NCBI GenBank assembly: GCA_029265355.1
Contig: JAJUJL010000011.1
Coordinates: 1 to 64,000, forward strand
Direction of reading: 5' to 3'
From: Chloroflexota bacterium
GTDB lineage: Bacteria > Chloroflexota > Anaerolineae > Anaerolineales > UBA4823
Length of the DNA: 64,000 nt
The translations under genes and the position numbers were made by a program. Positions 1-64,000 of the stretch are shown here, in pieces. Position 1 is the first letter of the stretch. The number at the start of each line of letters is the position of its first letter. The notes beneath the pieces are model-generated. The model had not been told where the DNA came from and did not search any database. It saw nothing but the letters and a program-made list of their open reading frames with translations.

Positions 1-120
1 CCCCCCCCCCCGCCCGCGTTTACCAACCGCTCACGTGATTTTTTTTTTTTTTCCGTGGTTCGGGTTGTGGGGGGGTGGGGGGTTTTTTGGGGGCGCCCCC
101 CCCCCCAAAAACAACCCCCA
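1..120. other. Low-complexity contig edge, probably artefact
   Basis: The first 120 bases consist of runs of C, T, G and A, including a poly-C start, a 12-T run, long G runs and a self-complementary stretch around 80-117 (T-run, G-run, GCGC, C-run, A-run). Nothing here resembles the sequence that follows. Such ends are typical of low-quality assembly edges. I see no gene. Normal sequence begins at about 120, and the remaining 76 bases before the first gene hold only its leader and a GGAAGGAGAG purine stretch. Confidence 0.7.
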
Positions 121-196
121 ACCAGCCGCTTTCCAGGTCTTTGTAAACTCACGCGTTTAGACATAAGCACCACCGGAAGGAGAGCTTGAAAAGGTT

Positions 197-1279
197 ATGC
201 CCGAGACAGATGCAAATCCCGCAATGCCTCCCAAACCACCCGATAGCCCGGCTTCCGAGAGCGAACCGGTGTGGACCTATCGCGGTTACCGGCTGCGTGC
301 CAGTGAATTCACCACCGCCATGGTGCATTTCTTCCGCGCCGAAGTGCAGCGTGCCAATGTCTGGCGACAGCGATTGGACACCACCACTAACTGGGCAGTC
401 GTCACCACAGGCGCGGCGATCACGATCGCTTTTAATCAGTCGGCGCACCATTCCGTCATTCTGCTGAATACCCTGCTGATCACCATGTTCCTGGGCATCG
501 AAGCCCGCCGTTACCGCTATTATGAATTGTGGAGCTACCGCATCCGCCTGATGGAAACCGATTTCTTTGCTTCCATGCTGGTGCCGCCTTTCCATCCGGC
601 TGCTGATTGGGCCGAGAGCCTGGCGGAGAATCTGCTGCACCCCAGCTTCCCCATCTCTATCTGGGAGGCCTTCGGACGCCGACTGCGGCGAAATTATTAT
701 TTGATTTACATCATCTTAGCTGCCGCCTGGCTGGTGCGCATCGGGCTGCTGCCAGACCAGGCTGTCAGTTGGGGCGACTTTTTTCAGCGCGCTGCCATCG
801 GCAGCTTGAGCGGCGAAGTGCTCATTATCAGCGGCATTGCGTTTTACGCATTTTTATTCCTGACTGCCATCTTCACCGTCGGATTACACCAGGCCAGCGG
901 AGAAGTGCTGCCCCGCTTTGGCGAATTGGATCATCACCCGGCAATCACACACGTGAACGGCGAAGAGGGACAGAGTCCTCGTCCCTGGTTTCGGCTGGGT
1001 AGGCGCCGCCAGCAACTCCTTGCCCTGATCATCACAGATCGCGCCCAGGAAGTGAGCCATTCGATCTTAAAAGAATTGAACCGCGGCGTCACCGCCATGC
1101 AGGGCACCGGCATGTATACCGGCAAAACGCACAGCGTGCTGATGATTGCCCTGACGGTTACCGAGGTTCCACACCTGAAAGCTGTGGTGCGCCAGACCGA
1201 CGCCCAGGCATTTGTGATCGTCTCTCCCGCCAGGGAGATCCTGGGGCGTGGCTTCATGCCGCTCCAGGAACAGCGGTAA
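197..1279 (+). CDS. DUF2270-DUF2179 fusion membrane protein
   Basis: Membrane protein of 360 residues whose function is not known. Residues ~35-235 match the DUF2270 pattern: a cytoplasmic N-terminus, a paired hydrophobic segment around residues 70-100 and two more helices at ~170-230. The motif EARRYRYYELW follows the first hairpin. The C-terminal ~85 residues match DUF2179, the soluble domain found at the end of YitT-type proteins (LIITDRAQEVSHSILKELNRG, with GTGMYTGK and AFVIVSPAREILGRGF). DUF2179 is thought to be a ligand-binding or oligomerising module, so this could be a membrane protein with a cytosolic sensory tail. The start is the ATG at 197, with purine-rich sequence upstream. A hairpin terminator follows, so it is probably transcribed alone. 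Confidence 0.75.
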   Translation: MPETDANPAMPPKPPDSPASESEPVWTYRGYRLRASEFTTAMVHFFRAEVQRANVWRQRLDTTTNWAVVTTGAAITIAFNQSAHHSVILLNTLLITMFLGIEARRYRYYELWSYRIRLMETDFFASMLVPPFHPAADWAESLAENLLHPSFPISIWEAFGRRLRRNYYLIYIILAAAWLVRIGLLPDQAVSWGDFFQRAAIGSLSGEVLIISGIAFYAFLFLTAIFTVGLHQASGEVLPRFGELDHHPAITHVNGEEGQSPRPWFRLGRRRQQLLALIITDRAQEVSHSILKELNRGVTAMQGTGMYTGKTHSVLMIALTVTEVPHLKAVVRQTDAQAFVIVSPAREILGRGFMPLQEQR

Positions 1280-1281
1280 GG

Positions 1282-1307
1282 CTGTTGTTTAAAGGCAACA
1301 GATTTTT
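1282..1307 (+). terminator. Rho-independent terminator after the DUF2270 gene
   Basis: CTGTTG (1282-1287) pairs with CAACAG (1296-1301) around an 8-nt loop and is followed by ATTTTT (1302-1307). It lies directly downstream of the stop codon at 1279. Confidence 0.55.
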
Positions 1308-1496
1308 CATGTTAAGGTCGGAAATTTCGAGTAAACTATTGTGTGATACCATTCACATAGTGAATGAATAAACTGCCTCGTGCGATTGTGTTGGTTTGAA
1401 TATTGTCCGGCACCTACATCCTCACCACTGTCCAGCCTTGAAACGCAGCGATCGCCATTTACCTGCAACTTGCCGCACTGGCTCAGGGGGGAGCAT

Positions 1497-3677
1497 TTGA
1501 GAAAAGATCTCTTACCTGGATGGTCACTAAAACGCCTGAAATGGTCTACACTCATTCTTTCTATTGCCGCGTTTACGCTCGGCATTGTCTTATTGGTGAA
1601 CTTTCGGGAACACCCTCTGGCCTATCCCTTGTTCTGGCTGGCCGGTGTCATGTCGGCCAGCCTGATCATTGAATTCACCTACCGCCAGGCAATCCGCCTG
1701 CAGGGCGAGCTTACCGAACGATTGGAAGATAGCCGCCAGCAAGAAACCCGGCAAGCAGCCTTATTGCAGATCAGCTCCAGGCTTTCTGCAGCCCGCAATG
1801 GCAGCGAAATTACCCAGACGATCATTGATACCGTCCAAAATTCCCTCGGCTATGCCTATGCTCAACTGCGCTGGGTGCATGATGAAGCCGCCATCCTCCA
1901 GGTAGACAGCTCCATCCAGCAGTCGATCACCCGCCCCATTTTGCTGCCAGATCCGTCGTGGAAGCACATCACGCTGCCATTGAGAGCTGGCGGCGAGTTA
2001 ATCGGCGACCTGACTGTGGCTGATCCAGGAGAGCGCCTGGAATCTCGCTCTGAACTCGAATTCCTGTCTGCGGTTGCTAACCAGGCTTCCATAGCGCTCT
2101 CGAATATCCGCTTGATCGCCATACAAAACCTGCAACGCCAGGAAGCCGAAAAGCGCGAACTTGAGCTGCGCACACGTGAGCGTCATCTGACCCTGCTCAA
2201 CGAGATCACCCGGGCGGGCATGCGACAGCATGATCTCCACACCATGCTGGATTCAATCGCCGAAGACCTGGGGCAAATGTTCTCTCCCGACAGTGTTTTG
2301 ATCACCCTGTGGGATGAGGCGCGCGGTTTGCCATTGCCGGTGGCAGCCTTCGGCCATCTCAAGCAAACAGTGCGCACCTTGCGCATCGAACCGGGCGATT
2401 TACCCCTCACTGCATCGGTATTGAAATCGGGGCGCGCCCTGGTGATCGACGACGTCAAGGCTTCCCCTTATATCAGCAGCCGCCTGTCCATCCCTTTGCA
2501 GGCGCGTTCGATGCTGGCCTTGCCGCTGTTGGTCAATGAGCAGAAGCTGGGAGCAGCCATCCTCACCTTCCGCCAGCACCACACGTTTACCGAGAGGGAA
2601 ATCTTGCTGGGAGAACAAGCTGCCAGCCAGATTGCGCTGGCAATCGCCCGGAATCGCGCCCTGACCGCCGCCCAGCACCGCGCCCAAGAATTGGCTGCGC
2701 TGCAAAAAGCCACCTCTGCCCTGCTCAGCACGCTGGATGTCGACAGCCTGCTCAGCCAGATCCTGGATGCCGCCATCAGCGCCATCTCCGCTGCCGAGAA
2801 AGGCAGCCTGCACCTGGTGGCGCGAGATACCGGGCAACTGCAGATCCGCGCGGTGTATGGCTACCAGGATCCACGCATTCGCACTTTCAATCCCACCAAC
2901 AGCGCCAGCTTCCCGGCGCGCGCCGTGCGCGACCGCCAACCGCTGCTGGTAGGCGATGCACAAACCGACCCTGGGCACCACGACACCGATATCCCCGAGC
3001 TGCGCGCCATTGCCTCCCTGATCGTCGCGCCGCTTCTCTTAGGAGACCAGGCTCTTGGCGCCATATCGTTGGAATCCTATCACCGCTACGCCTTCACAGA
3101 GAAAGATCTGAATCTGCTAGTGAGCTTCGCTGCCACAGCGACGACTGCTATTCGCAACGCCCAATTGCACGCCGAAGTTCAAATGCAAGCCACGGTGGAC
3201 TCGCTCACCGGCACGCTGAATCGACGCAGCTTCTTTGAGCAGGGATTTCGAGAAGTCGAACGCGCCCGCCGCTTTCACCGCCCTCTATCGCTGTTGATGA
3301 TCGACGCAGATAACTTCAAACAGATCAACGACACGCTGGGACATACCATCGGCGACCGGGTGCTTGCCCGGCTGGCTGCCCAGTTATCGCATGAGCTCAG
3401 GCAGGTGGATACACTGGGACGCTACGGGGGAGATGAGTTCCTGGCGCTTCTCCCAGAGACCGACCTGTCTCTCTCCACTCAAGTAGCGGAACGACTGCGC
3501 GCCTGCGTCGAAACCTCCTTCGCCAATCTGTCAGACGATCAGGCTCGGCTGACCATCAGCATCGGCGTCGCATCGTTGAGCTATGCGGATGACACCCTTG
3601 AAACCCTGGTCGAACGCGCCGACCAGGCATTGTATTCTGCCAAGCAAGCTGGTAGAAATCGCGTCGCGACCAGCTAA
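1497..3677 (+). CDS. Membrane-anchored triple-GAF diguanylate cyclase
   Basis: Makes cyclic di-GMP from two GTP at the inner face of the membrane. Two N-terminal hydrophobic helices (~17-36 and ~44-62) are followed by a short coiled coil, three GAF domains (~90-225, ~247-400, ~410-560) and a C-terminal GGDEF domain (~565-722). The active-site loop is an intact GGDEF at ~644-648. An RxxD product-inhibition I-site (RQVD) lies five residues before it, so the enzyme is probably active and feedback-inhibited. I prefer the TTG at 1497 because a strong GGGGGAG ribosome-binding site lies 2-9 bases upstream. An upstream GTG at 1380 would add 39 residues of low-complexity, non-conserved sequence. It converges on the minus-strand regulator with 26 bases between them. 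The GAF ligands cannot be read from sequence. Confidence 0.9.
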   Translation: MRKDLLPGWSLKRLKWSTLILSIAAFTLGIVLLVNFREHPLAYPLFWLAGVMSASLIIEFTYRQAIRLQGELTERLEDSRQQETRQAALLQISSRLSAARNGSEITQTIIDTVQNSLGYAYAQLRWVHDEAAILQVDSSIQQSITRPILLPDPSWKHITLPLRAGGELIGDLTVADPGERLESRSELEFLSAVANQASIALSNIRLIAIQNLQRQEAEKRELELRTRERHLTLLNEITRAGMRQHDLHTMLDSIAEDLGQMFSPDSVLITLWDEARGLPLPVAAFGHLKQTVRTLRIEPGDLPLTASVLKSGRALVIDDVKASPYISSRLSIPLQARSMLALPLLVNEQKLGAAILTFRQHHTFTEREILLGEQAASQIALAIARNRALTAAQHRAQELAALQKATSALLSTLDVDSLLSQILDAAISAISAAEKGSLHLVARDTGQLQIRAVYGYQDPRIRTFNPTNSASFPARAVRDRQPLLVGDAQTDPGHHDTDIPELRAIASLIVAPLLLGDQALGAISLESYHRYAFTEKDLNLLVSFAATATTAIRNAQLHAEVQMQATVDSLTGTLNRRSFFEQGFREVERARRFHRPLSLLMIDADNFKQINDTLGHTIGDRVLARLAAQLSHELRQVDTLGRYGGDEFLALLPETDLSLSTQVAERLRACVETSFANLSDDQARLTISIGVASLSYADDTLETLVERADQALYSAKQAGRNRVATS

Positions 3678-3703
3678 GCGAGAGCGACGCCATCCCCAAC
3701 GAT

Positions 3704-6700
3704 CTACCACTCGACCAGTTTCCAGATCTCCGGTTGCCACTGTCCGAGTTCTACACCCGTCTCGGCGAACAATTTCACTGCCTGTTTGACTTGCTGGCGC
3801 GCTTCTTCATACCTGCCGGCTGCCTGGAGCAGGTCCGCCAGGTTGTTGTGGATGGCTGCCGCGCGATGGCGGTCGCCCATGGCAGCGCATAAGTTGAGCG
3901 CCTGCTGGGCGCGCTCGATAGCCACCGGGTAGTCGCCCAAATCGCCGTACACCAGCGCCAGGTTGTTCAGCGCCGCGGCGCGCATGGGCAGGCTTTCCAG
4001 GCTTTCGGCCATCACCAGGCTTTCTTCCAGGTAATGGCGCGCATTGGTAAATTCGCCCCGACGGCGCGCCAGGATTCCCAGCAGGTTGTTGACCTGCGCC
4101 AGCACGCTGCATTCTTCCGGAGAGGTCTCGATCGAGCGCCGCGCCTGGTCTGCCAGGGCAATTGCCTGTTCCAGCTCCCCGCGGCGGTGACAGGCTAGAC
4201 TCCAATCGGCCAGCAGGCGCGCCTTCAAACCCGGCTGCCCAGACGGTTCGACCGCGTTCAGGGCTGAGCGGTAGTGCTGCGCAGCCTGCTCGAAATCGCC
4301 CAGCCGGTCGTACACCAGGCCGAGGCGTCGTTCGATGTCGGCAATTTCTGCGGGGCCACTGTAAGCCGCTGCCGCTTCGTAATGGTGAATTGCCGAAGCG
4401 TAGTTTCCTTGCAGGGTTTCCAAATCTGCAATGGCCTGGTGGAGCGAACCTCGCTCGGGATTACCCAATGCCAGGGCATGCTCGAAGTAATCGGTCGCTT
4501 CCTGGTTGGCATACAGGCTGCGGGCATGGTCTCCCGCCTGGCGGTAGTAAATGGCGGCTTTTTCCATGACGCCTGCCTGGCGATAATGATAGGCGATCTG
4601 GCCTGCCAGCGAAGCAGCGGGTTGTATGGCGCCAGCATGCTGTGAGCGGCGCTCCAGGCTCTCCGCAACCCGCCGGTGCAGCAGCCGCCGCCGCGCCAGG
4701 GTCAGGCTTTCGTAAACCAGCACACGCATCTGCTCGTGGTTGAAATCGTACTGCAAGCGCCGCTCCACCTGGCTGGAGGCAAATGTGAGTTCACGCACCA
4801 GGCCACGTTGGATCAGGGCTTCAATCGCGCTGACAGCTTCTTCTTCTGTCCTGCCGCAGGTCTCGAGCAACGTATCGAAATCGAAGGAGCGTCCAATCAC
4901 TGCCGCCGACTGCAGCACCTGGGTTTCAGCCGCAGACAGCAAGGCCAGGCGTGACTGCATGATCTCACCAATGCTGCCGGGATGCCATTCCATCTCCATG
5001 GGGTTGGATTCGTCACGAGAGGCAGCATGCAGGTATGCCACAAGGTACAAAGGGAGTCCCTCGGTTTCGGCTGCCAGGCGTGAACGCCACCCGGCTGGTA
5101 TTTCCCTGCCGCTGGCTTCCACAACATCCTGCAGCAGCTCACCGACCTGCTCTGATGTCAGCCGCTCCAGCGCAATGGTCTCTGCCAGGTACTGGCGCAC
5201 AGGGTTTGCCATAAGACTGTGAAGCTTGTTGGCAGTATCTGGGCTCCCAGACTGCCAGGTGATCAGTAGCAGCATCCGGCGTTCATTCAACCGACGCGCC
5301 AGGTATGCCAGCAATTCGTGTGACGCCTTATCAATCCATTGCAGGTCATCTACGAAGAGCACGCCAGGCATGGAATCCGGCTGCAGGCTGCCCAGCATCG
5401 CCAGGATCACACGGCTGACTCCTTCGAAAAAGCGGTATTGCGCCCCCGGACCCTCCCAAGTGTCTGGCTGAAGGGTGGGAATATCTGCCGATGGCGCTGT
5501 CCCTGCCAGCTCGGGTAGCAGCCGCGATGCTTCAGCGACATCGTGGCCGCTCATCGGATGCACCCAGCTCTGGGTTGGGTAGCGCTCCAGCCCGCTGCGC
5601 AGCGCATCCAGAATGGCGCCGTAAGACAGGTTGGTTTCGCCCTCGAAGCACCGCGCCCGCAGTACTCTCCCGCCCTGCTGTTCTACCCACGCCAGGAATT
5701 CTTCCGCCAGGCGCGTCTTGCCAATACCCGCTTCTCCGCTCAGCGCCACCAGGTGACCGCGCACGCTGCAGCGGGCATACAATTGGCGCAGCTTCGCCAA
5801 CTCTGCCTCACGGCCTACCAGTGGAAGTCGCTGGAGCTCGGCAACTGCCGCGCCGCGTTTTGGAGCAGGCGCGCTGCCGGTTGCCATTGCGGCTGGCTGG
5901 AGGGCAGCGCTCGTTCCTGCCGGAGCAGTTTTTGACGGCAAATCTGCCGTGTGCGCAGTCAACTTTGCCAGGCGGGCGGCGCTAAACTTTCCGCTACGGA
6001 TATCTTCGTACAGACGGGTAGTCTCTTCCAGGGGCTCGACACCCAGCTCGGCTTCTAGAATGCGCACGCACTCGCGATATTGGCGGAAGGCGGCCTCGCG
6101 TTGCCCCTGGGCAGCGTATAAGGCCATCAAGCGGCGGTGGGCGGTCTCGTTGAGCGCGTCCAAACTCAGCAGCTTGTTAGCGTGCTCGACCGCCCGCTCA
6201 TAATTCCCCTGCGCCTCCAGCATCGACGTCAGGCTGGTCAGCGCTTCGGCAAGCTCGCGGCGGTACTGCTCCGCCTCCTGGAACTGCCAGTTATCGAAGC
6301 TCACACTGTCGCGCAGCCCAAAACCTGCCATGAAATCGCCGGCATACAGGCTGACCGCTTTTTCCAGCAGCTCGATGCAGGCAGTGCAGGCTTCGGCGTC
6401 GCGGCGCGGCAGTTTACGGGCGGTTTCCACCGCCCGCCTAAAAAGGACCGCATCGCAGCTCACACTGGGTTCGATCTGCAGCGTTACCGATTCGCGCGCG
6501 GTGTCCAGCGCCCCCTCAGGCAGCACTTTGCGCAACGAAGAGAGCGTGCGGCGCAAGGCGCCGCGTGCCCCTGCCTGGTCGGATTCGGGCCACAGAAGAG
6601 TTGCCAGCCAGTCACGCCCGTGCGGGCGACCGGTCACCGCCAGGTACGCCAGCAGCGCGATGGCTTTACGCGTATCCAGCTCCAGTACGGCGCCATCCAG

Positions 6701-6745
6701 CGCCAGCCGCGCATCACCGAGCAGGGTCAATTGATAGCCATGCAC
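3704..6745 (-). CDS. BTAD/AAA/TPR transcriptional regulator (SARP-like)
   Basis: Large one-component regulator of 1013 residues. Residues 1-95 form an OmpR-like winged helix of the SARP type. Residues ~98-250 are a bacterial transcriptional activation domain (BTAD). A linker leads to a STAND/AAA ATPase beginning with LVGREAEL (~309), with Walker A GEAGIGKT at 337-344 and Walker B VLFVDD at 462-467. The C-terminal ~350 residues are tetratricopeptide repeats, the usual ligand or partner sensor in this family. There is no LuxR-type helix-turn-helix at the C-terminus. It is transcribed divergently from the membrane-protein array. The intergenic region between them carries direct repeats spaced 11-12 bp, the arrangement SARP proteins are known to bind. 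That it controls the array is inference. Confidence 0.88.
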   Translation of the reverse strand: MHGYQLTLLGDARLALDGAVLELDTRKAIALLAYLAVTGRPHGRDWLATLLWPESDQAGARGALRRTLSSLRKVLPEGALDTARESVTLQIEPSVSCDAVLFRRAVETARKLPRRDAEACTACIELLEKAVSLYAGDFMAGFGLRDSVSFDNWQFQEAEQYRRELAEALTSLTSMLEAQGNYERAVEHANKLLSLDALNETAHRRLMALYAAQGQREAAFRQYRECVRILEAELGVEPLEETTRLYEDIRSGKFSAARLAKLTAHTADLPSKTAPAGTSAALQPAAMATGSAPAPKRGAAVAELQRLPLVGREAELAKLRQLYARCSVRGHLVALSGEAGIGKTRLAEEFLAWVEQQGGRVLRARCFEGETNLSYGAILDALRSGLERYPTQSWVHPMSGHDVAEASRLLPELAGTAPSADIPTLQPDTWEGPGAQYRFFEGVSRVILAMLGSLQPDSMPGVLFVDDLQWIDKASHELLAYLARRLNERRMLLLITWQSGSPDTANKLHSLMANPVRQYLAETIALERLTSEQVGELLQDVVEASGREIPAGWRSRLAAETEGLPLYLVAYLHAASRDESNPMEMEWHPGSIGEIMQSRLALLSAAETQVLQSAAVIGRSFDFDTLLETCGRTEEEAVSAIEALIQRGLVRELTFASSQVERRLQYDFNHEQMRVLVYESLTLARRRLLHRRVAESLERRSQHAGAIQPAASLAGQIAYHYRQAGVMEKAAIYYRQAGDHARSLYANQEATDYFEHALALGNPERGSLHQAIADLETLQGNYASAIHHYEAAAAYSGPAEIADIERRLGLVYDRLGDFEQAAQHYRSALNAVEPSGQPGLKARLLADWSLACHRRGELEQAIALADQARRSIETSPEECSVLAQVNNLLGILARRRGEFTNARHYLEESLVMAESLESLPMRAAALNNLALVYGDLGDYPVAIERAQQALNLCAAMGDRHRAAAIHNNLADLLQAAGRYEEARQQVKQAVKLFAETGVELGQWQPEIWKLVEW

Positions 6746-6785
6746 AGGCTAATTTTACCCGAACGCGTGACGAAATAAACAAACT

Positions 6786-6838
6786 GATCTTTTCGTAACG
6801 CTCGTAGTAACGGAGCGGTAACGGCTGGCAGATATAGT
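6786..6838 (+). promoter_or_regulatory. Candidate SARP operator and promoter before the membrane array
   Basis: GATCTTTTC (6786-6794) runs directly into three copies of GTAACG starting at 6795, 6807 and 6818, that is at steps of 12 and 11 bp (one helical turn each). A -10-like TATAGT lies at 6833-6838, 15 bp after the start of the last repeat. The repeats cover the -35 position, and no good -35 hexamer is present, as expected for an activator-dependent promoter. The identical layout is found at 18951-19003. Because the BTAD gene diverges from this region, it may also autoregulate here. Confidence 0.6.
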
Positions 6839-6886
6839 AGGGGTGTATCCTGGCGTTACCATATGCACTCCAAAAGAGGTGAAGCC

Positions 6887-7339
6887 ATGCAGGCGAATAA
6901 TCTCAGTCAAGGCGAAGCGATCGCCTTAAGTGACAAGCTGATCAACGGTTTGTTTGTCGGGATTTTGGCAGGTGTCGTGATGCTGGCGTTCCTGCTGCTG
7001 GCGGGTCTTGCGGCTGGCGAAGGGCCAACGGTGACACTCGCTCGTTTTTCGGTGCCGGGGCAAGAGACCACACCCATCGCCAGCGCCTTCCTGCACCTGG
7101 GGGTTTCGGCGGTGTACGGCGGTATATTTGGGTTGCTGTTTCATCTCCTTCCCCTTAAGATGAGGCTCGGGCCATGGAAATGGCTTGCCGGGCTGGTTTT
7201 TGGGTTACTGCTGTACCTGCTTGCCAGCGGCATACTGCTGCCAGCCTCCGGTTCGCTGCTGCTGGAAACCCCTGCCGTAGTTCTCGTCGCTGCCCACGCG
7301 GCGTATGGACTGGTATCAGGCATCTGGATCAAAGGTTAA
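6887..7339 (+). CDS. Small integral membrane protein, unknown function
   Basis: A 150-residue protein with four predicted transmembrane helices (~22-45, ~68-88, ~98-116, ~124-146) joined by short loops. I do not recognise the family. It is first in the plus-strand array and directly follows the candidate operator, but it does not share the RYRLxDID block of the seven proteins downstream. The ATG at 6887 is preferred because AGAGGTG lies 5-11 bases upstream. An ATG at 6863 would add eight residues without a ribosome-binding site. The next gene starts 16 bases after its stop, so it is probably co-transcribed with the array. Confidence 0.65.
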   Translation: MQANNLSQGEAIALSDKLINGLFVGILAGVVMLAFLLLAGLAAGEGPTVTLARFSVPGQETTPIASAFLHLGVSAVYGGIFGLLFHLLPLKMRLGPWKWLAGLVFGLLLYLLASGILLPASGSLLLETPAVVLVAAHAAYGLVSGIWIKG

Positions 7340-7355
7340 GCGAAGCAACAAACTT

Positions 7356-8582
7356 ATGAGAGCGAAAATCGCCGGATGGCTTCCCTGGGCGCTGTTTGCA
7401 ATTGCCAGCATAGCCGCAGTAGTAACGATTGGACTCGATCTTGTCGGCTCGAACCAGTCTGTCACCCTGGCTTATATTCTTTACAACTCAATCTGGAGTC
7501 TGTTTTCAATCGTATTCACGTTCTTATCAGCACTGGTTCTTTCACGCCAGCCGCACCACACCGTCGGCTGGCTGCTCATGATCCCAGGAATAGATGTTGC
7601 GCTTCTTGGACCCGTCGATGGCTACGTGAACAGCCTGCCCTCAGCGCCGGCCGCGCCGGGCACAGTTTTGTTATTGGTGATTTGGGCTCAGCAGTGGATC
7701 TGGCTGCCGCTCATCTTCCCATTGCTGCTTATTCCGCTTTACTTTCCCACCGGGCAGCCGCCTTCGCCGCGTTGGCGCTGGGTATCCAGCCTGGCGCTGG
7801 GGATGTGCGTGTTCTTCTTCTTTGCAGCCACATTTTCAAAGTCATTGGACGCACGGAATGCAGGCTGGGCAGTAGTAAACCCAATTGGGTTCCTGCCGGA
7901 CCTTGCCGCGATATGGCCTTTCTGGTTCCTAAGCCTGGGCATTTTGACCACGGCTTCTGTAGCAGCGCTGCTGGTGCGTTTTCAAAAAGGCACAGCGGTC
8001 GAACGCCAGCAGATCAAATGGCTGCTGTATGCCTGTGCGCTGTTCGCTGCATTCTACGTGACTTCTCTATTCTTAGATGATAGCATCCGATCCGGGATTA
8101 TATGGGACATTATCTTTGCCCTCGTCATCTGGCCGATACCAATATCCATCGCCCTCTCCATCCTGCGCTACCGGCTGTGGGATATCGATATCCTCATCCG
8201 GCGCACACTGGTATACTCGCTGCTGACAGGTCTACTGGCGCTGCTGTACTTCGGCAGCGTCACCCTGCTGCAGGGCATCTTCACCGCCCTGGGCGGCTCG
8301 CAGTCAACCGCCGCCACAGTCATTTCTACCCTGGCGATCGCCGCCCTGTCCAACCCGCTGCGCCGCCGCTTTCAGAATTTCATTGATCAGCGCTTCTACC
8401 GCCAGAAATTCGATGCTGAGCTGTCGCTGCAGGGATTCGCTGCCGTTGCGCGCAGCGAAACAGAACCGGAAAGGCTGACCAAAAGCATGCTGGAAATTGT
8501 CCAAACCGCCATACAGCCGGAGCGAGACTTTATCTGGCTGAAATCACAGGCGGTCCAACGACCCCATAAATGGATGAAGTAA
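7356..8582 (+). CDS. Kinase-less 7TM sensor-like protein, array member 1
   Basis: Paralogue 1 of seven in tandem. About seven hydrophobic helices occupy residues 1-270. The shared landmarks are a GWLL turn after the second helix, a YFPTG motif before the fourth, RYRLWDIDILIRRTL after the seventh, a further hydrophobic hairpin, FNPLRRR-like SNPLRRR, and a charged helix (FIDQRFYRQKFDAE). The protein ends about 50 residues later at a conserved FIWL. In Chloroflexota this fold is the input part of some sensor kinases, but here no kinase or other output domain follows. The start at 7356 is chosen over an in-frame ATG at 7305, which lies inside the previous gene. The function is presumably signal reception, and the ligand is unknown. 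Confidence 0.7.
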   Translation: MRAKIAGWLPWALFAIASIAAVVTIGLDLVGSNQSVTLAYILYNSIWSLFSIVFTFLSALVLSRQPHHTVGWLLMIPGIDVALLGPVDGYVNSLPSAPAAPGTVLLLVIWAQQWIWLPLIFPLLLIPLYFPTGQPPSPRWRWVSSLALGMCVFFFFAATFSKSLDARNAGWAVVNPIGFLPDLAAIWPFWFLSLGILTTASVAALLVRFQKGTAVERQQIKWLLYACALFAAFYVTSLFLDDSIRSGIIWDIIFALVIWPIPISIALSILRYRLWDIDILIRRTLVYSLLTGLLALLYFGSVTLLQGIFTALGGSQSTAATVISTLAIAALSNPLRRRFQNFIDQRFYRQKFDAELSLQGFAAVARSETEPERLTKSMLEIVQTAIQPERDFIWLKSQAVQRPHKWMK

Positions 8583-10081
8583 TGATCAATACGCCAAGTG
8601 CCAATCCTGAAACCCGCTTTGACCGGGGAGCACGGCAGCTGCTGCTGTTCGCGCTGCTTTTCATCGCGCTGGACTTCGCCCAACTTGCTTACCGGTTCAC
8701 GCTGCCCACGGAAGGCTGGGCAATCGACACGAATAGCAACGAATCAGGTGACTATAATTTTTACGTGATTGAGAATATCGTAGGCGCACCGTCACCGCTG
8801 CAGCCGGGCGATGCGCTGCACGTTATTGGAGGAGTCCCGGCGGAACAAATCTCCAATGGAAAAGTTTTATTCAGCCCGCCGCCAGAAGGCTGGCGGGCTG
8901 GGAGCGAGGTGCCCGTCACCGTCATCCGGGATGGGCAGGAACTGAACTTCGATATCCCGATCGTCAACTGGACCTTTACAGCCTGGCTGCGCGCCAATTT
9001 CACAGGGCTCGAGCGCCTGATTTCATGGCTGAACACTTTGATTATTTTCGGCGTTGGTCTGTTCACTTTTCTCAAACGCCCCGGCAATCTTTCCGCTCGC
9101 TTTTTATTTCTTTTCGGACTCGCCAGCCTTGCCATGCTGATTTCCGGATTTCTGCCAGACGGTCTGGGGGTGTTATTCAGCGGGTTTGCCGCATTTGGGA
9201 AAGCGGTGTTCAGCTACGTGATTTTCTCCTATCTCTTCGGACCGGCGCTGCTTGGATTCGCGCTTACTTTTCCGCGCCCCAAAGCAATCATCCACCGCCG
9301 CCCTTGGCTGCTGCTGATTCCATTCATGATCGGCAGCATCGCCCCAGTGCTGCTTTTCATCAAGCCATCCCTGGCAGCAGTCGGTTTTCCGATCACGTTG
9401 GGGATGGTCTTGGCAGCCATTGCCGGGCTGGTGCACAGCGCCTTGACGATGCGCGATGCCATCAGCCGCGCCCAACTGCGCTGGGCAGTCGGTGGTGTGG
9501 TTCTTGGATTGGGATTATTTCTTCTGAATTATCCGAGCATCGCCGTCACAGGCTTACTCCGGCAGACGATTTTATTGCTGGCAAACATGGGCCTGCCCGT
9601 GATGAGCCTCTCCCTGGCAGTAGCCATCCTGCGCTACCGGCTGTATGACATCGATCTGGTTATCCGGCGTACACTGGTTTACTCACTCCTGACAATTTTG
9701 CTGGCGCTGGTTTACTCCGGCAGTGTGACCGTGCTGCAAGGGTTCTTCACGGCTCTGGGCGGATCGCAGTCCACACTCGCTACAGTGATCTCCACCCTGG
9801 CGATAGCCGCCCTGTTCAACCCGCTGCGCCGGCGCATCCAGGATTTCATCGACCAGCGCTTCTACCGCCAGAAGTATGATGCCGAACAGGCTTTGGCTCT
9901 ATTCAATGAAGCCGCCCGCAGCGAAACCGACCTGCAGGCGCTGGTGAACCGCCTGGTATCCGTCGTAACGGAAACCACCCAGCCCGAGAACGTGCTGGTG
10001 TGGCTGGACCCAATGGCAGAGCGTCGCCGAACGATCAGCGAAGCCGCTCCCACACCGGCTGGTAAGCAGGCCAATAGATGA
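8582..10081 (+). CDS. Kinase-less 7TM sensor-like protein with PDZ-like insert, array member 2
   Basis: Paralogue 2, 499 residues. It differs from its siblings by an extracytoplasmic region of ~85 residues between the first and second helix. There LQPGDALHVIGGVPAE and a later VTVIRDGQEL have the look of a PDZ domain, a peptide- or substrate-binding fold. The shared C-terminal block is intact (RYRLYDIDLVIRRTL, FNPLRRRIQDFIDQRFYRQKYDAE) and the chain ends soon after VLVWL, without an output domain. The ATG at 8582 overlaps the stop of member 1 as TAATG, so translation is probably coupled. An in-frame ATG at 8570 is also possible. Confidence 0.7.
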   Translation: MINTPSANPETRFDRGARQLLLFALLFIALDFAQLAYRFTLPTEGWAIDTNSNESGDYNFYVIENIVGAPSPLQPGDALHVIGGVPAEQISNGKVLFSPPPEGWRAGSEVPVTVIRDGQELNFDIPIVNWTFTAWLRANFTGLERLISWLNTLIIFGVGLFTFLKRPGNLSARFLFLFGLASLAMLISGFLPDGLGVLFSGFAAFGKAVFSYVIFSYLFGPALLGFALTFPRPKAIIHRRPWLLLIPFMIGSIAPVLLFIKPSLAAVGFPITLGMVLAAIAGLVHSALTMRDAISRAQLRWAVGGVVLGLGLFLLNYPSIAVTGLLRQTILLLANMGLPVMSLSLAVAILRYRLYDIDLVIRRTLVYSLLTILLALVYSGSVTVLQGFFTALGGSQSTLATVISTLAIAALFNPLRRRIQDFIDQRFYRQKYDAEQALALFNEAARSETDLQALVNRLVSVVTETTQPENVLVWLDPMAERRRTISEAAPTPAGKQANR

Positions 10082-11343
10082 CACGCTCCTCTGGTTTACA
10101 AGCAAGCCGGCGCTCCGCCGTGACAGGCGTCTGGCTGCTCTTGCTTCTCATGCTGCTGCTGACGCTGGCGGCAGCCCCCTATCGCTACCGGGAGCTGTCC
10201 GTAACCTGCACCGGCGCTCACTGCCTGAACGACAACATGCTGCTGCAGTCCGAAACCGCCGCCGTGCTGACCGGGCTTGGCATTACCCTGCGGCAGTATG
10301 CCGTCTTCATGCTCGGCACATCCTTCCTGCAGCTTGTGATAAGCTGGTCGCTGGCAGCTCTGCTGCTGCGGCGGCCCGAGCTGGATCGCATGGCGCTCCT
10401 GGTCGCCGTCTACCTGAGCCTGGGCGGGTTCTCCAACCCGGTATTGAATGCCCTGCCCCCCGCCCTGCACTGGACAGCCATACCGGTGGCGGTGATCCTG
10501 TATGCCGGGTATTTGTCCTTCATCCTGGTGTTTTATTTATTCCCGGATGGTCGCTTCATTCCCCCCTGGACGAAATGGTTGGCGCTGCTGCTGGCAGCCA
10601 ACGAATTGATCTATACTATCCTCACTACCTTCACCCTGGTCTCCGGCCAGGGCATTGCCGGCGGATGGTACGAGTTCCTCGAAGGCTCCATCTGGCTGGG
10701 GTCCTTCCTGGCGATCGCTACCACGCAAGTCTACCGCTACTTCCGCGTCTCCGGGCCTGTGCAGCGGGTGCAAACCCGCTGGGTGGTCTTCGGGTCTTCG
10801 CTCGCCCTGGTGATCGGGGTTGCCCTGGCGCTGATCGGCGCAGCCGGCGCAAATACCCTGGGACCTCAATATCGCCTGCTGACCATCATTATCTGGTCCT
10901 GGCTGCCTTTGTCCATCCTGCTTTCTTTAGGAATCGCCATGCTGCGCTACCGGTTGTGGGATATCGACATCCTCATCCGCCGCACACTGCAGTACAGCCT
11001 GGTTTCCGCTTTGCTGGTAGGGGTTTACTTTGGCAGCGTCACCCTGCTGCAAGGCGTTTTCACCTCCCTGGGTGGAGCGCAGTCCACCGCCGCCACCGTC
11101 ATCTCCACCCTGGCGATTGCTGCCCTGTTCAATCCCCTGCGCAGGCGCATTCAGGATTTCATCGACCGGCTCTTCTACCGCAGCAAGTACGATGCCGAGC
11201 AGGCTCTGGCAGAGTTCGCCACCGTCGCCCGCAGCGAAACCAACCTGGAGCAGCTCTCAGCCCGTCTGACCGACACTGTTCAGGAGACAATGCAGCCAAA
11301 TCAGATCAACCTGTGGTTGAAAACTCAGGGAAGAACCCAATGA
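10078..11343 (+). CDS. Kinase-less 7TM sensor-like protein, array member 3
   Basis: Paralogue 3, 421 residues. It overlaps the previous gene by four bases (ATGA), a sign of translational coupling. Seven to eight hydrophobic helices are visible. LFPDGRF marks the FPxG motif and RYRLWDIDILIRRTLQ the conserved block. FNPLRRRIQDFIDRLFYRSKYDAE is followed by the short tail ending at INLWLK. The loop after helix 1 contains CTGAHC, a possible extracytoplasmic disulfide not seen in the neighbours. There is no effector domain. A longer overlapping frame begins at 10575 on the same strand, but it is a shadow of this gene until 11340. Confidence 0.7.
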   Translation: MTRSSGLQASRRSAVTGVWLLLLLMLLLTLAAAPYRYRELSVTCTGAHCLNDNMLLQSETAAVLTGLGITLRQYAVFMLGTSFLQLVISWSLAALLLRRPELDRMALLVAVYLSLGGFSNPVLNALPPALHWTAIPVAVILYAGYLSFILVFYLFPDGRFIPPWTKWLALLLAANELIYTILTTFTLVSGQGIAGGWYEFLEGSIWLGSFLAIATTQVYRYFRVSGPVQRVQTRWVVFGSSLALVIGVALALIGAAGANTLGPQYRLLTIIIWSWLPLSILLSLGIAMLRYRLWDIDILIRRTLQYSLVSALLVGVYFGSVTLLQGVFTSLGGAQSTAATVISTLAIAALFNPLRRRIQDFIDRLFYRSKYDAEQALAEFATVARSETNLEQLSARLTDTVQETMQPNQINLWLKTQGRTQ

Positions 11344-13712
11344 ATATTTCCTGGGAACGCATCGCGCCGTGGATGATGGCCCTGGCTGCACTGGTCATCT
11401 TGCCTGGTTCAGTCATCCTGATCCTGATGAACCCGGCAGGGCATGATGAAAGAGTCTGGGAATTTCTCACCGGGGCGGTTTTTGGTTGCGGAGCGCCTAT
11501 CCTGGGTCTGGTTATCTTGAGACACCAGCCGCGCAACCGTATCGGCTGGTTGTGGTTAGTTATTGGCCTCACGATCGCCTTTGGCAGCCTGTCTCAAGGA
11601 CTTAAATATTATACAAACAGCAACCCATCCACCGATTATTCGAGCCTGATATTTACGATCTTGTTATTCAGTGAAACGGCTTACATCCTCCGGTTCATCT
11701 GCCTGATGCTATTGATGCTCTGGTTCCCGGATGGGAAACCCCCAACCCCGCGCTGGCGTATCCTGCACCTATGGGTGGTCTTATCGTTCATTCTGCTGAC
11801 ATTGGAACTCTTTGCACAGAAAGTGCCCTGGTCGAATGTTGAAGGTCTTGTCAGGGGAGCGCCGCTTGTCGACAACCCCATTGGTTTCCTGCCTGTGGCG
11901 CTCAGCCCAATCTACGAGTTGATGGCGCCGATTGGTTTCCTTTCAATTGTTGGGATGTCCTTGCTCGCCGCCCTGGCTATGCTACTCAGGTATCGCTCGG
12001 CCACGCAGCAGGTGCGGGCGCAAATCCTGTGGTTTGCCGTAGGAGGGGTAATTTATGCATCCAGCTTCGTAGCTTCCATCGCATTGATCGACTATTCAAC
12101 CTTACTACCGGGTGTTCTGACAAATCTGGCTATTCTGCCGTTTTACCTGGCGATTGGTATTGCTATCACACGCTACCAGCTCTACGATATCAGTGTCTTC
12201 ATCCGCAGAACGCTTCAGTATTCCCTGGTAACGGCGGTGCTTGCGTTGGTCTATTTTGGCAGTGTGACCGTGCTGCAGAGCCTGTTTGCTTCTTTCAGCG
12301 GGCAGCAGTCAACGCTCGCCATCGTGCTCTCCACCCTGGCAATCGCCGCCCTGTTCAATCCGCTGCGCCGCAGGGTGCAGGCGGCGGTCGACCAGCGTTT
12401 CTACCGCCAGAAGTACGATGCGGATCAAGCGCTGTCGGATTTTGCGGCGGCGGCGCGCAGCCAGGCCGATCTGTCTCAACTGGTGGAGCAGTTGAACAAG
12501 GTGGTGCAGCTCACCATCCAGCCGGCGTCGGTGTCGATCTGGCTGTACTCACTCAACACGCCCAGGCAGCCGCACACTCCGGTCAAGGCTGGCAGCACAC
12601 CATTCCTGCCGAGAATGAGCCAAATTGAAAAAGCACAGAGAGCGCCAGGCTTCAACCCTCTGCTGGCAGGCGGCTTGCTGCTGATTGTCGTCGCGGCGAT
12701 GCTCTTTATTTATCAAATTATCCGGCAAAACGCCGCCCAGCGGCTCGAATTCGATCCGCTGCCTCTCAGCGAGAACATCAGGCCGGTGATCATCGACACC
12801 GATATGGCGCCCGACGACTGGATGGCGATCCTGTTCCTGCTGAAGCGCCCCGAAATCGACGTCCTGGCGATCACGGTGAGCGGAACCGGCGAAGCGCACT
12901 GCGAACCCGGCGTGCGCAATACCCTGGGGCTGCTCGCTCTCGCCGGGCGATCGGGCATCCCGGTCGCCTGCGGGCAGGAAACGCCCTTAGAAGGAAATCA
13001 CGTCTTCCCGGATGACTGGCGCTCCAATGCCGATACGATGAGCGGCCTGGAGCTGCCCCAGGTTGAGCTTCCAGCGGGCGATGAAGGCGCTGTGGATCTG
13101 CTCACCCGCCTGGCGCTGGAATCTCCCAGGAAAGTGTCTATCCTGACATTGGGCCCCCTCACCAACCTGGCGCAGTCCGTACAGCAAGAACCGGCGCTGG
13201 TGGAGCGCGTCGAAACAGTGGTGATCATGGGCGGGGCGCTGGCGGTTCCCGGCAACGTCGGCTTCTCGGGAGCCGATATCGACAACCAGATTGCCGAATG
13301 GAACTTCTATATCGACCCATTAGCAGTTAAAATAGTATTTGGGTCTGGTTTACCTGTTTTGCTGGTGCCGCTGGATGCCACAAATGATGTACCGCTTGGC
13401 AGTGTATTTTTCCGCATGCTCAAAGCCAACCGGCGCACGCCCGAAGCCGAGTTCGTGTACCAGGTGCTGGCGAAGATGCAGGATTTCATCGCTTCCGGTA
13501 GGTATTATTTTTGGGACCCGCTGGCGGCCGGCTTGCTGGTGGATCCGAGCCTGGGCGCCATCACGGAAGGCAAGGTCAAAGTGTTTACCGCCGAAGGGCC
13601 AAACTCAGGCCTGGTCCGTGTGATGGCAGACGGCAACCCGATCCGCTACGCCACCTCGGCTGAGCGCGATCGTTTCTACGACGAATTTTTACGCACGCTC
13701 AACCAACCCTAA
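11340..13712 (+). CDS. 7TM sensor-like protein fused to a nucleoside hydrolase, array member 4
   Basis: Residues 1-410 are paralogue 4 of the array (GWLWLVIG, WFPDGK, a divergent RYQLYDISVFIRRTL, FNPLRRRVQ). An extra helix at ~438-460 follows. Residues ~480-790 are a complete inosine-uridine-preferring nucleoside hydrolase domain, an enzyme that splits ribonucleosides into base and ribose. It shows the calcium-binding DTDMAPDD, the LGPLTNLA and VIMGGAL segments, AEWNFYIDPLA, and WDPLAA near the end. The usual catalytic His of the HDP motif is replaced by Trp here. The extra helix would place the hydrolase outside the cytoplasm. The start at 11340 overlaps the preceding stop as ATGA. This is one uninterrupted frame, so the fusion is real unless the assembly is wrong. 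Confidence 0.8.
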   Translation: MNISWERIAPWMMALAALVILPGSVILILMNPAGHDERVWEFLTGAVFGCGAPILGLVILRHQPRNRIGWLWLVIGLTIAFGSLSQGLKYYTNSNPSTDYSSLIFTILLFSETAYILRFICLMLLMLWFPDGKPPTPRWRILHLWVVLSFILLTLELFAQKVPWSNVEGLVRGAPLVDNPIGFLPVALSPIYELMAPIGFLSIVGMSLLAALAMLLRYRSATQQVRAQILWFAVGGVIYASSFVASIALIDYSTLLPGVLTNLAILPFYLAIGIAITRYQLYDISVFIRRTLQYSLVTAVLALVYFGSVTVLQSLFASFSGQQSTLAIVLSTLAIAALFNPLRRRVQAAVDQRFYRQKYDADQALSDFAAAARSQADLSQLVEQLNKVVQLTIQPASVSIWLYSLNTPRQPHTPVKAGSTPFLPRMSQIEKAQRAPGFNPLLAGGLLLIVVAAMLFIYQIIRQNAAQRLEFDPLPLSENIRPVIIDTDMAPDDWMAILFLLKRPEIDVLAITVSGTGEAHCEPGVRNTLGLLALAGRSGIPVACGQETPLEGNHVFPDDWRSNADTMSGLELPQVELPAGDEGAVDLLTRLALESPRKVSILTLGPLTNLAQSVQQEPALVERVETVVIMGGALAVPGNVGFSGADIDNQIAEWNFYIDPLAVKIVFGSGLPVLLVPLDATNDVPLGSVFFRMLKANRRTPEAEFVYQVLAKMQDFIASGRYYFWDPLAAGLLVDPSLGAITEGKVKVFTAEGPNSGLVRVMADGNPIRYATSAERDRFYDEFLRTLNQP

Positions 13713-13722
13713 GGAGGAAAAA

Positions 13723-15069
13723 ATGGCTCAGTCATCCACCCAGGAACGCTTCAAGCGCGGGGCTGCCGACGCCGGGCGCTATTTCAAATACATGGCAGAT
13801 TTCGTCGGCTTCAGCGAGGAGGACCGGCAGGCAATCAAAGATTCCCGCTTCATCGTCGAGAAGCACATTCCCGCGATTGTAGGGCGCTTTTACGTGCAGC
13901 TTCTGCGCTACCCCGCCACGCGCAAGTTCTTTCTGAAGAAAGATGGCACGGTGGACCAGGCCTACCTATCGATGCGCATGCAGCACCAGGTGAGCTTTTG
14001 GCGGCGCACCGCCTCCGCCGGCCTCAGCGAAGACTACGCCCGCTTCACAGATTACGTTGGTAGGGCGCACACCTCGCGCGGCGCCGACCCCAAAATCTAC
14101 ATCCCCGAGCGCTATGTGATCGGCATGGTCGGCTTCGTGCAGCACAACTTGATGGAAGCGCTTCACGCCGAGCTGCACGAGATCGATCCAGAGCTGGAAG
14201 CGCGCGCCGCCAAAGGTTGGAGCAAGCTGCTCACCGTGCTGCTGGAGATGCTCACCCGCGCTTACGGCGAGGAGCATCTGTCCGAGACTTTCACTGCGCC
14301 GGACGAGGTCGACGATCAGGCGCTGATGGATCTCTCCATCGAAACCTACGAGCGCTCGCTGGGCATCGCCGATTCGATTGAGACCATCACTTATATTGTG
14401 GGGAAAGTGGATGACATCCCGGAGGGATCACGCAGGATCATCCAGGTGGAGGATCTGTCGATCGGCGTCTTCCACCACAAGGGCCAATGGTACGCCCTGC
14501 ACAACTCCTGCCTGCACCGCGGCGGGCCGGTGTGCACTGGCACCCTGGAGGATGACACCATCACCTGTCCTTGGCACGGCTACCAGTACAATCTGCCGGA
14601 CGGCAGGCTGCTGCTCGACGAGGACGCCACCCTACCAATGTACCCGGTCGAGATTGTGAATGGGGTGGTACAAATCACAGTTCCCATCCTGGTGCGCGAC
14701 CCATTGGAGTTTTCAATGTCCTTTGACGAGTTTTCACAGCCTGCGCCTGAACCGCCCAAACAGCTTGCACCAAACCAGTTCCTGGCAGAAGAGCTAAAGC
14801 CAGGACAGGTACGGCTGGTGCACGTCGATGGCGAGCGCGTGGCAGCGGTCAATGTTGATGGCGAGTATTATGCCATCCACGACGAATGTTCGCATGTTGG
14901 CGGCCCATTGAGCGAAGGAGAAGTCAAAGGCCACCAGCTCATCTGCCCGTGGCACGCCTCGTGCTTCGATGTGCGCGATGGATCGGTGCAATGCGGCCCG
15001 GCGAAAGAGCCGGTCAAGGCTTACCGGGTGAGCATCTCCGCTGGTATCGCCACGGTGCAGGCCGGGTAG
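13723..15069 (+). CDS. Protoglobin fused to two Rieske [2Fe-2S] domains
   Basis: Soluble 448-residue protein. Residues ~10-190 are a protoglobin/globin-coupled-sensor domain, with the proximal haem ligand in YVGRAH (H116) and the typical preceding HQVSFWRR helix. Residues ~225-322 are a Rieske domain with ligands C263, H265, C282 and H285 (CLH and CPWH). Residues ~352-448 are a second Rieske domain with C389, H391, C408 and H411 (CSH and CPWH). Rieske ferredoxin domains carry single electrons, and protoglobins bind O2, NO or CO. The combination suggests a gas-binding haem that exchanges electrons with its own clusters, for example an NO or O2 reductase or a redox sensor. No catalytic mononuclear-iron domain is present. 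It starts 10 bases after member 4 with a good AAGGAGG site. Confidence 0.85.
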   Translation: MAQSSTQERFKRGAADAGRYFKYMADFVGFSEEDRQAIKDSRFIVEKHIPAIVGRFYVQLLRYPATRKFFLKKDGTVDQAYLSMRMQHQVSFWRRTASAGLSEDYARFTDYVGRAHTSRGADPKIYIPERYVIGMVGFVQHNLMEALHAELHEIDPELEARAAKGWSKLLTVLLEMLTRAYGEEHLSETFTAPDEVDDQALMDLSIETYERSLGIADSIETITYIVGKVDDIPEGSRRIIQVEDLSIGVFHHKGQWYALHNSCLHRGGPVCTGTLEDDTITCPWHGYQYNLPDGRLLLDEDATLPMYPVEIVNGVVQITVPILVRDPLEFSMSFDEFSQPAPEPPKQLAPNQFLAEELKPGQVRLVHVDGERVAAVNVDGEYYAIHDECSHVGGPLSEGEVKGHQLICPWHASCFDVRDGSVQCGPAKEPVKAYRVSISAGIATVQAG

Positions 15070-15117
15070 CCGGGAGCTTTTCCTCGTGGTAGACCCCATG
15101 AATAGAGACGGGCACTG

Positions 15118-16389
15118 ATGCAGCCTCGCCATTTCTTGATGGCTTCCAGAGCGCTCAGCGTGGTCTCGCTGGTGTTCATTGCGTGCAGCCAGGTTCTTTT
15201 CACGTTGAACCGGCAAACCATTGTGCCAGAGTCGTGGGCGCATGCCGGTGGAACGCGTGAGAGCCTGGCGAGCTGGCTGAGCTTCAGTGCCCTGAGTTTT
15301 ATACTGCCGGCTGCCGCCGGGTTGCTCGGTCTATTGGTGATTTCACAACATAGCCACCACCCGATCGGCTGGATGCTCGCTTTCCTGGGAATGGCAGCCT
15401 CGCTCAGCACCTGCGCCCAGGAATGGGCCATCTACGGCTACTACACCATGCCTGGAGGTCTGCCTGGGGCGACCTTCGCCGCCTGGTTCACCAATTGGTC
15501 CTGGATGATCATGGTCAGTATCCTGCTGTGGATGCTGGCTATCTTCCCGGAAGGCAGGCTGATGCCCGGCTTCCTGGGCGCCAGTTTTATCACGACATAC
15601 TGGGCGTTTTTCCTGCCGACTTTTGCCGGTTCCAACCTGGAGGCGCGCTACTCCTCTGCCTTTCAAATTCCCAGCCCGTTGATCAAAGAGACGCCGCAGA
15701 TGCTGTATGACACTTTGTTCGCCATCGGCATGCCAGCTATGGCGCTCTCTGCGCTGGTGCTCGCCGGCACGGTCTGGGCGCGCTGGCAAAGCTCCACCCC
15801 GGTTATGCGCCAGCAGATCAAATGGCTGATTGTGGGGGTTGGCTTCATGACTGGCATGATCACCGTTGGCCTGGGCCTGAGCGTTGGCGCCGGCCTTACC
15901 CTGGGTGAACAACTGGTGAATAACGCTACCCTGGCTCCCTTGCTGGCAATTGGCGTCGCCATCTCCCGTTACCGCCTGTATGACATTGACATTATTATCC
16001 GGCGCACGTTGGTCTACTCGCTGCTCACGATCATGCTGGCAGCATTATATTTCAGCGGGATCACAATCTTGCAGGCTCTGGTCAACTCTTTTACCGGACA
16101 GCAATCCACACTGACAATTGTGATCTCGACCCTGCTCATCGCAGCGCTGTTCAATCCCTTGCTCCAGCGAACCCAGACTTTCATCGATCAGCGTTTCTAC
16201 CGCCAGCGCTACGATGCAGACCAGGCGCTGGCTGGTTTCGCACACGCCGCGCGCAGCGAAGTTGAAATCAGCAGCCTGGCAAATGAGCTGCTGAGCACCG
16301 TCAGCGAGACCGTGCAGCCAGAACGCGCCAGCCTGTGGCTCAAACGCGGTGATCTGCACGCCAAATCCCAATTTCGAACCAGCAAATGA
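15118..16389 (+). CDS. Kinase-less 7TM sensor-like protein, array member 5
   Basis: Paralogue 5, 423 residues, resuming the array after the globin-Rieske gene. It has the family landmarks HPIGWML after helix 2, IFPEGRLMPG, RYRLYDIDIIIRRTL, FNPLLQRTQTFIDQRFYRQRYDAD and a tail ending at ASLWLK. No kinase, phosphatase or nucleotide-binding motif follows. The gap of 48 bases to the previous stop leaves room for ribosome binding but no obvious promoter, so it is likely in the same transcript. Confidence 0.7.
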   Translation: MQPRHFLMASRALSVVSLVFIACSQVLFTLNRQTIVPESWAHAGGTRESLASWLSFSALSFILPAAAGLLGLLVISQHSHHPIGWMLAFLGMAASLSTCAQEWAIYGYYTMPGGLPGATFAAWFTNWSWMIMVSILLWMLAIFPEGRLMPGFLGASFITTYWAFFLPTFAGSNLEARYSSAFQIPSPLIKETPQMLYDTLFAIGMPAMALSALVLAGTVWARWQSSTPVMRQQIKWLIVGVGFMTGMITVGLGLSVGAGLTLGEQLVNNATLAPLLAIGVAISRYRLYDIDIIIRRTLVYSLLTIMLAALYFSGITILQALVNSFTGQQSTLTIVISTLLIAALFNPLLQRTQTFIDQRFYRQRYDADQALAGFAHAARSEVEISSLANELLSTVSETVQPERASLWLKRGDLHAKSQFRTSK

Positions 16390-17675
16390 CAAATGGAGAG
16401 CTAATCAAGATGCTGACTGCACAGGCTTCCACGATCTTACGCCCTCCCTGGCTCAACCTGGCGCGCGCCGCGTGGATCATCGCCTCCGTCGCGGCCCTGG
16501 CGGCGTTCATTGCCGAGCTTACCGTGATTCTGCCTGCACCCATGCAGGACTGCACCGACCCCGCAGTCTTGTGCGGACCCTGGCATGTCGGGCAAAAGGA
16601 TATTGCCCTGGGGGAAACGTTGAACATCCCTGGTCAGCTCCTGGTATGCGTGTACGTGTTCAACAGCGTCTTTCCCAGGATTGCGTTCTTCCTGGTGGGG
16701 TTGGTGATCTTCTTACGACGATCGAACGACTGGATCGCCCTGCTGCTGTCGCTCATGCTGACCACGTTTTTGGTAGAAGGCGTGCAGAACCTGGGGAATT
16801 TCATGCCTGTGGTGCACCTCATCTATGCCGTTGCCACCGCCGCCTTTGTATTGCTGCCTTTTGTTTTTCCCAGCGGGCGGATTGTGCCTGGATGGATGGC
16901 ATGGATTGTTCCACCTTTGCTGCTAGCAACCCTCTTTGCCATCCTTTCACCCTATCTGGGCATTCAGATCGATGAACAAATCTATGCCATACTCTCACTG
17001 GGGGCATTCTTCCCTTGGTTTCTTAGCGGCGGCTATGCCGCCACCTATCGCTACCGCAGAGTTTCGAACGCCATCGAACGCCAGCAAACCAAATGGGTGA
17101 TGGCAGGCATCCTGGGAACTTTCATCCTCTTCATTCCCTTCACAATTATCTCGATTTACTTCCCGCCCTCCAACCCAACGCCGGAACGCCTGGCATTCGT
17201 CTACTTGATCTACATTCCAATCGGTCTGTTAGGTTATCTGTTCATTCCGATCTCCATCAGCATCGCCATCTTCCGCTACCGCCTGTGGGATATCGACCTC
17301 ATCATCCGCCGCACGCTGGTCTATTCCAGCCTCACCCTCCTGCTGGCGCTGGTCTATTTTGGTAGCATCACCCTGCTACAAAGCCTGCTCTCAGCTATCA
17401 CCGAGCAGCAATCCACGGCAGCAGTTGTGATATCCACGCTGGGCATCGCCGCCCTGTTCAATCCGCTGCGCCGCAGGATCCAGGAGGCCATCGACCGCCG
17501 CTTTTACCGCCACAAGTACGATGCCGAGCAGGCGTTGGGCAAATTTGCCGCCGTTGCGCGCAGTGAAGTCGATTTAGCCCGCCTGAATGAGACCTTGATC
17601 CAGATTTCCCACGAAACCTTGCAGCCTGAAACCGTCTCGCTGTCGCTGACAGACCGCTCGCAAACACGCCAATAA
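16386..17675 (+). CDS. Kinase-less 7TM sensor-like protein, array member 6
   Basis: Paralogue 6, 429 residues, starting at an ATGA overlap with member 5. A second in-frame ATG at 16410 has a better GGAGAG upstream and would shorten it by eight residues. The first extracytoplasmic loop is Cys-rich (MQDCTDPAVLCGPW), suggesting a disulfide. VFPSGRIVPGWM, RYRLWDIDLIIRRTL and FNPLRRRIQEAIDRRFYRHKYDAE are intact, and the chain ends shortly after VSLSL. Like its siblings it lacks an output domain. Confidence 0.7.
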   Translation: MTNGELIKMLTAQASTILRPPWLNLARAAWIIASVAALAAFIAELTVILPAPMQDCTDPAVLCGPWHVGQKDIALGETLNIPGQLLVCVYVFNSVFPRIAFFLVGLVIFLRRSNDWIALLLSLMLTTFLVEGVQNLGNFMPVVHLIYAVATAAFVLLPFVFPSGRIVPGWMAWIVPPLLLATLFAILSPYLGIQIDEQIYAILSLGAFFPWFLSGGYAATYRYRRVSNAIERQQTKWVMAGILGTFILFIPFTIISIYFPPSNPTPERLAFVYLIYIPIGLLGYLFIPISISIAIFRYRLWDIDLIIRRTLVYSSLTLLLALVYFGSITLLQSLLSAITEQQSTAAVVISTLGIAALFNPLRRRIQEAIDRRFYRHKYDAEQALGKFAAVARSEVDLARLNETLIQISHETLQPETVSLSLTDRSQTRQ

Positions 17676-17688
17676 AGAGCACAATCAG

Positions 17689-18945
17689 ATGACAACGAAC
17701 CTGAATATCAAAGCGTTTTCCGGTTGGCTGGCATTGGCGCTCAGCCTGGCAGTCACCACCGCAAATGCTGCTCTCCCTGCAGCAGGCTGCCGTAGTTTCG
17801 CTTCTCAATGGAGCGAGGATACCGCCAACATCATCGCAATTACGGGCATGATGCTTTCTGGATTGTTGTTTGCGGTGATCGGGCGCTTATTGACAATCTA
17901 TCGCTCTGAAAACCGCATCGGCTGGTTGATGACCATCCTGGGCGTGGCCTTACCATTGAATTCGGCGCTCTCGAATTATATGGAGTGTGCCATCACACCA
18001 GAGTCGTCACTGCCTTTTGCCGGGCTCAGCGCCTGGTTGGTGATGATTCTCGCTACGCTCTCGATCCTGCTGTTGTTCGTTCTCCTGCCGACGCTTTACC
18101 CGACCGGGCACTTCATCTCGAAAGGATGGAGATCGGCCATCCTCAGCTCGCTGTCTGTGCCGCTTTTCCTGGCCGCACTGGCTGCAGTCGCCCCGGGACC
18201 AATGACCCTCAACGGCATCACAGGAGCGATGCCGATCGACAATCCATTTGGATTGCCCTTGCCGTGGCTGCGCCACTTGGAAGCAGTCTTGTTCTCCGGA
18301 ATCCCTCTAACCACGATCCTTGCCATTCTGATCAGCATCGCCGCTTTTATCACCCGCTTTCGCAGATCGTCCGGGGATGAGCGCCAGCAGTTCAAATGGT
18401 TTGCCTATTTCTTAATGACCGTGGTTTTCGTGCATGTGGCGGGGTTCGAGGTCATCGGAGCGGTCTTCTATCCGCCGCTCTTCGAGCACTGGAGCTACGG
18501 CCTGGTGGTTGCAGTTTCGTTCAACGGCTTCCCGCTGGTGATCGGGCTGGCAATCTTCAAATACCGGCTGTACGACATCGACCTGATCATCCGCCGCACG
18601 CTGGCCTATTCCATGCTGACTGCTCTGCTCGCCCTGGTCTACTTTACCATTGTGACTTTACTGCAAGGCCTGTTTGCCACCTTCAGCCGGCAGCAGTCCA
18701 CCGCCGCCGTGGTTATCTCCACCCTGGCGATTGCCGCCCTGTTCAACCCGCTGCGCCTGCGCCTGCAGGCTTTCATCGACCGGCGCTTCTACCGGCGGGG
18801 CTACGACGCGCAGAAGACGCTGGAAAACTTTGCTGCCCAGACGCGCAACGATGTGGAGCTGGCAAATCTGACCGAGGGTCTGCTGCATTCCATCCAGAGC
18901 GCCTTGCAGCCAGAAAAGATCTCCCTGTGGCTCAAAAAAGGGTGA
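17689..18945 (+). CDS. Kinase-less 7TM sensor-like protein, array member 7
   Basis: Paralogue 7 and last of the array, 418 residues. Landmarks are ENRIGWLMTILG, LYPTGHFISKGW, KYRLYDIDLIIRRTL, FNPLRLRLQAFIDRRFYRRGYDAQ and the terminal ISLWLKKG. The N-terminal helix is followed by a Cys-containing loop (AAGCRSF) and there is MECAIT in a second loop. It lies 13 bases after member 6. Only five bases separate its stop from the second candidate operator, so the downstream phosphatase operon is likely both read through and independently started. Confidence 0.7.
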   Translation: MTTNLNIKAFSGWLALALSLAVTTANAALPAAGCRSFASQWSEDTANIIAITGMMLSGLLFAVIGRLLTIYRSENRIGWLMTILGVALPLNSALSNYMECAITPESSLPFAGLSAWLVMILATLSILLLFVLLPTLYPTGHFISKGWRSAILSSLSVPLFLAALAAVAPGPMTLNGITGAMPIDNPFGLPLPWLRHLEAVLFSGIPLTTILAILISIAAFITRFRRSSGDERQQFKWFAYFLMTVVFVHVAGFEVIGAVFYPPLFEHWSYGLVVAVSFNGFPLVIGLAIFKYRLYDIDLIIRRTLAYSMLTALLALVYFTIVTLLQGLFATFSRQQSTAAVVISTLAIAALFNPLRLRLQAFIDRRFYRRGYDAQKTLENFAAQTRNDVELANLTEGLLHSIQSALQPEKISLWLKKG

Positions 18946-18950
18946 AAACC

Positions 18951-19003
18951 GATCTTTTCGTAACACCCACCGTAACGAACTCGGAACGCCTGAAAAGTAA
19001 AAT
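18951..19003 (+). promoter_or_regulatory. Second candidate SARP operator and promoter, before the partner-switch genes
   Basis: GATCTTTTC (18951-18959) is followed by GTAACA, GTAACG and GGAACG starting at 18960, 18972 and 18983. The steps are 12 and 11 bp, exactly as at 6786-6838. A TAAAAT -10 box lies at 18998-19003, again 15 bp after the start of the third repeat. The nine-base leader is identical in the two sites while surrounding sequence differs, which argues for selection. The start codon of the phosphatase gene follows at 19034 behind TGGAGG. Confidence 0.6.
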
Positions 19004-19033
19004 CATGATAGTTTCCTGGAGGCAGCTAAAACA

Positions 19034-20635
19034 ATGAGTGCATTTTTCCAGCGGATACGTCTCTTCTTCGGTAGTAAGCAAACGGCTGATGCGCCGGATG
19101 CGATTAACGGCGCGGCGCGATCACAGGAAGCAGGCGCTGAAAAGGCAGCCTCAATGCAGGCCCAGGTTGAGAACTTGGATATTCCACCCAATGACCCCTT
19201 GCTCGCTTACCTGATCAGCACCGCCAGCGCGGTGGAGATCGATAAACTCAGCATGAACTCCCCCACCCTGGAGCGGCTGCGCCAGGCAGGCGTGAAGATC
19301 AGCGTGCCGCTGGTCAGCCAGGGCGAGCTGATCGGCCTGCTCAACCTGGGCAACCGCCTAAGCGAGCAGGAGTACTCCACCGACGACCGCCGCCTGCTCA
19401 ACAACCTGGCCTCCCAGGCTGCTCCGGCGCTGCGCGTCGCCCAGCTTGCTTACCAGCAGCAGCTCCAGGCCCGCGAACGTGAGCGCCTGGAACAGGAGCT
19501 GCGCGTGGCGCGCTTTATCCAGCAAAACCTGCTGCCCAGGGAGCTGCCGCAGATGCCCGGCTGGAACATCGCCGCCTTCTGGCAGCCGGCGCGCGAGGTC
19601 AGCGGCGACTTTTACGACTTCATCACCATGCCCGACGGGCGCCTGGCATTTCTGGTCGCCGATGTCACCGATAAAGGCGTGCCGGCCTCGCTGGTGATGG
19701 CGACCACCCGCTCTCTACTGCGCAGCAATGCCGAAAAGTACATCTCACCCGGCAAGGTGCTGGAAACCACCAATAATCTGCTGTATCCGGACATTCCTGA
19801 GAAGATGTTTGTCACCTGTCTGTACGGCGTGCTGGACCCACAAAGCGGTGAAATTGTGCTCGCTAATGCCGGTCACAACCTACCTTATCAGCACACCAAA
19901 GAAGGCATCCTGGAGCGGCGCGTGCGCGGCATGCCGCTCGGTTTGATGCCCGGTATGGTTTACAACGAGATCACTATAAAGATGAACCCTGGCGACACCT
20001 TGCTGCTCACCAGCGACGGGCTGGTGGAGGCGCACAACGCCCAGCGTGAGATGTTCGGCTTCGACCGGGTCAAGGCGCTGGTCGCCGAGTATAAAGACGG
20101 CGACATGGTTCAGGCGATTTTGCAGGCTTTCCAGTCTTTCACTGGCCCTGATTACGTACAAGAAGATGATATGACGCTTGTGACCCTCACCTTCCAACCC
20201 GTCCAATCCGGCGCGGGCAATCCCCAACCGATCACTTTCGAAGTCCCCAGCCAACCCGGCAATGAGCGGCAGGCTGCCGCCCGCGTGCTCGCCGTTCTGG
20301 AGCACCTCCATCTCGATATCACCCGTCAAAAGCGTCTCGAGACCGCTGTCGCAGAAGCGACGATGAACGCCATGGAACACGGCAATGGCTATAACCCCGA
20401 CTTGCTCGTTAAGATCACCGTGATTCAAGAACCGGATAAGCTCACCATACAAGTCGCCGACCAGGGCAGCGGCGCTCCCATCCCCACCAGCGTCGACCCT
20501 GACCTGGATGCCAAGTTGGCGGGCTTGCAGTCGCCGCGCGGCTGGGGATTGTTCTTGATCAAGAATATGGTCGATGAGTTGAACACATACCATGACCCGA
20601 GCGGCAGCACCATCGAGCTGGTTGTTAATTTGTAA
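19034..20635 (+). CDS. GAF-PP2C phosphatase-RsbW kinase fusion (partner switching)
   Basis: A 533-residue soluble signalling protein. Residues ~50-140 are a GAF-like domain without its N-terminal part, followed by a coiled coil. Residues ~155-395 are a SpoIIE/RsbU-type PP2C phosphatase with metal-binding motifs SGDFYDF, LVADVTDKGVPA, NAGHNLP, TSDGLVE and DDMTLVTL. Residues ~400-533 are an RsbW/HATPase_c serine kinase with N-box EATMNAMEHGN, VADQGSG and GWGLFLIKN. The phosphatase would dephosphorylate, and the kinase phosphorylate, a STAS protein such as the two encoded immediately downstream. Having both opposing activities in one chain is unusual, although such fusions are known. No sigma factor is encoded nearby, so the final target is unknown. 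Confidence 0.85.
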   Translation: MSAFFQRIRLFFGSKQTADAPDAINGAARSQEAGAEKAASMQAQVENLDIPPNDPLLAYLISTASAVEIDKLSMNSPTLERLRQAGVKISVPLVSQGELIGLLNLGNRLSEQEYSTDDRRLLNNLASQAAPALRVAQLAYQQQLQARERERLEQELRVARFIQQNLLPRELPQMPGWNIAAFWQPAREVSGDFYDFITMPDGRLAFLVADVTDKGVPASLVMATTRSLLRSNAEKYISPGKVLETTNNLLYPDIPEKMFVTCLYGVLDPQSGEIVLANAGHNLPYQHTKEGILERRVRGMPLGLMPGMVYNEITIKMNPGDTLLLTSDGLVEAHNAQREMFGFDRVKALVAEYKDGDMVQAILQAFQSFTGPDYVQEDDMTLVTLTFQPVQSGAGNPQPITFEVPSQPGNERQAAARVLAVLEHLHLDITRQKRLETAVAEATMNAMEHGNGYNPDLLVKITVIQEPDKLTIQVADQGSGAPIPTSVDPDLDAKLAGLQSPRGWGLFLIKNMVDELNTYHDPSGSTIELVVNL

Positions 20636-20656
20636 GGTCGAAGGGAAAATTAATCT

Positions 20657-21001
20657 ATGACCACTTCTGAATTCGAAGCCCAGGTTCGCAGACAGGAACA
20701 GATCGTTATCATCGATATGCAGGGTGTGATCAACTCGGACGCCGAATCTGGCCTGAGCGCCGCGTACGAACAGGCGGAGGCTGCCAGCAGTCAGACTATC
20801 GTCTTGAATTTTAGCCAGGTAGATTACATCAACAGCACCGGTATTGCCCTGATCGTGGGTCTGTTAGCCCGGGCGCGCAAGAGCCATAAGATCCTGGCGG
20901 TATTTGGTCTGAGCGACCATTACCGCGAGATTTTCAATATCACCCGCCTGGCGGATTTCATGCAAATCTACCAGGATGAAGCCAGCCTGTTGGCAGCCTG
21001 A
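20657..21001 (+). CDS. STAS-domain anti-sigma-factor antagonist
   Basis: A 114-residue single STAS domain like SpoIIAA/RsbV. The phosphorylatable serine lies in DYINSTGIALIVGLL. Unphosphorylated STAS proteins bind an RsbW-type kinase and release its partner. It lies 21 bases downstream of the PP2C-RsbW fusion, the obvious modifying enzyme, and upstream of a second STAS gene with which it shares the YxxIFxxTRL segment. It is probably expressed as one operon from the promoter at 18951-19003. Confidence 0.85.
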   Translation: MTTSEFEAQVRRQEQIVIIDMQGVINSDAESGLSAAYEQAEAASSQTIVLNFSQVDYINSTGIALIVGLLARARKSHKILAVFGLSDHYREIFNITRLADFMQIYQDEASLLAA

Positions 21002-21033
21002 ACCTGATTACCTGTTCCCCGGAGGAAACGAAC

Positions 21034-21387
21034 ATGCCTGAAGCGAAACTAACCACCGCGATCCGCAAACCTGCCGAGAGCGTCGCCATTATTGACCTCG
21101 AGGGAGAGGTCACTGGCTTCGCCGAGCAGATGTTGATGGACGCCTACAACCAGGCCAGCAATGGCAAAACCCGCACGATCATTCTCAACTTTAGCCGCCT
21201 GGATTACATGAACAGCTCCGGCATTGGTTTGCTGGTCACCTTGCTGATCCGCGCCCAGCGCCAGAAGCAGTCCATGTTCGCTTGCGGGCTGACCGAGCAC
21301 TATGTGCAAATCTTCGAGCTAACCCGCCTCAATGAAGCGATTGGCATCTTCCCTGGTGAAGCCGAAGCCGTGGCTGCGGCAGCCTGA
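21034..21387 (+). CDS. STAS-domain anti-sigma-factor antagonist, second copy
   Basis: A 117-residue STAS domain similar to the one just upstream. The candidate phospho-serine is in DYMNSSGIGLLVTLL. A clear CCGGAGG ribosome-binding site precedes the ATG. Two tandem STAS proteins behind one switch enzyme suggest two outputs, or a heterodimer, controlled by the same phosphatase/kinase. The chain ends with an alanine-rich tail. Confidence 0.85.
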   Translation: MPEAKLTTAIRKPAESVAIIDLEGEVTGFAEQMLMDAYNQASNGKTRTIILNFSRLDYMNSSGIGLLVTLLIRAQRQKQSMFACGLTEHYVQIFELTRLNEAIGIFPGEAEAVAAAA

Positions 21388-21416
21388 AGCCAGCAATCTT
21401 GAAGAGTCTAAACATC

Positions 21417-21455
21417 CATCGGAGGGATCCTTAGCTCAGGATGACCTCTCCGATG
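21417..21455 (+). other. Bulged stem-loop in the leader of the next gene
   Basis: CATCGGAG (21417-21424) pairs with CTCCGATG (21448-21455). Inside it ATCCT (21427-21431) pairs with AGGAT (21438-21442) around TAGCTC. The GAGGAGG ribosome-binding site and ATG (21467) follow immediately. It could attenuate transcription or tune translation between the STAS genes and the paralogous pair downstream. Confidence 0.4.
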
Positions 21456-21466
21456 AGGAGGCAGAC

Positions 21467-22234
21467 ATGACCACACCCGAACCAATACCCCCTCCCCAGG
21501 GAGCCTGGGCAAAACCCGTCGACCGGCTCAAGGCTGCCGGTATCCCGGCCAGCGTCAACATCAACGTGGATGGCAAGCAACTGGCCGGCCCACTGCGCGG
21601 TTTTGGCCAGATGTGGCAGAAGACCTACCGCTTACGCCTGGATAATGCCCGGGTGGCGCCGCAGCAGGTGGTGGCTGCCTGGCGGGAGAACTTCGGCAGC
21701 TTCTGGCCCAAGATCAACCGTTTTTACGGCTCATCCAGCGGCATTCAACCCGGCGAGGTGGCGCTGCTCGACCTGGCAGGCCCCTATGGCATCCGCGCCC
21801 CCGGGGATCACGGGCTGGTTTCCACCGGCGTGCTGGTGATCTACGCCGATGAAGTTTCATTTTCATTCATGACCCCCCAGGGGCACATGTTTGGCGGCAT
21901 GATCACCTTCAGCGCCCACGAAGAAGACGGCGCTGTGATCGCTCAAATCCAGGCTCTGATCCGCGCCAACGACCCGCTCTACGAGATCGGCGCCCGCATC
22001 GGCATGGTGCACAAAATGGAAGACGAGCACTGGCACACCGTGCTCAAGAACCTGGGGCAGCACTTCGGCGTAGCGAGCGCGGTCACCCAGGTCAACGTGC
22101 TGGTCGACCCGCGCCTGCGCTGGTCCGAGGTGGGCAATGTGCGTCACAACGCCGCCGTGCACACCGGCATTTACCTGGCCCTCACCCCCCTGCGCTGGGC
22201 AGCCAGCTTGATGCGACCCAAAGAGCGCACTTGA
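21467..22234 (+). CDS. Uncharacterised protein, paralogue pair member 1
   Basis: A 255-residue soluble protein, not recognised with confidence. After a proline-rich start it shares with its neighbour the blocks AWAKPVDRL, FGQMWQKTYR, STGVLVIYADEVSFS, a TPQGHxxGG segment, FSAHEEDG and an alternating FGVASAV-strand near the end. The TPxGHxxxG followed by FxxxExDG pattern faintly recalls DUF1990/SRPBCC-type ligand-binding folds, which I mention only as a lead. It has no signal peptide or catalytic motif. The ATG at 21467 is chosen for its GAGGAGG site. Its position behind the STAS genes suggests it is an effector or ligand carrier of the same operon. Confidence 0.6.
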   Translation: MTTPEPIPPPQGAWAKPVDRLKAAGIPASVNINVDGKQLAGPLRGFGQMWQKTYRLRLDNARVAPQQVVAAWRENFGSFWPKINRFYGSSSGIQPGEVALLDLAGPYGIRAPGDHGLVSTGVLVIYADEVSFSFMTPQGHMFGGMITFSAHEEDGAVIAQIQALIRANDPLYEIGARIGMVHKMEDEHWHTVLKNLGQHFGVASAVTQVNVLVDPRLRWSEVGNVRHNAAVHTGIYLALTPLRWAASLMRPKERT

Positions 22235-22250
22235 AGTTACAGGAGAACTC

Positions 22251-22994
22251 ATGGACACAAATAGCACTCCTTCCCCCGACCCTTCTCGACAAAATGCCTG
22301 GGCTAAACCGGTCGACCGTCTGCGGGTAACCGGTGCGCATGCCGAAGCGATGAACCTGAACGTGGAAGGCCGGCATCTCACCAGCCCGTTGAACGGCTTC
22401 GGACAGCTCTGGCAAAAAACTTACCGGATAAAGCTGCCGGGGGTTACACCCCAGCAAGTGGTCAAGCTGTGGAAGGAGAAGCTGCCCGAATTCATGCCCG
22501 CCGACAGCCGCTTCTATCCCTCCCTGAGCGGCGTCAAACCCGGAGAGATCCTGCTGATCAACGCCACCCTGCCGGGCATCCCCGGCGGTATGCCCGTCTC
22601 CACCGGTGTGATGATCCTGTACGCCGACGACGTATCCTTCTCGGTCATGACCCCTGAAGGCCACCCCGAAGCCGGTTTCAACACTTTCAGCGCGTACGAG
22701 GAAGATGGCGTCACGATTGCCCAGATCCAATCCCTGGCGCGCGCCAACGATCCGATCTTCGAGTTCGGCTTCCGCTTTATGGGCGGCTCGAAACAGCAAG
22801 AAAACATCTGGCGGCAGGTGCTCACCAACCTGAGCGCCCAATTCGGTGTCCAGGGCGCGGCGGTGGAGATGAACAAGCTGTGTGTCGATCCGCGCCTGCA
22901 GTGGTCGCAGGCCAAGAACGTGTGGCACAATTCCGTTGTGCGCACCACGCTCAGCCTGCCGCTGCGCATGGTTGGAAAGATCTTCAACCGCTGA
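22251..22994 (+). CDS. Uncharacterised protein, paralogue pair member 2
   Basis: A 247-residue soluble paralogue of the preceding gene, 16 bases downstream of it. Shared blocks are AWAKPVDRLR, FGQLWQKTYRI, STGVMILYADDVSFSVMTPEGH, FSAYEEDGVTIAQIQ, RANDPIFE and VDPRLQWS near the end. TPEGHPEAG replaces TPQGHMFGG. The conserved spacing over nearly the whole length shows tandem duplication followed by divergence. No function can be assigned. The weak resemblance to DUF1990-like ligand-binding proteins is again only a hint. Confidence 0.6.
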   Translation: MDTNSTPSPDPSRQNAWAKPVDRLRVTGAHAEAMNLNVEGRHLTSPLNGFGQLWQKTYRIKLPGVTPQQVVKLWKEKLPEFMPADSRFYPSLSGVKPGEILLINATLPGIPGGMPVSTGVMILYADDVSFSVMTPEGHPEAGFNTFSAYEEDGVTIAQIQSLARANDPIFEFGFRFMGGSKQQENIWRQVLTNLSAQFGVQGAAVEMNKLCVDPRLQWSQAKNVWHNSVVRTTLSLPLRMVGKIFNR

Positions 22995-23023
22995 AAGCTC
23001 ACACTTCGGTATAAAATAGCTGC

Positions 23024-24457
23024 ATGACGTCCAGGCCAACATACGACGCCGTGGTGGTCGGCTCCGGACCGAACGGGCTTGCTGGCGCCATCCGCCTGGC
23101 CCAGGCCGGCTGGCGCACGCTGGTGCTGGAAGCCGATTCGCTGGCGGGCGGCGGTTTGCGCTCGCGCGAGCTGACGCTGCCCGGCTTTCTGCACGATGTG
23201 TGCGCCACGGTGATGACCACAGCGCGTGTCTCACCCTTTATGCGCAGTCTGCCGCTGGAAGAATATGGCGTCGAGTGGCTGCCGGTGGATATCCCAGTCG
23301 GGCATCCACTGGAAGGTGGGCAGGCAGCTTTTGTGCACCAATCCATTGAAGAAACCGCGGCCGGCCTGGGCTCAGACGGCGCCGCCTACCGCCGCCTGTT
23401 CGAGCCGCTGGTGCGCGACGCCGAGAAGATCCTGGGCGAGATCCTGGGACCGATTCCTGTGCCCCCGCGCCACCTGCCTGCTCTGGTCAATTTCGGACGC
23501 TGGGCGCTGCAGCCAGGCAGCCTGCTGGCGCGCCGCGCTTTCAAGAGCCAGGCAGCCCGGGCGCTGTTTGGCGGCATGGCAGCTCACTCGATCTTGCCGC
23601 TGGAGCAGCTTGCCACTGCCGCCTTCGGGCTTGTGCTGAGCATCGGCGCCCACCGCCACAACTGGCCGCTGGTGCGCGGTGGGGCGCAGCGCTTCGCCGA
23701 TGCCCTGGTCGCCATACTGCGCAGCCTGGGCGGCGAGGTGGTCACCGGTCAGGAAGTGCGCTCGCTGCGCGATATCCCCCCGGCGCGCGCCGTGCTCTTT
23801 GACATCACCCCGCGCAGCGTGCTGCGCATCGCCGGGGAGGCATTCCCGCCGAGCTACCGCCGCCTGCTGCAGCGCTATCGCTACGGGCCCGGCGTATGCA
23901 AGGTGGATTACGCCCTGGACGGTCCCATCCCGTGGCGGAACCCAGACTGCGCCCGCGCCGGCACGTTGCACGTTGGCGGAACGCTCGAAGAAGTGCAGGC
24001 TGCCGAAGCCGCCGTGTGGCGCGACGAGCACCCCGCCCATCCCTTCGTGCTGCTGGTGCAGCCCACCATCGTAGATCCATCGCGAGCGCCGCACGGCAAG
24101 CACATCGCCTGGGCCTACTGCCACGTGCCGAACGGCTCCACCCAGGATGTCTCTGCCCAGATCGAAGGGCAGATCGAGCGTTTTGCCCCTGGCTTCCGCG
24201 AGCTGGTGTTGGCAAAGCACGTCTTCACTGCTTCCCAGATGGAGAGCTACAATCCCAATTACGTGGGGGGAGACATCAACAGCGGCGTGCAGGACCTGGC
24301 GCAGCTCTTCACCCGCCCGGTGCCGCGCCTCAACCCCTACCGCACCCCGCTGAAAGGCCTGTACCTGTGTTCCGGCTCCACCCCGCCCGGCGGTGGCGTG
24401 CACGGCATGGGCGGCTTCCACGCCGCCGAAACTGCCCTGCGCGATCTGGGGGCGTAG
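23024..24457 (+). CDS. FAD-dependent oxidoreductase, phytoene-desaturase-like
   Basis: A 477-residue flavoprotein of the CrtI/phytoene dehydrogenase-related family. Near the N-terminus is the dinucleotide-binding VVVGSGPNGLAGA, followed by an acidic residue at the strand end (LEAD) and GGGLRSREL. Near the C-terminus is the FAD-binding segment GLYLCSGSTPPGGGVHGMGG. Members desaturate or isomerise polyenes, or oxidise unknown hydrophobic substrates. There is no phytoene synthase or other carotenoid gene here, so the substrate is open. It starts 29 bases after the paralogue pair and converges with the sugar-nucleotide operon across a repeat-bearing spacer. Confidence 0.8.
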   Translation: MTSRPTYDAVVVGSGPNGLAGAIRLAQAGWRTLVLEADSLAGGGLRSRELTLPGFLHDVCATVMTTARVSPFMRSLPLEEYGVEWLPVDIPVGHPLEGGQAAFVHQSIEETAAGLGSDGAAYRRLFEPLVRDAEKILGEILGPIPVPPRHLPALVNFGRWALQPGSLLARRAFKSQAARALFGGMAAHSILPLEQLATAAFGLVLSIGAHRHNWPLVRGGAQRFADALVAILRSLGGEVVTGQEVRSLRDIPPARAVLFDITPRSVLRIAGEAFPPSYRRLLQRYRYGPGVCKVDYALDGPIPWRNPDCARAGTLHVGGTLEEVQAAEAAVWRDEHPAHPFVLLVQPTIVDPSRAPHGKHIAWAYCHVPNGSTQDVSAQIEGQIERFAPGFRELVLAKHVFTASQMESYNPNYVGGDINSGVQDLAQLFTRPVPRLNPYRTPLKGLYLCSGSTPPGGGVHGMGGFHAAETALRDLGA

Positions 24458-24460
24458 GAG

Positions 24461-24486
24461 CGGGCACAATTCGCCCGTGCCCCTAC
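24461..24486 (+). repeat. 26-bp intergenic repeat, copy 1
   Basis: This copy is identical over 26 bases to 24584-24609. It contains GGGCAC and GTGCCC separated by AATTCGCCC, so each copy can fold into a hairpin. It starts three bases after the oxidoreductase stop codon. It is probably a dispersed intergenic element of the REP type, possibly also serving as a terminator. Confidence 0.6.
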
Positions 24487-24555
24487 CTCGGATGATCGCA
24501 CACCGTGAGGCACGATGGTGGACCGGCAACATCCCCCTTGCGCGGCTCAACCAGT

Positions 24556-24585
24556 CGTGCCCGTTCATTGGTGCGAACGGGCACG
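24556..24585. terminator. Strong hairpin between convergent genes
   Basis: CGTGCCCGTTC (24556-24566) pairs perfectly with GAACGGGCACG (24575-24585) around an 8-nt loop. It sits between two converging genes and partly overlaps the second 26-bp repeat. No T-run follows on either strand, so it could be a bidirectional terminator or simply part of the repeat element. Confidence 0.45.
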
Positions 24586-24609
24586 GGCACAATTCGCCCG
24601 TGCCCCTAC
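24584..24609 (+). repeat. 26-bp intergenic repeat, copy 2
   Basis: Second exact copy of the 26-bp element at 24461-24486, in direct orientation, 97 bases further on. It overlaps the last four bases of the minus-strand aminotransferase gene, so the repeat contributes its stop codon. Confidence 0.6.
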
Positions 24610-25721
24610 GCGTAAAATTCTGCGATCCTCGCCACCACTTCTTCCTGCTGCACTTCGCTCAATTCCGGATAAATCGGAATCGCCAGCGTCTCCGCCGCGG
24701 CGCGCTCCGCCTCTGGAAAATCGCCGTGTGCATAGCCCAAATTGCGGAAGCATTCCTGCAGGTGCAGCGGCACAGGATAATACACCTCCGTGCCGATCTG
24801 GCGCGCCTTCAAAAATGCCTGCAGCTCATCCCGCCGCTGGACGCGCAGCACATACTGGTGGTAAATATGCCGCCCGTAGCCCAAATCTTCCGGTAGCCCA
24901 ACCGCCCCACTCGCCAGCAGCCCGCTTTCTTCGAACAAGCGCCGGTAACGAGCGGCGTTTTGGCGGCGTGCCTCTGTCCAGTCATCCAGGTATTTCAGCT
25001 TCACGCGCAGCACCGCCGCCTGGAGCGCATCTAGTCTGAAATTACCGCCCACCAGCCGGTGATGGTATTTCGGCGCTGCGCCGTGGACGCGCAGCAGGCG
25101 CAGCCGCTCCGCCAGGGCTGCATCTGCACAGGTGAGCAAGCCGGCGTCGCCATAGGCGCCCAGGTTCTTGGAGGGGAAGAAAGAGAAACAGCCCACCGTC
25201 CCCAGCGCGCCGACGCGCCGCCCCTGATACTCCGCCCCAATTGCCTGGGCGGCGTCTTCTATCAATGCCAGGCCGCGCCGCGCCGCAATTTCCAGTAGCG
25301 GCGCCAGGTGTGCGGCCTGCCCATACAGGTGCACCGGGAGGATAGCGCGCGTGCGCGGCGTAATGGCAGCTTCGACCAGCTCCGGATCGATGTTGTATGC
25401 GCGTGGCTCGATATCCACGAAGACCGGCCTGGCTCCCAGCCGCGCCGCCGCCCCGGCGGTGGCAAAGAACGAGTACGGCGTGGTGATCACCTCATCGCCC
25501 GGCCCGACATCCAACGCCATCAGCGCTGCCAGCAGCGCATCGCTGCCAGAGGACACCCCGATGGCATACGGCGCCTGGCAGTAAGCGGCAATCTCGGACT
25601 CGAAAGCCTCCACTTCCGGCCCCAGGATGAACTGTTGCGACTCCAACACCCGGTTCACCGCGGCGAGGATCTCGGCGCGGATTCCTTCATATTGTGCCTG
25701 CAAATCCAGCAGCGGAATCAT
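24606..25721 (-). CDS. DegT/DnrJ/EryC1 sugar aminotransferase (WbpE/WlbC-like)
   Basis: PLP-dependent transaminase of 371 residues that would convert a UDP-3-keto-uronic-acid sugar to the 3-amino sugar with glutamate. The start is the ATG at 25721 ([11 protein letters not shown], the normal family N-terminus), which overlaps the upstream acetyltransferase gene by four bases. The cofactor site is clear: [20 protein letters not shown] and the PLP-lysine segment [14 protein letters not shown]. Together with the acetyltransferase and dehydrogenase upstream it makes the three-enzyme set known as WbpB-WbpD-WbpE or WlbA-B-C. That pathway supplies UDP-GlcNAc(3NAc)A-type sugars for surface polysaccharide. 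Confidence 0.88.
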
Positions 25722-26347
25722 GCTCCTGACTCGTTTTCTGCGCACTCCTGTGGGTCTTCCAGGCAAGTCACTTTGCCCTCCTGCAGCCGGTAGCGCCAGC
25801 CGGAGCCTGGGCAAACCATCATCCCATTCTCATCCGGCGGCGGCAGGCGGTAGCCGTGGCGGCTCATCCAGCCCACCTGGCGCGCTGGCACGCCCAGCAC
25901 CAGGGCGTAGTCGGGCACATCGCCGCGCACTACCGCTCCTGCGCCGATGAAGGCATAGCGCCCAATGGTCGCCCCGCAGATGATGGTGGCGTTGGCGCCG
26001 ATCGTCGCCCCGCGCCGCACCAGCGTCTGCTGGTACTCGCCGCGGCGGGGGTACTGGCTGCGCGGGTTGATCACGTTGGTAAACACGCAGGATGGTCCGC
26101 AGAAAACGTCATCTTCCAGCATCACCCCATCGTACAGCGAAACGTTGTTTTGAATGCGCACACCATCTCCGACAACCACGCTGGAGGCGACGAAGACATT
26201 CTGTCCCAGGCTGCAGTTGCGCCCGATGCGCGCCCCCGCCATCACGTGGCAGAAGTGCCAGATGCGCGTCCCGACGCCGATCTCGCACGGCTGGTCGATG
26301 TAGGCGCTGGGATGCGCCTGGTAGCTTTCGGGTGAAGTCTTGGGCAT
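25718..26347 (-). CDS. Hexapeptide-repeat N-acetyltransferase (WbpD/WlbB-like)
   Basis: A 209-residue left-handed beta-helix acyltransferase. The hexapeptide repeats run from about residue 20 to 160 ([20 protein letters not shown], and so on to [11 protein letters not shown]), with the acceptor-site loop [13 protein letters not shown]. The family transfers an acetyl group from acetyl-CoA to the 3-amino group of UDP-2-acetamido-3-amino-glucuronate. A C-terminal extension of ~40 residues carries [11 protein letters not shown] and TCLED, so two cysteines may bind metal, as in some WbpD relatives. Tight packing (ATGA overlap downstream, nine bases from wlbA upstream) indicates one operon. Confidence 0.88.
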
Positions 26348-26356
26348 AGTGAAAGC

Positions 26357-27313
26357 TTATTTCAAAAACGGGTGCTGCATGCCGTCCTTGGGAGAGATTT
26401 CCGCCCGGCGCAGGCGGTACGCCAGCTCGATCGAAGGCCGCGCTTCCGGCAAGCCGAAGCCGCGCCCGACCAACGTCTCTGCATACACGCGGGTGTGCAA
26501 GTCAGTAAACCCGCCGGTGAACTCGATCTCCTCGCCGTCCACGGTGATTGAGCGGTAGGTGGTGCGCACGCCAGGCTGCACCGGGAAGGGCAGGTCGGCG
26601 GGATCGGTGGATAAGAACCAGCGCACGCGAGCGCGCGGCATCTCCAGGAAGCCCGCCATGCGCTGCGGGTCAGAGTGGTAGACGCGCGCTTCCCCAACTT
26701 CGCCGAACAGCCATATCAACAAGTCGAAGAAGTGGATGCCGATATTGGTCGCCACCCCGCCGGATTTTTCGGGGTTGCCCTTCCAGGAGACGTGGTACCA
26801 GGCGCCGCGCGCGGTGACGTAGGTCAGCACCACCTCGTGCTGTTGTGTGGATGACTCCTGTAGCAGCTTTTCGCGCAGCGCCGCCAGGCGGGGGTGCAGG
26901 CGCAATTGCAGCACGGTGTAGATGCGCCGGCCAAACTCCTGTTCAAGCTCGGCGAGCTGATCCAGGTTCCACGGATTGATCACCAGTGGCTTCTCACACA
27001 GCGCATCCGCGCCGACGCGCAGCGCCAGGCGGCAGTGGGCGTCGTGCAGGTAATTGGGCGAGCAGATCGAGATCATGTGCACGCGTCCCTCTTCCGGGCC
27101 GCGGCGCAGCTTCTCCAGGTACCGGTCGAAGCGCTCGTACTCGGTGAAGAAGCGGATATCGAAGCCGTAGCGGTCCAGCAAGCCGACCGAGTCCTTGGGG
27201 TCCAGGGCGGCGATCAGTCGGTTGCCGGTGGCGTGAATGGCGTCCAGGTGGCGGGGGGCGATATAGCCGCCCACGCCGGTGATGGCGAAATTACGATGGG
27301 AGGTTTGATTCAC
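26357..27313 (-). CDS. wlbA: UDP-2-acetamido-2-deoxyglucuronate 3-dehydrogenase (WlbA/WbpB)
   Basis: A 318-residue Gfo/Idh/MocA oxidoreductase. It oxidises C3 of UDP-GlcNAcA with NAD, the first committed step towards the 3-amino sugar. The N-terminus FAITGVGGYIAPRHLDAIH, FFTEYERFDR, ICSPNYLHDAHC, CEKPLVINPWN (with the catalytic Lys) and LQLRLHPRL are close to what I know of WlbA. GVATNIGIHFFDLLIWLFG follows in the C-terminal domain. It is first in the minus-strand operon wlbA-wbpD-wbpE. The UDP-GlcNAc 6-dehydrogenase needed upstream in the pathway is not in this window. Confidence 0.9.
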   Translation of the reverse strand: MNQTSHRNFAITGVGGYIAPRHLDAIHATGNRLIAALDPKDSVGLLDRYGFDIRFFTEYERFDRYLEKLRRGPEEGRVHMISICSPNYLHDAHCRLALRVGADALCEKPLVINPWNLDQLAELEQEFGRRIYTVLQLRLHPRLAALREKLLQESSTQQHEVVLTYVTARGAWYHVSWKGNPEKSGGVATNIGIHFFDLLIWLFGEVGEARVYHSDPQRMAGFLEMPRARVRWFLSTDPADLPFPVQPGVRTTYRSITVDGEEIEFTGGFTDLHTRVYAETLVGRGFGLPEARPSIELAYRLRRAEISPKDGMQHPFLK

Positions 27314-27349
27314 GGGATGTTTTCTATCCTGTCAGTAATTGGATGGCTG

Positions 27350-27365
27350 GAGCACCGCGGTGCTC
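27350..27365. promoter_or_regulatory. 16-bp perfect palindrome upstream of wlbA
   Basis: GAGCACCGCGGTGCTC is a perfect palindrome 36 bases upstream of the wlbA start. It could be an operator for a dimeric regulator or a short hairpin in the leader. Nothing else in this ~230-base spacer, up to the inverted repeat at 27547, is recognisable. Confidence 0.35.
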
Positions 27366-27546
27366 GCAGGCATTATAACAAAATCGCTGTATGCCTGGAA
27401 CATGAACAACAAATTCAACGGAGACGACTGCAAGCGAATGAATGAGGTGAGCGCCGGACGCCGGTGCGAGAACCTGACGGTGGGTATCCAGTAGAATGAC
27501 GGAGTGACAGTAAGTTATTTCATTTACTCAGATTGATTTGGGGTAA

Positions 27547-27659
27547 TAGGTGTTTCGCCGGAAATGTTTTTACAAAGATGTGAACGATCACCAGCGAAAC
27601 CCTGGAGTAAACCGCCGTCGCGATGGCCGATTTACTCTAAACACTTTCGGCGGTTTACT
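27547..27659 (+). repeat. Left 113-bp inverted repeat
   Basis: Begins TAGGTGTTTCGCCGG and ends CTTTCGGCGGTTTACT. It contains two nested hairpins: GTTTCGCCGG with the imperfect CCAGCGAAAC, and GAGTAAACCGCCG with CGGCGGTTTACTC. The nine mismatches to the right copy lie mostly in the loops. The RHS reading frame opens inside this repeat. Confidence 0.8.
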
Positions 27660-30600
27660 CAGTATGACGGCCCAGCGACCAACGACGGCGCACACTCGGC
27701 GCTGGTGCACGACTACCTGGAAGATCTATATGGGGATGCCTTTGATGAGTTCCGCGGCCACGCTGCCGTGCGCGAGCAGTCGTCGGATGGCTACGTTACC
27801 ACCAGCTTCTTCCATCAAGATGACGACCTGACAGGTCGCAGCAGCGTGAGCCTGGTGGGAACGCAGAGCTACTACCAGCCGTTCTCAGAAACGAGCTGGA
27901 GCAGTTACAGCAGCGCCTGGACCTACTGGACGACTCAACCGACTTTCGAGCGCCAGGAAGGCGACATCTCCGCTAAGGTAACCTACTCCGGCGGGGGCTG
28001 GCAGGGCATGCTGCACCGCAACAGCTACAGCCTGACGAGCGGCAAAAACGCTGTTGTGCAGTTCAGGGTAGCCGAAGATGCCGGTGGAAATCAGGAAGCG
28101 GTATTTGCACTGGAAAGTGGGACGATCGGCAGTAACTATCAGAGCTGGCGCGTCTACCTCAAGCAAGACGGCAGCCTGTGGAGCAGCTACTGCACCACTT
28201 CAGGCGGCTCAACCACTTGCTCGTTTCAAAACCAACTCTATTCTGCTAACGAATTTAAATTGAATACCTGGTACGTGCTGGCACTCATCGCCGACAATAC
28301 CAACGGCTTCTACCTGCGGGTTTGGCCGCGCGAAGATCCTGGCAGCGTCAAAAGTGACCGCAGGAGCTTCAGCATCGCCAGCTGGCGCTTCGCGGGGTAC
28401 GTGAATTACGGCGCCATGTGGCTGGACGAATATAGCGAAGGTGTGCTGTATTCGCTCGGCAGCAGCGAGGCCGATACCGATGAAGGCATCTTCGCGACAT
28501 CGGGCATGTTCGATGACTATCCTGACCTGAGCATCGACTGGACGCGCACCCTGACCGAGACGCAGCTCAGCTTTGAGGGCACCAGCCGCTGGCAGGGCAC
28601 GCGCCGCTACCTGCAGTATCGCCCGGAGGAGCAGAAGATCGCGGGCGTACCACGCCAGTACGGCAACGTCACACGGGTGGTGGAATCCGAATGGGATCCA
28701 TCCGCCGGAAACTGGCGCGATGTGCGCCTCACCCAGATGGAACACTTTCCCAACATCAGCGGTGTTAACCTGGTGGGGCTGCCGGGCTACCAGAACGTGT
28801 ACCAGTGCCCGGCGGGCAGCCACGACCGTTCCTGCTCTGACCAATACACGGACCCCCCGCCAGAAGCGCAGCTGCGCAGCTCGCACTGGTTTATGTATGA
28901 TTACAACCCGCATTATTATGATCCGCCATCTGGCAACGTGCCTGGTGGCGTGCTGACTGGCGAGCGCACCCTTTTACGCTTTGCCGGGGCAAACTACACC
29001 GACCCGCGCTATGGGGACGTTTCATACATCTACGATGCCTGGGGCAACCAGAAGACCGTGAACGCCTACCGCAGCGAAGCGACGTACGGCGCCATGTTCC
29101 AGGGGACGGTCAGCGTGACGACCGCATGCTATGGCTACTACAATGGCACGTCTTGCGTCGACGATGATCCTTACCACACCTTCCCAGGCTGGACGAAGAA
29201 TGCCCTGACCCCGGATCAGTACACTCGCTTCCAGTATAGCTACGACTACGCCCAGCCGGTGTGGATCCAGGATGCCAACGAGCAAATCACACAGGCGGAG
29301 TACGACGATTTTGGACGGATTAGCCTGATCCGCCGCCCGGGCGACGAGAGCGGCGCGCCGACAATGACCTTTGCCTACGTGAACGACACCGGCAGCGGCG
29401 TGCCTTTCTACACCGATGCCACGCAGAAGATCGACAGCAGCACCACCTACCGTATCCGCAAGTACTACAACGGGCTGGGCTGGCTGCTGCAAACGCAGGT
29501 GATCGGGGCCAATATCGATAGTGCAACGAAAGATATCCTGGTGGACAACTACTACGACAACGCCGGTAAGGTGTGGAAGCAATCTGTACCGTACGCCGTG
29601 GACACAGGCAGCGAGCCTTCCTGGCACGGTCGGGATGGTAACCAGCTCGCAAGTGTGATCTCTTACGACTCACTGGGGCGGGTAGTGCAAGTGCTGGCGC
29701 CGGATACCACCCAGCAAAATACGGCTTACGGCTTCGACGTGAGCACGAACCGCATGCTGGTGAAAAGCTACGATCCGCGCTACCCGGCAAACGAATCCTA
29801 CACCACCAAAACCTACAGCGACTCCTGGGGCAGGACGGTGCAGGTGCAGCCGCCTACCGGACCAGGGGTGAGCTACGTTTACGATATCCTGGACCGGCTG
29901 ACGGACGTGTATTACGGCAGCCCTCACACCATCCTGACCTACGACCTCGCCGGGCGCAAAACACAGATGGTCGACCCCGACATGGGAACCTGGCAGTATG
30001 GCTATGATGCGACAGGCAACCTGACCAGCCAGACGGATGCCCGCGGCTGCGTGACTAGCCTGAGCTACGATCTGCTGAACCGCCCGACGGGAAAGAGCTT
30101 CAGCGGGAGCTGCGGCGCGGGTGGAACGAGCGTGACCTACGGGTATGACTACGGGCAGTATGGCCGCGGCTACCGCACCAGCATGATCGATGGCTCGGGC
30201 AGCACCTCCTGGAGCTACGACCAGCGCGGGCGGCTACGGCTGGAAGATAAGACCATCACCGGCTCGGGCAGGTTCGTCACCGAGTGGAGCTACAACTCAG
30301 CCGATCTGGTAGAATGGATGAAGTATCCGGGCGATAACCTCGGAAACGCTGGAGAGAAAGTTACTTACAACTACCACCCGCAGATGCTGATCAAGAACTT
30401 CCACCTCGATAGCGATACCGATCCCGACTATTTTTACCTGCAGAATGCCAGCTACGACGCCGCCGGTCGACCCGACCAATTGAAATTGGGAGCGGACACC
30501 TTGCTGGACACATCGCCGGAGCTGGTGCAGGATCACGATTACTTTGCCTGGGACAGGCTCTACGGGTTGGGGCGGCTGAAGGCGCTGAAGACTCAGACCG

Positions 30601-31400
30601 GCGGCGGTACGCCTCTCGTGCTGCAGGACCTGCGATATTACAGCGGGATAGACACTCCCAAATACGACGCTGCCGGCAACCTTTTGAACATCTACGATTA
30701 CAAAGCCGGGAACCCACAGACACAGACCTTCCAGTATGACAGCCTGCACCGGCTGACCAGCGCCGCAGCCAGCGGGGGAACGAACGGCAACTACTCTGAG
30801 ACCTACACCTACAACAGCAACACAGGCAACCTGGCGAGCAAGATCGGTAATACCTATACCTACGACCCAAGTGTGAGCTGTCCGGCTGGAAATCGCAGCC
30901 TACCACACGCTGTAGCTGCGATGGGCAATACGGAGGGCACCACCAGCTACACCTATGATTGCAATGGAAACATGACCCGCCGCGACCCGGACGGCGCACC
31001 TGTGTACAATTTTGCCTATGATACCGAGAACCGCCTGGTGCGCGCCGACGGCGCCAACCAGGACGGCGTCGCACAGGAGAGCGGCGGGATGGTAGTGATC
31101 GAAGCGGAGAAATATTGGGAGACGATCGTCCGCAGCAGCCACGACTGGGTGCTCTCTACGGCCAAGGCGGGCTACAGCGGCACAGGCGCCATGCTCGCCA
31201 GTCCGAACAACGGTGGATTTTACGACACGGGCTACACCGCCACCAGCCCGGAGATGCGCTCCCTGTTGGAATTTCACCAGACGGGTACGTACTACGTCTG
31301 GATCTGGCTGTGCGCAGGCAGCGCCTCTGACGATTCGGCGCACATCGGGTTGGAAGCTCGCATCGCAGGGCTGAGCACCGGCAGGTTATCAGGAAAATGA
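27564..31400 (+). CDS. RHS/YD-repeat protein, truncated at both ends
   Basis: A 1278-residue frame. The first ~32 residues are translated from the inverted repeat and are basic, with no signal peptide. Residues ~35-330 include a beta-rich, lectin-like region (FETSW-type aromatic repeats, two Cys near CTTSGGSTTC). From ~460 to ~1150 there are many YD/RHS repeats (YDxxGRxxxxxxP, such as YDLAGRKTQMVDPD, YDATGNLTSQTDARG and YDTENRLVRADG). The last ~110 residues (VVIEAEKYWE, FHQTGTYYVWIWLCAG) resemble a carbohydrate-binding module that breaks off before completion. Full-length RHS proteins are secreted and carry a variable C-terminal domain after a core such as PxxPxDPLG, which is absent here. It is probably a displaced fragment, transcribed or not. 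Confidence 0.65.
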   Translation: MFLQRCERSPAKPWSKPPSRWPIYSKHFRRFTQYDGPATNDGAHSALVHDYLEDLYGDAFDEFRGHAAVREQSSDGYVTTSFFHQDDDLTGRSSVSLVGTQSYYQPFSETSWSSYSSAWTYWTTQPTFERQEGDISAKVTYSGGGWQGMLHRNSYSLTSGKNAVVQFRVAEDAGGNQEAVFALESGTIGSNYQSWRVYLKQDGSLWSSYCTTSGGSTTCSFQNQLYSANEFKLNTWYVLALIADNTNGFYLRVWPREDPGSVKSDRRSFSIASWRFAGYVNYGAMWLDEYSEGVLYSLGSSEADTDEGIFATSGMFDDYPDLSIDWTRTLTETQLSFEGTSRWQGTRRYLQYRPEEQKIAGVPRQYGNVTRVVESEWDPSAGNWRDVRLTQMEHFPNISGVNLVGLPGYQNVYQCPAGSHDRSCSDQYTDPPPEAQLRSSHWFMYDYNPHYYDPPSGNVPGGVLTGERTLLRFAGANYTDPRYGDVSYIYDAWGNQKTVNAYRSEATYGAMFQGTVSVTTACYGYYNGTSCVDDDPYHTFPGWTKNALTPDQYTRFQYSYDYAQPVWIQDANEQITQAEYDDFGRISLIRRPGDESGAPTMTFAYVNDTGSGVPFYTDATQKIDSSTTYRIRKYYNGLGWLLQTQVIGANIDSATKDILVDNYYDNAGKVWKQSVPYAVDTGSEPSWHGRDGNQLASVISYDSLGRVVQVLAPDTTQQNTAYGFDVSTNRMLVKSYDPRYPANESYTTKTYSDSWGRTVQVQPPTGPGVSYVYDILDRLTDVYYGSPHTILTYDLAGRKTQMVDPDMGTWQYGYDATGNLTSQTDARGCVTSLSYDLLNRPTGKSFSGSCGAGGTSVTYGYDYGQYGRGYRTSMIDGSGSTSWSYDQRGRLRLEDKTITGSGRFVTEWSYNSADLVEWMKYPGDNLGNAGEKVTYNYHPQMLIKNFHLDSDTDPDYFYLQNASYDAAGRPDQLKLGADTLLDTSPELVQDHDYFAWDRLYGLGRLKALKTQTGGGTPLVLQDLRYYSGIDTPKYDAAGNLLNIYDYKAGNPQTQTFQYDSLHRLTSAAASGGTNGNYSETYTYNSNTGNLASKIGNTYTYDPSVSCPAGNRSLPHAVAAMGNTEGTTSYTYDCNGNMTRRDPDGAPVYNFAYDTENRLVRADGANQDGVAQESGGMVVIEAEKYWETIVRSSHDWVLSTAKAGYSGTGAMLASPNNGGFYDTGYTATSPEMRSLLEFHQTGTYYVWIWLCAGSASDDSAHIGLEARIAGLSTGRLSGK

Positions 31401-31459
31401 GAAGGTGTAACTGTATTTTACGATCCCGGTACTCGTTATAATACGACCATCGCACGCTA

Positions 31460-31572
31460 AGTAAACCGCCGAAAGTGTTTAGAGTAAATCCGCCATTGCG
31501 TCGGCGGTTTACTCCAGGGTTTCGCCGGTGCTCGTTCACATTTTTATAAAAATACTTCCGGCGAAACACCTA
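31460..31572 (-). repeat. Right 113-bp inverted repeat
   Basis: Reverse complement of the left repeat with nine substitutions. Here the first internal hairpin is perfect (GTTTCGCCGG with CCGGCGAAAC), and GTAAACCGCCG/CGGCGGTTTAC is kept. It ends 19 bases before the start codon of the alpha/beta hydrolase, so it probably sits where that gene's promoter would be. Confidence 0.8.
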
Positions 31573-31591
31573 GAAGGGAAGCTCAGAATTC

Positions 31592-32452
31592 ATGCCAGTC
31601 GAACTGGAACACACGATGATCGCGGTCAATGGCGTCCGGCTGCACGTGGTCAGCGCCGGACCCACCGGAGGAAAACCGGTAATTTTGCTGCACGGCTTTC
31701 CGGAGTTCTGGCGCGGCTGGTCGAAGCAGATCTCCCCCCTGGCGGAAGCCGGCTACCGGGTGATCGTCCCCGACCAGCGCGGTTATAACCTGTCGGCTGC
31801 TCCGAAGGACATCCGTGCTTATTCGCTGGATAACCTGAGCCGTGATATCACCGGCCTGATGGATCATTTCGGATACCAGCAGGCAGCCGTGGTGGGGCAT
31901 GATTGGGGAGGAGCGGTTGCCTGGCATCTGGGCATCCATCATCCCGAGCGAGTCGAGCGCCTGGGCATCTTGAACCTGCCGCACCCGCTGGTGGTGAGCA
32001 AATTTCTCCGAACCAGCCTCCAGCAGATGTTAAGGTTTTGGTATTTTGCTTATTTTCAAATCCCCCGCCTGCCGGATTGGCTGACGAGCATCAATAATTA
32101 CGCCGGCGCAGCCAGTATTCTTACCGCAAGCGGCAAAGATTCAACGTTTTCTGCGGATGATATCGCTGAGTATAAGCAGGCGTGGGCAAACTCCGGCGGC
32201 CTCACCGGCATGCTCAACTGGTATCGTGCCGCGGTGCGCTATCCACCCCGCATGAAACCCGGGGCGCTGCTCACGATGCCGGTCTTGATCGTATGGGGCA
32301 GGCGCGATGTCGCGCTGCAGTATGAGATGGCCAGCGCCAGCCTCAAATACTGCCCCAATGGGCGGCTGATCACCCTGAATGATGCCACGCATTGGGTACA
32401 GCACGACGAACCCCAGGCGGTAGCCCGGGCTCTTTTAGAATTCCTGGCTTAG
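31592..32452 (+). CDS. Alpha/beta hydrolase, epoxide hydrolase/dehalogenase type
   Basis: A 286-residue soluble hydrolase. The oxyanion-hole motif HGFPEFWRGW, the nucleophile elbow GHDWGGA (Asp nucleophile), the acid in WGRRDVAL and the catalytic His in ATHWVQHDEP form the triad of the epoxide hydrolase and haloalkane/fluoroacetate dehalogenase branch. A cap domain occupies ~135-210. The substrate cannot be told from sequence. The start at 31592 follows an AAGGGAAG site. The inverted repeat lies immediately upstream, so any older promoter has been replaced. Confidence 0.85.
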   Translation: MPVELEHTMIAVNGVRLHVVSAGPTGGKPVILLHGFPEFWRGWSKQISPLAEAGYRVIVPDQRGYNLSAAPKDIRAYSLDNLSRDITGLMDHFGYQQAAVVGHDWGGAVAWHLGIHHPERVERLGILNLPHPLVVSKFLRTSLQQMLRFWYFAYFQIPRLPDWLTSINNYAGAASILTASGKDSTFSADDIAEYKQAWANSGGLTGMLNWYRAAVRYPPRMKPGALLTMPVLIVWGRRDVALQYEMASASLKYCPNGRLITLNDATHWVQHDEPQAVARALLEFLA

Positions 32453-32482
32453 GAACCAACACCCAACCCAATTTGATCCAGG

Positions 32483-35918
<3,436 letters not shown>

Positions 35919-35976
35919 GTTTCACCTCAGCGAAAAAACGGATTCAGCGAATTATAGCCCAATCTTCCCAGGCTGC

Positions 35977-36021
35977 TTGACACCGCTTGTAAACACATCT
36001 ACAATAGATATAGTCATCTAT
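35977..36021 (+). promoter_or_regulatory. Sigma-70-type promoter with overlapping operator
   Basis: TTGACA (35977-35982), a 17-bp spacer and TACAAT (36000-36005) form a near-consensus promoter reading into the GntR gene. An inverted repeat ATAGAT (36004-36009) / ATCTAT (36016-36021) with a 6-bp spacer overlaps the -10 box and the expected start site. That is where a repressor such as the adjacent HutC-like protein would bind. The AT-rich downstream TATATAATTATAC may extend the site. Confidence 0.65.
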
Positions 36022-36074
36022 ATAATTATACAACCTTCTGTTCCACTTTCCTTTTCGAATGCTTAAGGCAACCA

Positions 36075-36815
36075 ATGGCAACATTAAGTTCGGGACCGGT
36101 TCCGCGCTACCATCAGCTCAAACAAATCCTCGAGCAGCGCATTATCTCCGGCGAGTTTTCTCCCGGAGACCGCTTCCCCACCGATGAAGCGTTGACCCGC
36201 CAATACAATCTGAGTCGCGGCACCGTGCGCCGGGCGGTGGATATGCTGGTCGATGAAGGCCGCTTGCGCCGCGAGCAAGGGCGCGGCACGTTCGTCGCCG
36301 CGCCGCAGCTCACCCCTGTTTTCTTCCGCCTGGCGGATTTTTCAGAGGAAATGCGCCAGCGCGGCCGCATTCCAGGCACCCATCTGTTGCAGCGGCGGGT
36401 TTTTCCCGCCAACGATGAGATCGCCTCCCGCCTGCAGTTGTGCAGCGGCGAGAAAGTGATCGAGATCGCCCGCCTGCGCCTCGCCGATGGGCAACCCATG
36501 GCTTACGAGACCCGCTACCTGGCTTACGACTTGTGCCCCGACCTGCTCGACGAAGATCTAGAAAACCAATCCATTCACAGCCTGTTGATCGACAAATACA
36601 ACATCCCCCTGGTGCGCGCCGTGCACACCATCGAAGCGCGCACCCTCTCCGCTCAGGAGGCTACTCTGCTTCAGGTGCCGCCCGGCGCGGCTGGTTTTGC
36701 GGTCGACCGCCTGACTTACACCCTCAACGATCGTCCAGTCACCTGGTACCGCATCATTTACCGCGGCGATGAATACCGCTTCACCGCTGAATTTCAACTC
36801 CCGGAGGAAAGATGA
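36075..36815 (+). CDS. GntR/HutC-family repressor with UTRA domain
   Basis: A 246-residue regulator. Residues ~8-75 are the GntR winged helix (YHQLKQILEQRIISGEFSPGDRFPTDEAL, RGTVRRAVDML, GRGTFVA). Residues ~95-240 are a UTRA effector-binding domain. In the HutC branch this binds urocanate or related small carboxylates and releases DNA. It is the first gene of the hut-like operon and overlaps hutH by four bases. An operator-like palindrome sits on its promoter, consistent with autoregulation. Confidence 0.88.
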   Translation: MATLSSGPVPRYHQLKQILEQRIISGEFSPGDRFPTDEALTRQYNLSRGTVRRAVDMLVDEGRLRREQGRGTFVAAPQLTPVFFRLADFSEEMRQRGRIPGTHLLQRRVFPANDEIASRLQLCSGEKVIEIARLRLADGQPMAYETRYLAYDLCPDLLDEDLENQSIHSLLIDKYNIPLVRAVHTIEARTLSAQEATLLQVPPGAAGFAVDRLTYTLNDRPVTWYRIIYRGDEYRFTAEFQLPEER

Positions 36816-38335
36816 CTATCGTTCTAGACGGCTCCAACCTGACCATCGAAAAACTGGTGCGCATCGCCCGACATGGAGAGCAGGTCGCCCTCCACCCGGA
36901 GGCGCTGGAACGCATCAAAGTGTGCCGCAGCATGCTGGAAGAGAAGATTGTCGCCCATGAGATCATGTACGGGGTCAACACCGGCATCGGCGAATTCTCT
37001 GAGGTGGTGCTGACCGACGAGCAGGTGCAGCAGTTTCAACGCTACCTGATTTACAACCACGCCGCCGGCATCGGCGAGCCGGTACCGCTCGAGCAGGTGC
37101 GCGCCGCCATCGCCGGGCGCATCAACGTCCACGCTCACGGCAATTCCGGCTGTCGCCCTGAGATCACCCTGGCGCTGGTCGAAATGCTCAACAAAGGCGT
37201 TACGCCGGTGGTGTGCCAGAAGGGCTCGGTTGGCGCCTGCGGCGACCTGGCGCCCATGTCGCAGATCGCCCTGCTGCTGATGGGTGAAGGCGAGGCCTTC
37301 TACCAGGGCGAAAGGCTGCCAGGACGCGTGGCCATGGAGCGCGCGGGCATTCCTATCCCTGGCTTGCAGGCGCGCGACGGGTTGGCGACCATCAACGGCT
37401 CCAACCTTTTGACCGCCATGAGCGCCCTGCATCTGTATGACATGAACCGCTGGCTGAAGCAGGCCGAGATCGCTTGCGCCATGACCCTGGAAGCCTTGTT
37501 CGCCAATATGAAACCCTACGACATCCGCCTGCACCAGGCGCGCGGTTTCTCCGGCGCGGTGCGCAGCGCTCGGGCGATCATGAAATGTATTGAAGGCAGC
37601 GACCTGGTGACCGGCAAGCTCAAGGTCAAGGTGCAGGACGCCTACTCGATGCGCTCCACACCCCAGGTGATCGGCGCCGCCCACGACGCCATCGCCTATG
37701 CCAGGTCCCAGGTCGAGATCGAGCTCAACGGCGTCGGCGACAATCCCATTTTCTTGCCGGAATACCGCCTGACGCTGACCGGCGCCAATTTCCAGGGTTC
37801 GCCGGTCAGCCTGCCGATGGACATGGCAGGCGCGGCGATCACCATGGTGTGCGTGCTCTCCGAGCGGCGCTTCAACCGGCTGACCAACCCCAACCTGAGT
37901 ATCGGTTTGCCGGCCTTCCTGACCAAAGGCGCTGGGATGATGTCGGGCATGATGCTGAGCCAGTACACCGCCGATATGCTCATCGTCGAGCAGCGCATCC
38001 TGTCCATGCCGGCCTCGATCCAATCCATCCCCGCCGCCGCCGACCAGGAAGATTTCGTCTCCATGGGTATGAATACGGCAATCAAGAATGGCCAGATCCT
38101 GGATAACGCTTACGGCGTGCTGGGCATCGAGTTCATGGGCGCCGCCCAGGCGCTGGATTTCCGCGATTTTACCCCGGGTCATGGCGTGCAGGCCGCGCGC
38201 CGGGTGATCCGCAAATATGTTGCCCATCTGCACGAAGACCGCCCGATGTATCCTGATCACAACCGCATGAAAGAGCTGGTGCAGTCGGGTGAGATCCTGG
38301 AGGCGGTCGAGGCCGAGGTGGGCAGCCTGGAATAG
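36812..38335 (+). CDS. hutH: Histidine ammonia-lyase family enzyme with Ala-Cys-Gly at the MIO site
   Basis: A 507-residue lyase of the HAL/PAL family, which removes ammonia (or another amine) from an amino acid using the self-made MIO group. Family residues are present: the catalytic Tyr in MYGVNTGIG, NHAAGIG, INGSN, QDAYSMRSTPQVIGA, GANFQGSP and QEDFVSMG. The MIO-forming triad is A142-C143-G144 instead of Ala-Ser-Gly. A Ser-to-Cys mutant of Pseudomonas HAL is known to remain active, so this may work. HAL landmarks SHA, EDHVSM and LALLNG are altered to NHA, EDFVSM and LATING. The substrate could therefore be histidine or a relative such as ergothioneine. Start ATGA overlaps the regulator. 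Confidence 0.8.
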   Translation: MTIVLDGSNLTIEKLVRIARHGEQVALHPEALERIKVCRSMLEEKIVAHEIMYGVNTGIGEFSEVVLTDEQVQQFQRYLIYNHAAGIGEPVPLEQVRAAIAGRINVHAHGNSGCRPEITLALVEMLNKGVTPVVCQKGSVGACGDLAPMSQIALLLMGEGEAFYQGERLPGRVAMERAGIPIPGLQARDGLATINGSNLLTAMSALHLYDMNRWLKQAEIACAMTLEALFANMKPYDIRLHQARGFSGAVRSARAIMKCIEGSDLVTGKLKVKVQDAYSMRSTPQVIGAAHDAIAYARSQVEIELNGVGDNPIFLPEYRLTLTGANFQGSPVSLPMDMAGAAITMVCVLSERRFNRLTNPNLSIGLPAFLTKGAGMMSGMMLSQYTADMLIVEQRILSMPASIQSIPAAADQEDFVSMGMNTAIKNGQILDNAYGVLGIEFMGAAQALDFRDFTPGHGVQAARRVIRKYVAHLHEDRPMYPDHNRMKELVQSGEILEAVEAEVGSLE

Positions 38336-38385
38336 CGTTGAGCTATGCGACCGATGGATGAACTCAACAACCGAGGAGGAATCAC

Positions 38386-40059
38386 ATGACACGCACCATC
38401 CGCGCCCCGCGCGGCACACAACTGACCTGCAAAAACTGGCTGATCGAAGCCCCTTATCGCATGATCCAACACAACCTGGAACCGGAGGTGGCTGGCAACC
38501 CAGAGAAATTGATCGTCTATGGCGGGCGCGGGCGCGCCGCCCGCAACTGGGAATGTTTCGACGCTATCCTGGACTCCTTGCGCCGCCTGGAACCTGACGA
38601 AACCCTGCTGGTGCAATCCGGCAAACCGGTGGGTGTCTTTCAAACGCATGAAGACGCGCCGCGGGTGATCATCGCCAACACCAATATCGTCCCCGCCTGG
38701 GCCACGCAGGAGAATTTCGACCGCTGGGAGGCCCAGGGCCTGATCATGTACGGGCAGATGACGGCTGGTTCCTGGATCTATATTGGCACGCAGGGCATCT
38801 TGCAGGGCACCTACGAGACCCTGGCAGCCGCCGCCCGCCAGCACTACGGCCCCAATGCCAGCCTGAAAGGCAAGTTCGTGCTCACTGCCGGCCTGGGTGA
38901 AATGGGTGGTGCGCAGCCGCTGGCGGTCACCATGAATGAGGGTGTGGCGCTGGTGGTCGAGATCGACCCGTGGCGCGCCCAACGCCGCCTGGAGCACGGC
39001 TACCTGAACAAGGTGGTCGACAACCTGGAAGAAGCCATGACCCTGGTGGAAGAGTCGGTCGCGGCCCGGAGGCCGCTCAGCGTCGGCCTGATTGGCAACG
39101 CCGCCGATATCTTCCCCGAACTGGTCATCCGCGGCGTGATCCCGGATATGGTTACCGACCAAACCTGCGCCCACGATCCGCTGATGTACGTGCCCAACGG
39201 CATGACCCTGGCTGCCGCCGAGGAGATGCGCGTTCGCGATCCCCGCGAATACCAGCGCCTGTCTATGCAAAGCATGGCGCGCCATTGCCAGGCGATGGTC
39301 GAGATGCAGAAAAAAGGTGCGGTGGTCTTCGACTATGGCAACAATTTGCGCCAGATGGCGTACAACGCCGGCTACCACGAGGTGATGAACCCGGATGGGA
39401 GCTGGGTCTACCCCGGCTTCGTCCCTGCCTATATTCGCCCGCTATTTTGCGAAGGCCAGGGTCCTTTCCGCTGGGTGGCGCTTTCTGGAGACCCCAAGGA
39501 TATTTACGAGACCGACCAGATCATCATGGACCTCTTCCCAGAGAAAGAACACCTGGTGCGCTGGATCAAGATGGCGCAGGAGCAGGTGCACTTCCAGGGC
39601 CTGCCCAGCCGCATCTGCTGGTTGGGTTACGGCGAGCGCGACAAAGCCGGGCTAGCATTCAATGAAGCTGTCGCCAGCGGGCGGGTCAGCGCTCCGATTG
39701 CCATCGGCCGCGATCACCTGGATTGCGGTTCGGTCGCCAGTCCCAATCGCGAGACCGAGGGCATGCGCGACGGCTCGGACGCCATCGCCGACTGGCCCAT
39801 CCTGAACTTTGCCATCAACGCCGTGGGCGGCGCCACCTGGGTCAGTTTCCACCACGGCGGCGGTGTGGGCATTGGCTACAGCCTGCACGCCGGGCAGGTG
39901 ATCGTCGCCGATGGCACTCCAGCAGCCGCCAGGCGGCTCAAGCGCGTGCTGACCACCGACCCCGGCATGGGCATCCTGCGCCACGCCGACGCTGGCTATC
40001 CCGAAGCAATCGCCTGCGCCCGGGAGCGCGGGGTGAAGATCCCCATGCTGCCGCAATAA
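38386..40059 (+). CDS. hutU: Urocanate hydratase (urocanase family)
   Basis: A 557-residue NAD-dependent urocanase, which adds water to urocanate to give imidazolone propionate. [64 protein letters not shown] and [15 protein letters not shown] are signature segments. The active-site Cys is C411 in [14 protein letters not shown]. The next two hut enzymes (imidazolonepropionase and a glutamate-forming hydrolase) are not in the window. Thiourocanate hydratases of ergothioneine breakdown belong to this same family, so the exact substrate is tied to that of the lyase 50 bases upstream. Confidence 0.9.
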
Positions 40060-40178
40060 GCGGTCGCGCTTTTTGCTGAAAGTAAAACCAGATAAACCGC
40101 AAAGACGCTGAGAACGCAAAGCCACAATACACTTCGCGCCCTTCGCCTTAGCGGTTAATTGGATACCAGGAGACTGCC

Positions 40179-41609
40179 ATGACCCTGCAAAGCAACTACA
40201 CCGCCTACCTCACCCCTCAGTTTCGCAAGCTCTCCCCGGACCAGGTGGAGCATCTGCACCATGCCTCCCTGGAGATCCTGGAGCGCACCGGGGTACGCCT
40301 GTTCGAACCAGAAGCGCTGGCGCTGCTCCAAAAGCGCGGCATACCCGTGGAAGACGGCAACCGCGTGCGCATCCCCGCCGGGCTGGTGGAGTGGGCGCTC
40401 TCGGTGGCGCCCAAGCGCACCGTGCTGTGCGATCGCCACGGGCAGCGGGTGATGCCACTGGAGCGTCACAACGTGTTCTTCGGCACCGGCTCCGACTGCC
40501 CCAATGTGATCGACTTGCGCACCGGCGAGCGCCGCCCGGGCACACTGCAGGATATCGTCGAAGCGACGATTGTCTGCGACGCGCTGCCCAACATCGACTT
40601 CCTGATGTCTTTCTGCCTGGCTTCCGACCAGCCTCAGGAGACCGCCGACCGCCTGCAGATGCGCGCCATGCTGATGAATAGCACCAAGCCGATCCTGTTC
40701 GTGACCACCGAGTTCGAGGGCTGCGTGGATGCGGTGCGCATGGCAGAAGCCGTCGCCGGCGGCGAAGAAGCCCTGCGCCGCAACCCCATCTGCGCCTGCT
40801 ACATCAATGTCACTGCCCCGCTGCGCCACAACCAGGAAGCGCTGCAGAAGCTGCTCTACCTGGCGGGCAAGGGCCTGCCCACCACCTACACCCCCGTTGT
40901 GCTGCGCGGCGCTTCAGGACCGGTGACCGCCGCCGGCGCCATCGCCCTGGCCAACGCCGGCGAGCTGGCGGGCCTGGTTATCGCCCAGCTCAAGCGCGAG
41001 GGGGCTCCCATCATCCTGACCGGCGGGGTCAACGATATGCTCGATATGCGCTCCACGCTGGACATCTACTCCGATCCCACCAACCGGGTGATGCTGGTCG
41101 AACTGGCGCACCGCTACAACCTGCCCATCTTCGGCCTGGCAGGCTGCAGCGATTCCAAGCTGCCCGACGAGCAGGCTGCCGCCGAAGCCGCCCTGTCCAT
41201 CATCCTCGAGACGTTGGCAGGCGCCCAGATGGTGCACGATGTCGGCTACCTGGACGGCGGCATGTGCAACTCCCTAGAGCAGGTGGTGATTTGCGATGAG
41301 ATCATCGCTTACACGCGCCATTTCATGCGCGGCCTGGAAATCAACGAAGAAACGCTGGCGCTGGACTTGATCGACCAGATCGGCCCTGACGGCGACTACC
41401 TGAGCACCCAGCACACTCTCGACCACTACCGCGAGGACTGGTATCCGAAACTGTTCGAGCGGCGCAACCACACCGACTGGCTGAAGCGCGGCGGCAAAAC
41501 CCTGCGCCAGCGCGCCCGCGAGCGGGCGCTGGATATCCTGGCTAAGCACCAGCCCGAGCCGCTGCCAGCGGACGTGCAGAGGCGGGTGGACGAGATCGCG
41601 GGCGTGTGA
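40179..41609 (+). CDS. MttB-family methyltransferase (non-pyrrolysine)
   Basis: A 476-residue protein of the trimethylamine methyltransferase (MttB) superfamily. These enzymes move a methyl group from a quaternary or tertiary amine to a corrinoid protein. Family segments include HHASLEILERTGV near the start, CYINVTAPLRHNQEAL, GCSDSKLPDEQAAAEA, LAGAQMVHDVGYL and the C-terminal HRYREDWYPKLFERR-like HTLDHYREDWYPK. The frame runs through without an in-frame amber codon, so it is of the MtgB/betaine-type, not the pyrrolysine type. No corrinoid protein gene is adjacent. It follows hutU by 119 bases, a gap with a GCAAAG-rich string, and ends at a strong terminator, so it is probably last in the operon. 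Confidence 0.82.
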   Translation: MTLQSNYTAYLTPQFRKLSPDQVEHLHHASLEILERTGVRLFEPEALALLQKRGIPVEDGNRVRIPAGLVEWALSVAPKRTVLCDRHGQRVMPLERHNVFFGTGSDCPNVIDLRTGERRPGTLQDIVEATIVCDALPNIDFLMSFCLASDQPQETADRLQMRAMLMNSTKPILFVTTEFEGCVDAVRMAEAVAGGEEALRRNPICACYINVTAPLRHNQEALQKLLYLAGKGLPTTYTPVVLRGASGPVTAAGAIALANAGELAGLVIAQLKREGAPIILTGGVNDMLDMRSTLDIYSDPTNRVMLVELAHRYNLPIFGLAGCSDSKLPDEQAAAEAALSIILETLAGAQMVHDVGYLDGGMCNSLEQVVICDEIIAYTRHFMRGLEINEETLALDLIDQIGPDGDYLSTQHTLDHYREDWYPKLFERRNHTDWLKRGGKTLRQRARERALDILAKHQPEPLPADVQRRVDEIAGV

Positions 41610-41612
41610 TTC

Positions 41613-41662
41613 TTTGGGGTTGTGTTAGCGGCAAAGCCGTTGCCACAACCCCAAAATTTTTT
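41613..41662 (+). terminator. Rho-independent terminator closing the hut-like operon
   Basis: TTTGGGGTTGTG (41613-41624) pairs perfectly with CACAACCCCAAA (41644-41655) and is followed by A and six T (41657-41662). The loop holds a smaller GGC/GCC hairpin. It begins four bases after the MttB stop codon. Confidence 0.9.
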
Positions 41663-41708
41663 GATATAATTATCTTACGAATTGTTATCGATCAGGAGAT
41701 GTAAAGCA

Positions 41709-41921
41709 ATGGAAATCTCAACAATTTCATCCAAGTTTCAAGTGGTCATCCCGCGAAAAATTCGAGAACAATACGACTTGAAACCCGGTCAGAAATTGGC
41801 ATTTATTCCCTATAAAGGCACGCTGCGTGTCGTGATTGTTCCGACGATGGAGGAGGCACGCGGGATTCTCAAAGGGATGAATACCGATAACATCAGGGAA
41901 GAGGAAGACGAGGAGCGTTGA
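41709..41921 (+). CDS. AbrB/MazE-type antitoxin
   Basis: A 70-residue DNA-binding protein with the swapped-hairpin AbrB fold (ISSKFQVVIPRKIREQYDLKPGQKLAF). The C-terminal tail of alternating acidic residues (NIREEEDEE) would bind and block the toxin. The ATG at 41709 follows CAGGAG. It is immediately followed by a PIN-domain toxin with overlapping stop/start, the normal VapB-VapC order. The pair would be autorepressed through this protein. Confidence 0.88.
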   Translation: MEISTISSKFQVVIPRKIREQYDLKPGQKLAFIPYKGTLRVVIVPTMEEARGILKGMNTDNIREEEDEER

Positions 41922-42295
41922 TGAACGTTGTTGACTCCTCTGGTTGGCTCGAATATTTTAGCGATGGCCCCAACGCTGACTTCTTTGCAACGCCAATCCG
42001 GAAAACGGATACACTGATCGTACCAACAATCTGCCTTTATGAAGTCTTCAAACGCGTGCTGATGTTGCTTGGCGAAGAACAGGCATTGAATGCCCTGGGC
42101 GTCATGTCTGCTGGTATCGTCGTAGATCTGGATCGCAAAATCGCTATCGATGCAGCAACCTTATCCATCGAATTGAAACTGGCAATGGCAGACAGCCTGA
42201 TCCTGGCGACTGCCCAGACCCACAGTGCTACACTCTGGACGCAAGATGCGCATTTCAAGGAAATAGAAGGAGTACGTTATATCGAGAAGAGATGA
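41921..42295 (+). CDS. VapC-type PIN-domain ribonuclease toxin
   Basis: A 124-residue PIN nuclease. The metal-binding acidic residues are visible: D5 in VVDSSGW, E in CLYEVFK, D in MADSLILATA and D in WTQDAHF. VapC toxins cut tRNA or rRNA when the antitoxin is degraded. The ATG overlaps the antitoxin stop (TGATG), giving coupled translation. The next gene begins seven bases after its stop but is functionally unrelated. Confidence 0.88.
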   Translation: MNVVDSSGWLEYFSDGPNADFFATPIRKTDTLIVPTICLYEVFKRVLMLLGEEQALNALGVMSAGIVVDLDRKIAIDAATLSIELKLAMADSLILATAQTHSATLWTQDAHFKEIEGVRYIEKR

Positions 42296-42301
42296 GAGGA
42301 C

Positions 42302-43138
42302 ATGATGAAACTTGCTCCTGCCCTCCTCCGACTGTTGTTCGCAATCACCCTTCTGCTGGCGCTCGCCTTCCTGGCAGTCGCCCTCGCCCGTCGTCCTACC
42401 CCTCCAATTTCCTCCACCGAGGCTCCTCCGACTTCCCCCTCGCCCAGCGATGAGTTTGCCGGGCAGCGCGATTACCTGGTCGATGTCTACATCGAAGGCG
42501 CTGGCATCAACAACCCGGAAGTGCTCGAGGCTATGCGCAGTGTGCCGCGCCATAAGTTTGTCCCAGCCAGCTACATCGACCAGGCCTACGAGGATCATCC
42601 GCTGCCCATCGGTTACGGGCAGACCATTTCTCAACCCTACATTGTCGCCCTGATGACCCAACTGCTCGATCTGCAGCCTGGCGAAAAAGTGCTGGAAATC
42701 GGCACCGGCTCCGGTTACCAGGCCGCCGTGCTGGCTGAGTTGGAGGGCGTTGAAGTGTACACCATCGAGATCGTTCCCGAGCTGGCTGAATTGGCTGCCA
42801 CCCGTTTGAAAGAGCTGGGCTACGACAACGTTCACGTCCGCCAGGGCGACGGTTACTATGGCTGGCCCGAAGAAGCCCCTTTCGACGCCATTATCGTTAC
42901 CGCCGCGCCCGATCACTTGCCCGCCCCACTGGCTGAGCAGCTTGCCGAAGGCGGCAGGCTGGTCATTCCCATCGGACCGCCTGGCTGGTACCAAACTTTG
43001 TGGCAATTTGTGCGCCTCCCTGGCGAGAGCGAGCTGACCGCTTACAACATGGGCGGGGTGAGCTTTGTGCCCTTCACGGGTGCGGGGATTGAAAGCGCTC
43101 CAGAAGCGCCGGTTCCGACCTACCTGCCAACGCCCTGA
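42302..43138 (+). CDS. pcm: Membrane-anchored protein-L-isoaspartate O-methyltransferase
   Basis: A 278-residue protein. Residues ~55-260 are a complete PIMT domain, the SAM-dependent enzyme that repairs isoaspartyl damage: MRSVPRHKFVP, the substrate loop YGQTISQPYIVA, SAM motif VLEIGTGSGYQAAVLA, and FDAIIVTAAPDHLP. Unusually it begins with a hydrophobic helix (~8-28) and a Pro/Ser/Thr-rich linker without a lipobox, which predicts an anchored domain outside the cytoplasm. SAM is cytosolic, so either the orientation is inverted or the role differs. Tails like this recur in some environmental PIMTs. Confidence 0.85.
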   Translation: MMKLAPALLRLLFAITLLLALAFLAVALARRPTPPISSTEAPPTSPSPSDEFAGQRDYLVDVYIEGAGINNPEVLEAMRSVPRHKFVPASYIDQAYEDHPLPIGYGQTISQPYIVALMTQLLDLQPGEKVLEIGTGSGYQAAVLAELEGVEVYTIEIVPELAELAATRLKELGYDNVHVRQGDGYYGWPEEAPFDAIIVTAAPDHLPAPLAEQLAEGGRLVIPIGPPGWYQTLWQFVRLPGESELTAYNMGGVSFVPFTGAGIESAPEAPVPTYLPTP

Positions 43139-43177
43139 GCAGGCGCCAGCCTGCGCTGCGCCAGTGCCGCAGCCGGC

Positions 43178-45580
43178 TCAGCGCTGCGTGGGTAGCGCTG
43201 CGTAAGCCCCCAGGTAACACAGCGCCCCGATCCAAAATACCCAGGAAAAACCCAGGCTGAGCGCCAGCAGCGCCGCCAGCACCGAGGCGACCACCGAAGC
43301 AGCCCCGTTGACTGCCCACACCCAGGCAACCGGCGTACCAGGCTCCAAGTGTCGCAGACCTCCAGGAAAAGGGATACCCATCAGGCAACCCAAGGGCGCA
43401 AGCAGCACCACGCTTAAGGCCAGGCGCAGCGTCAACGACAGGCCCAGCGTTGCAGCAAAGAAACCTGGCAGCAAGTACGGGATGGTTGCCAGCAGCCCCA
43501 CCAATGCCAGCAGCGCCGGGCGCAGCCGCGCCCTGGCGCTCATCCGGCTGCCCAACGCCGAAAACAGCAGTAAGGCAAACAGCACCACCGTCAGCGCGTA
43601 GGCGGGGTTGCCCAGGTAGAGGATGAAACGCTGCATCAACGGGATTTCCACCAGCAGGTAAGCCAACCCGATCATGCCAAAATACAGCAAGGGGCCCAAG
43701 AGAGATGTCTTTCGGCTGGCATGCTCACCAACGCCTGCGCGTCGCACCGACAGCGGCAGCACAATCAGCGCGGCCGCTGCCGCCAGCGAGAGCAGCAGCA
43801 GCGCCAGGATGAGAAAATATCCCGCCCCGCCGAATGGCTGCCAGGTTCGCCCCAGCAACGCCAGGAGCTGCCTGGCCTGCGTCCACTTGAAATAATGTCC
43901 AAAAAATGGGTGCTCGTCGCTGGGAGGCGAGACATCATAGGGGTAGGCGCGGTAGAATGCACTGCGCGGTTGGGCCGCCAGCAAACGGGCAAACGCCTGC
44001 TCATAGATAGGCTCGCTCAGCACGTTGTAGCGGTTCAATTCGCTGGTGTCAAGGTCTGGCGCATAGACCAGGTCGAAGGCTCTGTCGGTGGCAAATTTGC
44101 GCAAGGTTGCCAGTTCCTGCTGGCTAAACGGCGCCTTTTTGACCAGGACGGTGGCGGTGTTATAGCCGCGAAAAGCGAACAGCCGCGCCGAAGGCTCCAG
44201 CCCGGCGGCTTCCAGCGCCGAGATGGCCAGTCCAAAGGCGCGCAGTTCCTCGCTGGGTGGATCCTGCAACCAGCGCGTAATCGACAATACCCCCTCCGGT
44301 GATAGGCGCGCCAACGCATCCTGGAACGCCTCCTGGGTATAACGGTAATCTTCTGCCAGGCTATAAGCGCCCACGCCCACCGGATGATATCCTGAGTTCA
44401 AGCACAGCAGAATGACATCGAACTGTCCGAAGCTGCGGTGCAGGTAGCTGCGCCCGGTTTCTATCTCGACCTGCACCCGAGAGTCGGCGTACACCTCTCC
44501 AGCGGCTGCCACGATCAGCGGGTTGACCTCCACCGCCGTCACCTGGGAAGCGCCCATCGCCAGGGCGATGAAGACATCCAGTCCGCCGCGTGGCTCGAGC
44601 GCCAGCGTCTGCGCGCCCGGGCGCAGCAGGAAAGCTGCCGCTGTGGGGAGATAAGCGCTGAACTGCGGATCCGCCCCTGGCAGCAACACAGCGCTCAAAT
44701 CATCCCCATCTACCAACAAGCCATCCATCGCTGGCAGCGGCTGCTGGTAGCGAAAGCTCAGGCCGGGCAGCGAATGGATGCTGGCGCTACGCACCACGTC
44801 GACCCGCGCCGATGCGTTCCAGCGCCGGTATACCACCTGACTGCCTGGCGCCTGTAGGGCATAGGATAGGCCTTTGTAAGGAGAAAGTTTCAACTCGAGC
44901 AATTTCAGGCCGCGCTGGTCATCCAGCCTCAGACCCAGGTCGAGCAGGCACAAAAGCAGCAACCCCGCCGCCCCCGCCAGCCGCCCGCTGGCGCGTCTAT
45001 TTGGCTCCCCACCATCCTGCAGCCCGGTGACCAGGGCTGCCAGGCATGCCAGGGCGCTGCTCAACACCACCACCCCCTCCCCGCCAAACAGTGCCGGCGC
45101 AAACAGCGCCAGGCCGCAGCCGGCGGCCGAGCCTGCCAGGTTGGCCGCGTACGTTGTCCCGGCAAGGCGCGGCGCGGCTTGCAGCAGCATGCTCACCACC
45201 AGCCCGCTACAGAAAAAAGGCGCCGCCTGCACCAGGTAGTGCAGCGCCAGGATCCATACCTGGCGGCTATCCCAGGTAATGGTGTAAGAATCGAAGGGCA
45301 GTTCATTGGTCAGAATGAAGCCAGCCAGGATGAACGTCCCTGCCGCCAGCGAAAGCTGCGCCACGCGGCGGCTAAGATCACCGCCCCCAAACGTCGGGAA
45401 CAGCGCCAGGAATGTGCCGCTGGCGCCGAAGCCCAGCAGCGCCAGGCTGACAATCATGAAGGCGAAATGGTAGAACTGAGCGACGGAGTACAGCCGCGTC
45501 AGGTTGATCTCGAACAGGAGTGTGGCTGCCGAGAGCAGGGAAAGGCTGAGGCGGATCTTCGGGCTGGCGACGACATCCAT
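43178..45580 (-). CDS. Membrane protein with spermidine-synthase-like domain
   Basis: An 800-residue protein. The N-terminal ~220 residues hold about six hydrophobic helices (opening LSLSLLSAATLLFEINLTRLYSV). A soluble Rossmann-type domain follows (~300-560) resembling the aminopropyltransferase/SAM fold, with VTAVEVNPLIVAAA and DVILLCLNSGYH. The C-terminal ~210 residues are again membrane helices with EIPLMQRFILYLGNP and MGIPFPGGL. This architecture is common as 'spermidine synthase-like' in environmental bacteria, but aminopropyl transfer has not been shown to be its job. The start at 45580 is chosen because an extension to 45853 would be non-hydrophobic and atypical. It diverges from mrp. 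Confidence 0.8.
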   Translation of the reverse strand: MDVVASPKIRLSLSLLSAATLLFEINLTRLYSVAQFYHFAFMIVSLALLGFGASGTFLALFPTFGGGDLSRRVAQLSLAAGTFILAGFILTNELPFDSYTITWDSRQVWILALHYLVQAAPFFCSGLVVSMLLQAAPRLAGTTYAANLAGSAAGCGLALFAPALFGGEGVVVLSSALACLAALVTGLQDGGEPNRRASGRLAGAAGLLLLCLLDLGLRLDDQRGLKLLELKLSPYKGLSYALQAPGSQVVYRRWNASARVDVVRSASIHSLPGLSFRYQQPLPAMDGLLVDGDDLSAVLLPGADPQFSAYLPTAAAFLLRPGAQTLALEPRGGLDVFIALAMGASQVTAVEVNPLIVAAAGEVYADSRVQVEIETGRSYLHRSFGQFDVILLCLNSGYHPVGVGAYSLAEDYRYTQEAFQDALARLSPEGVLSITRWLQDPPSEELRAFGLAISALEAAGLEPSARLFAFRGYNTATVLVKKAPFSQQELATLRKFATDRAFDLVYAPDLDTSELNRYNVLSEPIYEQAFARLLAAQPRSAFYRAYPYDVSPPSDEHPFFGHYFKWTQARQLLALLGRTWQPFGGAGYFLILALLLLSLAAAAALIVLPLSVRRAGVGEHASRKTSLLGPLLYFGMIGLAYLLVEIPLMQRFILYLGNPAYALTVVLFALLLFSALGSRMSARARLRPALLALVGLLATIPYLLPGFFAATLGLSLTLRLALSVVLLAPLGCLMGIPFPGGLRHLEPGTPVAWVWAVNGAASVVASVLAALLALSLGFSWVFWIGALCYLGAYAALPTQR

Positions 45581-45855
45581 TGCAAGTGTCCTGGATAAAA
45601 CAATCATATTGTATGCATTGGAAGCGGTCAATAGCAATAGCCAGCACCAATGGTAATCCCCCTGGCTGAGCGTGTAACATTCAAGGACAAATGTAATCAT
45701 CTTTTCCTGACAATCAATAGTGGAACTTAGCAAACAAAATGTTATACAATATATGCATACGGTACCGATGTGGGTGCTTTTTTTCGCATCCTTCCTCGCC
45801 GCAGGAGAGCGAGTTTGCCCCAACCCCCTATCTACCCTGTCCAAGGAAATCATCT

Positions 45856-46923
45856 ATGCCAACCGTTGACGAAGTCAAAACTGTCCTGTCCCAGGTGATC
45901 GACCCTGAACTGAACAACAATATAGTGGATCTGGGGATGGTCAAAGATATTCACATCGAAGCCGGGGATGTCACCATTACCCTGGCGCTGACCGTCAAAG
46001 GCTGCCCCCTGAAGAACTACTTGAAAGAGCAAACCCAGGCCGCCTTGTTCGCCATTCCTGATGTTGAAAATGTAACCGTCAACCTGACCAGCATGACGCC
46101 CGTGGAACGCCAGGCGCTCAAAGATCGCCTCTCGCCGGCCATCCAAATCAACCACATTGGGCGCCTGGTTGGGGTGATGAGCGGCAAGGGCGGCGTCGGC
46201 AAATCATCAGCGACCGCCCTGCTGGCAGTTGCCCTACGCCGCCAGGGATATGAAGTTGGCATCCTGGATGCAGATGTCACCGGACCGAGCATTCCCAGGT
46301 TGTTTGGCATCTCTGGGCCGGTACGCAGCGTGCCGCTGGGTATGCTTCCAGTGGAGACGCACACAGGCATCAAGGTCATTTCCACAAATTTGATGCTGAA
46401 AGAAGAAGACACGGCTCTGATCTGGAGAGGACCGGTCATGAGCGGCACCGTCAAGCAATTCTGGAAAGATGTCCTGTGGGGCAGGTTGGATTACCTGCTG
46501 GTCGATCTACCCCCAGGCACCTCCGATATCACCCTCACCACCCTGGAGTCCTTCCCCCTCAGTGGTGTCATCCTGATCACCACGCCCCAAGGGCTATCTT
46601 CAATGATTGTGCGTAAGACCGTCCACATGTCCCAGGGCCTGGAGGTGCCTATCCTGGGCGTCGTGGAAAATATGAGCTATTTCATCGCTCCGGATACCGG
46701 CGCCCGCTACGAAATCTTTGGCCCCAGCCACACCCTGGCCGTTGCCGAAGCCGCCTCCGCTCCGATCCTGGGACACCTGCCGATCGACCCCCACCTGGCG
46801 GCACTTGCCGACGCTGGTCAAATTGAGCAATACGAGCACAGCGCTTGCACCGAACTGGCGCAGGCATTCGCCGCTGCGCTCCCGCCAATAGAGCCGGCTC
46901 CGGCTGCGCCTTGGGTTAGATGA
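45856..46923 (+). CDS. mrp: Mrp/NBP35 (ApbC) iron-sulfur cluster carrier ATPase
   Basis: A 355-residue protein. Residues ~1-85 are a MIP18/DUF59 domain (VLSQVIDPELNNNIVDLGMV). Residues ~95-345 are the deviant Walker A ATPase GVMSGKGGVGKSSA with LDADVTGPSIPRLFG, LIWRGPVMSGTVKQF and VDLPPGTSDITLT. The family loads [4Fe-4S] clusters onto apo-proteins. The usual CxxC pair is absent: only MSYFIAPDTG is seen where many homologues have MSYFxCPxCG, so cluster binding may differ. It lies just upstream of an island very rich in iron-sulfur proteins, a plausible client set. Confidence 0.88.
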   Translation: MPTVDEVKTVLSQVIDPELNNNIVDLGMVKDIHIEAGDVTITLALTVKGCPLKNYLKEQTQAALFAIPDVENVTVNLTSMTPVERQALKDRLSPAIQINHIGRLVGVMSGKGGVGKSSATALLAVALRRQGYEVGILDADVTGPSIPRLFGISGPVRSVPLGMLPVETHTGIKVISTNLMLKEEDTALIWRGPVMSGTVKQFWKDVLWGRLDYLLVDLPPGTSDITLTTLESFPLSGVILITTPQGLSSMIVRKTVHMSQGLEVPILGVVENMSYFIAPDTGARYEIFGPSHTLAVAEAASAPILGHLPIDPHLAALADAGQIEQYEHSACTELAQAFAAALPPIEPAPAAPWVR

Positions 46924-47056
46924 TGGTTGCCTGAATCCAGCATGCGCCCAATTAGCGCAAAGTGAGTAAAGATTGGCTGTCCGTCCCCGCGTAGCGCCTG
47001 TGACCATACCCAATACCCACCAACCAGCCCGAGAAAAGGGCTGGTCCTGGCACGCC

Positions 47057-48979
47057 ATGCGCCAGAGTCTGCGCTTCCGCCTGCTCTTTCTGATCATCGG
47101 CGTAGCGCTGGTAAGCCTGCTGGTTTCCATCCTGATCATTTTCGGTGTTCAGCGCAACCAGCTCATTGCAAACGCACACACAGCCACGAACGCCCTGAGT
47201 AAGCTGGTAGAAGCCAATCTGCTCAACGCCATGCGCTCGGATGATTGGTACACGGTGAACGAGATCATCCGGATTGCGGTGAAGGAACGCGCCATCGACT
47301 CGCTGCGCATCCTCAATTTGGAAGGGCGGGTCATCGCCACCTCGCACATCAGCGAACTCGGTTCAAACTTCGAGCTTACAGATCAGCTCTGCCAGCAATG
47401 TCACGCCGCTGGCAACCGGACGTTCTACAAAATCGGCAACGTCGACGCCGCCACCGGGCAACAGATGTTGATCACGATGAACCTGATCTACAACCAGCCG
47501 CGCTGCTGGACTTGCCACAGTGTCAATCAAACGTTGTTGGGGTTGATGATTGTCGAGACCCCGCTCACCATGATCAACAACCAGTTGGTCGCCGGGTTCA
47601 GGTACACCGCCCTGGTAGCATTGATGGCTTGCGCTCTGCTGGTCGCATTGCTGGTGCCTCTGCTCAATCGCAATTTTCTGCGCCCGGTGGAAACGCTCTC
47701 CAAAGGTGTGGACGAGCTGGCTTCTGGCAACCTGGATTATGAGGTGCAAGCCGAAAGCCAGGACGAGTTGGGTAAGCTGGCCGAATCGTTTGATAACATG
47801 CGCCGGCAGTTGAAGGCGTCTTACCAGGATATCGCCCAACGCGAGCAAGAAGCCAATTCCCTGTACGAACTGGGCATCAAGATCTCGGGCTCGCGAACGT
47901 TGTCCGAGCTGCTCAATTCGGTGGCCAGCGCAGCGCGCCAGTTGCTGAACGCCGAGGTCGGCCTGGTGGGCTTGTTCGACGAAGACGCTCAAGAGATCGT
48001 CATCAAAGCAGCTTCTGGAGGGCGCGCCCACGTCCACCAGAACTTACGCATGCCGATAAGACCTGGAAGTCCAGGCAGCGCCTTGTTTGAAGGACTGCCC
48101 ATACTCGTTGAAGCGAATGACAAGTACAACCTGCTCCAGCCAGAGGATGCCTCACAAACATCAGCGAGGCCGGTCTCCATCCTGGCGGCGCCGCTCAAAT
48201 TGGGCGATAGATTCCTGGGTATGATCAAAGTTATCCGTCGCAGCCCGCGCCAGTTCAGTCAGCCAGACGCCCAGTTGCTGATGCGCCTGGCTCACCCGGT
48301 GGTCATCTCCATCGAAAACGCGCAACTGTACCACCAGTTGCGTCATCTGGCGACCCTGGAGGAGCGCGATCGCCTGGCGCGTGAGATGCACGATCACTTT
48401 GCCCAGTTGATGGGTTATATCAGTGTGCGCGCCGCTCTCACCGACGAACTGCTCTCTACTGGTCGCCTGGCCGATGCTCAAGACAGTCTGGCTGAGTTGA
48501 AGCGCGCCGCCAAAATGGCTTACACCGATGTGCGCGAGGAGATTTTCAATTTACGCACTTTTGTCGATCCCCAGGTTGGATTGCTGCCAACGCTCAGAAA
48601 ATATTTATCCGAATATCAACTGCATTATGGCGTGGAAACCGAGCTCCTGTATGAGGATGAATCGCTCACACGGCTCCCGTCGGAAATCGCCAGCCAGGTA
48701 TTGCGCATCATTCAAGAAGCCTTGACCAATGTGCGCAAGCACTCCCATGCCAGACTAGCCCGGGTATGCTTCGAAGCGCAGCAGGGACAGGTGCTCATCC
48801 GGATAGAGGATAATGGGCAGGGCTTTTATTCAGACGAACTGACAAAGCCAGGGCAGCATTATGGGCTTCAGATCATGCGCGAGCGCGCCGAGTCCGTTGG
48901 CGGCAGCTTGAGCCTGGACTCAAAGCCGGGGCAGGGCACGCGCGTTACTATCTGTGTGCCGCGATCCTTCGAAATTTAA
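47057..48979 (+). CDS. Sensor histidine kinase with two c-type haem motifs
   Basis: A 640-residue NarX/LiaS-type kinase. A helix at ~10-30 is followed by an extracytoplasmic sensor (~31-180) carrying two haem-c attachment motifs, CQQCH (112-116) and CWTCH (150-154). A second helix is at ~182-203, with a HAMP domain to ~256 and a GAF domain at ~270-425. A HisKA_3 dimerisation domain has phospho-acceptor H445 in AREMHDHF, and a HATPase_c ends at GTRVTICVP. It probably senses redox potential, O2 or NO through the haems. The ATG at 47057 places the first helix at the N-terminus, while an upstream TTG at 46973 would add 28 residues. It forms a pair with the next gene. Confidence 0.88.
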   Translation: MRQSLRFRLLFLIIGVALVSLLVSILIIFGVQRNQLIANAHTATNALSKLVEANLLNAMRSDDWYTVNEIIRIAVKERAIDSLRILNLEGRVIATSHISELGSNFELTDQLCQQCHAAGNRTFYKIGNVDAATGQQMLITMNLIYNQPRCWTCHSVNQTLLGLMIVETPLTMINNQLVAGFRYTALVALMACALLVALLVPLLNRNFLRPVETLSKGVDELASGNLDYEVQAESQDELGKLAESFDNMRRQLKASYQDIAQREQEANSLYELGIKISGSRTLSELLNSVASAARQLLNAEVGLVGLFDEDAQEIVIKAASGGRAHVHQNLRMPIRPGSPGSALFEGLPILVEANDKYNLLQPEDASQTSARPVSILAAPLKLGDRFLGMIKVIRRSPRQFSQPDAQLLMRLAHPVVISIENAQLYHQLRHLATLEERDRLAREMHDHFAQLMGYISVRAALTDELLSTGRLADAQDSLAELKRAAKMAYTDVREEIFNLRTFVDPQVGLLPTLRKYLSEYQLHYGVETELLYEDESLTRLPSEIASQVLRIIQEALTNVRKHSHARLARVCFEAQQGQVLIRIEDNGQGFYSDELTKPGQHYGLQIMRERAESVGGSLSLDSKPGQGTRVTICVPRSFEI

Positions 48980-48994
48980 GGTGCGAATAACCTC

Positions 48995-49651
48995 ATGCGC
49001 ATTCTTCTTGTGGATGATCACGTGCTCTTTCGAAAAGGGGTGGCAGCCTTGCTCGCCATGAACCCAGATTTCCAGGTCGTTGGCGAGGCCGGCGACGGTC
49101 TGGAGGCGATCGCTGCCGCTCGCGAGCTGCTTCCAGATGTGGTGCTGATGGATATTGGCATGCCGCGCTGCAACGGTTTGGAAGCCACGCGCATCCTAAA
49201 GCGCGAGATGCCACACATCAAGATCGTGATTCTGACCGTTTCAGACGACGACCAGCACCTGTTCGAAGCCATCAAGAGCGGTGCTCAGGGTTACCTGCTC
49301 AAGAACCTCGAACCCTATCAGCTTCACGACCTGCTGGAAAGCATCTCACGCGGTGAAGCGCCTCTCTCAGGCGCCATCGCTGCCAGGATACTCAAGGAAT
49401 TTTCTCATCCCACTCCTGCCAGCGAGCAGGCTGCGCCATTAGTTGAAGGGTTGACCTCGCGCGAGATAGAGATTTTACAATTGGTAGTCGAGGGCCTGAC
49501 CAACAAAGAGATTGCCACTGCTTTGGTGATCTCGGAAAACACGGTCAAGATTCACCTGCGCAATATCCTCGAAAAACTGCACCTGCAGAACCGCATCCAG
49601 GCGGCTGTCTACGCCGTCCGGCAAGGCCTTATTGATGCTGACCAGCAGTAA
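48995..49651 (+). CDS. NarL/FixJ-family response regulator
   Basis: A 218-residue regulator. The receiver domain (1-120) has the acidic pair in LLVDDH, the phospho-acceptor Asp in VVLMDIGMP and the Lys in YLLKNLE. The C-terminal LuxR-type helix-turn-helix is LTSREIEILQLVVEGLTNKEIATAL...ENTVKIHLRNI. It lies 15 bases after the haem sensor kinase, its evident partner. Targets are likely the exported-enzyme genes that follow the terminator, though no binding site could be defined. Confidence 0.92.
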   Translation: MRILLVDDHVLFRKGVAALLAMNPDFQVVGEAGDGLEAIAAARELLPDVVLMDIGMPRCNGLEATRILKREMPHIKIVILTVSDDDQHLFEAIKSGAQGYLLKNLEPYQLHDLLESISRGEAPLSGAIAARILKEFSHPTPASEQAAPLVEGLTSREIEILQLVVEGLTNKEIATALVISENTVKIHLRNILEKLHLQNRIQAAVYAVRQGLIDADQQ

Positions 49652-49658
49652 ATAACCC

Positions 49659-49682
49659 GCTATAGCCCAGGTGGGCTATAGC
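49659..49682. other. Perfect hairpin after the response regulator
   Basis: GCTATAGCCC (49659-49668) pairs with GGGCTATAGC (49673-49682) around AGGT. No T-run follows. It shares the GGGCTAT core with the terminator 22 bases downstream, so the two may fold as alternatives or be remnants of one repeated element. Confidence 0.5.
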
Positions 49683-49703
49683 CAATCGATTCCATCACCC
49701 GCC

Positions 49704-49731
49704 AGGGCTATCGAAAGATAGCCCTTTTGTT
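49704..49731 (+). terminator. Rho-independent terminator of the two-component operon
   Basis: AGGGCTATC (49704-49712) and GATAGCCCT (49717-49725) pair perfectly around a stable GAAA tetraloop and run into TTTGTTT. It is a clean terminator 53 bases after the response regulator. Confidence 0.8.
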
Positions 49732-50079
49732 TATTTAAAATCACTGAGGTGAGTGTAGCCCTCGAAGGGCAATATCGATATGATGAATACGGTGCTCCGC
49801 CTCGGCGTACCATTAAATTCGGCATTCCCGTGTTCATCAACCATAATATGTACATCACAAACCAACACGGAACACCCGCCAGCCCGTCCATCGTCCACCG
49901 CAAACAGCATTGGGTTGATGTACACAACTCATGGGTTGTTTGCTTTTATTAACTGTCTCTGAATTTTTCATCCCACCTGAGGTGGCTAAGGAAAGGAGCA
50001 GCGCGAAAGAAATACACCGTAACATGACACAGCAAATGTGAAGGCAAACCAGCCATTAGGACATCTGGAGGAGGCCAAG

Positions 50080-50925
50080 ATGACAAGAGTTGAGCGAAGA
50101 GATAAAGAACCAGAACCAAACAAGGAACCCACACAATCCGGCGGAAAAATCAGCCGCCGGGAGTTCCTGGGGATGACCGGGACAGGGATTGCCGGCCTGG
50201 TGATCGGCGGCATTGTTGGACGTGAAGTCTTCCCCAAGCAGGCCGCCCCCGCAGCAGCTCCGGCAGCAGCCCCTGCAGCAGCCCCGGCAGCAGCGGGAGA
50301 AGGGGAAGCGGCCGCGGTGTCTGAGCCGAAGGCCGGCTATACGCTGGTCTTCGATCCGGTGCAATGCACCGGATGCATGAAGTGCGCCGTGGCGTGCTCA
50401 GAGAAATACGGGGCTTACTTCCACCCTGAAGAAACCAAGAACACGGTGAACCTGGAGTTTTCCAGAATCCGCCCAATGCGTTTCCAATACGTGGACGTGA
50501 TCAATAACTGCCACTATTGCGAGCTGATGGAATGGGCTGAAGGCAGCAATGAGTTCCCCTGCCAGGCTGTCTGTCCCGAAGATGCCATCCTGACCGTGCC
50601 CGAAGGCGAAGGGGAAGCCGGGTACTATGGCATGGGGTACAAGTGGATCGACCAGGAGAAGTGCCTGGGCATCGACAAGTGCTGGCGCTGCGCTGAGATC
50701 TGCGAGGACCAGTTTGCCAGCGGTATTTCCTTCGATCCCATTAGCCGCAAAGCTCAGGTTTGCAGCCGCTGCGGCGGCGACCCCGAATGTGTCAAGGCCT
50801 GCCCCGAGCCGCTGGCCTTGCAGTGGGTGCCAGTGGGACGCAATGGGCGCTTCTATGCCCAACACCCCACTGCATACGCTGAGCTGCTGTACCGCAAGAT
50901 GTACAACAAGAGGAGGGAGCTCTAA
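50080..50925 (+). CDS. Tat-exported four-cluster ferredoxin-like subunit
   Basis: A 281-residue iron-sulfur protein. A twin-arginine signal SRREFLG (~25-31) precedes a hydrophobic stretch and an Ala/Pro linker (repeated AAPAAAP). The mature part has cysteine groups for about four [4Fe-4S] clusters: CTGCMKCAVAC, CHYC...CQAVCP, CLGIDKCWRCAEIC and CSRCGGDPECVKACP. This resembles the electron-transfer subunits of DMSO-reductase-type enzymes and the small subunit of Aor-type aldehyde oxidoreductases. The ATG at 50080 follows GGAGGAGG. It overlaps the AOR gene (TAATG), so the two are almost certainly a complex. The Tat signal suggests that the complex works outside the cytoplasm. Confidence 0.88.
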   Translation: MTRVERRDKEPEPNKEPTQSGGKISRREFLGMTGTGIAGLVIGGIVGREVFPKQAAPAAAPAAAPAAAPAAAGEGEAAAVSEPKAGYTLVFDPVQCTGCMKCAVACSEKYGAYFHPEETKNTVNLEFSRIRPMRFQYVDVINNCHYCELMEWAEGSNEFPCQAVCPEDAILTVPEGEGEAGYYGMGYKWIDQEKCLGIDKCWRCAEICEDQFASGISFDPISRKAQVCSRCGGDPECVKACPEPLALQWVPVGRNGRFYAQHPTAYAELLYRKMYNKRREL

Positions 50926-52958
50926 TGGCTGACTTATTTGGAATGACCGGCAAGATTGCACGTGTAGACCTGACCAGCGGCACGGTCACTGTCATTGAGC
51001 CCCCAGAAGAAGTGTACCGCAAGTTCTTGGGCGGCTCAGCCCTGGGAGTCTACTACCTCTTCAAAGAGGGCATTGTCAGCCCTGATGTAGATCCCCTCGG
51101 CCCAGATAACATGCTCCAGTTTTTAATCGGTCCGATCACTGGTGCAGGTCCCAATGCGCGCTCAGTCACCGTTACCAAGAGCGCCTACAACTTCATTTCC
51201 ATCGCTACCAGCGGCGGCCAGGCTGCTGCCGAGCTAAAATTCGCCGGCTGGGATGGCATCCAGATCGTTGGCAAGGCCTCTAAGCCTGTCTACATCGCCG
51301 TTATCGACGATGTGGTCGAGATCCGCGACGCCAGCCATGTCTGGGGCAAAGGCGTGGAAGAAGTAGAGTTAATCCTAAAGAAGGAGGTGCTGGCGGAGAC
51401 CGAGTCGCGCGAAGCTATGATGCGCGACGCCGACCTGACTCCCGAATGGGCTGCCTTGCGCCCGGTCAAGCGCAAAGGCCTGGGTGAGAAACGCCTGGCC
51501 AGCGTCTGGTCAATCGGCCCTGGCGGCGAGAACCAGGTGTGGTATGCCAACGTGATCACCGAGGGCGCCCGCGCCCACGGTCGCTATGGTCCTGGCGCGA
51601 TCATGGGATCCAAGAATCTCAAAGCAGTCGTCATTCGTGGCACGAAAGGCCACAAACTGGCCGACAAGGCGAAATTCCTCGAGCTGGTCAATGCCATCCA
51701 TGCTTCCGAGAAAAACGACTACTTCTGGCGCTCCTATGGCACCGCCGGTATCGGCGCTCGCTCTGCCTACGTCGAAGACGCTTACCCAATTCGCAACTGG
51801 CAGTGGTGCGCCTGGGCTGATCCGCAGGTCAAGGCCATCGAAGGCGCCTTCATGGACACTGCCAGCTTCGTCCACAAGCAGGCGTGCCCCAATTGCCTGC
51901 TCAAATGCCTGACCACGGTTGAGATCACCAGTGAAGATCCCCTGATGGATGGCACCATCACTGATATGCCCGACTGGGAAGCCATGGGCATGGTTGGCGG
52001 CAACCTCGGCTACTTCGAGATGCCGGGCAAGACGCCGTCCGATCCCTTCACCGGCACCCACATCGACCAGGCCGAGAACCTGGCGAAGCTCCAATTCACC
52101 ACCGCCCTACACGACAACTATGGCCTGGATTTCATCGATGGTGGCGCCCTCCTGGCGCTGCTCATGGAATTGCGTCAGCGCGAGCTGATCACACCCGAAG
52201 ACCTGGATGGCATCGATCTAAAGTGGGGCGATGTCCACGCGGTGGATGAGATGCTGAAGAAGATCGTTTATCGCCAGGGCATCGGAGACGTGCTCGCCCG
52301 CGGCACCTGGGAGACCGCCAAGTACTTCGCCGAGAAGAAGGGCAATCCCGAGATCATGAACTACTCCATGACCGCTCATCGCTACGGGCAGCCAGCCCAC
52401 GACGTGCGCAGCCCGGCGGACAAGAACGCCATGGAGTACGTCACCGTCCGGCGCCCAAGCGAGCACACCGGCGGCGGTGGGGCTGGCTTCAAGCAGGGCG
52501 ACTGGGCTGCAGCCATCGCTGGACAGAACAACAAGTGCGCCACTGACTCGATGGTTTCCTGCTCCTTCCCTGGCGGTCACTTTGCTGGCAAGACGGTCGA
52601 TTTGATCAAAGCAGCTACCGGCTGGACTGACTTCACCGAAGAAGACCTGTTCAACATCGGCGCTCGCGAGTATGCCCTGTGCCGCCTGTTCGATATCCAT
52701 ACCCAGGGACTCACTGACCCCAAAGAGCAGTGGGATAAGCTTGTACCGCACCGCTGGTTCTACGATCCACTGCCAACTGGACCGCAGAAGGGCGCTGTCG
52801 CTTACGAAGGCAATCCGGACAAGCTCTTCAACGAAGCCCTGCCTGCTTACTGGAAAGAGCGCGGCTGGACCGAGGACAAGGGTATCCCCACCCTGGAGAC
52901 CCTCAAAGCGCTTGGCATCGATGATATCGCTGGTGAAATCGCCAAGCAGCACCTGTAG
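50925..52958 (+). CDS. Tungsten/molybdenum aldehyde:ferredoxin oxidoreductase family enzyme
   Basis: A 677-residue AOR-family catalytic subunit. The N-terminal domain (GKIARVDLTSG, KFLGGSALGVYYLF, GAGPNARSVTVTKS) binds the bis-pterin tungsten cofactor. GARAHGRYGPGAIMGSKNLKAV is the central family segment. The [4Fe-4S] cluster is held by CPNCLLKC plus a later Cys in the NKCATDSMVSC region. Substrates in the family include aldehydes, carboxylic acids and benzoyl-CoA-type rings. It has no signal of its own but overlaps the gene of a Tat-exported partner, so co-export of the folded complex is possible. A ThiF-like gene follows, as in some Aor maturation clusters. Confidence 0.9.
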   Translation: MADLFGMTGKIARVDLTSGTVTVIEPPEEVYRKFLGGSALGVYYLFKEGIVSPDVDPLGPDNMLQFLIGPITGAGPNARSVTVTKSAYNFISIATSGGQAAAELKFAGWDGIQIVGKASKPVYIAVIDDVVEIRDASHVWGKGVEEVELILKKEVLAETESREAMMRDADLTPEWAALRPVKRKGLGEKRLASVWSIGPGGENQVWYANVITEGARAHGRYGPGAIMGSKNLKAVVIRGTKGHKLADKAKFLELVNAIHASEKNDYFWRSYGTAGIGARSAYVEDAYPIRNWQWCAWADPQVKAIEGAFMDTASFVHKQACPNCLLKCLTTVEITSEDPLMDGTITDMPDWEAMGMVGGNLGYFEMPGKTPSDPFTGTHIDQAENLAKLQFTTALHDNYGLDFIDGGALLALLMELRQRELITPEDLDGIDLKWGDVHAVDEMLKKIVYRQGIGDVLARGTWETAKYFAEKKGNPEIMNYSMTAHRYGQPAHDVRSPADKNAMEYVTVRRPSEHTGGGGAGFKQGDWAAAIAGQNNKCATDSMVSCSFPGGHFAGKTVDLIKAATGWTDFTEEDLFNIGAREYALCRLFDIHTQGLTDPKEQWDKLVPHRWFYDPLPTGPQKGAVAYEGNPDKLFNEALPAYWKERGWTEDKGIPTLETLKALGIDDIAGEIAKQHL

Positions 52959-52992
52959 AGTCCTCACCGGAGGATAGCCCCTGAAGCCATGC

Positions 52993-53032
52993 TGAGGCCC
53001 CAACCGGCGGTCCCCGTCAAGTTGGGGCCTCA
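52993..53032 (+). terminator. Long hairpin between AOR and ThiF-like genes
   Basis: TGAGGCCCCAAC (52993-53004) pairs perfectly over 12 bp with GTTGGGGCCTCA (53021-53032), with a 16-nt loop. No T-run follows (CTTCTAACCC), so it may be an mRNA-stabilising or partial terminator element that lowers expression of downstream genes relative to the AOR pair. Confidence 0.5.
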
Positions 53033-53074
53033 CTTCTAACCCTCCGGAGCGAATCAATTCCCAGGACAAAGCGC

Positions 53075-53971
53075 ATGCTTTACGAGCAGTTGTTTGAGAG
53101 AAATTACGGCGTTTTTACAGAAGCGGAGCAGGCTCGCCTTCGAAACGGCCGGGTAGCCATCGTTGGGTGTGGGGGAATTGGCGCCGTCACCGCAATTGCC
53201 CTGGCGCGCAGCGGGCTGGGTCGTTTTTCGTTGCACGAATTTGACACCTACACGCCATCCAACATGAACCGCCAGATCACCTGTTTTGTCGATACGATGG
53301 GCATGAACAAGGCGGTAGTGGTTCGCGATACGATCCTGAGAATTAATCCCGAAGCGCACATTGATATTTGCACCCAGGCCGTGACGCCCCAAGAGATCGA
53401 CCAGGTTGTGTTGGATGGCGATGTCATTCTGCCCGCGGCTGACGATTGGGCCTTGAGCATGACCATGCTCAGCCGGGCCAAGCAACTCGGCAAACCCGCC
53501 ATTATGGCTTATCCGGTAGGCGCCTTGGGTCGCGTCAGCACCTTCTTGCCCACCAGCCCGTACGCCTGCGAGTGCGTGGCCATTCCGCCCCATCTCTCTT
53601 ACACCGAGATGAAAGCCTTCATGGACGACCCCAATAACCGCAAGATCTTGCAGTATTACCAGACCGCAGGCGGCTGGCGGCAAGAATGGTTTGAGCAGTG
53701 GTGCGATGGTTTGCTACCCCATCCACAGATTTGCACCATTGTCTGGATAACCGGAGCTCTCGCGGCGATAGAAATCATCAAATTGATCAGCGGCAAATGG
53801 CGACCGGTGGTTGCTCCGCGCTACTGGCACGTCACACCCGAAGGCGCACGCATCGCCAAATTCAGCTTCGCCCGCCGCTGGCTGGCTCGCCAGCGTTGGG
53901 GCGCGGCGATGATTCCCTTCTTAGCGCAGCGACCCTGGCTGGTACGCTTGTTCACCCGGGCGATCAGTTGA
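53075..53971 (+). CDS. ThiF/MoeB/HesA-family E1-like adenylyltransferase
   Basis: A 298-residue protein. The nucleotide-binding motif VAIVGCGGIGAVTAIALARSG, the FDTYTPSNMNRQ segment and the Lys of MGMNKAVVVRD define the ThiF/MoeB adenylation fold. These enzymes activate the C-terminus of small ubiquitin-like sulfur carriers such as MoaD and ThiS. The usual zinc CxxC pairs are not seen. It lies between the AOR gene and the exported redox proteins. A role in maturing the pterin cofactor of this AOR is likely, but a MoaD-like partner is not encoded in the window. Confidence 0.82.
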   Translation: MLYEQLFERNYGVFTEAEQARLRNGRVAIVGCGGIGAVTAIALARSGLGRFSLHEFDTYTPSNMNRQITCFVDTMGMNKAVVVRDTILRINPEAHIDICTQAVTPQEIDQVVLDGDVILPAADDWALSMTMLSRAKQLGKPAIMAYPVGALGRVSTFLPTSPYACECVAIPPHLSYTEMKAFMDDPNNRKILQYYQTAGGWRQEWFEQWCDGLLPHPQICTIVWITGALAAIEIIKLISGKWRPVVAPRYWHVTPEGARIAKFSFARRWLARQRWGAAMIPFLAQRPWLVRLFTRAIS

Positions 53972-54084
53972 TGCACATGTGCAATGGTCGTTGTGGGCTA
54001 TAAGAAGACACCATCCTGGGCTAAACAAAGGATTTGGTTTCCACATGCGCTGCCTCAGGATGATACATCAAACAAGGAGAACTT

Positions 54085-54594
54085 ATGAAGCGTTGGATGA
54101 CTGGCGTTAACCTGTTGGGCTTCTTAGCAGGCTTAATCATGATTACTGCCATGCTCATCCCCTGGTGGAGCTTTCAGCTTGAATTTTCCGAACAGACCGA
54201 CCTTTACCCCTACCTTCTGGATGGTCCGGGCAGCGAGTTCGTTGGTTACAAGCGCAGTCCACAGATGACCATCTTGACGGTTGTGTTCGTGATCACCATC
54301 TTGCTCACGTTGATCGGTAGTTTTCAAAAAGGGCGCGCTGCTCGTGTCTTATTGTTGCTTTCTGGAGCGCTGATTTTCTTGGGCACCTGGCGTTTGCTCC
54401 TGCGTATTTCGGATGTGGCGGCGCGCTTCGGCCTTCCCATTCAGGGACATACCCGGGGCAATTATGGTGGTTTTGCCGACGTTTATGTTTCTACCTGGCT
54501 TCGCCCAGGGATGTATCTCATCCTTTTTGCAGGCATCCTGGTGCTGTGCGCGGGATTATTTCGAGATAAAGCCTGGTTACAGTTCAAGGATTAA
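54085..54594 (+). CDS. Four-helix membrane protein, unknown
   Basis: A 169-residue protein, not recognised. Helices at about 8-28, 61-78, 85-103 and 141-160 enclose an extracytoplasmic loop at ~30-58 and a second loop containing YGGFADVYVSTWLRPGM. It has a GGAG-type site and sits between the ThiF-like gene and the haem lipoprotein. Because reductive dehalogenases usually need a small membrane anchor (RdhB), this protein is a possible functional equivalent. It shows no sequence signature of RdhB, and that idea is inference. Confidence 0.55.
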   Translation: MKRWMTGVNLLGFLAGLIMITAMLIPWWSFQLEFSEQTDLYPYLLDGPGSEFVGYKRSPQMTILTVVFVITILLTLIGSFQKGRAARVLLLLSGALIFLGTWRLLLRISDVAARFGLPIQGHTRGNYGGFADVYVSTWLRPGMYLILFAGILVLCAGLFRDKAWLQFKD

Positions 54595-54633
54595 GCTGTA
54601 TCCATCAAAGATCTTGAGAAAAGGAGGATAGCT

Positions 54634-54933
54634 ATGAAAGTGCGTTATCTGGTACTCACGATGCTGATGATCGTCATTGCTCTTTCAATGCTCGGTTGTG
54701 GCGCAGCCGCCGCGCCTGAGCCGACACCCACTGCAACTCCCCATCCCGGCGAAGCGCTGACCGCCAGCCGCTGCGGCACCTGCCATCCCCTTGGCCTGGT
54801 GGAAAACTCCAAATTCAGTGCGCAAGGCTGGCAGATCGTTGTCGAACGCATGGTCATGGCCGGTGCGCAACTCAACAAAGAGCAACAAGCCCAGGTGATC
54901 GACTACCTGGCGGTCAAATATCCCAAGGATTAG
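54634..54933 (+). CDS. Monohaem c-type cytochrome lipoprotein
   Basis: A 99-residue exported protein. The lipobox is LSMLGC (Cys ~22), followed by a Pro/Thr linker and a small class-I-like cytochrome with CGTCH as haem site. Met residues in MVMAGAQL could give the sixth ligand. It would be tethered to the outer face of the membrane. It lies 10 bases before the reductive-dehalogenase-like gene and 39 after the four-helix protein, so it is a plausible electron shuttle for one of the exported enzymes. Confidence 0.82.
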   Translation: MKVRYLVLTMLMIVIALSMLGCGAAAAPEPTPTATPHPGEALTASRCGTCHPLGLVENSKFSAQGWQIVVERMVMAGAQLNKEQQAQVIDYLAVKYPKD

Positions 54934-54943
54934 CGCTTATCCT

Positions 54944-56407
54944 ATGACGAAGCCCGAGAAACAAGAAATCAACGACTTAGTCGACGAGCTTCGGCAGGGG
55001 CGGATCAGTCGTAAGGATTTTCTGCGCACCGCGGCATTGCTTGGGCTATCTTTGGGAGCCGGCCAGGTTTTATCTGGCTGCGCGCCAACAGAGGGAGCCA
55101 CGGCTACCCCCACGTTTGACCTTCGCGCCCTCTCGTTGGAAGAAAATAACGCCTTTCCCACCCCTATCGGGGCTGAAGTCATGGCGCCTTCGCCAGTGCC
55201 TGGCTACAGCGCCACGCCTGCAGTCGATTATTCCGCTCGCCCAACTGCGCCTCCCCCGCGCAATTTGAGCTGGTTTTGCGCTTCGTGCGGGCAGCGGTTC
55301 CGCACTGCAGAGGAATTACAGCGTCACGCCGCCGAGAAGCATCAATGGCTGCTGCCCGAGGTTCACCGCGTCGAAGAACCCACTTACACCGATTTTCTGG
55401 TGGGCAAGATCGAGCGCTTCGACGAGCGGAACACCGTCTTTTCGCGCACTTTGTGGGATGAGGACTACCAGGCGCAGGTGAAAGCGGCGACTGCCAAAGC
55501 CAAGCCAGGTGATTGGAGCTCTTTTGAGGGCAACGCTGTGGTTGCTGGCGCAATCTACGTCGACAACACCGCTGGCGCCCTGCACCCCAACTATTACGGC
55601 TACGGTGGGCATCTGAGCGGCGACGCGGGCTTGTTTGGATGGGATGACCCGGTCAATGAGACGCGATTTCCAGTCGAAGACCCGCTTTGGATGACCGAAC
55701 GCGTCAAGCAGGTCGCTCGCTTGTATGGCGCCAACCTGGTGGGCGTCACCGAGGTCAACCCGAACTGGATCTACTCCCACTACTTCGAGCGCCCAACCTT
55801 GAACTACGGCAAGCTGGAAATGCCTCTGAAATACGCCATTGTCATGGGCATCGAAATGGATTGGGATTGGATCAAACATTCTCCCTATCCGGAAGCCAGC
55901 GCTGCCACCGCCCTGGCATACTCCCGCATGGCGGAGCTGTCCTCCTCCCTGGCAAAATACATTCGCGCCCTGGGATACCCCGCCATCCCATCCGGCAACG
56001 ATACGGCTCAGAGCATTCCCCTGGCGATCGATGCCGGCCTGGGAGAGCTTGGGCGCCTTGGGTTGTTGCTGAGCCCGGAATATGGTCCGCGACAGCGCCT
56101 CTGCAAAGTTTTCACAGATCTCCCTCTGGTGCCCGACAAGCCCATCGATTTCGGAATCCAGCGATACTGTGAGAAATGCCATGCCTGCGCCCAGGCCTGC
56201 CCGGTGAATGCTATCCGCTGGGAGGAGCGCACCACCGAACCTACTTCTATTTCCAACCGCACCGGCATTCTGCGCTGGCCGGTCAATGTTGCCAAGTGTT
56301 ACCTTTTTTGGAGGGAGAACCGCGGCACCGATTGCTCGAACTGCATCGCCGCTTGCCCCTGGGCGATTCAGAACCCGCGTACCTGGATTGAAAGAGAGAC
56401 CTGGTAG
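54944..56407 (+). CDS. Reductive-dehalogenase-like lipoprotein with a C2H2 zinc-finger insert
   Basis: A 487-residue protein. The N-terminus has a Tat-like signal with an imperfect pair (SRKDFLR) and a lipobox LSGC (C46). Residues 112-133 contain a perfect C2H2 spacing: C112, C115, H128, H133. Residues ~160-400 correspond to the cobamide-binding core of RdhA/QueG-type enzymes. The two [4Fe-4S] motifs at the end are CEKCHACAQACP and the RdhA-typical C-YLFW...CSNCIAACPW. Known relatives remove halogens from organohalides using electrons from the membrane. Whether this divergent member does so is uncertain. Neighbouring NuoEF and polyferredoxin genes suggest an electron supply. Confidence 0.8.
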   Translation: MTKPEKQEINDLVDELRQGRISRKDFLRTAALLGLSLGAGQVLSGCAPTEGATATPTFDLRALSLEENNAFPTPIGAEVMAPSPVPGYSATPAVDYSARPTAPPPRNLSWFCASCGQRFRTAEELQRHAAEKHQWLLPEVHRVEEPTYTDFLVGKIERFDERNTVFSRTLWDEDYQAQVKAATAKAKPGDWSSFEGNAVVAGAIYVDNTAGALHPNYYGYGGHLSGDAGLFGWDDPVNETRFPVEDPLWMTERVKQVARLYGANLVGVTEVNPNWIYSHYFERPTLNYGKLEMPLKYAIVMGIEMDWDWIKHSPYPEASAATALAYSRMAELSSSLAKYIRALGYPAIPSGNDTAQSIPLAIDAGLGELGRLGLLLSPEYGPRQRLCKVFTDLPLVPDKPIDFGIQRYCEKCHACAQACPVNAIRWEERTTEPTSISNRTGILRWPVNVAKCYLFWRENRGTDCSNCIAACPWAIQNPRTWIERETW

Positions 56408-56447
56408 GCGCGTCTTTTATCTTGTCGAATGAAAGGAATGCAAACAC

Positions 56448-56930
56448 ATGGAAGTTGACATCAAGAAAATCGATGCGATCCTTGAAGAACACGGCCTGGA
56501 AAAAAGATGGCTGATCCCTTCCTTGCTGGCGATCCAGAATACCTACAACTACCTGCCCCCGGAAGCCATGCAGCGGGTTTCAGAGCGAATGCAAGTGCCC
56601 ATGATCCAGGTGTACCAGGTAGCTTCATTCTACAAAGCCTTCAGCATGGAGCCGCGCGGCAAACACATTGTCACGGTCTGCATGGGAACTGCCTGCCACG
56701 TGCGCGGCGCTGAGCGCCTGGTGGATCAGGTTGGGCGGGTGATTGGCATCAAGCCAGGAGAGACCAGCACGGATTACCAGTTCACCCTGGAAACGGTCAA
56801 CTGCCTGGGCACGTGCGCTTTGGGACCTGTAATGGTCGTCGACGGCAAGTATTATGGCAATATGAATGCCAGCAAGGTTGACCGAGTGCTCAACCGATAC
56901 ATGAAGCGGGAGGGAGAAGCTCATGGCTAA
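56448..56930 (+). CDS. NuoE-like [2Fe-2S] subunit
   Basis: A 160-residue thioredoxin-fold ferredoxin of the 24-kDa NADH dehydrogenase family. Helical N-terminus LIPSLLAIQNTYNYLP, then Cys ligands in VCMGTACHVRG and CLGTCALGPVMVV. It pairs with NuoF as the NADH-oxidising head of complex I, NAD-linked formate dehydrogenases and electron-bifurcating hydrogenases. Its stop overlaps the nuoF start by eight bases. No complex I membrane subunits are nearby, so this is a stand-alone diaphorase module. Confidence 0.9.
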   Translation: MEVDIKKIDAILEEHGLEKRWLIPSLLAIQNTYNYLPPEAMQRVSERMQVPMIQVYQVASFYKAFSMEPRGKHIVTVCMGTACHVRGAERLVDQVGRVIGIKPGETSTDYQFTLETVNCLGTCALGPVMVVDGKYYGNMNASKVDRVLNRYMKREGEAHG

Positions 56931-58776
56931 ACCATTACCCACTGAGGCTCAAGAACTTGAAAAACGCCGCCAGGAGCTTCAAAATCAGCCCTCCCGGCCT
57001 GCCATCCGCATCTGCGGCGGTACGGGCTGCCTGGCGCTGGGCTCCGATGAGGTCGCAGCAGCATTTGAGACTGCGCTCAACGAGCAGGGTGTGGAAGCAA
57101 ATATCGAACTTAAAACGACCGGTTGTCCTGGCTTCTGCGAACAAGGACCGCTACTGGTCATCCACCCCCACCGAATTCTCTACACCCACGTCAAACCGAA
57201 AGACGCCGCCGAGATTGTCGCCAAGACAGTAGTGAAAGGTGAGATCATTGAGCGGTTGCTGTATGAAGATCCACGAACAGGCGAACGAATCGCTCATGAA
57301 CAAGAGGTTCCCTTCTACAAACTGCAAAAGCGCATCTTGCTGAAAGATAGCGGCGTCATCGATCCACGCAAACTTGAGGACTACCTGGCTGTGGGAGGAT
57401 ATCGCGCCTTGCACAAAGCGCTCTTCGAGATGAGTCCTGAGGATATCATCGAGGAGGTCAAGAAGTCTGGCTTGAGAGGGCGCGGTGGAGCGGGTTTCCC
57501 CACCGCAGTGAAGTGGGAGCTGTGCCGAAAGTCTCCGGGTAAGCCCAAGTACATCATCTGCAACGCAGATGAAGGCGACCCCGGGGCGTTCCAGGATCGC
57601 GGCTTGATCGAGGGCAACCCGCACAGCATCCTGGAAGGCATGATCATCGGCGCCTACGCTATCGGTGCGGAAGAAGGTTTCGTATACATTCGCAACGAAT
57701 ATCCTCTGGCGGTCGAGCTGATCAGCCTGGCGGTGAAGCAGGCGAAGGAGGCCGGCCTGCTCGGCAAGAATATCCTCGGCTCAGGTTTTGACTTCGATAT
57801 CACCATCCAATTGGGAGCTGGGGCTTTTGTGTGCGGTGAAGAAACCGCGCTGATGGCGTCCATCGAAGGCCGTCCAGGCGAACCGCACGCCCGCCCTCCC
57901 TATCCGGCTGAGAGTGGACTGTGGGGCAAGCCAACCAATATCAACAACACCAAGACCTGGGCGTGGGTGCCGCATATCGTCAAGAACGGCGGCGATTGGT
58001 TTGCGCAGATGGGCACAGAAAAGAGCAAGGGCACCACGATTTTCTCGGTGGTTGGCAAGATCAAGAACACCGGCCTTGTAGAAGTGCCCATGGGAATCAG
58101 CCTGCGAAGCCTGATCGAGGACATCGGTGGCGGCGCATCCAATGGCAAGAAACTTAAGGCCGTGCAGACCGGCGGGCCTTCTGGCGGCTGCATTCCTGAG
58201 AGCTTGTGGCACTTACCAGTAGACTATGACAGCTTGAAAGAAGCTGGCTCAATGATGGGCTCTGGCGGCATGATTGTCATGGATGAACGCACCTGCATGG
58301 TTGATATGGCACGCTACTTCCTGAACTTCTCCAAGTTCGAGTCTTGTGGGAAATGCGTTGCCTGCCGTGAGGGTGTGCGCCGGATGTATGAGATTTTGGA
58401 CTACATCACACGCGGCTATGGGCAAGAAGGGGATATCGAGCTGCTCGAAGAGATGGGCGAAGCGATCAAAATCGGTGCGTTGTGCGGATTGGGCCAAACC
58501 GCTCCAAACCCGGTGTTAACCACCATCCGTTACTTCCGGGAAGAGTATGAAGCCCATATCCGAGAGAAAAAGTGCCCGGCAGGTGTGTGCAAATCCCTGA
58601 TCACCTACTACATCGTGGCCGAGAACTGTCCGGGGTGTGGGTTGTGCGCGCGCTACTGCGCAGAGCACGCCATCACCGGAGAGAAGGGGAAGCCCTATGT
58701 CATCGACCCGCAAATCTGCGGTCGCTGCGGGGTGTGTATGGATGTGTGCAATTTCAATGCGGTTGTCGTGGAATAG
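56923..58776 (+). CDS. NuoF-like NADH-binding flavoprotein with extra ferredoxin domain
   Basis: A 617-residue subunit. It opens with a second thioredoxin-like [2Fe-2S] domain (~20-115; CGGTGC and GCPGFC). The 51-kDa core follows: GRGGAGFPTAVKWELC for FMN/NADH, NADEGDPGAFQDR, GAGAFVCGEETAL and an SLBB region. The [4Fe-4S] site is SCGKCVACREG with a later LCGLG. The C-terminal ~60 residues are a two-cluster ferredoxin (CPGCGLCARYC, CGRCGVCMDVC). This layout equals HydB/HndC-type subunits of NAD(P)-linked hydrogenases and bifurcating enzymes. It would take electrons from NADH and pass them to the next gene product. Confidence 0.92.
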   Translation: MAKPLPTEAQELEKRRQELQNQPSRPAIRICGGTGCLALGSDEVAAAFETALNEQGVEANIELKTTGCPGFCEQGPLLVIHPHRILYTHVKPKDAAEIVAKTVVKGEIIERLLYEDPRTGERIAHEQEVPFYKLQKRILLKDSGVIDPRKLEDYLAVGGYRALHKALFEMSPEDIIEEVKKSGLRGRGGAGFPTAVKWELCRKSPGKPKYIICNADEGDPGAFQDRGLIEGNPHSILEGMIIGAYAIGAEEGFVYIRNEYPLAVELISLAVKQAKEAGLLGKNILGSGFDFDITIQLGAGAFVCGEETALMASIEGRPGEPHARPPYPAESGLWGKPTNINNTKTWAWVPHIVKNGGDWFAQMGTEKSKGTTIFSVVGKIKNTGLVEVPMGISLRSLIEDIGGGASNGKKLKAVQTGGPSGGCIPESLWHLPVDYDSLKEAGSMMGSGGMIVMDERTCMVDMARYFLNFSKFESCGKCVACREGVRRMYEILDYITRGYGQEGDIELLEEMGEAIKIGALCGLGQTAPNPVLTTIRYFREEYEAHIREKKCPAGVCKSLITYYIVAENCPGCGLCARYCAEHAITGEKGKPYVIDPQICGRCGVCMDVCNFNAVVVE

Positions 58777-58788
58777 GGAGCATAAACT

Positions 58789-60804
58789 ATGGTAAACCTG
58801 ACAATCAACGAGAAAACGATCTCTGTTCCCGAGGGCACCACGGTCCTTGAAGCAGCTCAAAAAGCCGGGGTGTATATTCCTACGCTGTGCCACCGCCCTG
58901 AGTTGACCCCTTATGGCGCCTGCCGCCTGTGCCTAGTGGAGATCAGCCGCAATGGGAATGGGCGTAAAACCGTGACCACTTCGTGCAACATGATCGCTGA
59001 AGAGGGCATGAGCATCGCCACCGACACACCGGAGGTCGTGAGCACCCGTAAGTTGATGGCCGACCTGATACTGTCTCGCTGTCCCGAAGTGCCCGCTATC
59101 CAACGCCTGGCAGCTTCATTGGGTGTGGATAAGCCCAGCTTCCCCACCGATCATCCGGAAGAAGACTGCATCTTATGCGGACTGTGCGTGCGCGCCTGCG
59201 ATGAGAAAGCGAACCAGCACCTGCTTGGGCTGGTAGGGCGAGCTCCTGACCGCAAGCTGACCACTGCCTTTGGTCAAGACCCGGGCATCTGCGATGACTG
59301 CAACCAGTGCATCGAGTACTGCCCCACCGGCGCGATCACCCACCTGCCTGTGCCCAAGATCGGAGAGCGTCTTAAAGCCATCGCCACCCGCTGGAAGCGA
59401 GCCCGCCAGGTGGTGCAATATGCCGCTCTGCTGCTCTTCCTGGGCTTGATCTACAGCACGCTGCGAGGTGAGCTGCAAATCGTGCCGATCAATCTCTTCT
59501 CGCGGCTCAACCCGCTGCAGGCAGTGGCAGCCATGATCGGTGGACGAGAGTTCATCGGCAACTACTGGCCCGTGCTGTTGACCATCGCCGTCACCCTGCT
59601 CTTTGGGCGGGTGTGGTGCGGATGGTTCTGCCCCCTGGGGGCCGTGCTGGAGCTGTTTGGCCGGGTTGGGCGTGTCTTTCGCTGGCAGGGCTTCCGCCAG
59701 CTCAAGTATGTCATCTTGTTCACCGTGTTGGTGATGGCGGCTTTTGGCAGCCTGGCTTACCTGTATTTCGAACCCATCACCATCTTCGTGCGCGGACTGA
59801 CCGCTATCGCCAAGCCCGCCTTGGAGTACCTCGCCCTGGAAGACAAGGCAGAATTTGCTCTGCCAGGGGCTTCCTGGTGGCTGATCGCCCTGCCGTTTGT
59901 GCTCGTCTTGCTTCTGAACATCGTTGAACGGCGCTTCTGGTGTCGCTACCTGTGCCCGCTAGGCGCACTAGTCGGCCTGGCTTCCAAGTTCTCCTGGGTG
60001 AAGCGCTTCGTCAATCAGAAAAGCTGCGTCAAATGCGGCGAGTGCGCCAGCCTGTGCACTATGGGCGCCATCAGCGATAAGCGCGACTTTACCAGCGATC
60101 CGGCAGAATGCATCATGTGCATGGATTGCGCCGCGCCTTGCCCCAAAGCAGCCATCACCTTCCCGCGCGGCAAGCTGGTGAGTTGGAATAACGAGTTCGA
60201 TCCCACCCGCCGCGAAGCCCTGGCTACCCTGGGCATCGGTGCAATATCGCTCGGCCTCCTGGCGCTGGATGTTGGCAAGGTCAAGGCCGCCAAAGCCAGC
60301 GTTTTACGTCCGCCTGGCGCTCAATCAGAAGACTTCCTGTCTAAGTGCATCCGTTGCGACCAATGCATCGCAGTCTGCCCCAAGAAGGCACTGGTGCCAG
60401 ATTCGCTGGATGGCGGTTGGGATTCGCTGTGGACGCCAAAATTCGACCCATTCAGCGGCGGTTGCGATTACGAGTGCAACCGCTGCGGGCAGGTTTGCCC
60501 CAGCGGCGCTATCCCACCATTGAGCTTGGAAGAAAAGCGCAAGGCGGTTATCGGCACGGCCCAGGTGAACTTCGAAACCTGCGTGCGCTGCATGGATTGC
60601 CTGCAATATTGTCCTTACGAGTGCTTCGAAGAGGTTGAAGTGGAAGGGCTGCGCGGCGTGTTCCCAAAAGTTAAGCCCGAAGGGTGCGTCGGCTGCGGCA
60701 TCTGTGTTGAAGTTTGCCCGGAGCAGGAAGAGCGTGCGATCGTGGTCTACCCTGTCGATTCAGTTCCAGTAGACCGCTACATCACACACCCTGTTGTTGA
60801 CTAG
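58789..60804 (+). CDS. NuoG-NapH-NapG fusion: transmembrane polyferredoxin
   Basis: A 671-residue fusion. Residues 1-185 are a NuoG/HoxU-like head: [2Fe-2S] ligands C34, C45, C48, C66, then two [4Fe-4S] groups (C127-C137, C168-C178). Residues ~205-390 are a NapH/CcoG-type membrane domain with four helices and the paired CxxxCP motifs (C277/C281, C385/C389). Two [4Fe-4S] groups follow (C413-C423, C441-C451). RREAL (474-478) before a fifth hydrophobic stretch looks like an internal Tat-type anchor. Four more [4Fe-4S] groups form a NapG-like tail (C520-C530, C559-C570, C598-C608, C633-C643). One [2Fe-2S] and eight [4Fe-4S] clusters could carry electrons from NuoEF through the membrane. Confidence 0.9.
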   Translation: MVNLTINEKTISVPEGTTVLEAAQKAGVYIPTLCHRPELTPYGACRLCLVEISRNGNGRKTVTTSCNMIAEEGMSIATDTPEVVSTRKLMADLILSRCPEVPAIQRLAASLGVDKPSFPTDHPEEDCILCGLCVRACDEKANQHLLGLVGRAPDRKLTTAFGQDPGICDDCNQCIEYCPTGAITHLPVPKIGERLKAIATRWKRARQVVQYAALLLFLGLIYSTLRGELQIVPINLFSRLNPLQAVAAMIGGREFIGNYWPVLLTIAVTLLFGRVWCGWFCPLGAVLELFGRVGRVFRWQGFRQLKYVILFTVLVMAAFGSLAYLYFEPITIFVRGLTAIAKPALEYLALEDKAEFALPGASWWLIALPFVLVLLLNIVERRFWCRYLCPLGALVGLASKFSWVKRFVNQKSCVKCGECASLCTMGAISDKRDFTSDPAECIMCMDCAAPCPKAAITFPRGKLVSWNNEFDPTRREALATLGIGAISLGLLALDVGKVKAAKASVLRPPGAQSEDFLSKCIRCDQCIAVCPKKALVPDSLDGGWDSLWTPKFDPFSGGCDYECNRCGQVCPSGAIPPLSLEEKRKAVIGTAQVNFETCVRCMDCLQYCPYECFEEVEVEGLRGVFPKVKPEGCVGCGICVEVCPEQEERAIVVYPVDSVPVDRYITHPVVD

Positions 60805-60922
60805 CCCCGAGTGGAGGTCAGGAGCGCTGAGATGGTGAATTTCCCGGCGCTCCTGACCACTGCTACACAGTACGCCAGCTGGCGATCACGGTCGGGTCCA
60901 CCGAGGGGAAGGAGCACAGATC

Positions 60923-61261
60923 GTGAAAAGAATATTCGTTTTATCCCGTCAGTCCATGTTTGGGCAGGGGATCAAAGCGCTGCTTTCAATGGAAGATGAT
61001 ATTGAGATTGTCAGCCCATCTGCCAGCATCGAAGAAGCCGTCCAATGCATCCAATCCTGCCAACCCGACTTCGTCATCCTCAACTGCGACGATCCAGAGC
61101 CGGATATCAACTCCGCCGCCCTGTGCATCTTGCGCGAAAGGCTGGGCATCTCCTTGATCAGCATCAGCCTGCAGGACAATTCGATCTGCATCCACCGCGG
61201 CGAGCGGAAGCAGGTGCGCCAACTCGAAGATTTGTTAGAAGCTATCTATGCAGAAAAGTAA
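60923..61261 (+). CDS. Degenerate receiver-domain protein
   Basis: A 112-residue stand-alone domain whose start (GTG, behind AGGGGAAGGAG) and pattern follow NarL-type receivers, comparable to the regulator at 48995. The acidic pair of the first strand is replaced by Ser-Arg (FVLSRQSMFGQGI). The phospho-acceptor Asp is replaced by Asn (FVILNCDD). It cannot be phosphorylated in the usual way, and there is no DNA-binding domain. It may bind a partner constitutively or sense something else. It overlaps the lipoprotein gene downstream by 14 bases. The 118-base gap before it has only weak symmetry. Confidence 0.65.
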   Translation: MKRIFVLSRQSMFGQGIKALLSMEDDIEIVSPSASIEEAVQCIQSCQPDFVILNCDDPEPDINSAALCILRERLGISLISISLQDNSICIHRGERKQVRQLEDLLEAIYAEK

Positions 61262-61694
61262 ACGGCTGATTGCCTATCTGGTTGTCGTGCTCTCAATTCT
61301 GAGCGGGTGTTCAAGCAAGCCAGGCGATACACCTACACCGCAAGCTGCACCCAGCCCTACCTCCGATCAGGCGTTTGCAGAACAGCAGGAAGACACCTTT
61401 GAAGTCGTTGCCTGGGTGGATAACCCCACCCCGGCGAAAGGGGAAATCGTAAACCTGTCCGGGAGCCTGATCAAGAACGGTGTTTACCTGGGAGGCATGA
61501 TGATGTATGCGACCTGGCCCGATAAAGATCAGGAGCGCGGCGTGCCCAACTGCAAAGTGCTGGTGATCTACCAGCGCGGCGTGTGTATGATCAAAACGGA
61601 CGATTTCACTTCAGGTGAATATGTTCCCGTTAAGGTGAAGTTTATATACAACGACCGGTCATACAGCGGAGAGACCGGGTTCACCATCAAGTAG
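61248..61694 (+). CDS. Exported lipoprotein, unknown
   Basis: A 148-residue protein, family not recognised. A short signal with lipobox LSGC (Cys ~21) is followed by a Pro/Thr/Ser linker and a ~95-residue beta-rich domain (FEVVAWVDNPTPAKGEIVNL, GGMMMYATWPDK, VPVKVKFIYNDRSYSGET). The fold may be immunoglobulin-like, with two cysteines (NCKVLV, GVCMIK) that could form a disulfide. It lies between the degenerate receiver, which it overlaps, and tatA. Confidence 0.7.
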   Translation: MQKSKRLIAYLVVVLSILSGCSSKPGDTPTPQAAPSPTSDQAFAEQQEDTFEVVAWVDNPTPAKGEIVNLSGSLIKNGVYLGGMMMYATWPDKDQERGVPNCKVLVIYQRGVCMIKTDDFTSGEYVPVKVKFIYNDRSYSGETGFTIK

Positions 61695-61753
61695 CGAAGC
61701 AAATCATTGACGAGGACTACAGAGCCATTTTTGGAAACTGCAGGAGAGTAACT

Positions 61754-61912
61754 ATGCCACACCTGGGTCCGACGGAACTGATCATTATCCTGGTTATCAT
61801 CATCATCCTGTTCGGTATCGGCAGGATTGAAAAAATTGGCGGAGAGCTTGGCGCTGCAATTCGTGCTTTTCGAGAAGGGATTCGCAGCGAAGAAAAAGCT
61901 GGAGAAGAATAA
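61754..61912 (+). CDS. tatA: TatA-family protein translocase subunit
   Basis: A 52-residue protein. One N-terminal helix (ELIIILVIIIILFGIGRI) is followed by the hinge and amphipathic helix KIGGELGAAIRAFREGI and a short acidic/lysine tail. This is the classic TatA layout, although the usual FGP hinge reads FGIGRI. TatA oligomers form the pore that exports folded, cofactor-loaded proteins with twin-arginine signals. GCAGGAGAG precedes the ATG. It is encoded among Tat-dependent redox proteins and next to a molybdopterin synthesis gene, so it probably serves them. No tatC is in the window. Confidence 0.88.
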   Translation: MPHLGPTELIIILVIIIILFGIGRIEKIGGELGAAIRAFREGIRSEEKAGEE

Positions 61913-61958
61913 TCATTTATCGAATGGCAGGGTCATCAGCACACGGAAAAGTGACATC

Positions 61959-62957
61959 TTGACGACACTCATCGATAGCTTTGGTCGACAAATTGATTAT
62001 CTCAGGATTTCGGTGACCGATCGGTGCAACCTGCGCTGTGTCTACTGCATGCCAGCAGAAGATGTCCATTGGATTCCGCGCGAAGATCTATTGACCCTAG
62101 ATGAAATCCTGCGCGTTGTTGAGGCGGGCGCAAAGGTTGGACTGAGCAAGGTCCGTTTAACCGGCGGCGAACCATTGGTGCACCCAGATATCCTCGACCT
62201 GGTGAATGGCATCTCCAGGCTGGAGGGCATTGAAGATGTGAGCCTGACCACCAATGGCATGTTGCTCGAGAGGCTGGCTCCTCGCCTGGCTGAAGCCGGT
62301 CTGAAGCGGGTGAATGTCAGCCTGGACACGCTTCAACCAGAAAAATTCAAAAAGATAACCCGCTTTGGCAACCTCTCTCGCGTGCTGGCAGGCATTCATG
62401 CCGCTGAACAATCCGGGATGCTGCCGGTAAAATTGAATGCGGTGATCGTCAAAGGCGTCAATGATGATGAGCTGATCGATTTTGCCCAACTTACTGTGGA
62501 ACATGCCTGGCACGTGCGTTTTATCGAGCTGATGCCAATCGGCAACGAGGGCAACTGGGGAACTGGATTCCCATCGCACGGGCAGCGCTATTATTCTGTA
62601 CAGGAAATGCAAGCCAGGCTGGCGCCTCTGGGTATCCTGCCCACAAGCTCGCCGGTGGGAAATGGTCCAGCGCGCAGCTATACCATCCCAGGCGCATTGG
62701 GAACGATTGGCTTCATTTCTCCTCTGGGCGACCATTTCTGCCAGTCCTGCAACCGCCTGCGACTGACCGCCGATGGTCACCTGCGCCCATGTCTGTTCTC
62801 TCGCGATGAAGTCTCGGTGCGCGAAGCCCTGCCATCTGGCGCAGGTATGATCGACCTGCTACAAACTGCCGTGGCTTTGAAGCCTGCTGGGCACCACCTG
62901 GAACTCTCCGCTCTGACTTCCAATTCAAACCGCATCATGTGCCAGATCGGCGGATAA
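61959..62957 (+). CDS. moaA: GTP 3',8-cyclase MoaA (molybdopterin synthesis)
   Basis: A 332-residue radical-SAM enzyme that starts molybdenum/tungsten cofactor synthesis by cyclising GTP. The SAM cluster motif is CNLRCVYC, followed by the SAM-binding RLTGGEPLVHPD. The second [4Fe-4S] cluster uses CQSCNRLRLTADGHLRPCL. The essential C-terminal GG is present (MCQIGG). The frame is open from 61827, inside tatA, but homologous sequence begins at LTTLIDSFGRQIDYLR, so I take the TTG at 61959, giving the normal family length. Its place behind tatA and the AOR operon suggests it supplies the pterin for the exported enzyme. Confidence 0.92.
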   Translation: MTTLIDSFGRQIDYLRISVTDRCNLRCVYCMPAEDVHWIPREDLLTLDEILRVVEAGAKVGLSKVRLTGGEPLVHPDILDLVNGISRLEGIEDVSLTTNGMLLERLAPRLAEAGLKRVNVSLDTLQPEKFKKITRFGNLSRVLAGIHAAEQSGMLPVKLNAVIVKGVNDDELIDFAQLTVEHAWHVRFIELMPIGNEGNWGTGFPSHGQRYYSVQEMQARLAPLGILPTSSPVGNGPARSYTIPGALGTIGFISPLGDHFCQSCNRLRLTADGHLRPCLFSRDEVSVREALPSGAGMIDLLQTAVALKPAGHHLELSALTSNSNRIMCQIGG

Positions 62958-63072
62958 GTTTTTTCGACTGGTTCTGGTTCAGGGGCTGTAAATTTCAAGG
63001 CAACACTTCGCAGCCGCGCTTTTGTTTCCTGGACCACAAACGATGTATAATTCTTTTGTTAGGAGAAATACA

Positions 63073-64000
63073 ATGGATTTGGACACACCACCCGTCCGCT
63101 GGCAGGCGATCGTTGCCCGTTATGCTGTGCCGGATACCTGGCGCAGCATCTGGCAGATCATCAATTCAACCGTATCCTTTATCGCACTCTGGGTGCTGAT
63201 GGTTTACAGCCTGCGCTTCGACTACTGGCTGACCCTGCTGCTGGCCTTCCCCGCGGCTGGCTTCATGGTGCGCATGTTTATCATCTTCCACGATTGCTGC
63301 CACGGCTCGTTCTTTAAATCCCGGCGAGCCAATGCGGTTGTAGGAAATATCCTGGGCGTGCTCACCCTCACCCCCTTCGATCATTGGAAGCACAGCCACG
63401 CCGTCCATCACGCCACAGCCGGCGACCTGGATCGGCGCGGCACCGGCGATGTGCTCACCCTCACCTTGAAAGAATACCTGGCTCTGCCCTGGTACAAGAA
63501 GCTTGGCTACCGCATCATGCGCAACCCGCTCATCCTGTTCACCATCGGTTCATTGCTTGTCTTCGTGGTCACCCACCGCTTTTACTCACCCAAATCCGGC
63601 AAACGTGAGAAAGCCAGCGTGCTATGGACCAACCTGGCCCTGGCGGCTCTGGTAGCCCTGCTGTGCTGGCTGGTCGGGTGGCAGGCCTTCCTGCTGGTGG
63701 AACTGCCCATCCTGTTTATCGCCTGCTCCGCCGGCGTGTGGCTGTTTTATGTGCAGCACAATTTTGACCAGACCTACTGGGAGCGCCACGAGAAATGGGA
63801 GTTTTTCAAAGCGGGTATGAACGGCAGCTCATTCTACAAACTTCCAGCAGTGCTGAACTGGTTCACCGGCAACATCGGCTACCACCACATCCATCATCTA
63901 GGCCCGCGCATCCCCAACTACAAGCTGCCCCATGCATACAAAGAAAACCCCATCTTCCACGTGCGCCCGCTCACCATCCCCCTGAGCCTGAAATCGCTGG
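63073..64000 (+). CDS. Fatty acid desaturase, truncated by window end
   Basis: At least 309 residues with no stop before the window ends. The three di-iron histidine boxes are present: HDCCH, HSHAVHH and HHIHH, set among hydrophobic segments (~30-85 and ~175-225). This is the membrane acyl-lipid desaturase family that introduces cis double bonds in fatty acyl chains using O2. The ATG at 63073 follows AGGAGA. It is unrelated in function to the redox island and suggests at least some contact with oxygen. Confidence 0.9.
   Translation, partial: MDLDTPPVRWQAIVARYAVPDTWRSIWQIINSTVSFIALWVLMVYSLRFDYWLTLLLAFPAAGFMVRMFIIFHDCCHGSFFKSRRANAVVGNILGVLTLTPFDHWKHSHAVHHATAGDLDRRGTGDVLTLTLKEYLALPWYKKLGYRIMRNPLILFTIGSLLVFVVTHRFYSPKSGKREKASVLWTNLALAALVALLCWLVGWQAFLLVELPILFIACSAGVWLFYVQHNFDQTYWERHEKWEFFKAGMNGSSFYKLPAVLNWFTGNIGYHHIHHLGPRIPNYKLPHAYKENPIFHVRPLTIPLSLKSL

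Follow-up and report, generated by a model that had tools for sequence, protein, structure and literature searches.

A gene in the 64,000-nucleotide stretch of Chloroflexota DNA analysed here (the window) encodes a 448-residue protein in which a protoglobin domain is followed by two Rieske iron-sulphur domains. Judged by its sequence conservation, this layout is a conserved family in Anaerolineae and not a chance fusion. We tentatively favour the explanation that the protein is a redox-wired haemoprotein, in which electrons from the clusters would reach a gas-binding haem, with turnover of NO or O2 as the most likely outcome. The gene and its surroundings comprise the following features:

7305-11343, + strand: three upstream F1 membrane-sensor genes (7305-8582, 8570-10081 and 10078-11343; clustering, search)
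11346-13712, + strand: gene joining an F1 membrane domain to an inosine-uridine nucleoside hydrolase (PF01156, E 1e-57; start codon provisional)
13713-13717, + strand: GGAGG ribosome-binding site, with the ATG of the globin-Rieske gene 5 bases further on
13723-15069, + strand: globin-Rieske-Rieske gene, 448 amino acids, open reading frame starting with ATG
13765-14277, + strand: protoglobin domain, residues ~15-185 (Pfam, 2VEB alignment, fold, conservation)
13891-13893, + strand: codon of the distal Y57 (alignment to 2VEB)
14068-14070, + strand: codon of the proximal H116 (alignment to 2VEB)
14314-14361, + strand: linker helix, residues 198-213 (AlphaFold model)
14377-14691, + strand: Rieske-1, NirD-like, residues 219-323, ligands C263, H265, C282 and H285 (Pfam, fold, conservation)
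14692-14775, + strand: flexible low-confidence linker, residues 324-351 (pLDDT under 50 at residues 325-345)
14776-15063, + strand: Rieske-2, dioxygenase-ferredoxin-like, residues 352-447, ligands C389, H391, C408 and H411 (Pfam, fold, conservation)
15118-18945, + strand: three downstream F1 membrane-sensor genes (15118-16389, 16386-17675 and 17689-18945; clustering, search)
19034-20635, + strand: GAF + SpoIIE phosphatase + HATPase protein, RsbU/RsbW-like (Pfam)
20657-21384, + strand: two STAS-domain proteins, anti-sigma antagonist-like (Pfam)

The first-pass annotation of this DNA had described a protoglobin, then two Rieske domains and nothing else, and both Pfam and the AlphaFold2 fold matches bear this out. 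Pfam places Protoglobin at residues 21-185 (E 4e-25), with 89 bits where the cut-off is 25, and Rieske twice (E 9e-38 for the protein), with no further family. An AlphaFold2 model built with 18 homologues predicts three separate folds (mean pLDDT 82.7). The individual domains appear well defined in this model; their mutual arrangement is uncertain because the pTM is 0.56. A search of the protein for a C-terminal transmitter (cyclase, EAL, kinase, MCP or STAS) returned Rieske families only. Likewise, there was no Pfam match to a FAD/NAD-binding reductase domain and no match to the catalytic alpha domain of Rieske non-haem iron oxygenases, and Rieske-2 ends the protein.

Model residues ~16-183 were matched by VIA-align to globin-coupled-sensor and protoglobin structures with Z scores of 15-19, among them the AfGcHK sensor domain (Z 19.3) and the Methanosarcina acetivorans protoglobin 2VEB (Z 17.2). 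Profile alignment to 2VEB pairs H116 with the proximal His120 and Y57 with the distal Tyr61. This agrees with the earlier assignment of H116 as the haem histidine, as does family conservation: the proximal His is kept in all 27 members that cover the position. The family shows hardly any variation at the proximal His, at the B10 Tyr and over much of the globin core, so that haem ligand binding is likely to be under selection too. Alignment to protoglobins puts E11 at Q89, and this likely E11 position holds Gln, Leu or Asn across the family; a gapless comparison with HemAT would presumably move E11 by one residue, to the invariant H88. With Tyr at B10 and one of these three amino acids (Gln, Leu or Asn) at the presumed E11, the pocket would resemble, in general terms, those of O2-binding, NO-dioxygenating globins.

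In the globin tree, the domains of the family group together, apart from classical Chloroflexota protoglobins, and their nearest sampled relative is a globin-ThiS group. The tree leaves strict monophyly of the family globins unsupported, because one long-branch sequence falls among them. The sister globins (L124:989-1912, + strand, and also L125-L127) carry a C-terminal ThiS/MoaD-like segment, with a Pfam ThiS match in L124, where the following gene encodes an aldehyde ferredoxin oxidoreductase N-terminal domain.

Each Rieske domain had been credited with a complete CxH/CxxH set, and both sets are present as C263/H265/C282/H285 and C389/H391/C408/H411. The fold of Rieske-1 (model residues 219-323) matches M. 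tuberculosis NirD (4AIV, Z 15.9), and that of Rieske-2 (model residues 349-448) matches BphA3-type dioxygenase ferredoxins (Z ~18). The motifs, CLHRGG..CPWH in Rieske-1 and CSHVGG..CPWH in Rieske-2, lack the additional cysteines that form a disulphide in high-potential Rieske proteins of the bc1 type. Rieske domains without these cysteines are expected to have a low potential, and low potentials are therefore expected for both domains. The ligands are kept in 27 of 28 members for Rieske-1 and in all 24 members that have the domain for Rieske-2, counts that take in the window's own protein alongside its homologues. In the tree, Rieske-1 forms one clade (support 100/99) and Rieske-2 another (89/92). 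The two domains are therefore probably old and inherited together. We reject the idea that Rieske-2 is a recent copy of Rieske-1, given two separate clades at ~25% identity. A NirB partner was found neither among the window genes scanned nor among the scanned neighbours of homologues. In one homologue (L109:1483-2859, - strand), Rieske-1 is without ~16 residues including the first CxH, which may reflect either a genuine loss or an error in the assembly.

The first-pass annotation had also called the layout unfamiliar. It is indeed absent from the open literature that we searched, but it is not unique to this genome and belongs to a conserved Anaerolineae family with one to three Rieske domains. 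In the taxonomic family of the window's genome, 8 of 38 genomes carry it, and in a sample of the class 24 of 396 genomes match at E <= 1e-30, comprising 20 members and 4 matches over a Rieske domain only. Across 84,980 species genomes, scanning with two peptide patterns yielded 18 loci, all titled Chloroflexi/Anaerolineae, and could have missed distant members outside Chloroflexota. Merging the sets gives ~29 Chloroflexota genomes, and both domain order and ligands are preserved in homologues of 45-57% identity. The pattern scan of viral contigs found no relative, plasmid matches were to Rieske only, with no record covering 80% of the query, and the PDB sequence search returned globins and Rieske ferredoxins separately, with no fusion among the matches listed.

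The family varies around a constant core of globin and NirD-like Rieske-1, to which iron-sulphur modules of differing number and kind are added. Four members (L110, L111, L112 and L113) have a single Rieske domain, and a 545-residue protein (L104:2760-4394, - strand) has three, the second and third of which group in the Rieske-2 clade. The most elaborate layout is a single 616-residue open reading frame (L113:130-1977, - strand) that reads CDGSH, Fer4_19, CDGSH, protoglobin and one Rieske, so that a single polypeptide unites four types of redox domain. In L107 and L108, a CDGSH protein like that in the L113 fusion is encoded by a separate gene immediately upstream. Such variation of iron-sulphur modules around a constant core suggests an electron-transfer chain.

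By its predicted domain content, the protein fails the definitions of a globin-coupled sensor, a flavohaemoglobin, a Rieske oxygenase and an RsbR, because it has no transmitter, no FAD/NAD domain, no catalytic domain and no STAS. In flavohaemoglobin, the NO dioxygenase, the globin and its electron supply form one protein. The likeness is one of working principle, as flavohaemoglobin belongs to another globin family and uses a FAD/NAD domain, whereas here a protoglobin is joined to iron-sulphur domains. BphA3, CarAc and HcaC ferredoxins share fold and CxH..CxxH ligands with Rieske-2, and NirD does so with Rieske-1; these proteins are, however, free-standing or partnered with a non-haem oxygenase or NirB, and not fused to a haem globin. 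The globin fold, the proximal His and the B10 Tyr are common to globin-coupled sensors and protoglobin (AfGcHK, HemAT, GsGCS and M. acetivorans protoglobin; PF11563). Known globin-coupled sensors end in a cyclase, phosphodiesterase, kinase, chemotaxis or STAS domain, in contrast to the Rieske-only ending found here (PMC8846402, PMC4976288): reviews describe them with c-di-GMP enzymes (PMC8846402), and the stressosome paper describes a globin with a STAS domain (PMC4976288). A globin inserted in a redox protein is known from the hybrid nitrate reductase NR2-2/2HbN of the alga Heterosigma akashiwo, for which NO dioxygenation has been proposed (PMC9837059). Unlike the present protein, it places a truncated haemoglobin in a molybdenum enzyme without Rieske domains. 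In the open-licence literature, with subscription papers outside our scope, we found no description of a protoglobin or globin fused to Rieske or CDGSH. An uncommented InterPro architecture may exist, since the sequences are public.

We propose that this soluble protein would bind haem through H116 of its protoglobin domain, with Y57 over the distal face, and that the diatomic gas handled by the globin haem would be O2, NO or both. Single electrons donated by a reductase or ferredoxin of the cell would reach the haem by way of the two ferredoxin-type Rieske clusters, keeping it ferrous and letting it turn over, most likely in NO dioxygenation or NO/O2 reduction. Low-potential Rieske clusters could reduce a ferric globin. 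In the operon of the window, the state of the haem may also be read by partner-switching proteins. Sequence and model establish the domain order, the folds and the ligands, along with their conservation, whereas we infer cofactor occupancy, electron direction, substrate and detoxification as the outcome. The conserved haem and [2Fe-2S] ligands, the ferredoxin and NirD matches, the lack of a transmitter, the varying redox modules and the joint inheritance of two old Rieske clades argue for such wiring. Against it stand the lack of a usual reductase, the signalling neighbours in the window and at related loci, the L109 protein without its first CxH, and the low pTM of the model.

A candidate electron donor is suggested by a FAD/NAD(P)H-type oxidoreductase of one subfamily, encoded 6 bases downstream of the globin-Rieske gene in L072 and ~460 bases upstream in L061 (2 loci observed, 0.04 expected, P ~9e-4). 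Two relatives lie elsewhere in the window's genome at 62-63% identity, and the L131 copy is 63% identical to the L061 neighbour. The L072 and L061 enzymes are of the disulphide-reductase type (CTNDGCVPT), and electron donation by them to Rieske is therefore only a guess; enzymes of this type are not known to reduce Rieske proteins. A canonical Rieske-ferredoxin reductase is rejected as partner, as its standard domain, Reductase_C, gave no above-cut-off match in 15 carrier genomes. At most homologous loci, neither a redox partner nor NO-related genes adjoin. Taken together, the redox neighbours and the CDGSH/4Fe-4S fusion favour electron transfer.

The neighbourhood in the window raises a different possibility. 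The gene belongs to an unbroken series on one strand, made up of three F1 genes, the F1-hydrolase gene, globin-Rieske, three further F1 genes, GAF-SpoIIE-HATPase and two STAS genes. The F1-nucleoside hydrolase gene ends 10 bases before the globin-Rieske start, and the GGAGG adjoins its stop codon directly. The surrounding membrane array that had been claimed is real by sequence clustering and search: seven related membrane proteins at 7305-18945 account for 7 of the 10 F1 matches of the genome, and the F1 proteins have no Pfam match. SpoIIE and STAS are the machinery of RsbU/RsbV-type partner switching. The protein may thus be a redox-gated gas sensor of such a system, in which the Rieske clusters would set or report the oxidation state of the haem and F1, SpoIIE and STAS would read the ligand state of the globin. 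We regard this as possible, if somewhat doubtful.

In line with a sensory role, F1 matches are few per genome (1-10) yet cluster within 8 kb of globin-Rieske at 5 of ~27 homologous loci, in five genomes (0.31 expected, P ~2e-5, with the F1 density taken from five genomes picked for showing this link). A SpoIIE gene occurs in the same 8 kb range at 5 of ~27 loci (0.59 expected, P ~4e-4), and in L068 an RsbW-like HATPase gene overlaps the globin-Rieske start codon. However, these enrichments come from few, partly related and hence non-independent loci, many of them on short contigs, and signalling genes are abundant in the carrier genomes. Most homologues are without F1, SpoIIE or STAS neighbours; across the whole family we found no single conserved neighbourhood, and neighbours differ by lineage. 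Moreover, the protein itself bears no STAS or other output domain, and it is not obvious why a sensor would call for between one and three ferredoxin domains, or for a CDGSH module. In the lineage of the window itself, the co-operonic SpoIIE, STAS and membrane genes speak for a link to signalling. A published precedent resembles this operon: haem RsbR of the Vibrio brasiliensis stressosome, in which a haem globin controls partner switching (PMC4976288). RsbR carries its own STAS domain, whereas the present protein has none and two STAS genes stand in the operon instead. Because of the operon and of this known haem-globin control of a stressosome, sensing stands close behind enzymatic turnover as an explanation. 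The two are compatible, as either role could make use of clusters holding the haem in its ferrous state. Both had been suggested in the first-pass annotation, as an NO or O2 reductase with built-in electron supply or a redox-gated gas sensor, and both stay plausible.

We consider it unlikely that the protein senses redox potential or iron-sulphur status, with the clusters as input, the haem structural or secondary, and electrons running from haem to clusters or not flowing at all. The Rieske-1 ligands are conserved as well as those of the haem, and CDGSH proteins, which are typical of cluster sensing and transfer, occur as a fusion or as a neighbour in L113, L107 and L108, as such a role would have it; the near-invariant parts of the globin, the proximal His and B10 Tyr among them, speak against a secondary haem. 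A chance, decayed or mis-assembled fusion without joint function, to which the Rieske-1 deletion in L109 and a frameshift in L074 might point, is ruled out for practical purposes by the constant domain order in ~29 genomes at 45-57% identity, the kept ligands and the single clade formed by each Rieske domain.

For the redox-wired haemoprotein, a more far-reaching proposal, which we put forward as speculative and rather unlikely in its entirety, is a new class of haem proteins in Anaerolineae. In this class, Rieske clusters (with CDGSH/4Fe-4S in one relative) would reduce a gas-binding globin, and the resulting state of the haem would both turn over NO/O2 and be read by a partner-switching pathway of membrane array, SpoIIE and STAS. 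Enzymatic activity of a globin depends on a reductase, and a globin-coupled sensor depends on an output; the present protein has neither in known form and instead brings along iron-sulphur electron carriers. Should these clusters reduce the haem, the family would show a way, besides that of flavohaemoglobin, for a globin to supply itself with electrons. Should they gate sensing, gas and redox input would be tied to partner switching in a phylum with little-known signalling. As a single soluble protein of 448 residues with two spectroscopic handles, it makes the function of such globins directly testable.

Two minor observations concern the same genome. At G000:C27:59032-63000 (L131), a relative of the reductase is encoded directly upstream of an 844-residue F1-GAF-SpoIIE protein. 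Within the window, positions 27564-31400 (+ strand) encode a 1278-residue protein with RHS repeats.

What the first reader, a model, noticed from the sequence alone, without database searches (positions are those of the whole stretch)
27547..31572. RHS gene fragment enclosed by 113-bp inverted repeats
Left and right repeats are 104/113 identical with no gaps and form the exact boundaries of the cassette. The RHS frame begins inside the left repeat, lacks a signal peptide, and breaks off in a carbohydrate-binding-like domain just before the right repeat. No recombinase is inside. It could be a non-autonomous transposon that carries RHS modules, an invertible segment that swaps RHS parts, or a swap cassette for RHS diversification.
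Basis: partly seen in the sequence, partly recalled or inferred. Interest (0 to 1): 0.7.

Follow-up and report, generated by a model that had tools for sequence, protein, structure and literature searches.

The report
Broken RHS gene between two MITEs
A fragment of a large RHS-repeat surface/toxin-type gene is trapped between two copies of a short, roughly 53-copy mobile element of a well-known kind (a MITE), so this looks like a dead gene piece cut or moved by ordinary small transposons rather than a switch or a new diversification cassette.

Summary
In detail: two ungapped inverted repeats (91% over 116 nt) enclose a 1,245-codon RHS fragment with no recombinase. The repeat is not specific to RHS. 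It is a 111-bp two-hairpin element with about 53 copies in this 5.05-Mb genome (47 full length, up to 100% alike). It is flanked by TA on both sides, usually inside C-TA...TA-G, which is the IS630/Tc1-mariner target pattern, so it is best read as an IS630-type MITE. Only the two copies here have RHS sequence within 1.5 kb. RHS homology starts at the first codon after the left MITE; more than 350 N-terminal residues present in relatives are missing, and none lie outside the MITE. At the right, homology stops about 100 bp before the other MITE, inside a carbohydrate-binding-like domain. There is no RHS sequence outside either repeat, so inversion would switch nothing. The genome holds other broken RHS genes without MITEs, including one whose N- and C-terminal parts remain and whose middle is missing. 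Most likely, MITEs cut an RHS gene and the MITE-RHS-MITE segment moved as a composite (or MITE recombination truncated a resident gene). Low interest: a new MITE family, a known kind of event.

The parts
27547..27548 (.). TA at the outer edge of the left MITE (target-type dinucleotide)
   Evidence: TA is at this place in most of the 47 full copies
27549..27659 (+). left MITE copy, 111 bp, two hairpins
   Evidence: 95% identical to the family consensus; hairpins with z-scores -4.8 and -5.2
27660..27661 (.). CA at the inner edge of the left MITE (TA in most copies)
27564..31400 (+). open frame of 1278 codons; its ATG and first 33 codons lie in the MITE and its edge and do not belong to RHS
   Evidence: homology begins only at 27663
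27663..31355 (+). internal RHS fragment: starts at the YDGPATND motif, contains YD repeats, ends inside a carbohydrate-binding-like domain
   Evidence: Pfam RHS_repeat E 1.7e-18; best matches 34-48% identical to RHS proteins of same-family and same-order genomes, several starting at residue 1
31356..31456 (+). about 100 bp with no RHS homology between the fragment and the right MITE
31458..31459 (.). TA at the inner edge of the right MITE
31460..31570 (-). right MITE copy, inverted, 111 bp
   Evidence: 97% identical to the family consensus, of a different sub-lineage from the left copy; hairpins with z-scores -6.3 and -6.9
31571..31572 (.). TA at the outer edge of the right MITE
26357..27313 (-). 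GFO/IDH/MocA oxidoreductase (left neighbour, unrelated to RHS)
31592..32452 (+). alpha/beta hydrolase (right neighbour, starts 19 bp after the right MITE)

Best explanation
The repeats are two inverted copies of a multi-copy, TA-targeting IS630-type MITE (shown by copy number, ends, and TA/CTAG flanks; membership in IS630 is inferred). Between them lies a truncated, probably non-functional piece of an RHS-repeat gene. Most likely MITEs inserted in or next to an RHS gene, and the segment bounded by the two outer MITE ends was then excised and inserted as a composite-like unit at a TA in the gap between an oxidoreductase gene and a hydrolase gene, by a transposase supplied in trans. The steps before the present arrangement are inferred. 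Nothing suggests a programmed switch.
For: 49 left-end and 47 right-end pattern matches, 53 distinct copies placed, 47 of them full length, with controls at 0. Flanks: left TA in roughly 37-39 of 47 and right TA in 41-44 of 47, with C outside left (26/47) and G outside right (35/47). Imperfect inverted ends share CGCCGRAAGTGTTT. An IS630 (DDE_3) remnant in the same genome also lies in GCTA...TAGC. Transposition of ISY100, an IS630 family member, duplicates TA (PMC2170065). RHS homology starts at the first codon after the left MITE although relatives continue 367-500 residues upstream, which is unlikely unless the MITE made the junction. Neither outer flank carries RHS sequence, and both outer edges are TA.
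Against: No donor locus or second copy of the RHS segment was found. No RHS N-terminus lies beside any MITE. The left MITE is flanked by TA/CA and other solo copies have similar mismatches, so a two-base duplication cannot prove a composite insertion. About 100 bp of non-RHS DNA lies inside the right MITE. Other close MITE pairs enclose ordinary genes rather than cut ones. No empty site could be seen, because no held relative shares the neighbouring genes. No intact IS630 transposase is in the assembly.
Confidence: 0.5

Rival explanations
1. Truncation in place: an RHS gene stood between the two neighbours, and homologous recombination between MITE copies (or MITE-adjacent deletion) removed its N-terminal part and its C-terminal end, leaving MITEs at the cuts.
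For: The left MITE has unlike flanks (TA/CA), as a recombinant would. About 53 similar copies give ample substrate for recombination. Other RHS genes in this genome are also internally deleted.
Against: It needs two separate deletions, each ending at a MITE and leaving no RHS residue outside. The broken RHS genes elsewhere have no MITE at their breaks. The left copy shows no clear chimera of two sub-lineages.
Confidence: 0.32
2. Coincidence: an old RHS remnant that later received two independent solo MITE insertions near its ends.
For: The two copies belong to different sub-lineages (9 differences, about the genome median of 10). Close MITE pairs occur elsewhere (6 seen, 2.5 expected, P about 0.03) and enclose ordinary genes.
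Against: RHS homology begins within a codon of the left MITE's inner edge, which chance would rarely give.
Confidence: 0.15
3. An invertible or swap cassette that diversifies an RHS gene.
For: The 113-bp inverted repeats could recombine.
Against: No recombinase, no RHS part outside the repeats, a single copy, and a repeat family not linked to RHS.
Confidence: 0.03

Closest known systems
IS630/Tc1-mariner-type MITEs of bacteria
   Same: Short, non-coding, multi-copy, hairpin-forming; TA on both sides, preferring CTAG; recent bursts of identical copies
   Different: The terminal repeats are imperfect, and no autonomous partner with the same ends was found in this genome or in 396 genomes of its class
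MITE-bounded integron with blaPER-1 in Acinetobacter johnsonii (PMC3934969) and TIME-COMPs (PMC13367494)
   Same: Two copies of one miniature element bound a segment of other DNA; in A. johnsonii the integron is truncated by the MITE at both ends
   Different: Different element families; here the cargo is a broken RHS gene, and neither a donor nor an empty site is known
RHS/YD-repeat polymorphic toxin genes
   Same: YD repeats with 34-48% identity to RHS proteins of related genomes
   Different: No signal peptide or N-terminal part, no C-terminal core or toxin tip, no immunity gene: a fragment only

Membership tests
IS630/Tc1-mariner-type MITE | multi-copy, short, non-coding | tested here: met
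   53 copies of about 111 bp, 47 full length
IS630/Tc1-mariner-type MITE | TA on both flanks (target duplication), CTAG preference | tested here: met
   TA at most copies on both sides, C outside left and G outside right
IS630/Tc1-mariner-type MITE | terminal inverted repeats | tested here: inconclusive
   imperfect ends sharing CGCCGRAAGTGTTT with different outermost bases
IS630/Tc1-mariner-type MITE | ends shared with an autonomous IS630 element | tested here: inconclusive
   none found: the one DDE_3 remnant in the genome has other ends, sharing only AGT(A/T) and the GCTA...TAGC flank; no partner in 396 genomes of the class. The partner may be lost, unassembled or unsampled
MITE-bounded composite transposon | two copies bounding cargo, target duplication outside | tested here: inconclusive
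   TA on both outer edges, but two bases are weak evidence and no empty site was found
MITE-bounded composite transposon | same cargo with its boundaries at a second site, or demonstrated movement | tested here: not met
   cargo is single copy in the genome, so it is not filed as a member
complete RHS gene | signal peptide, N-terminal region, RHS core and C-terminal tip | tested here: not met
   only the middle is present
invertible DNA switch | recombinase nearby and an expressed partner outside the repeats | tested here: not met
   none within the segment; no RHS sequence outside it

The most novel reading that the evidence does not exclude
The middle of the RHS gene on contig C50, whose N- and C-terminal parts remain joined in frame there, was carried off by a MITE pair and now sits in this window, so MITE pairs move RHS core modules between loci in this lineage.
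Probability: 0.1. Interest if true: 0.5.

Novelty: new member of a known kind. Interest (0 to 1): 0.2.

Why it matters
It adds a lineage-specific, recently active MITE family of TA-targeting type, and one clear case where such elements mark the break of a large RHS gene. It warns that inverted repeats exactly at a gene fragment's edge need not be a switch. Beyond that the effect is modest.

Tried and rejected
Rfam on five copies: no RNA family covers the repeat. Exact 20-mer of the MITE end in 84,980 species: none (the tool says records of this genome or one very near it may be left out). MITE in 60 relatives and 396 class genomes: only short weak matches. Autonomous copy by unpaired ends: the unpaired ends checked proved to be diverged or truncated copies. 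Empty site through hydrolase orthologues in 60 genomes: no shared neighbours. MITE copy with RHS N-terminus at its flank: none. Chimera test on the left MITE: inconclusive.

Full report
Observation. The window holds one outstanding inverted repeat, 27547-27662 against 31457-31572, 116 nt at 91% without gaps; the next best pair in 64 kb is 40 nt at 75%. Between the arms a single frame is open for 1278 codons (27564-31400), starting inside the left repeat. It carries RHS/YD repeats (Pfam E 1.7e-18) and no recombinase.

The repeat. In the genome that holds the window (5.05 Mb, 64 contigs) the element occurs about 53 times: 49 matches to its left-end pattern and 47 to its right-end pattern, with none in the reversed control. 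Forty-seven copies are full length (mostly 110-111 bp). Three equal the consensus and many are 97-99% alike, so it moved recently; four copies on C28, C36, C49 and C58 are identical to each other in a separate sub-lineage. The flanks are TA on both sides in most copies (left -1 A 39/47, -2 T 37/47; right +1 T 41/47, +2 A 44/47), with C outside left (26/47) and G outside right (35/47). The two ends share an inverted core CGCCGRAAGTGTTT but differ in their outermost bases. Each half folds into a stable hairpin (z -4.8 to -6.9 for the whole element). TA duplication is the mark of IS630/Tc1-mariner elements: ISY100 inserts almost only at TA and duplicates it, and IS630 prefers TA in CTAG (PMC2170065 and a reference titled there). 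The element is therefore best read as an IS630-type MITE. Its autonomous partner is missing: the one DDE_3 remnant here has other ends, though the same GCTA...TAGC surroundings (read by eye from the sequence). No match to the whole element was found in 60 relatives or 396 genomes of the class, nor to an exact 20-mer of its end in 84,980 species.

The RHS fragment. Homology to RHS proteins of related genomes (best matches 34-48% identity) begins at residue 1, window 27663, the first codon after the left MITE, at the motif YDGPATND. In relatives the protein continues 367-500 or more residues upstream, ending in YRYDEPATND-like sequence. That upstream part is not found left of the MITE. So the left junction was almost certainly made through the MITE (inference). 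On the right, homology ends near 31355 inside a carbohydrate-binding-like domain, and about 100 bp without RHS homology precede the right MITE. The right repeat is thus close to the fragment's end but not its exact boundary. The fragment is single copy.

Link to RHS. RHS fragment, N-terminal and C-terminal queries against up to 1.5 kb either side of all 53 copies hit only this locus. Other close MITE pairs enclose ordinary genes. Six neighbour pairs lie within 4.5 kb where 2.5 are expected, P about 0.03. The same genome has other damaged RHS loci without MITEs at their breaks: a gene on C50 whose N-terminal (SpvB-like) and C-terminal parts are joined in frame without the middle, followed by a DUF4279 gene, and pieces on C12 and C3. 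The window fragment and the C50 gene cover complementary parts with no overlap, which would fit one ancestral gene; but relatives hold several RHS paralogues, so this stays a suggestion.

Mechanism. The two MITEs belong to different sub-lineages (9 differences, genome median 10), so they arrived as separate insertions. The simplest history is insertion of MITEs in or next to an RHS gene, then movement of the segment bounded by the outer ends to the TA between the oxidoreductase and the hydrolase. This needs one step to explain why both RHS ends are lost and why both outer edges are TA. Truncation in place by recombination between MITE copies is the main rival and explains the unlike TA/CA flanks of the left copy. 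No empty site could be inspected. An invertible switch has nothing to switch.

Compared with the known. MITEs bounding other DNA are described: a Tn402-like integron truncated by the same 439-bp MITE at both ends (PMC3934969, abstract) and TIME-COMPs (PMC13367494); a review notes that stretches flanked by MITEs can be mobilised (PMC10969869). This is the same kind of arrangement with a different element and a broken gene as cargo. Verdict: real, explained, low interest.

Noticed in passing
L162 (G000:C50, around 43.2-47.4 kb), open frame 373-3549: An RHS gene whose N- and C-terminal parts are joined in frame with the middle missing, followed by a DUF4279 gene; complementary in extent to the window fragment.
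   Followed up: partly
L097 13309-14109 and L102 1-1218, 4305-4670: Further RHS pieces on C12 (a signal-peptide-like start near a short RHS stretch) and on the small contig C3, which also carries an IS110-like transposase frame (named from its sequence, not searched).
   Followed up: partly
L148 (G000:C11:12682-13113): The only IS630 (DDE_3) match in the genome; it appears frame-broken, with ends in GCTA...TAGC.
   Followed up: partly
L155, L156, L157, L158: Four identical MITE copies of a 110-bp sub-lineage on four contigs, a sign of a recent burst.
   Followed up: no
L003 1694-1940: A glmS ribozyme match (40.5 bits) just downstream of one MITE copy.
   Followed up: no

Follow-up and report, generated by a model that had tools for sequence, protein, structure and literature searches.

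Among the described systems closest to the locus reported here, the Class IV WOR is represented by AmWOR1 of Acetomicrobium mobile (PDB 9mqx; WorLSABC) and is described without export, while Class V, which includes YdhV/YdhY and CsWOR41, is defined by a Tat signal on WorS and has an external WorSL and a membrane link but no BfuABC module (PMC13328260). BfuABC attached to a membrane complex occurs in Mbh-Bfu and Nuo-Bfu, which end at a membrane hydrogenase or a quinone site, an external third substrate being undescribed (PMC9304861); known Bfu enzymes have their third substrate in the cytoplasm or the membrane, and none is external in the Bfu and WOR surveys. Polytopic polyferredoxins are dual Sec/Tat proteins, with an Anaerolinea thermolimosa member among those listed, that combine four Sec helices, a twin-arginine (RR), a fifth segment (TM5) and four tail clusters, seven [4Fe-4S] clusters altogether, with neither a ferredoxin head nor a BfuBC partner (PMC5449189). 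In RdhC/PceC and NosR, four helices form a module with a pair of CxxxCP motifs, for which a role in serving exported redox enzymes has been proposed; these proteins also have an FMN domain and lack a head that faces NAD(H)/ferredoxin (PMC5928378). How exported reductive dehalogenases (RDHs) are supplied with low-potential electrons is an open question in the literature, as a corrinoid at -350 to -370 mV is beyond the reach of menaquinol (-74 mV).

We analysed a window of 64,000 nucleotides, positions 1 to 64,000 of contig JAJUJL010000011.1, in a Chloroflexota genome (GCA_029265355.1). One operon-like region of it encodes, in co-directional order, WorS, WorL, ThiF, four-helix protein, haem lipoprotein, RDH homologue, BfuC and BfuB, followed by a single-chain fusion protein:

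50038-50925, plus strand: WorS-like protein of 295 aa with a Tat signal, its 16 Cys being expected to bind four [4Fe-4S]; SRREFLGMTGTGIAGLVIGGIVG
50925-52958, plus strand: WorL, tungsten/molybdenum pterin oxidoreductase of the aldehyde:ferredoxin oxidoreductase family, 677 aa (AFOR_N and AFOR_C)
53075-53971, plus strand: ThiF/MoeB-type adenylyltransferase (PF00899, E 5e-38)
54085-54594, plus strand: putative four-helix membrane protein, shared by most fusion loci and by the headless loci L113 and L115
54634-54933, plus strand: small mono-haem c-type lipoprotein (CGTCH; NF052246, SorB-like, 1.5e-8)
54944-56407, plus strand: reductive-dehalogenase homologue with a Tat-like signal and lipobox (TIGR02486, 3.7e-58, over cut-off)
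56448-56930, plus strand: BfuC, NuoE-like [2Fe-2S] subunit in the WorC position (PF01257, 1e-50)
56923-58776, plus strand: BfuB, NuoF-like FMN subunit in the WorB position (7t2r_B, 806 bits; B2 ligands)
58789-60804, plus strand: fusion of a BfuA/WorA head, NapH-type membrane domain, internal RR/TM5 and NapG-type tail
58789-59358, plus strand: head, residues 1-190, Type 2 BfuA with one [2Fe-2S] and two [4Fe-4S] (9mqx_A, Z 19.2)
59359-60198, plus strand: NapH-type membrane domain (residues 191-470) that carries both CxxxCP motifs plus two [4Fe-4S] (TIGR02163, 1.5e-27)
60208-60294, plus strand: internal twin-arginine and predicted TM5, residues 474-502 (RR conservation, insertion score)
60346-60720, plus strand: NapG-type tail clusters, residues 520-643, four [4Fe-4S] (TIGR00397, 4e-16)

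The locus resembles Class IV in keeping five subunits together, in its WorA-type head, in the B2 ligands of BfuB and, once the inserted genes are left out, in its S-L-C-B-A type 1 gene order. It differs in the Tat signal of WorS, in the fusion of WorA to a membrane polyferredoxin, in the unrelated genes between L and C, and in a WorL that belongs to other lineages. With Class V it shares the Tat-bearing WorS, a predicted external WorSL and a membrane link; WorL and YdhV (clade 41) are at most 27% identical, with a long branch. The single modules are all known, and their combination is absent from both surveys: the Bfu survey mentions no NapH, polyferredoxin or dehalogenase (PMC9304861), and the WOR survey no Chloroflexota, polyferredoxin or dehalogenase (PMC13328260). 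The open-licence literature yielded no pertinent match for a NuoEF-NapGH fusion.

The fusion protein and its occurrence

The fusion is read from an uninterrupted frame of 671 aa that opens with ATG, 12 bp after the NuoF-like gene and with a ribosome-binding-like AGGGAG 5' of the start. Pfam places Fer2_4 at residues 1-80, Fer4 pairs at 127-184, two copies of Fer4_5 (CxxxCP), and further Fer4 pairs from about residue 410 and in the tail. The 42 Cys include, by motif, one [2Fe-2S] set (C34, 45, 48, 66) and two [4Fe-4S] sets (C127-178) in the head, four Cys in the two CxxxCP motifs (C277/281 and C385/389), two [4Fe-4S] motifs (C413-451) ahead of the internal RR (R474-R475) and its helix, and four more in the tail (C520-643). 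The sequence-only reading, which had described one frame with a ferredoxin head, a NapH domain with two CxxxCP motifs, an RR plus helix and a four-cluster tail, agrees with both the Pfam matches and the Cys motifs, and its count of one [2Fe-2S] and up to eight [4Fe-4S] is right provided that the CxxxCP motifs are left out, as they are in our own count of eight. Its complex-I-type head holds as a ferredoxin head but not as NuoG proper (TIGR01973, 90.8 bits where the cut-off is 470.05). The NapH and NapG models likewise score below their NCBIfam cut-offs (TIGR02163, 96.7 against 213 bits; TIGR00397, 59.2 against 178.9 bits). AlphaFold2 returned a mean pLDDT of 79 for the whole chain and 84.9 for the membrane domain modelled alone. 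An Rfam scan of 49000-64000 gave zero matches, and promoter and terminator scans gave scores not above those of shuffles.

The same reading had called for a survey of genomes for the fusion and its neighbours and had named assembly error as a possible explanation. Counting the window's own, the fusion lies on 14 contigs: eight full or near-full copies at 50-77% identity on separate public contigs (L009-L016), all from Chloroflexota metagenome-assembled genomes (MAGs), and five more (L074-L078) among 298 genomes of the class. Assembly error is therefore rejected, as 13 other contigs carry the same fusion. Under a strict limit, 400 genomes drawn from the phylum contained no fusion except the window's own, and it was absent from the plasmids searched. 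Across 13 aligned fused proteins the cluster Cys are all identical except C416 (Trp in L074 and L076-L078), and 24 headless relatives retain every membrane and tail Cys with one exception, again at C416; the 16 tail Cys are invariant in both sets. Within one subgroup, this column holds Trp (CxxWGxC) in the headed L074 and L076-L078 and Cys in the headless L079-L081; the Trp is an inner-side change that goes with the head.

Variants of the arrangement were also observed. At L014 (8171-11974), BfuB and the fusion share a 1267-aa frame from which the first 17 head residues are gone; this could be a true fusion or a local assembly error, a deletion. At L116 (3636-8176), a 495-aa head-NapH protein with no RR or tail lies 3' of a 1017-aa NuoF-like protein and, to judge from its sequence, should not reach the outside. 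A second kind of head fusion occurs at L117 (8077-9558), where a BfuA-type head is joined to the C-terminal domain of a thiamine-pyrophosphate enzyme, next to a NuoE-like gene and apparent subunits of a 2-oxoacid oxidoreductase.

Membrane domain and side of the tail

In the polytopic polyferredoxin Q1NSB0 of strain MLMS-1, a headless relative of our protein, reporter fusions showed that the part after TM5 is translocated by Tat, the hand-over signal being the weak hydrophobicity of TM5 together with the positive charges behind it (Tooke et al, 2017; PMC5449189). The NapH-NapG part of the fusion belongs to that family, with a single chain, an RR directly before TM5 and four tail clusters, and the Anaerolinea thermolimosa member belongs to the species that provides locus L030 of our relative set. 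The internal RR is present in 37 of 37 tail-bearing rows of the alignment, the sole row that lacks it being the tail-less L082. On a rough scale, in most rows, comprising the window protein and its relatives, insertion scores are poorest for TM5 among the five segments, and basic residues predominate on the predicted inner loops of the same proteins. The window's genome encodes TatC. An outside tail, as implied by the passage of electrons to exported enzymes in the sequence-only reading, is thus supported by the reporter fusions in Q1NSB0, the conserved RR, the weak TM5, the charge bias and the exported partner enzymes encoded alongside, and we regard Tat-dependent export of the tail as the supported prediction. 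The opposite topology, in which the internal RR is unused and both ends stay inside as parts of an all-cytoplasmic ferredoxin machine, leaves unexplained the RR of every tail-bearing row, the weak TM5, the charge bias and the Tat-exported reporter fusions of the relative, and we consider it highly improbable.

Searches against the PDB gave no sequence match that covers the membrane domain beyond its ferredoxin part and no match by fold at E <= 0.001, and the fusion has no recognisable redox cofactor that would sit halfway across the membrane. In the literature, CxxxCP mutation in NapH destabilised the complex, and the iron content of NosR argued against a cluster at this motif; by analogy, the CxxxCP motifs of the fusion may hold no cluster. 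As the domain has neither a recognisable mid-membrane cofactor nor a solved relative, a direct wire through it is something we infer.

Inner and outer partners

Genes of the NuoE and NuoF type directly 5' of the fusion, as noted from the sequence earlier, agree with the gene content found here, but the plain complex-I character then given to them does not hold. BfuB has an N-terminal [2Fe-2S] domain, an FMN domain and a C-terminal domain for two [4Fe-4S] according to Pfam, with Cys invariant in seven homologues, and matches BfuB of the NiFe-Bfu hydrogenase over its full length with 806 bits (7t2r_B) and subunit B of AmWOR1 with 754 bits (9mqx_B), compared with at most 403 bits for NuoF of complex I. 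Its residues C458, T496, H545, C551 and C556 align to the NiFe-Bfu B2 ligands C438, C476, H525, C531 and C536. These five ligands were described by Schut et al (2022), who reported the His to be absent from non-bifurcating homologues and Thr to be the common form at the second position, present in two thirds (PMC9304861). Bit scores and B2 ligands together rule out plain complex I; at the level of sequence, BfuB and BfuC form a core with every mark of electron bifurcation. The inner end should therefore use NAD(H) and ferredoxin rather than NADH alone, with ferredoxin as co-substrate and flow possible both ways.

The head points to the same type of enzyme. Both by sequence and by predicted fold, its nearest solved relative is 9mqx_A, subunit A (WorA) of the electron-bifurcating tungsten aldehyde oxidoreductase AmWOR1 (39% identity; Z 19.2, rmsd 3.4 over 175 residues; next structure, Z 17.1). 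Twelve invariant ligand Cys fit Type 2 BfuA, with clusters A1, A2 and A4 only and with A3 and A5 absent; this type has three clusters, like the head (PMC9304861). The head has no extra conserved Cys set, C98 being present in 10 of 13 sequences.

On the outer side, WorS has its best solved relative in the Fe-S subunit of an aldehyde oxidoreductase (8c0z_C), and its stop overlaps the start of WorL. The Tat signal occurs in every complete WorS copy that was read, and the RR and at least 16 Cys recur in relatives from two WOR lineages. WorL aligns with 1aor and 9mqx_D and retains the active-site Glu and His; the cluster Cys are retained in the window lineage. Given the Tat signal of WorS, catalytic WorSL should be outside, and WorL, which has no signal of its own, would have to be carried by WorS. 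WorSL is present at all fusion loci where the region is readable. At L016 and L109 the WorL belongs to a separate lineage, 28-29% identical to that of the window and again accompanied by a Tat-WorS; the L016 protein is closest to WOR5 of the PDB. The RDH homologue (E 1.7e-55 to PceA, 4uqu) adjoins BfuC in most loci and is missing from L016 and L109. Its Y326 and R385, equivalent to PceA Y246 and R305, and all its cluster Cys recur without exception in the 14 homologues compared; its signal has RR in most homologues and RK in the window. The sequence-only reading, in which electrons from NADH pass through the membrane to exported enzymes, is borne out as to exported partners, namely Tat-WorS and the RDH homologue, and not as to NADH alone, in view of the bifurcation marks of BfuBC.

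A ThiF/MoeB-type gene lies in most complete fusion loci, and its product probably serves pterin-cofactor or sulfur-carrier maturation. The four-helix protein (54085-54594) has no match in either Pfam or NCBIfam. The haem lipoprotein is optional, being found at L011-L014, with a weak relative at L109, and missing from several loci. 5' of WorS, a sensor kinase (46973-48979; HAMP, GAF, HisKA_3) whose sensor part has two CxxCH haem motifs (CQQCH and CWTCH) is followed by a NarL-type regulator (48995-49651). This pair probably controls the operon; a kinase-like tail and a regulator likewise lie 5' of WorS at L010 and L011. A receiver-only response-regulator protein (60923-61261) follows the fusion, and at L016 (13090-14439) a receiver-only response regulator and MoaA share one frame. 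L016 also encodes, near its Tat-WorS and WorL, a thiamine-pyrophosphate enzyme of the acetolactate-synthase type (895-2943) with an RR signal-like N-terminus (NRRDFLKASAIAGSLALIAS). The RDH homologue of the window (54944-56407) contains a C2H2-zinc-finger-like stretch, CASCGQRFRTAEELQRHAAEKH, both Cys of which are invariant in the 14 homologues.

Electron flow, quinones and the headless sisters

On balance, we think that the locus is probably a membrane-spanning relative of the bifurcating tungsten enzymes with its third substrate outside the cell, and we count in its favour that two WorL lineages only 28% identical are both paired with the fusion and a Tat-WorS. In this system, one FMN inside the cell would be the site where BfuC and BfuB trade electrons with NAD(H) and ferredoxin, and from there the electrons would pass to the fusion head, of the BfuA/WorA type, with its [2Fe-2S] and two [4Fe-4S]. 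The NapH-type part would anchor the chain and hold a further pair of [4Fe-4S] at the inner face; TM5, which Tat would insert, would lead to four [4Fe-4S] outside, where they would contact the Tat-exported WorS/WorL and, where present, the exported RDH homologue. With inward flow, WorSL would oxidise an external aldehyde-type substrate and the electrons would be split between ferredoxin and NAD+; with outward flow, NADH and reduced ferredoxin would send electrons of about -400 mV to the RDH homologue through the same parts. We lean slightly towards inward flow as the main direction within this reading, since WorSL, rather than the RDH, recurs throughout and the head derives from the aldehyde-oxidising type; the chance of outward flow to the RDH homologue is almost as high. 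What the sequences show are the domains, their conservation, the gene content and the export signals; that the products form a complex, how electrons cross the membrane, in which direction they flow and what the substrates are is what we infer.

A narrower reading takes the outward direction as the only one: the fusion and BfuBC would be a dedicated low-potential donor to the RDH, in a quinone-free respiration of the organohalide type, and WorSL a separate enzyme of the same pathway. The potential of about -400 mV proposed for a Bfu core supplied with NADH and ferredoxin would suit the corrinoid step at -350 to -370 mV, the active-site residues of the RDH are kept in 14 homologues and its gene adjoins BfuC in most loci. 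However, L016 and L109 combine the fusion with WorSL and no RDH, and WorSL is found at all readable loci, which makes an exclusively outward role improbable.

Quinones bear on the membrane domain, as NapH-type modules have been proposed in the literature as quinol oxidases. The domain might trade electrons with menaquinol as in NapGH, so that the whole would be an NADH/ferredoxin:quinone or a quinol-assisted enzyme that also serves WorSL and the RDH. Complex I and a MenA over cut-off are both encoded in the genome of the window, which is 98% complete, so that a quinone link is possible, and the headless sisters described below, which have no BfuABC at the locus, would need another partner at their inner end. 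Against this, MqnC was not found in the window's genome and MenB and MenD scored below cut-off only, while three other fusion genomes (G106, G082 and G126) show no complex I 49-kDa subunit and none of MenD, MqnC and MenA over cut-off, which makes a quinone-free role plausible, within the limits of a small set of markers and of incomplete MAGs that may hide genes. We consider the quinone-coupled enzyme rather unlikely. The step without quinone that the sequence-only reading had proposed, extended to NADH/ferredoxin electrons, is plausible but unproven. Its strongest form, a direct and quinone-free transmembrane bifurcation in which one polypeptide would wire the external tungsten enzyme and the RDH to cytoplasmic NAD(H)/ferredoxin, is a tentative proposal that we rate below an even chance.

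When a tree is built on the NapHG part, three headless proteins fall together with all 14 fused ones in a single group with 99/98 support. The tree needs at least three changes of head state, which implies that the head was lost and/or gained repeatedly. At L113 and L115, the two headless loci that are readable, WorS-WorL, the four-helix protein and the RDH are retained, the polyferredoxin gene lies directly 3' of the RDH, and no NuoE/F genes intervene; elsewhere in the genome, no close BfuB was found for L113 and one was found on another contig for L115. In fused relatives from these genera, the fusion is flanked by NuoE/F-like genes or, at the least, by BfuB. Head and BfuBC are thus gained or lost jointly at the locus, with the outer module retained, which supports the division into an inner and an outer part in the favoured reading, and the occurrence of headed and headless versions in one genus is a natural test of the role of the head.

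If correct, the membrane-spanning arrangement would be a compact route for low-potential electrons across the membrane, in or out of the cell, and would bear on how such electrons get to exported reductive dehalogenases. It is also a possible electron partner for unexplained exported tungsten enzymes of the Class V type. Should the direct wire prove true, the energy coupling of Bfu enzymes would reach a substrate outside the cell, and an external dehalogenase would receive electrons of about -400 mV without a quinone.
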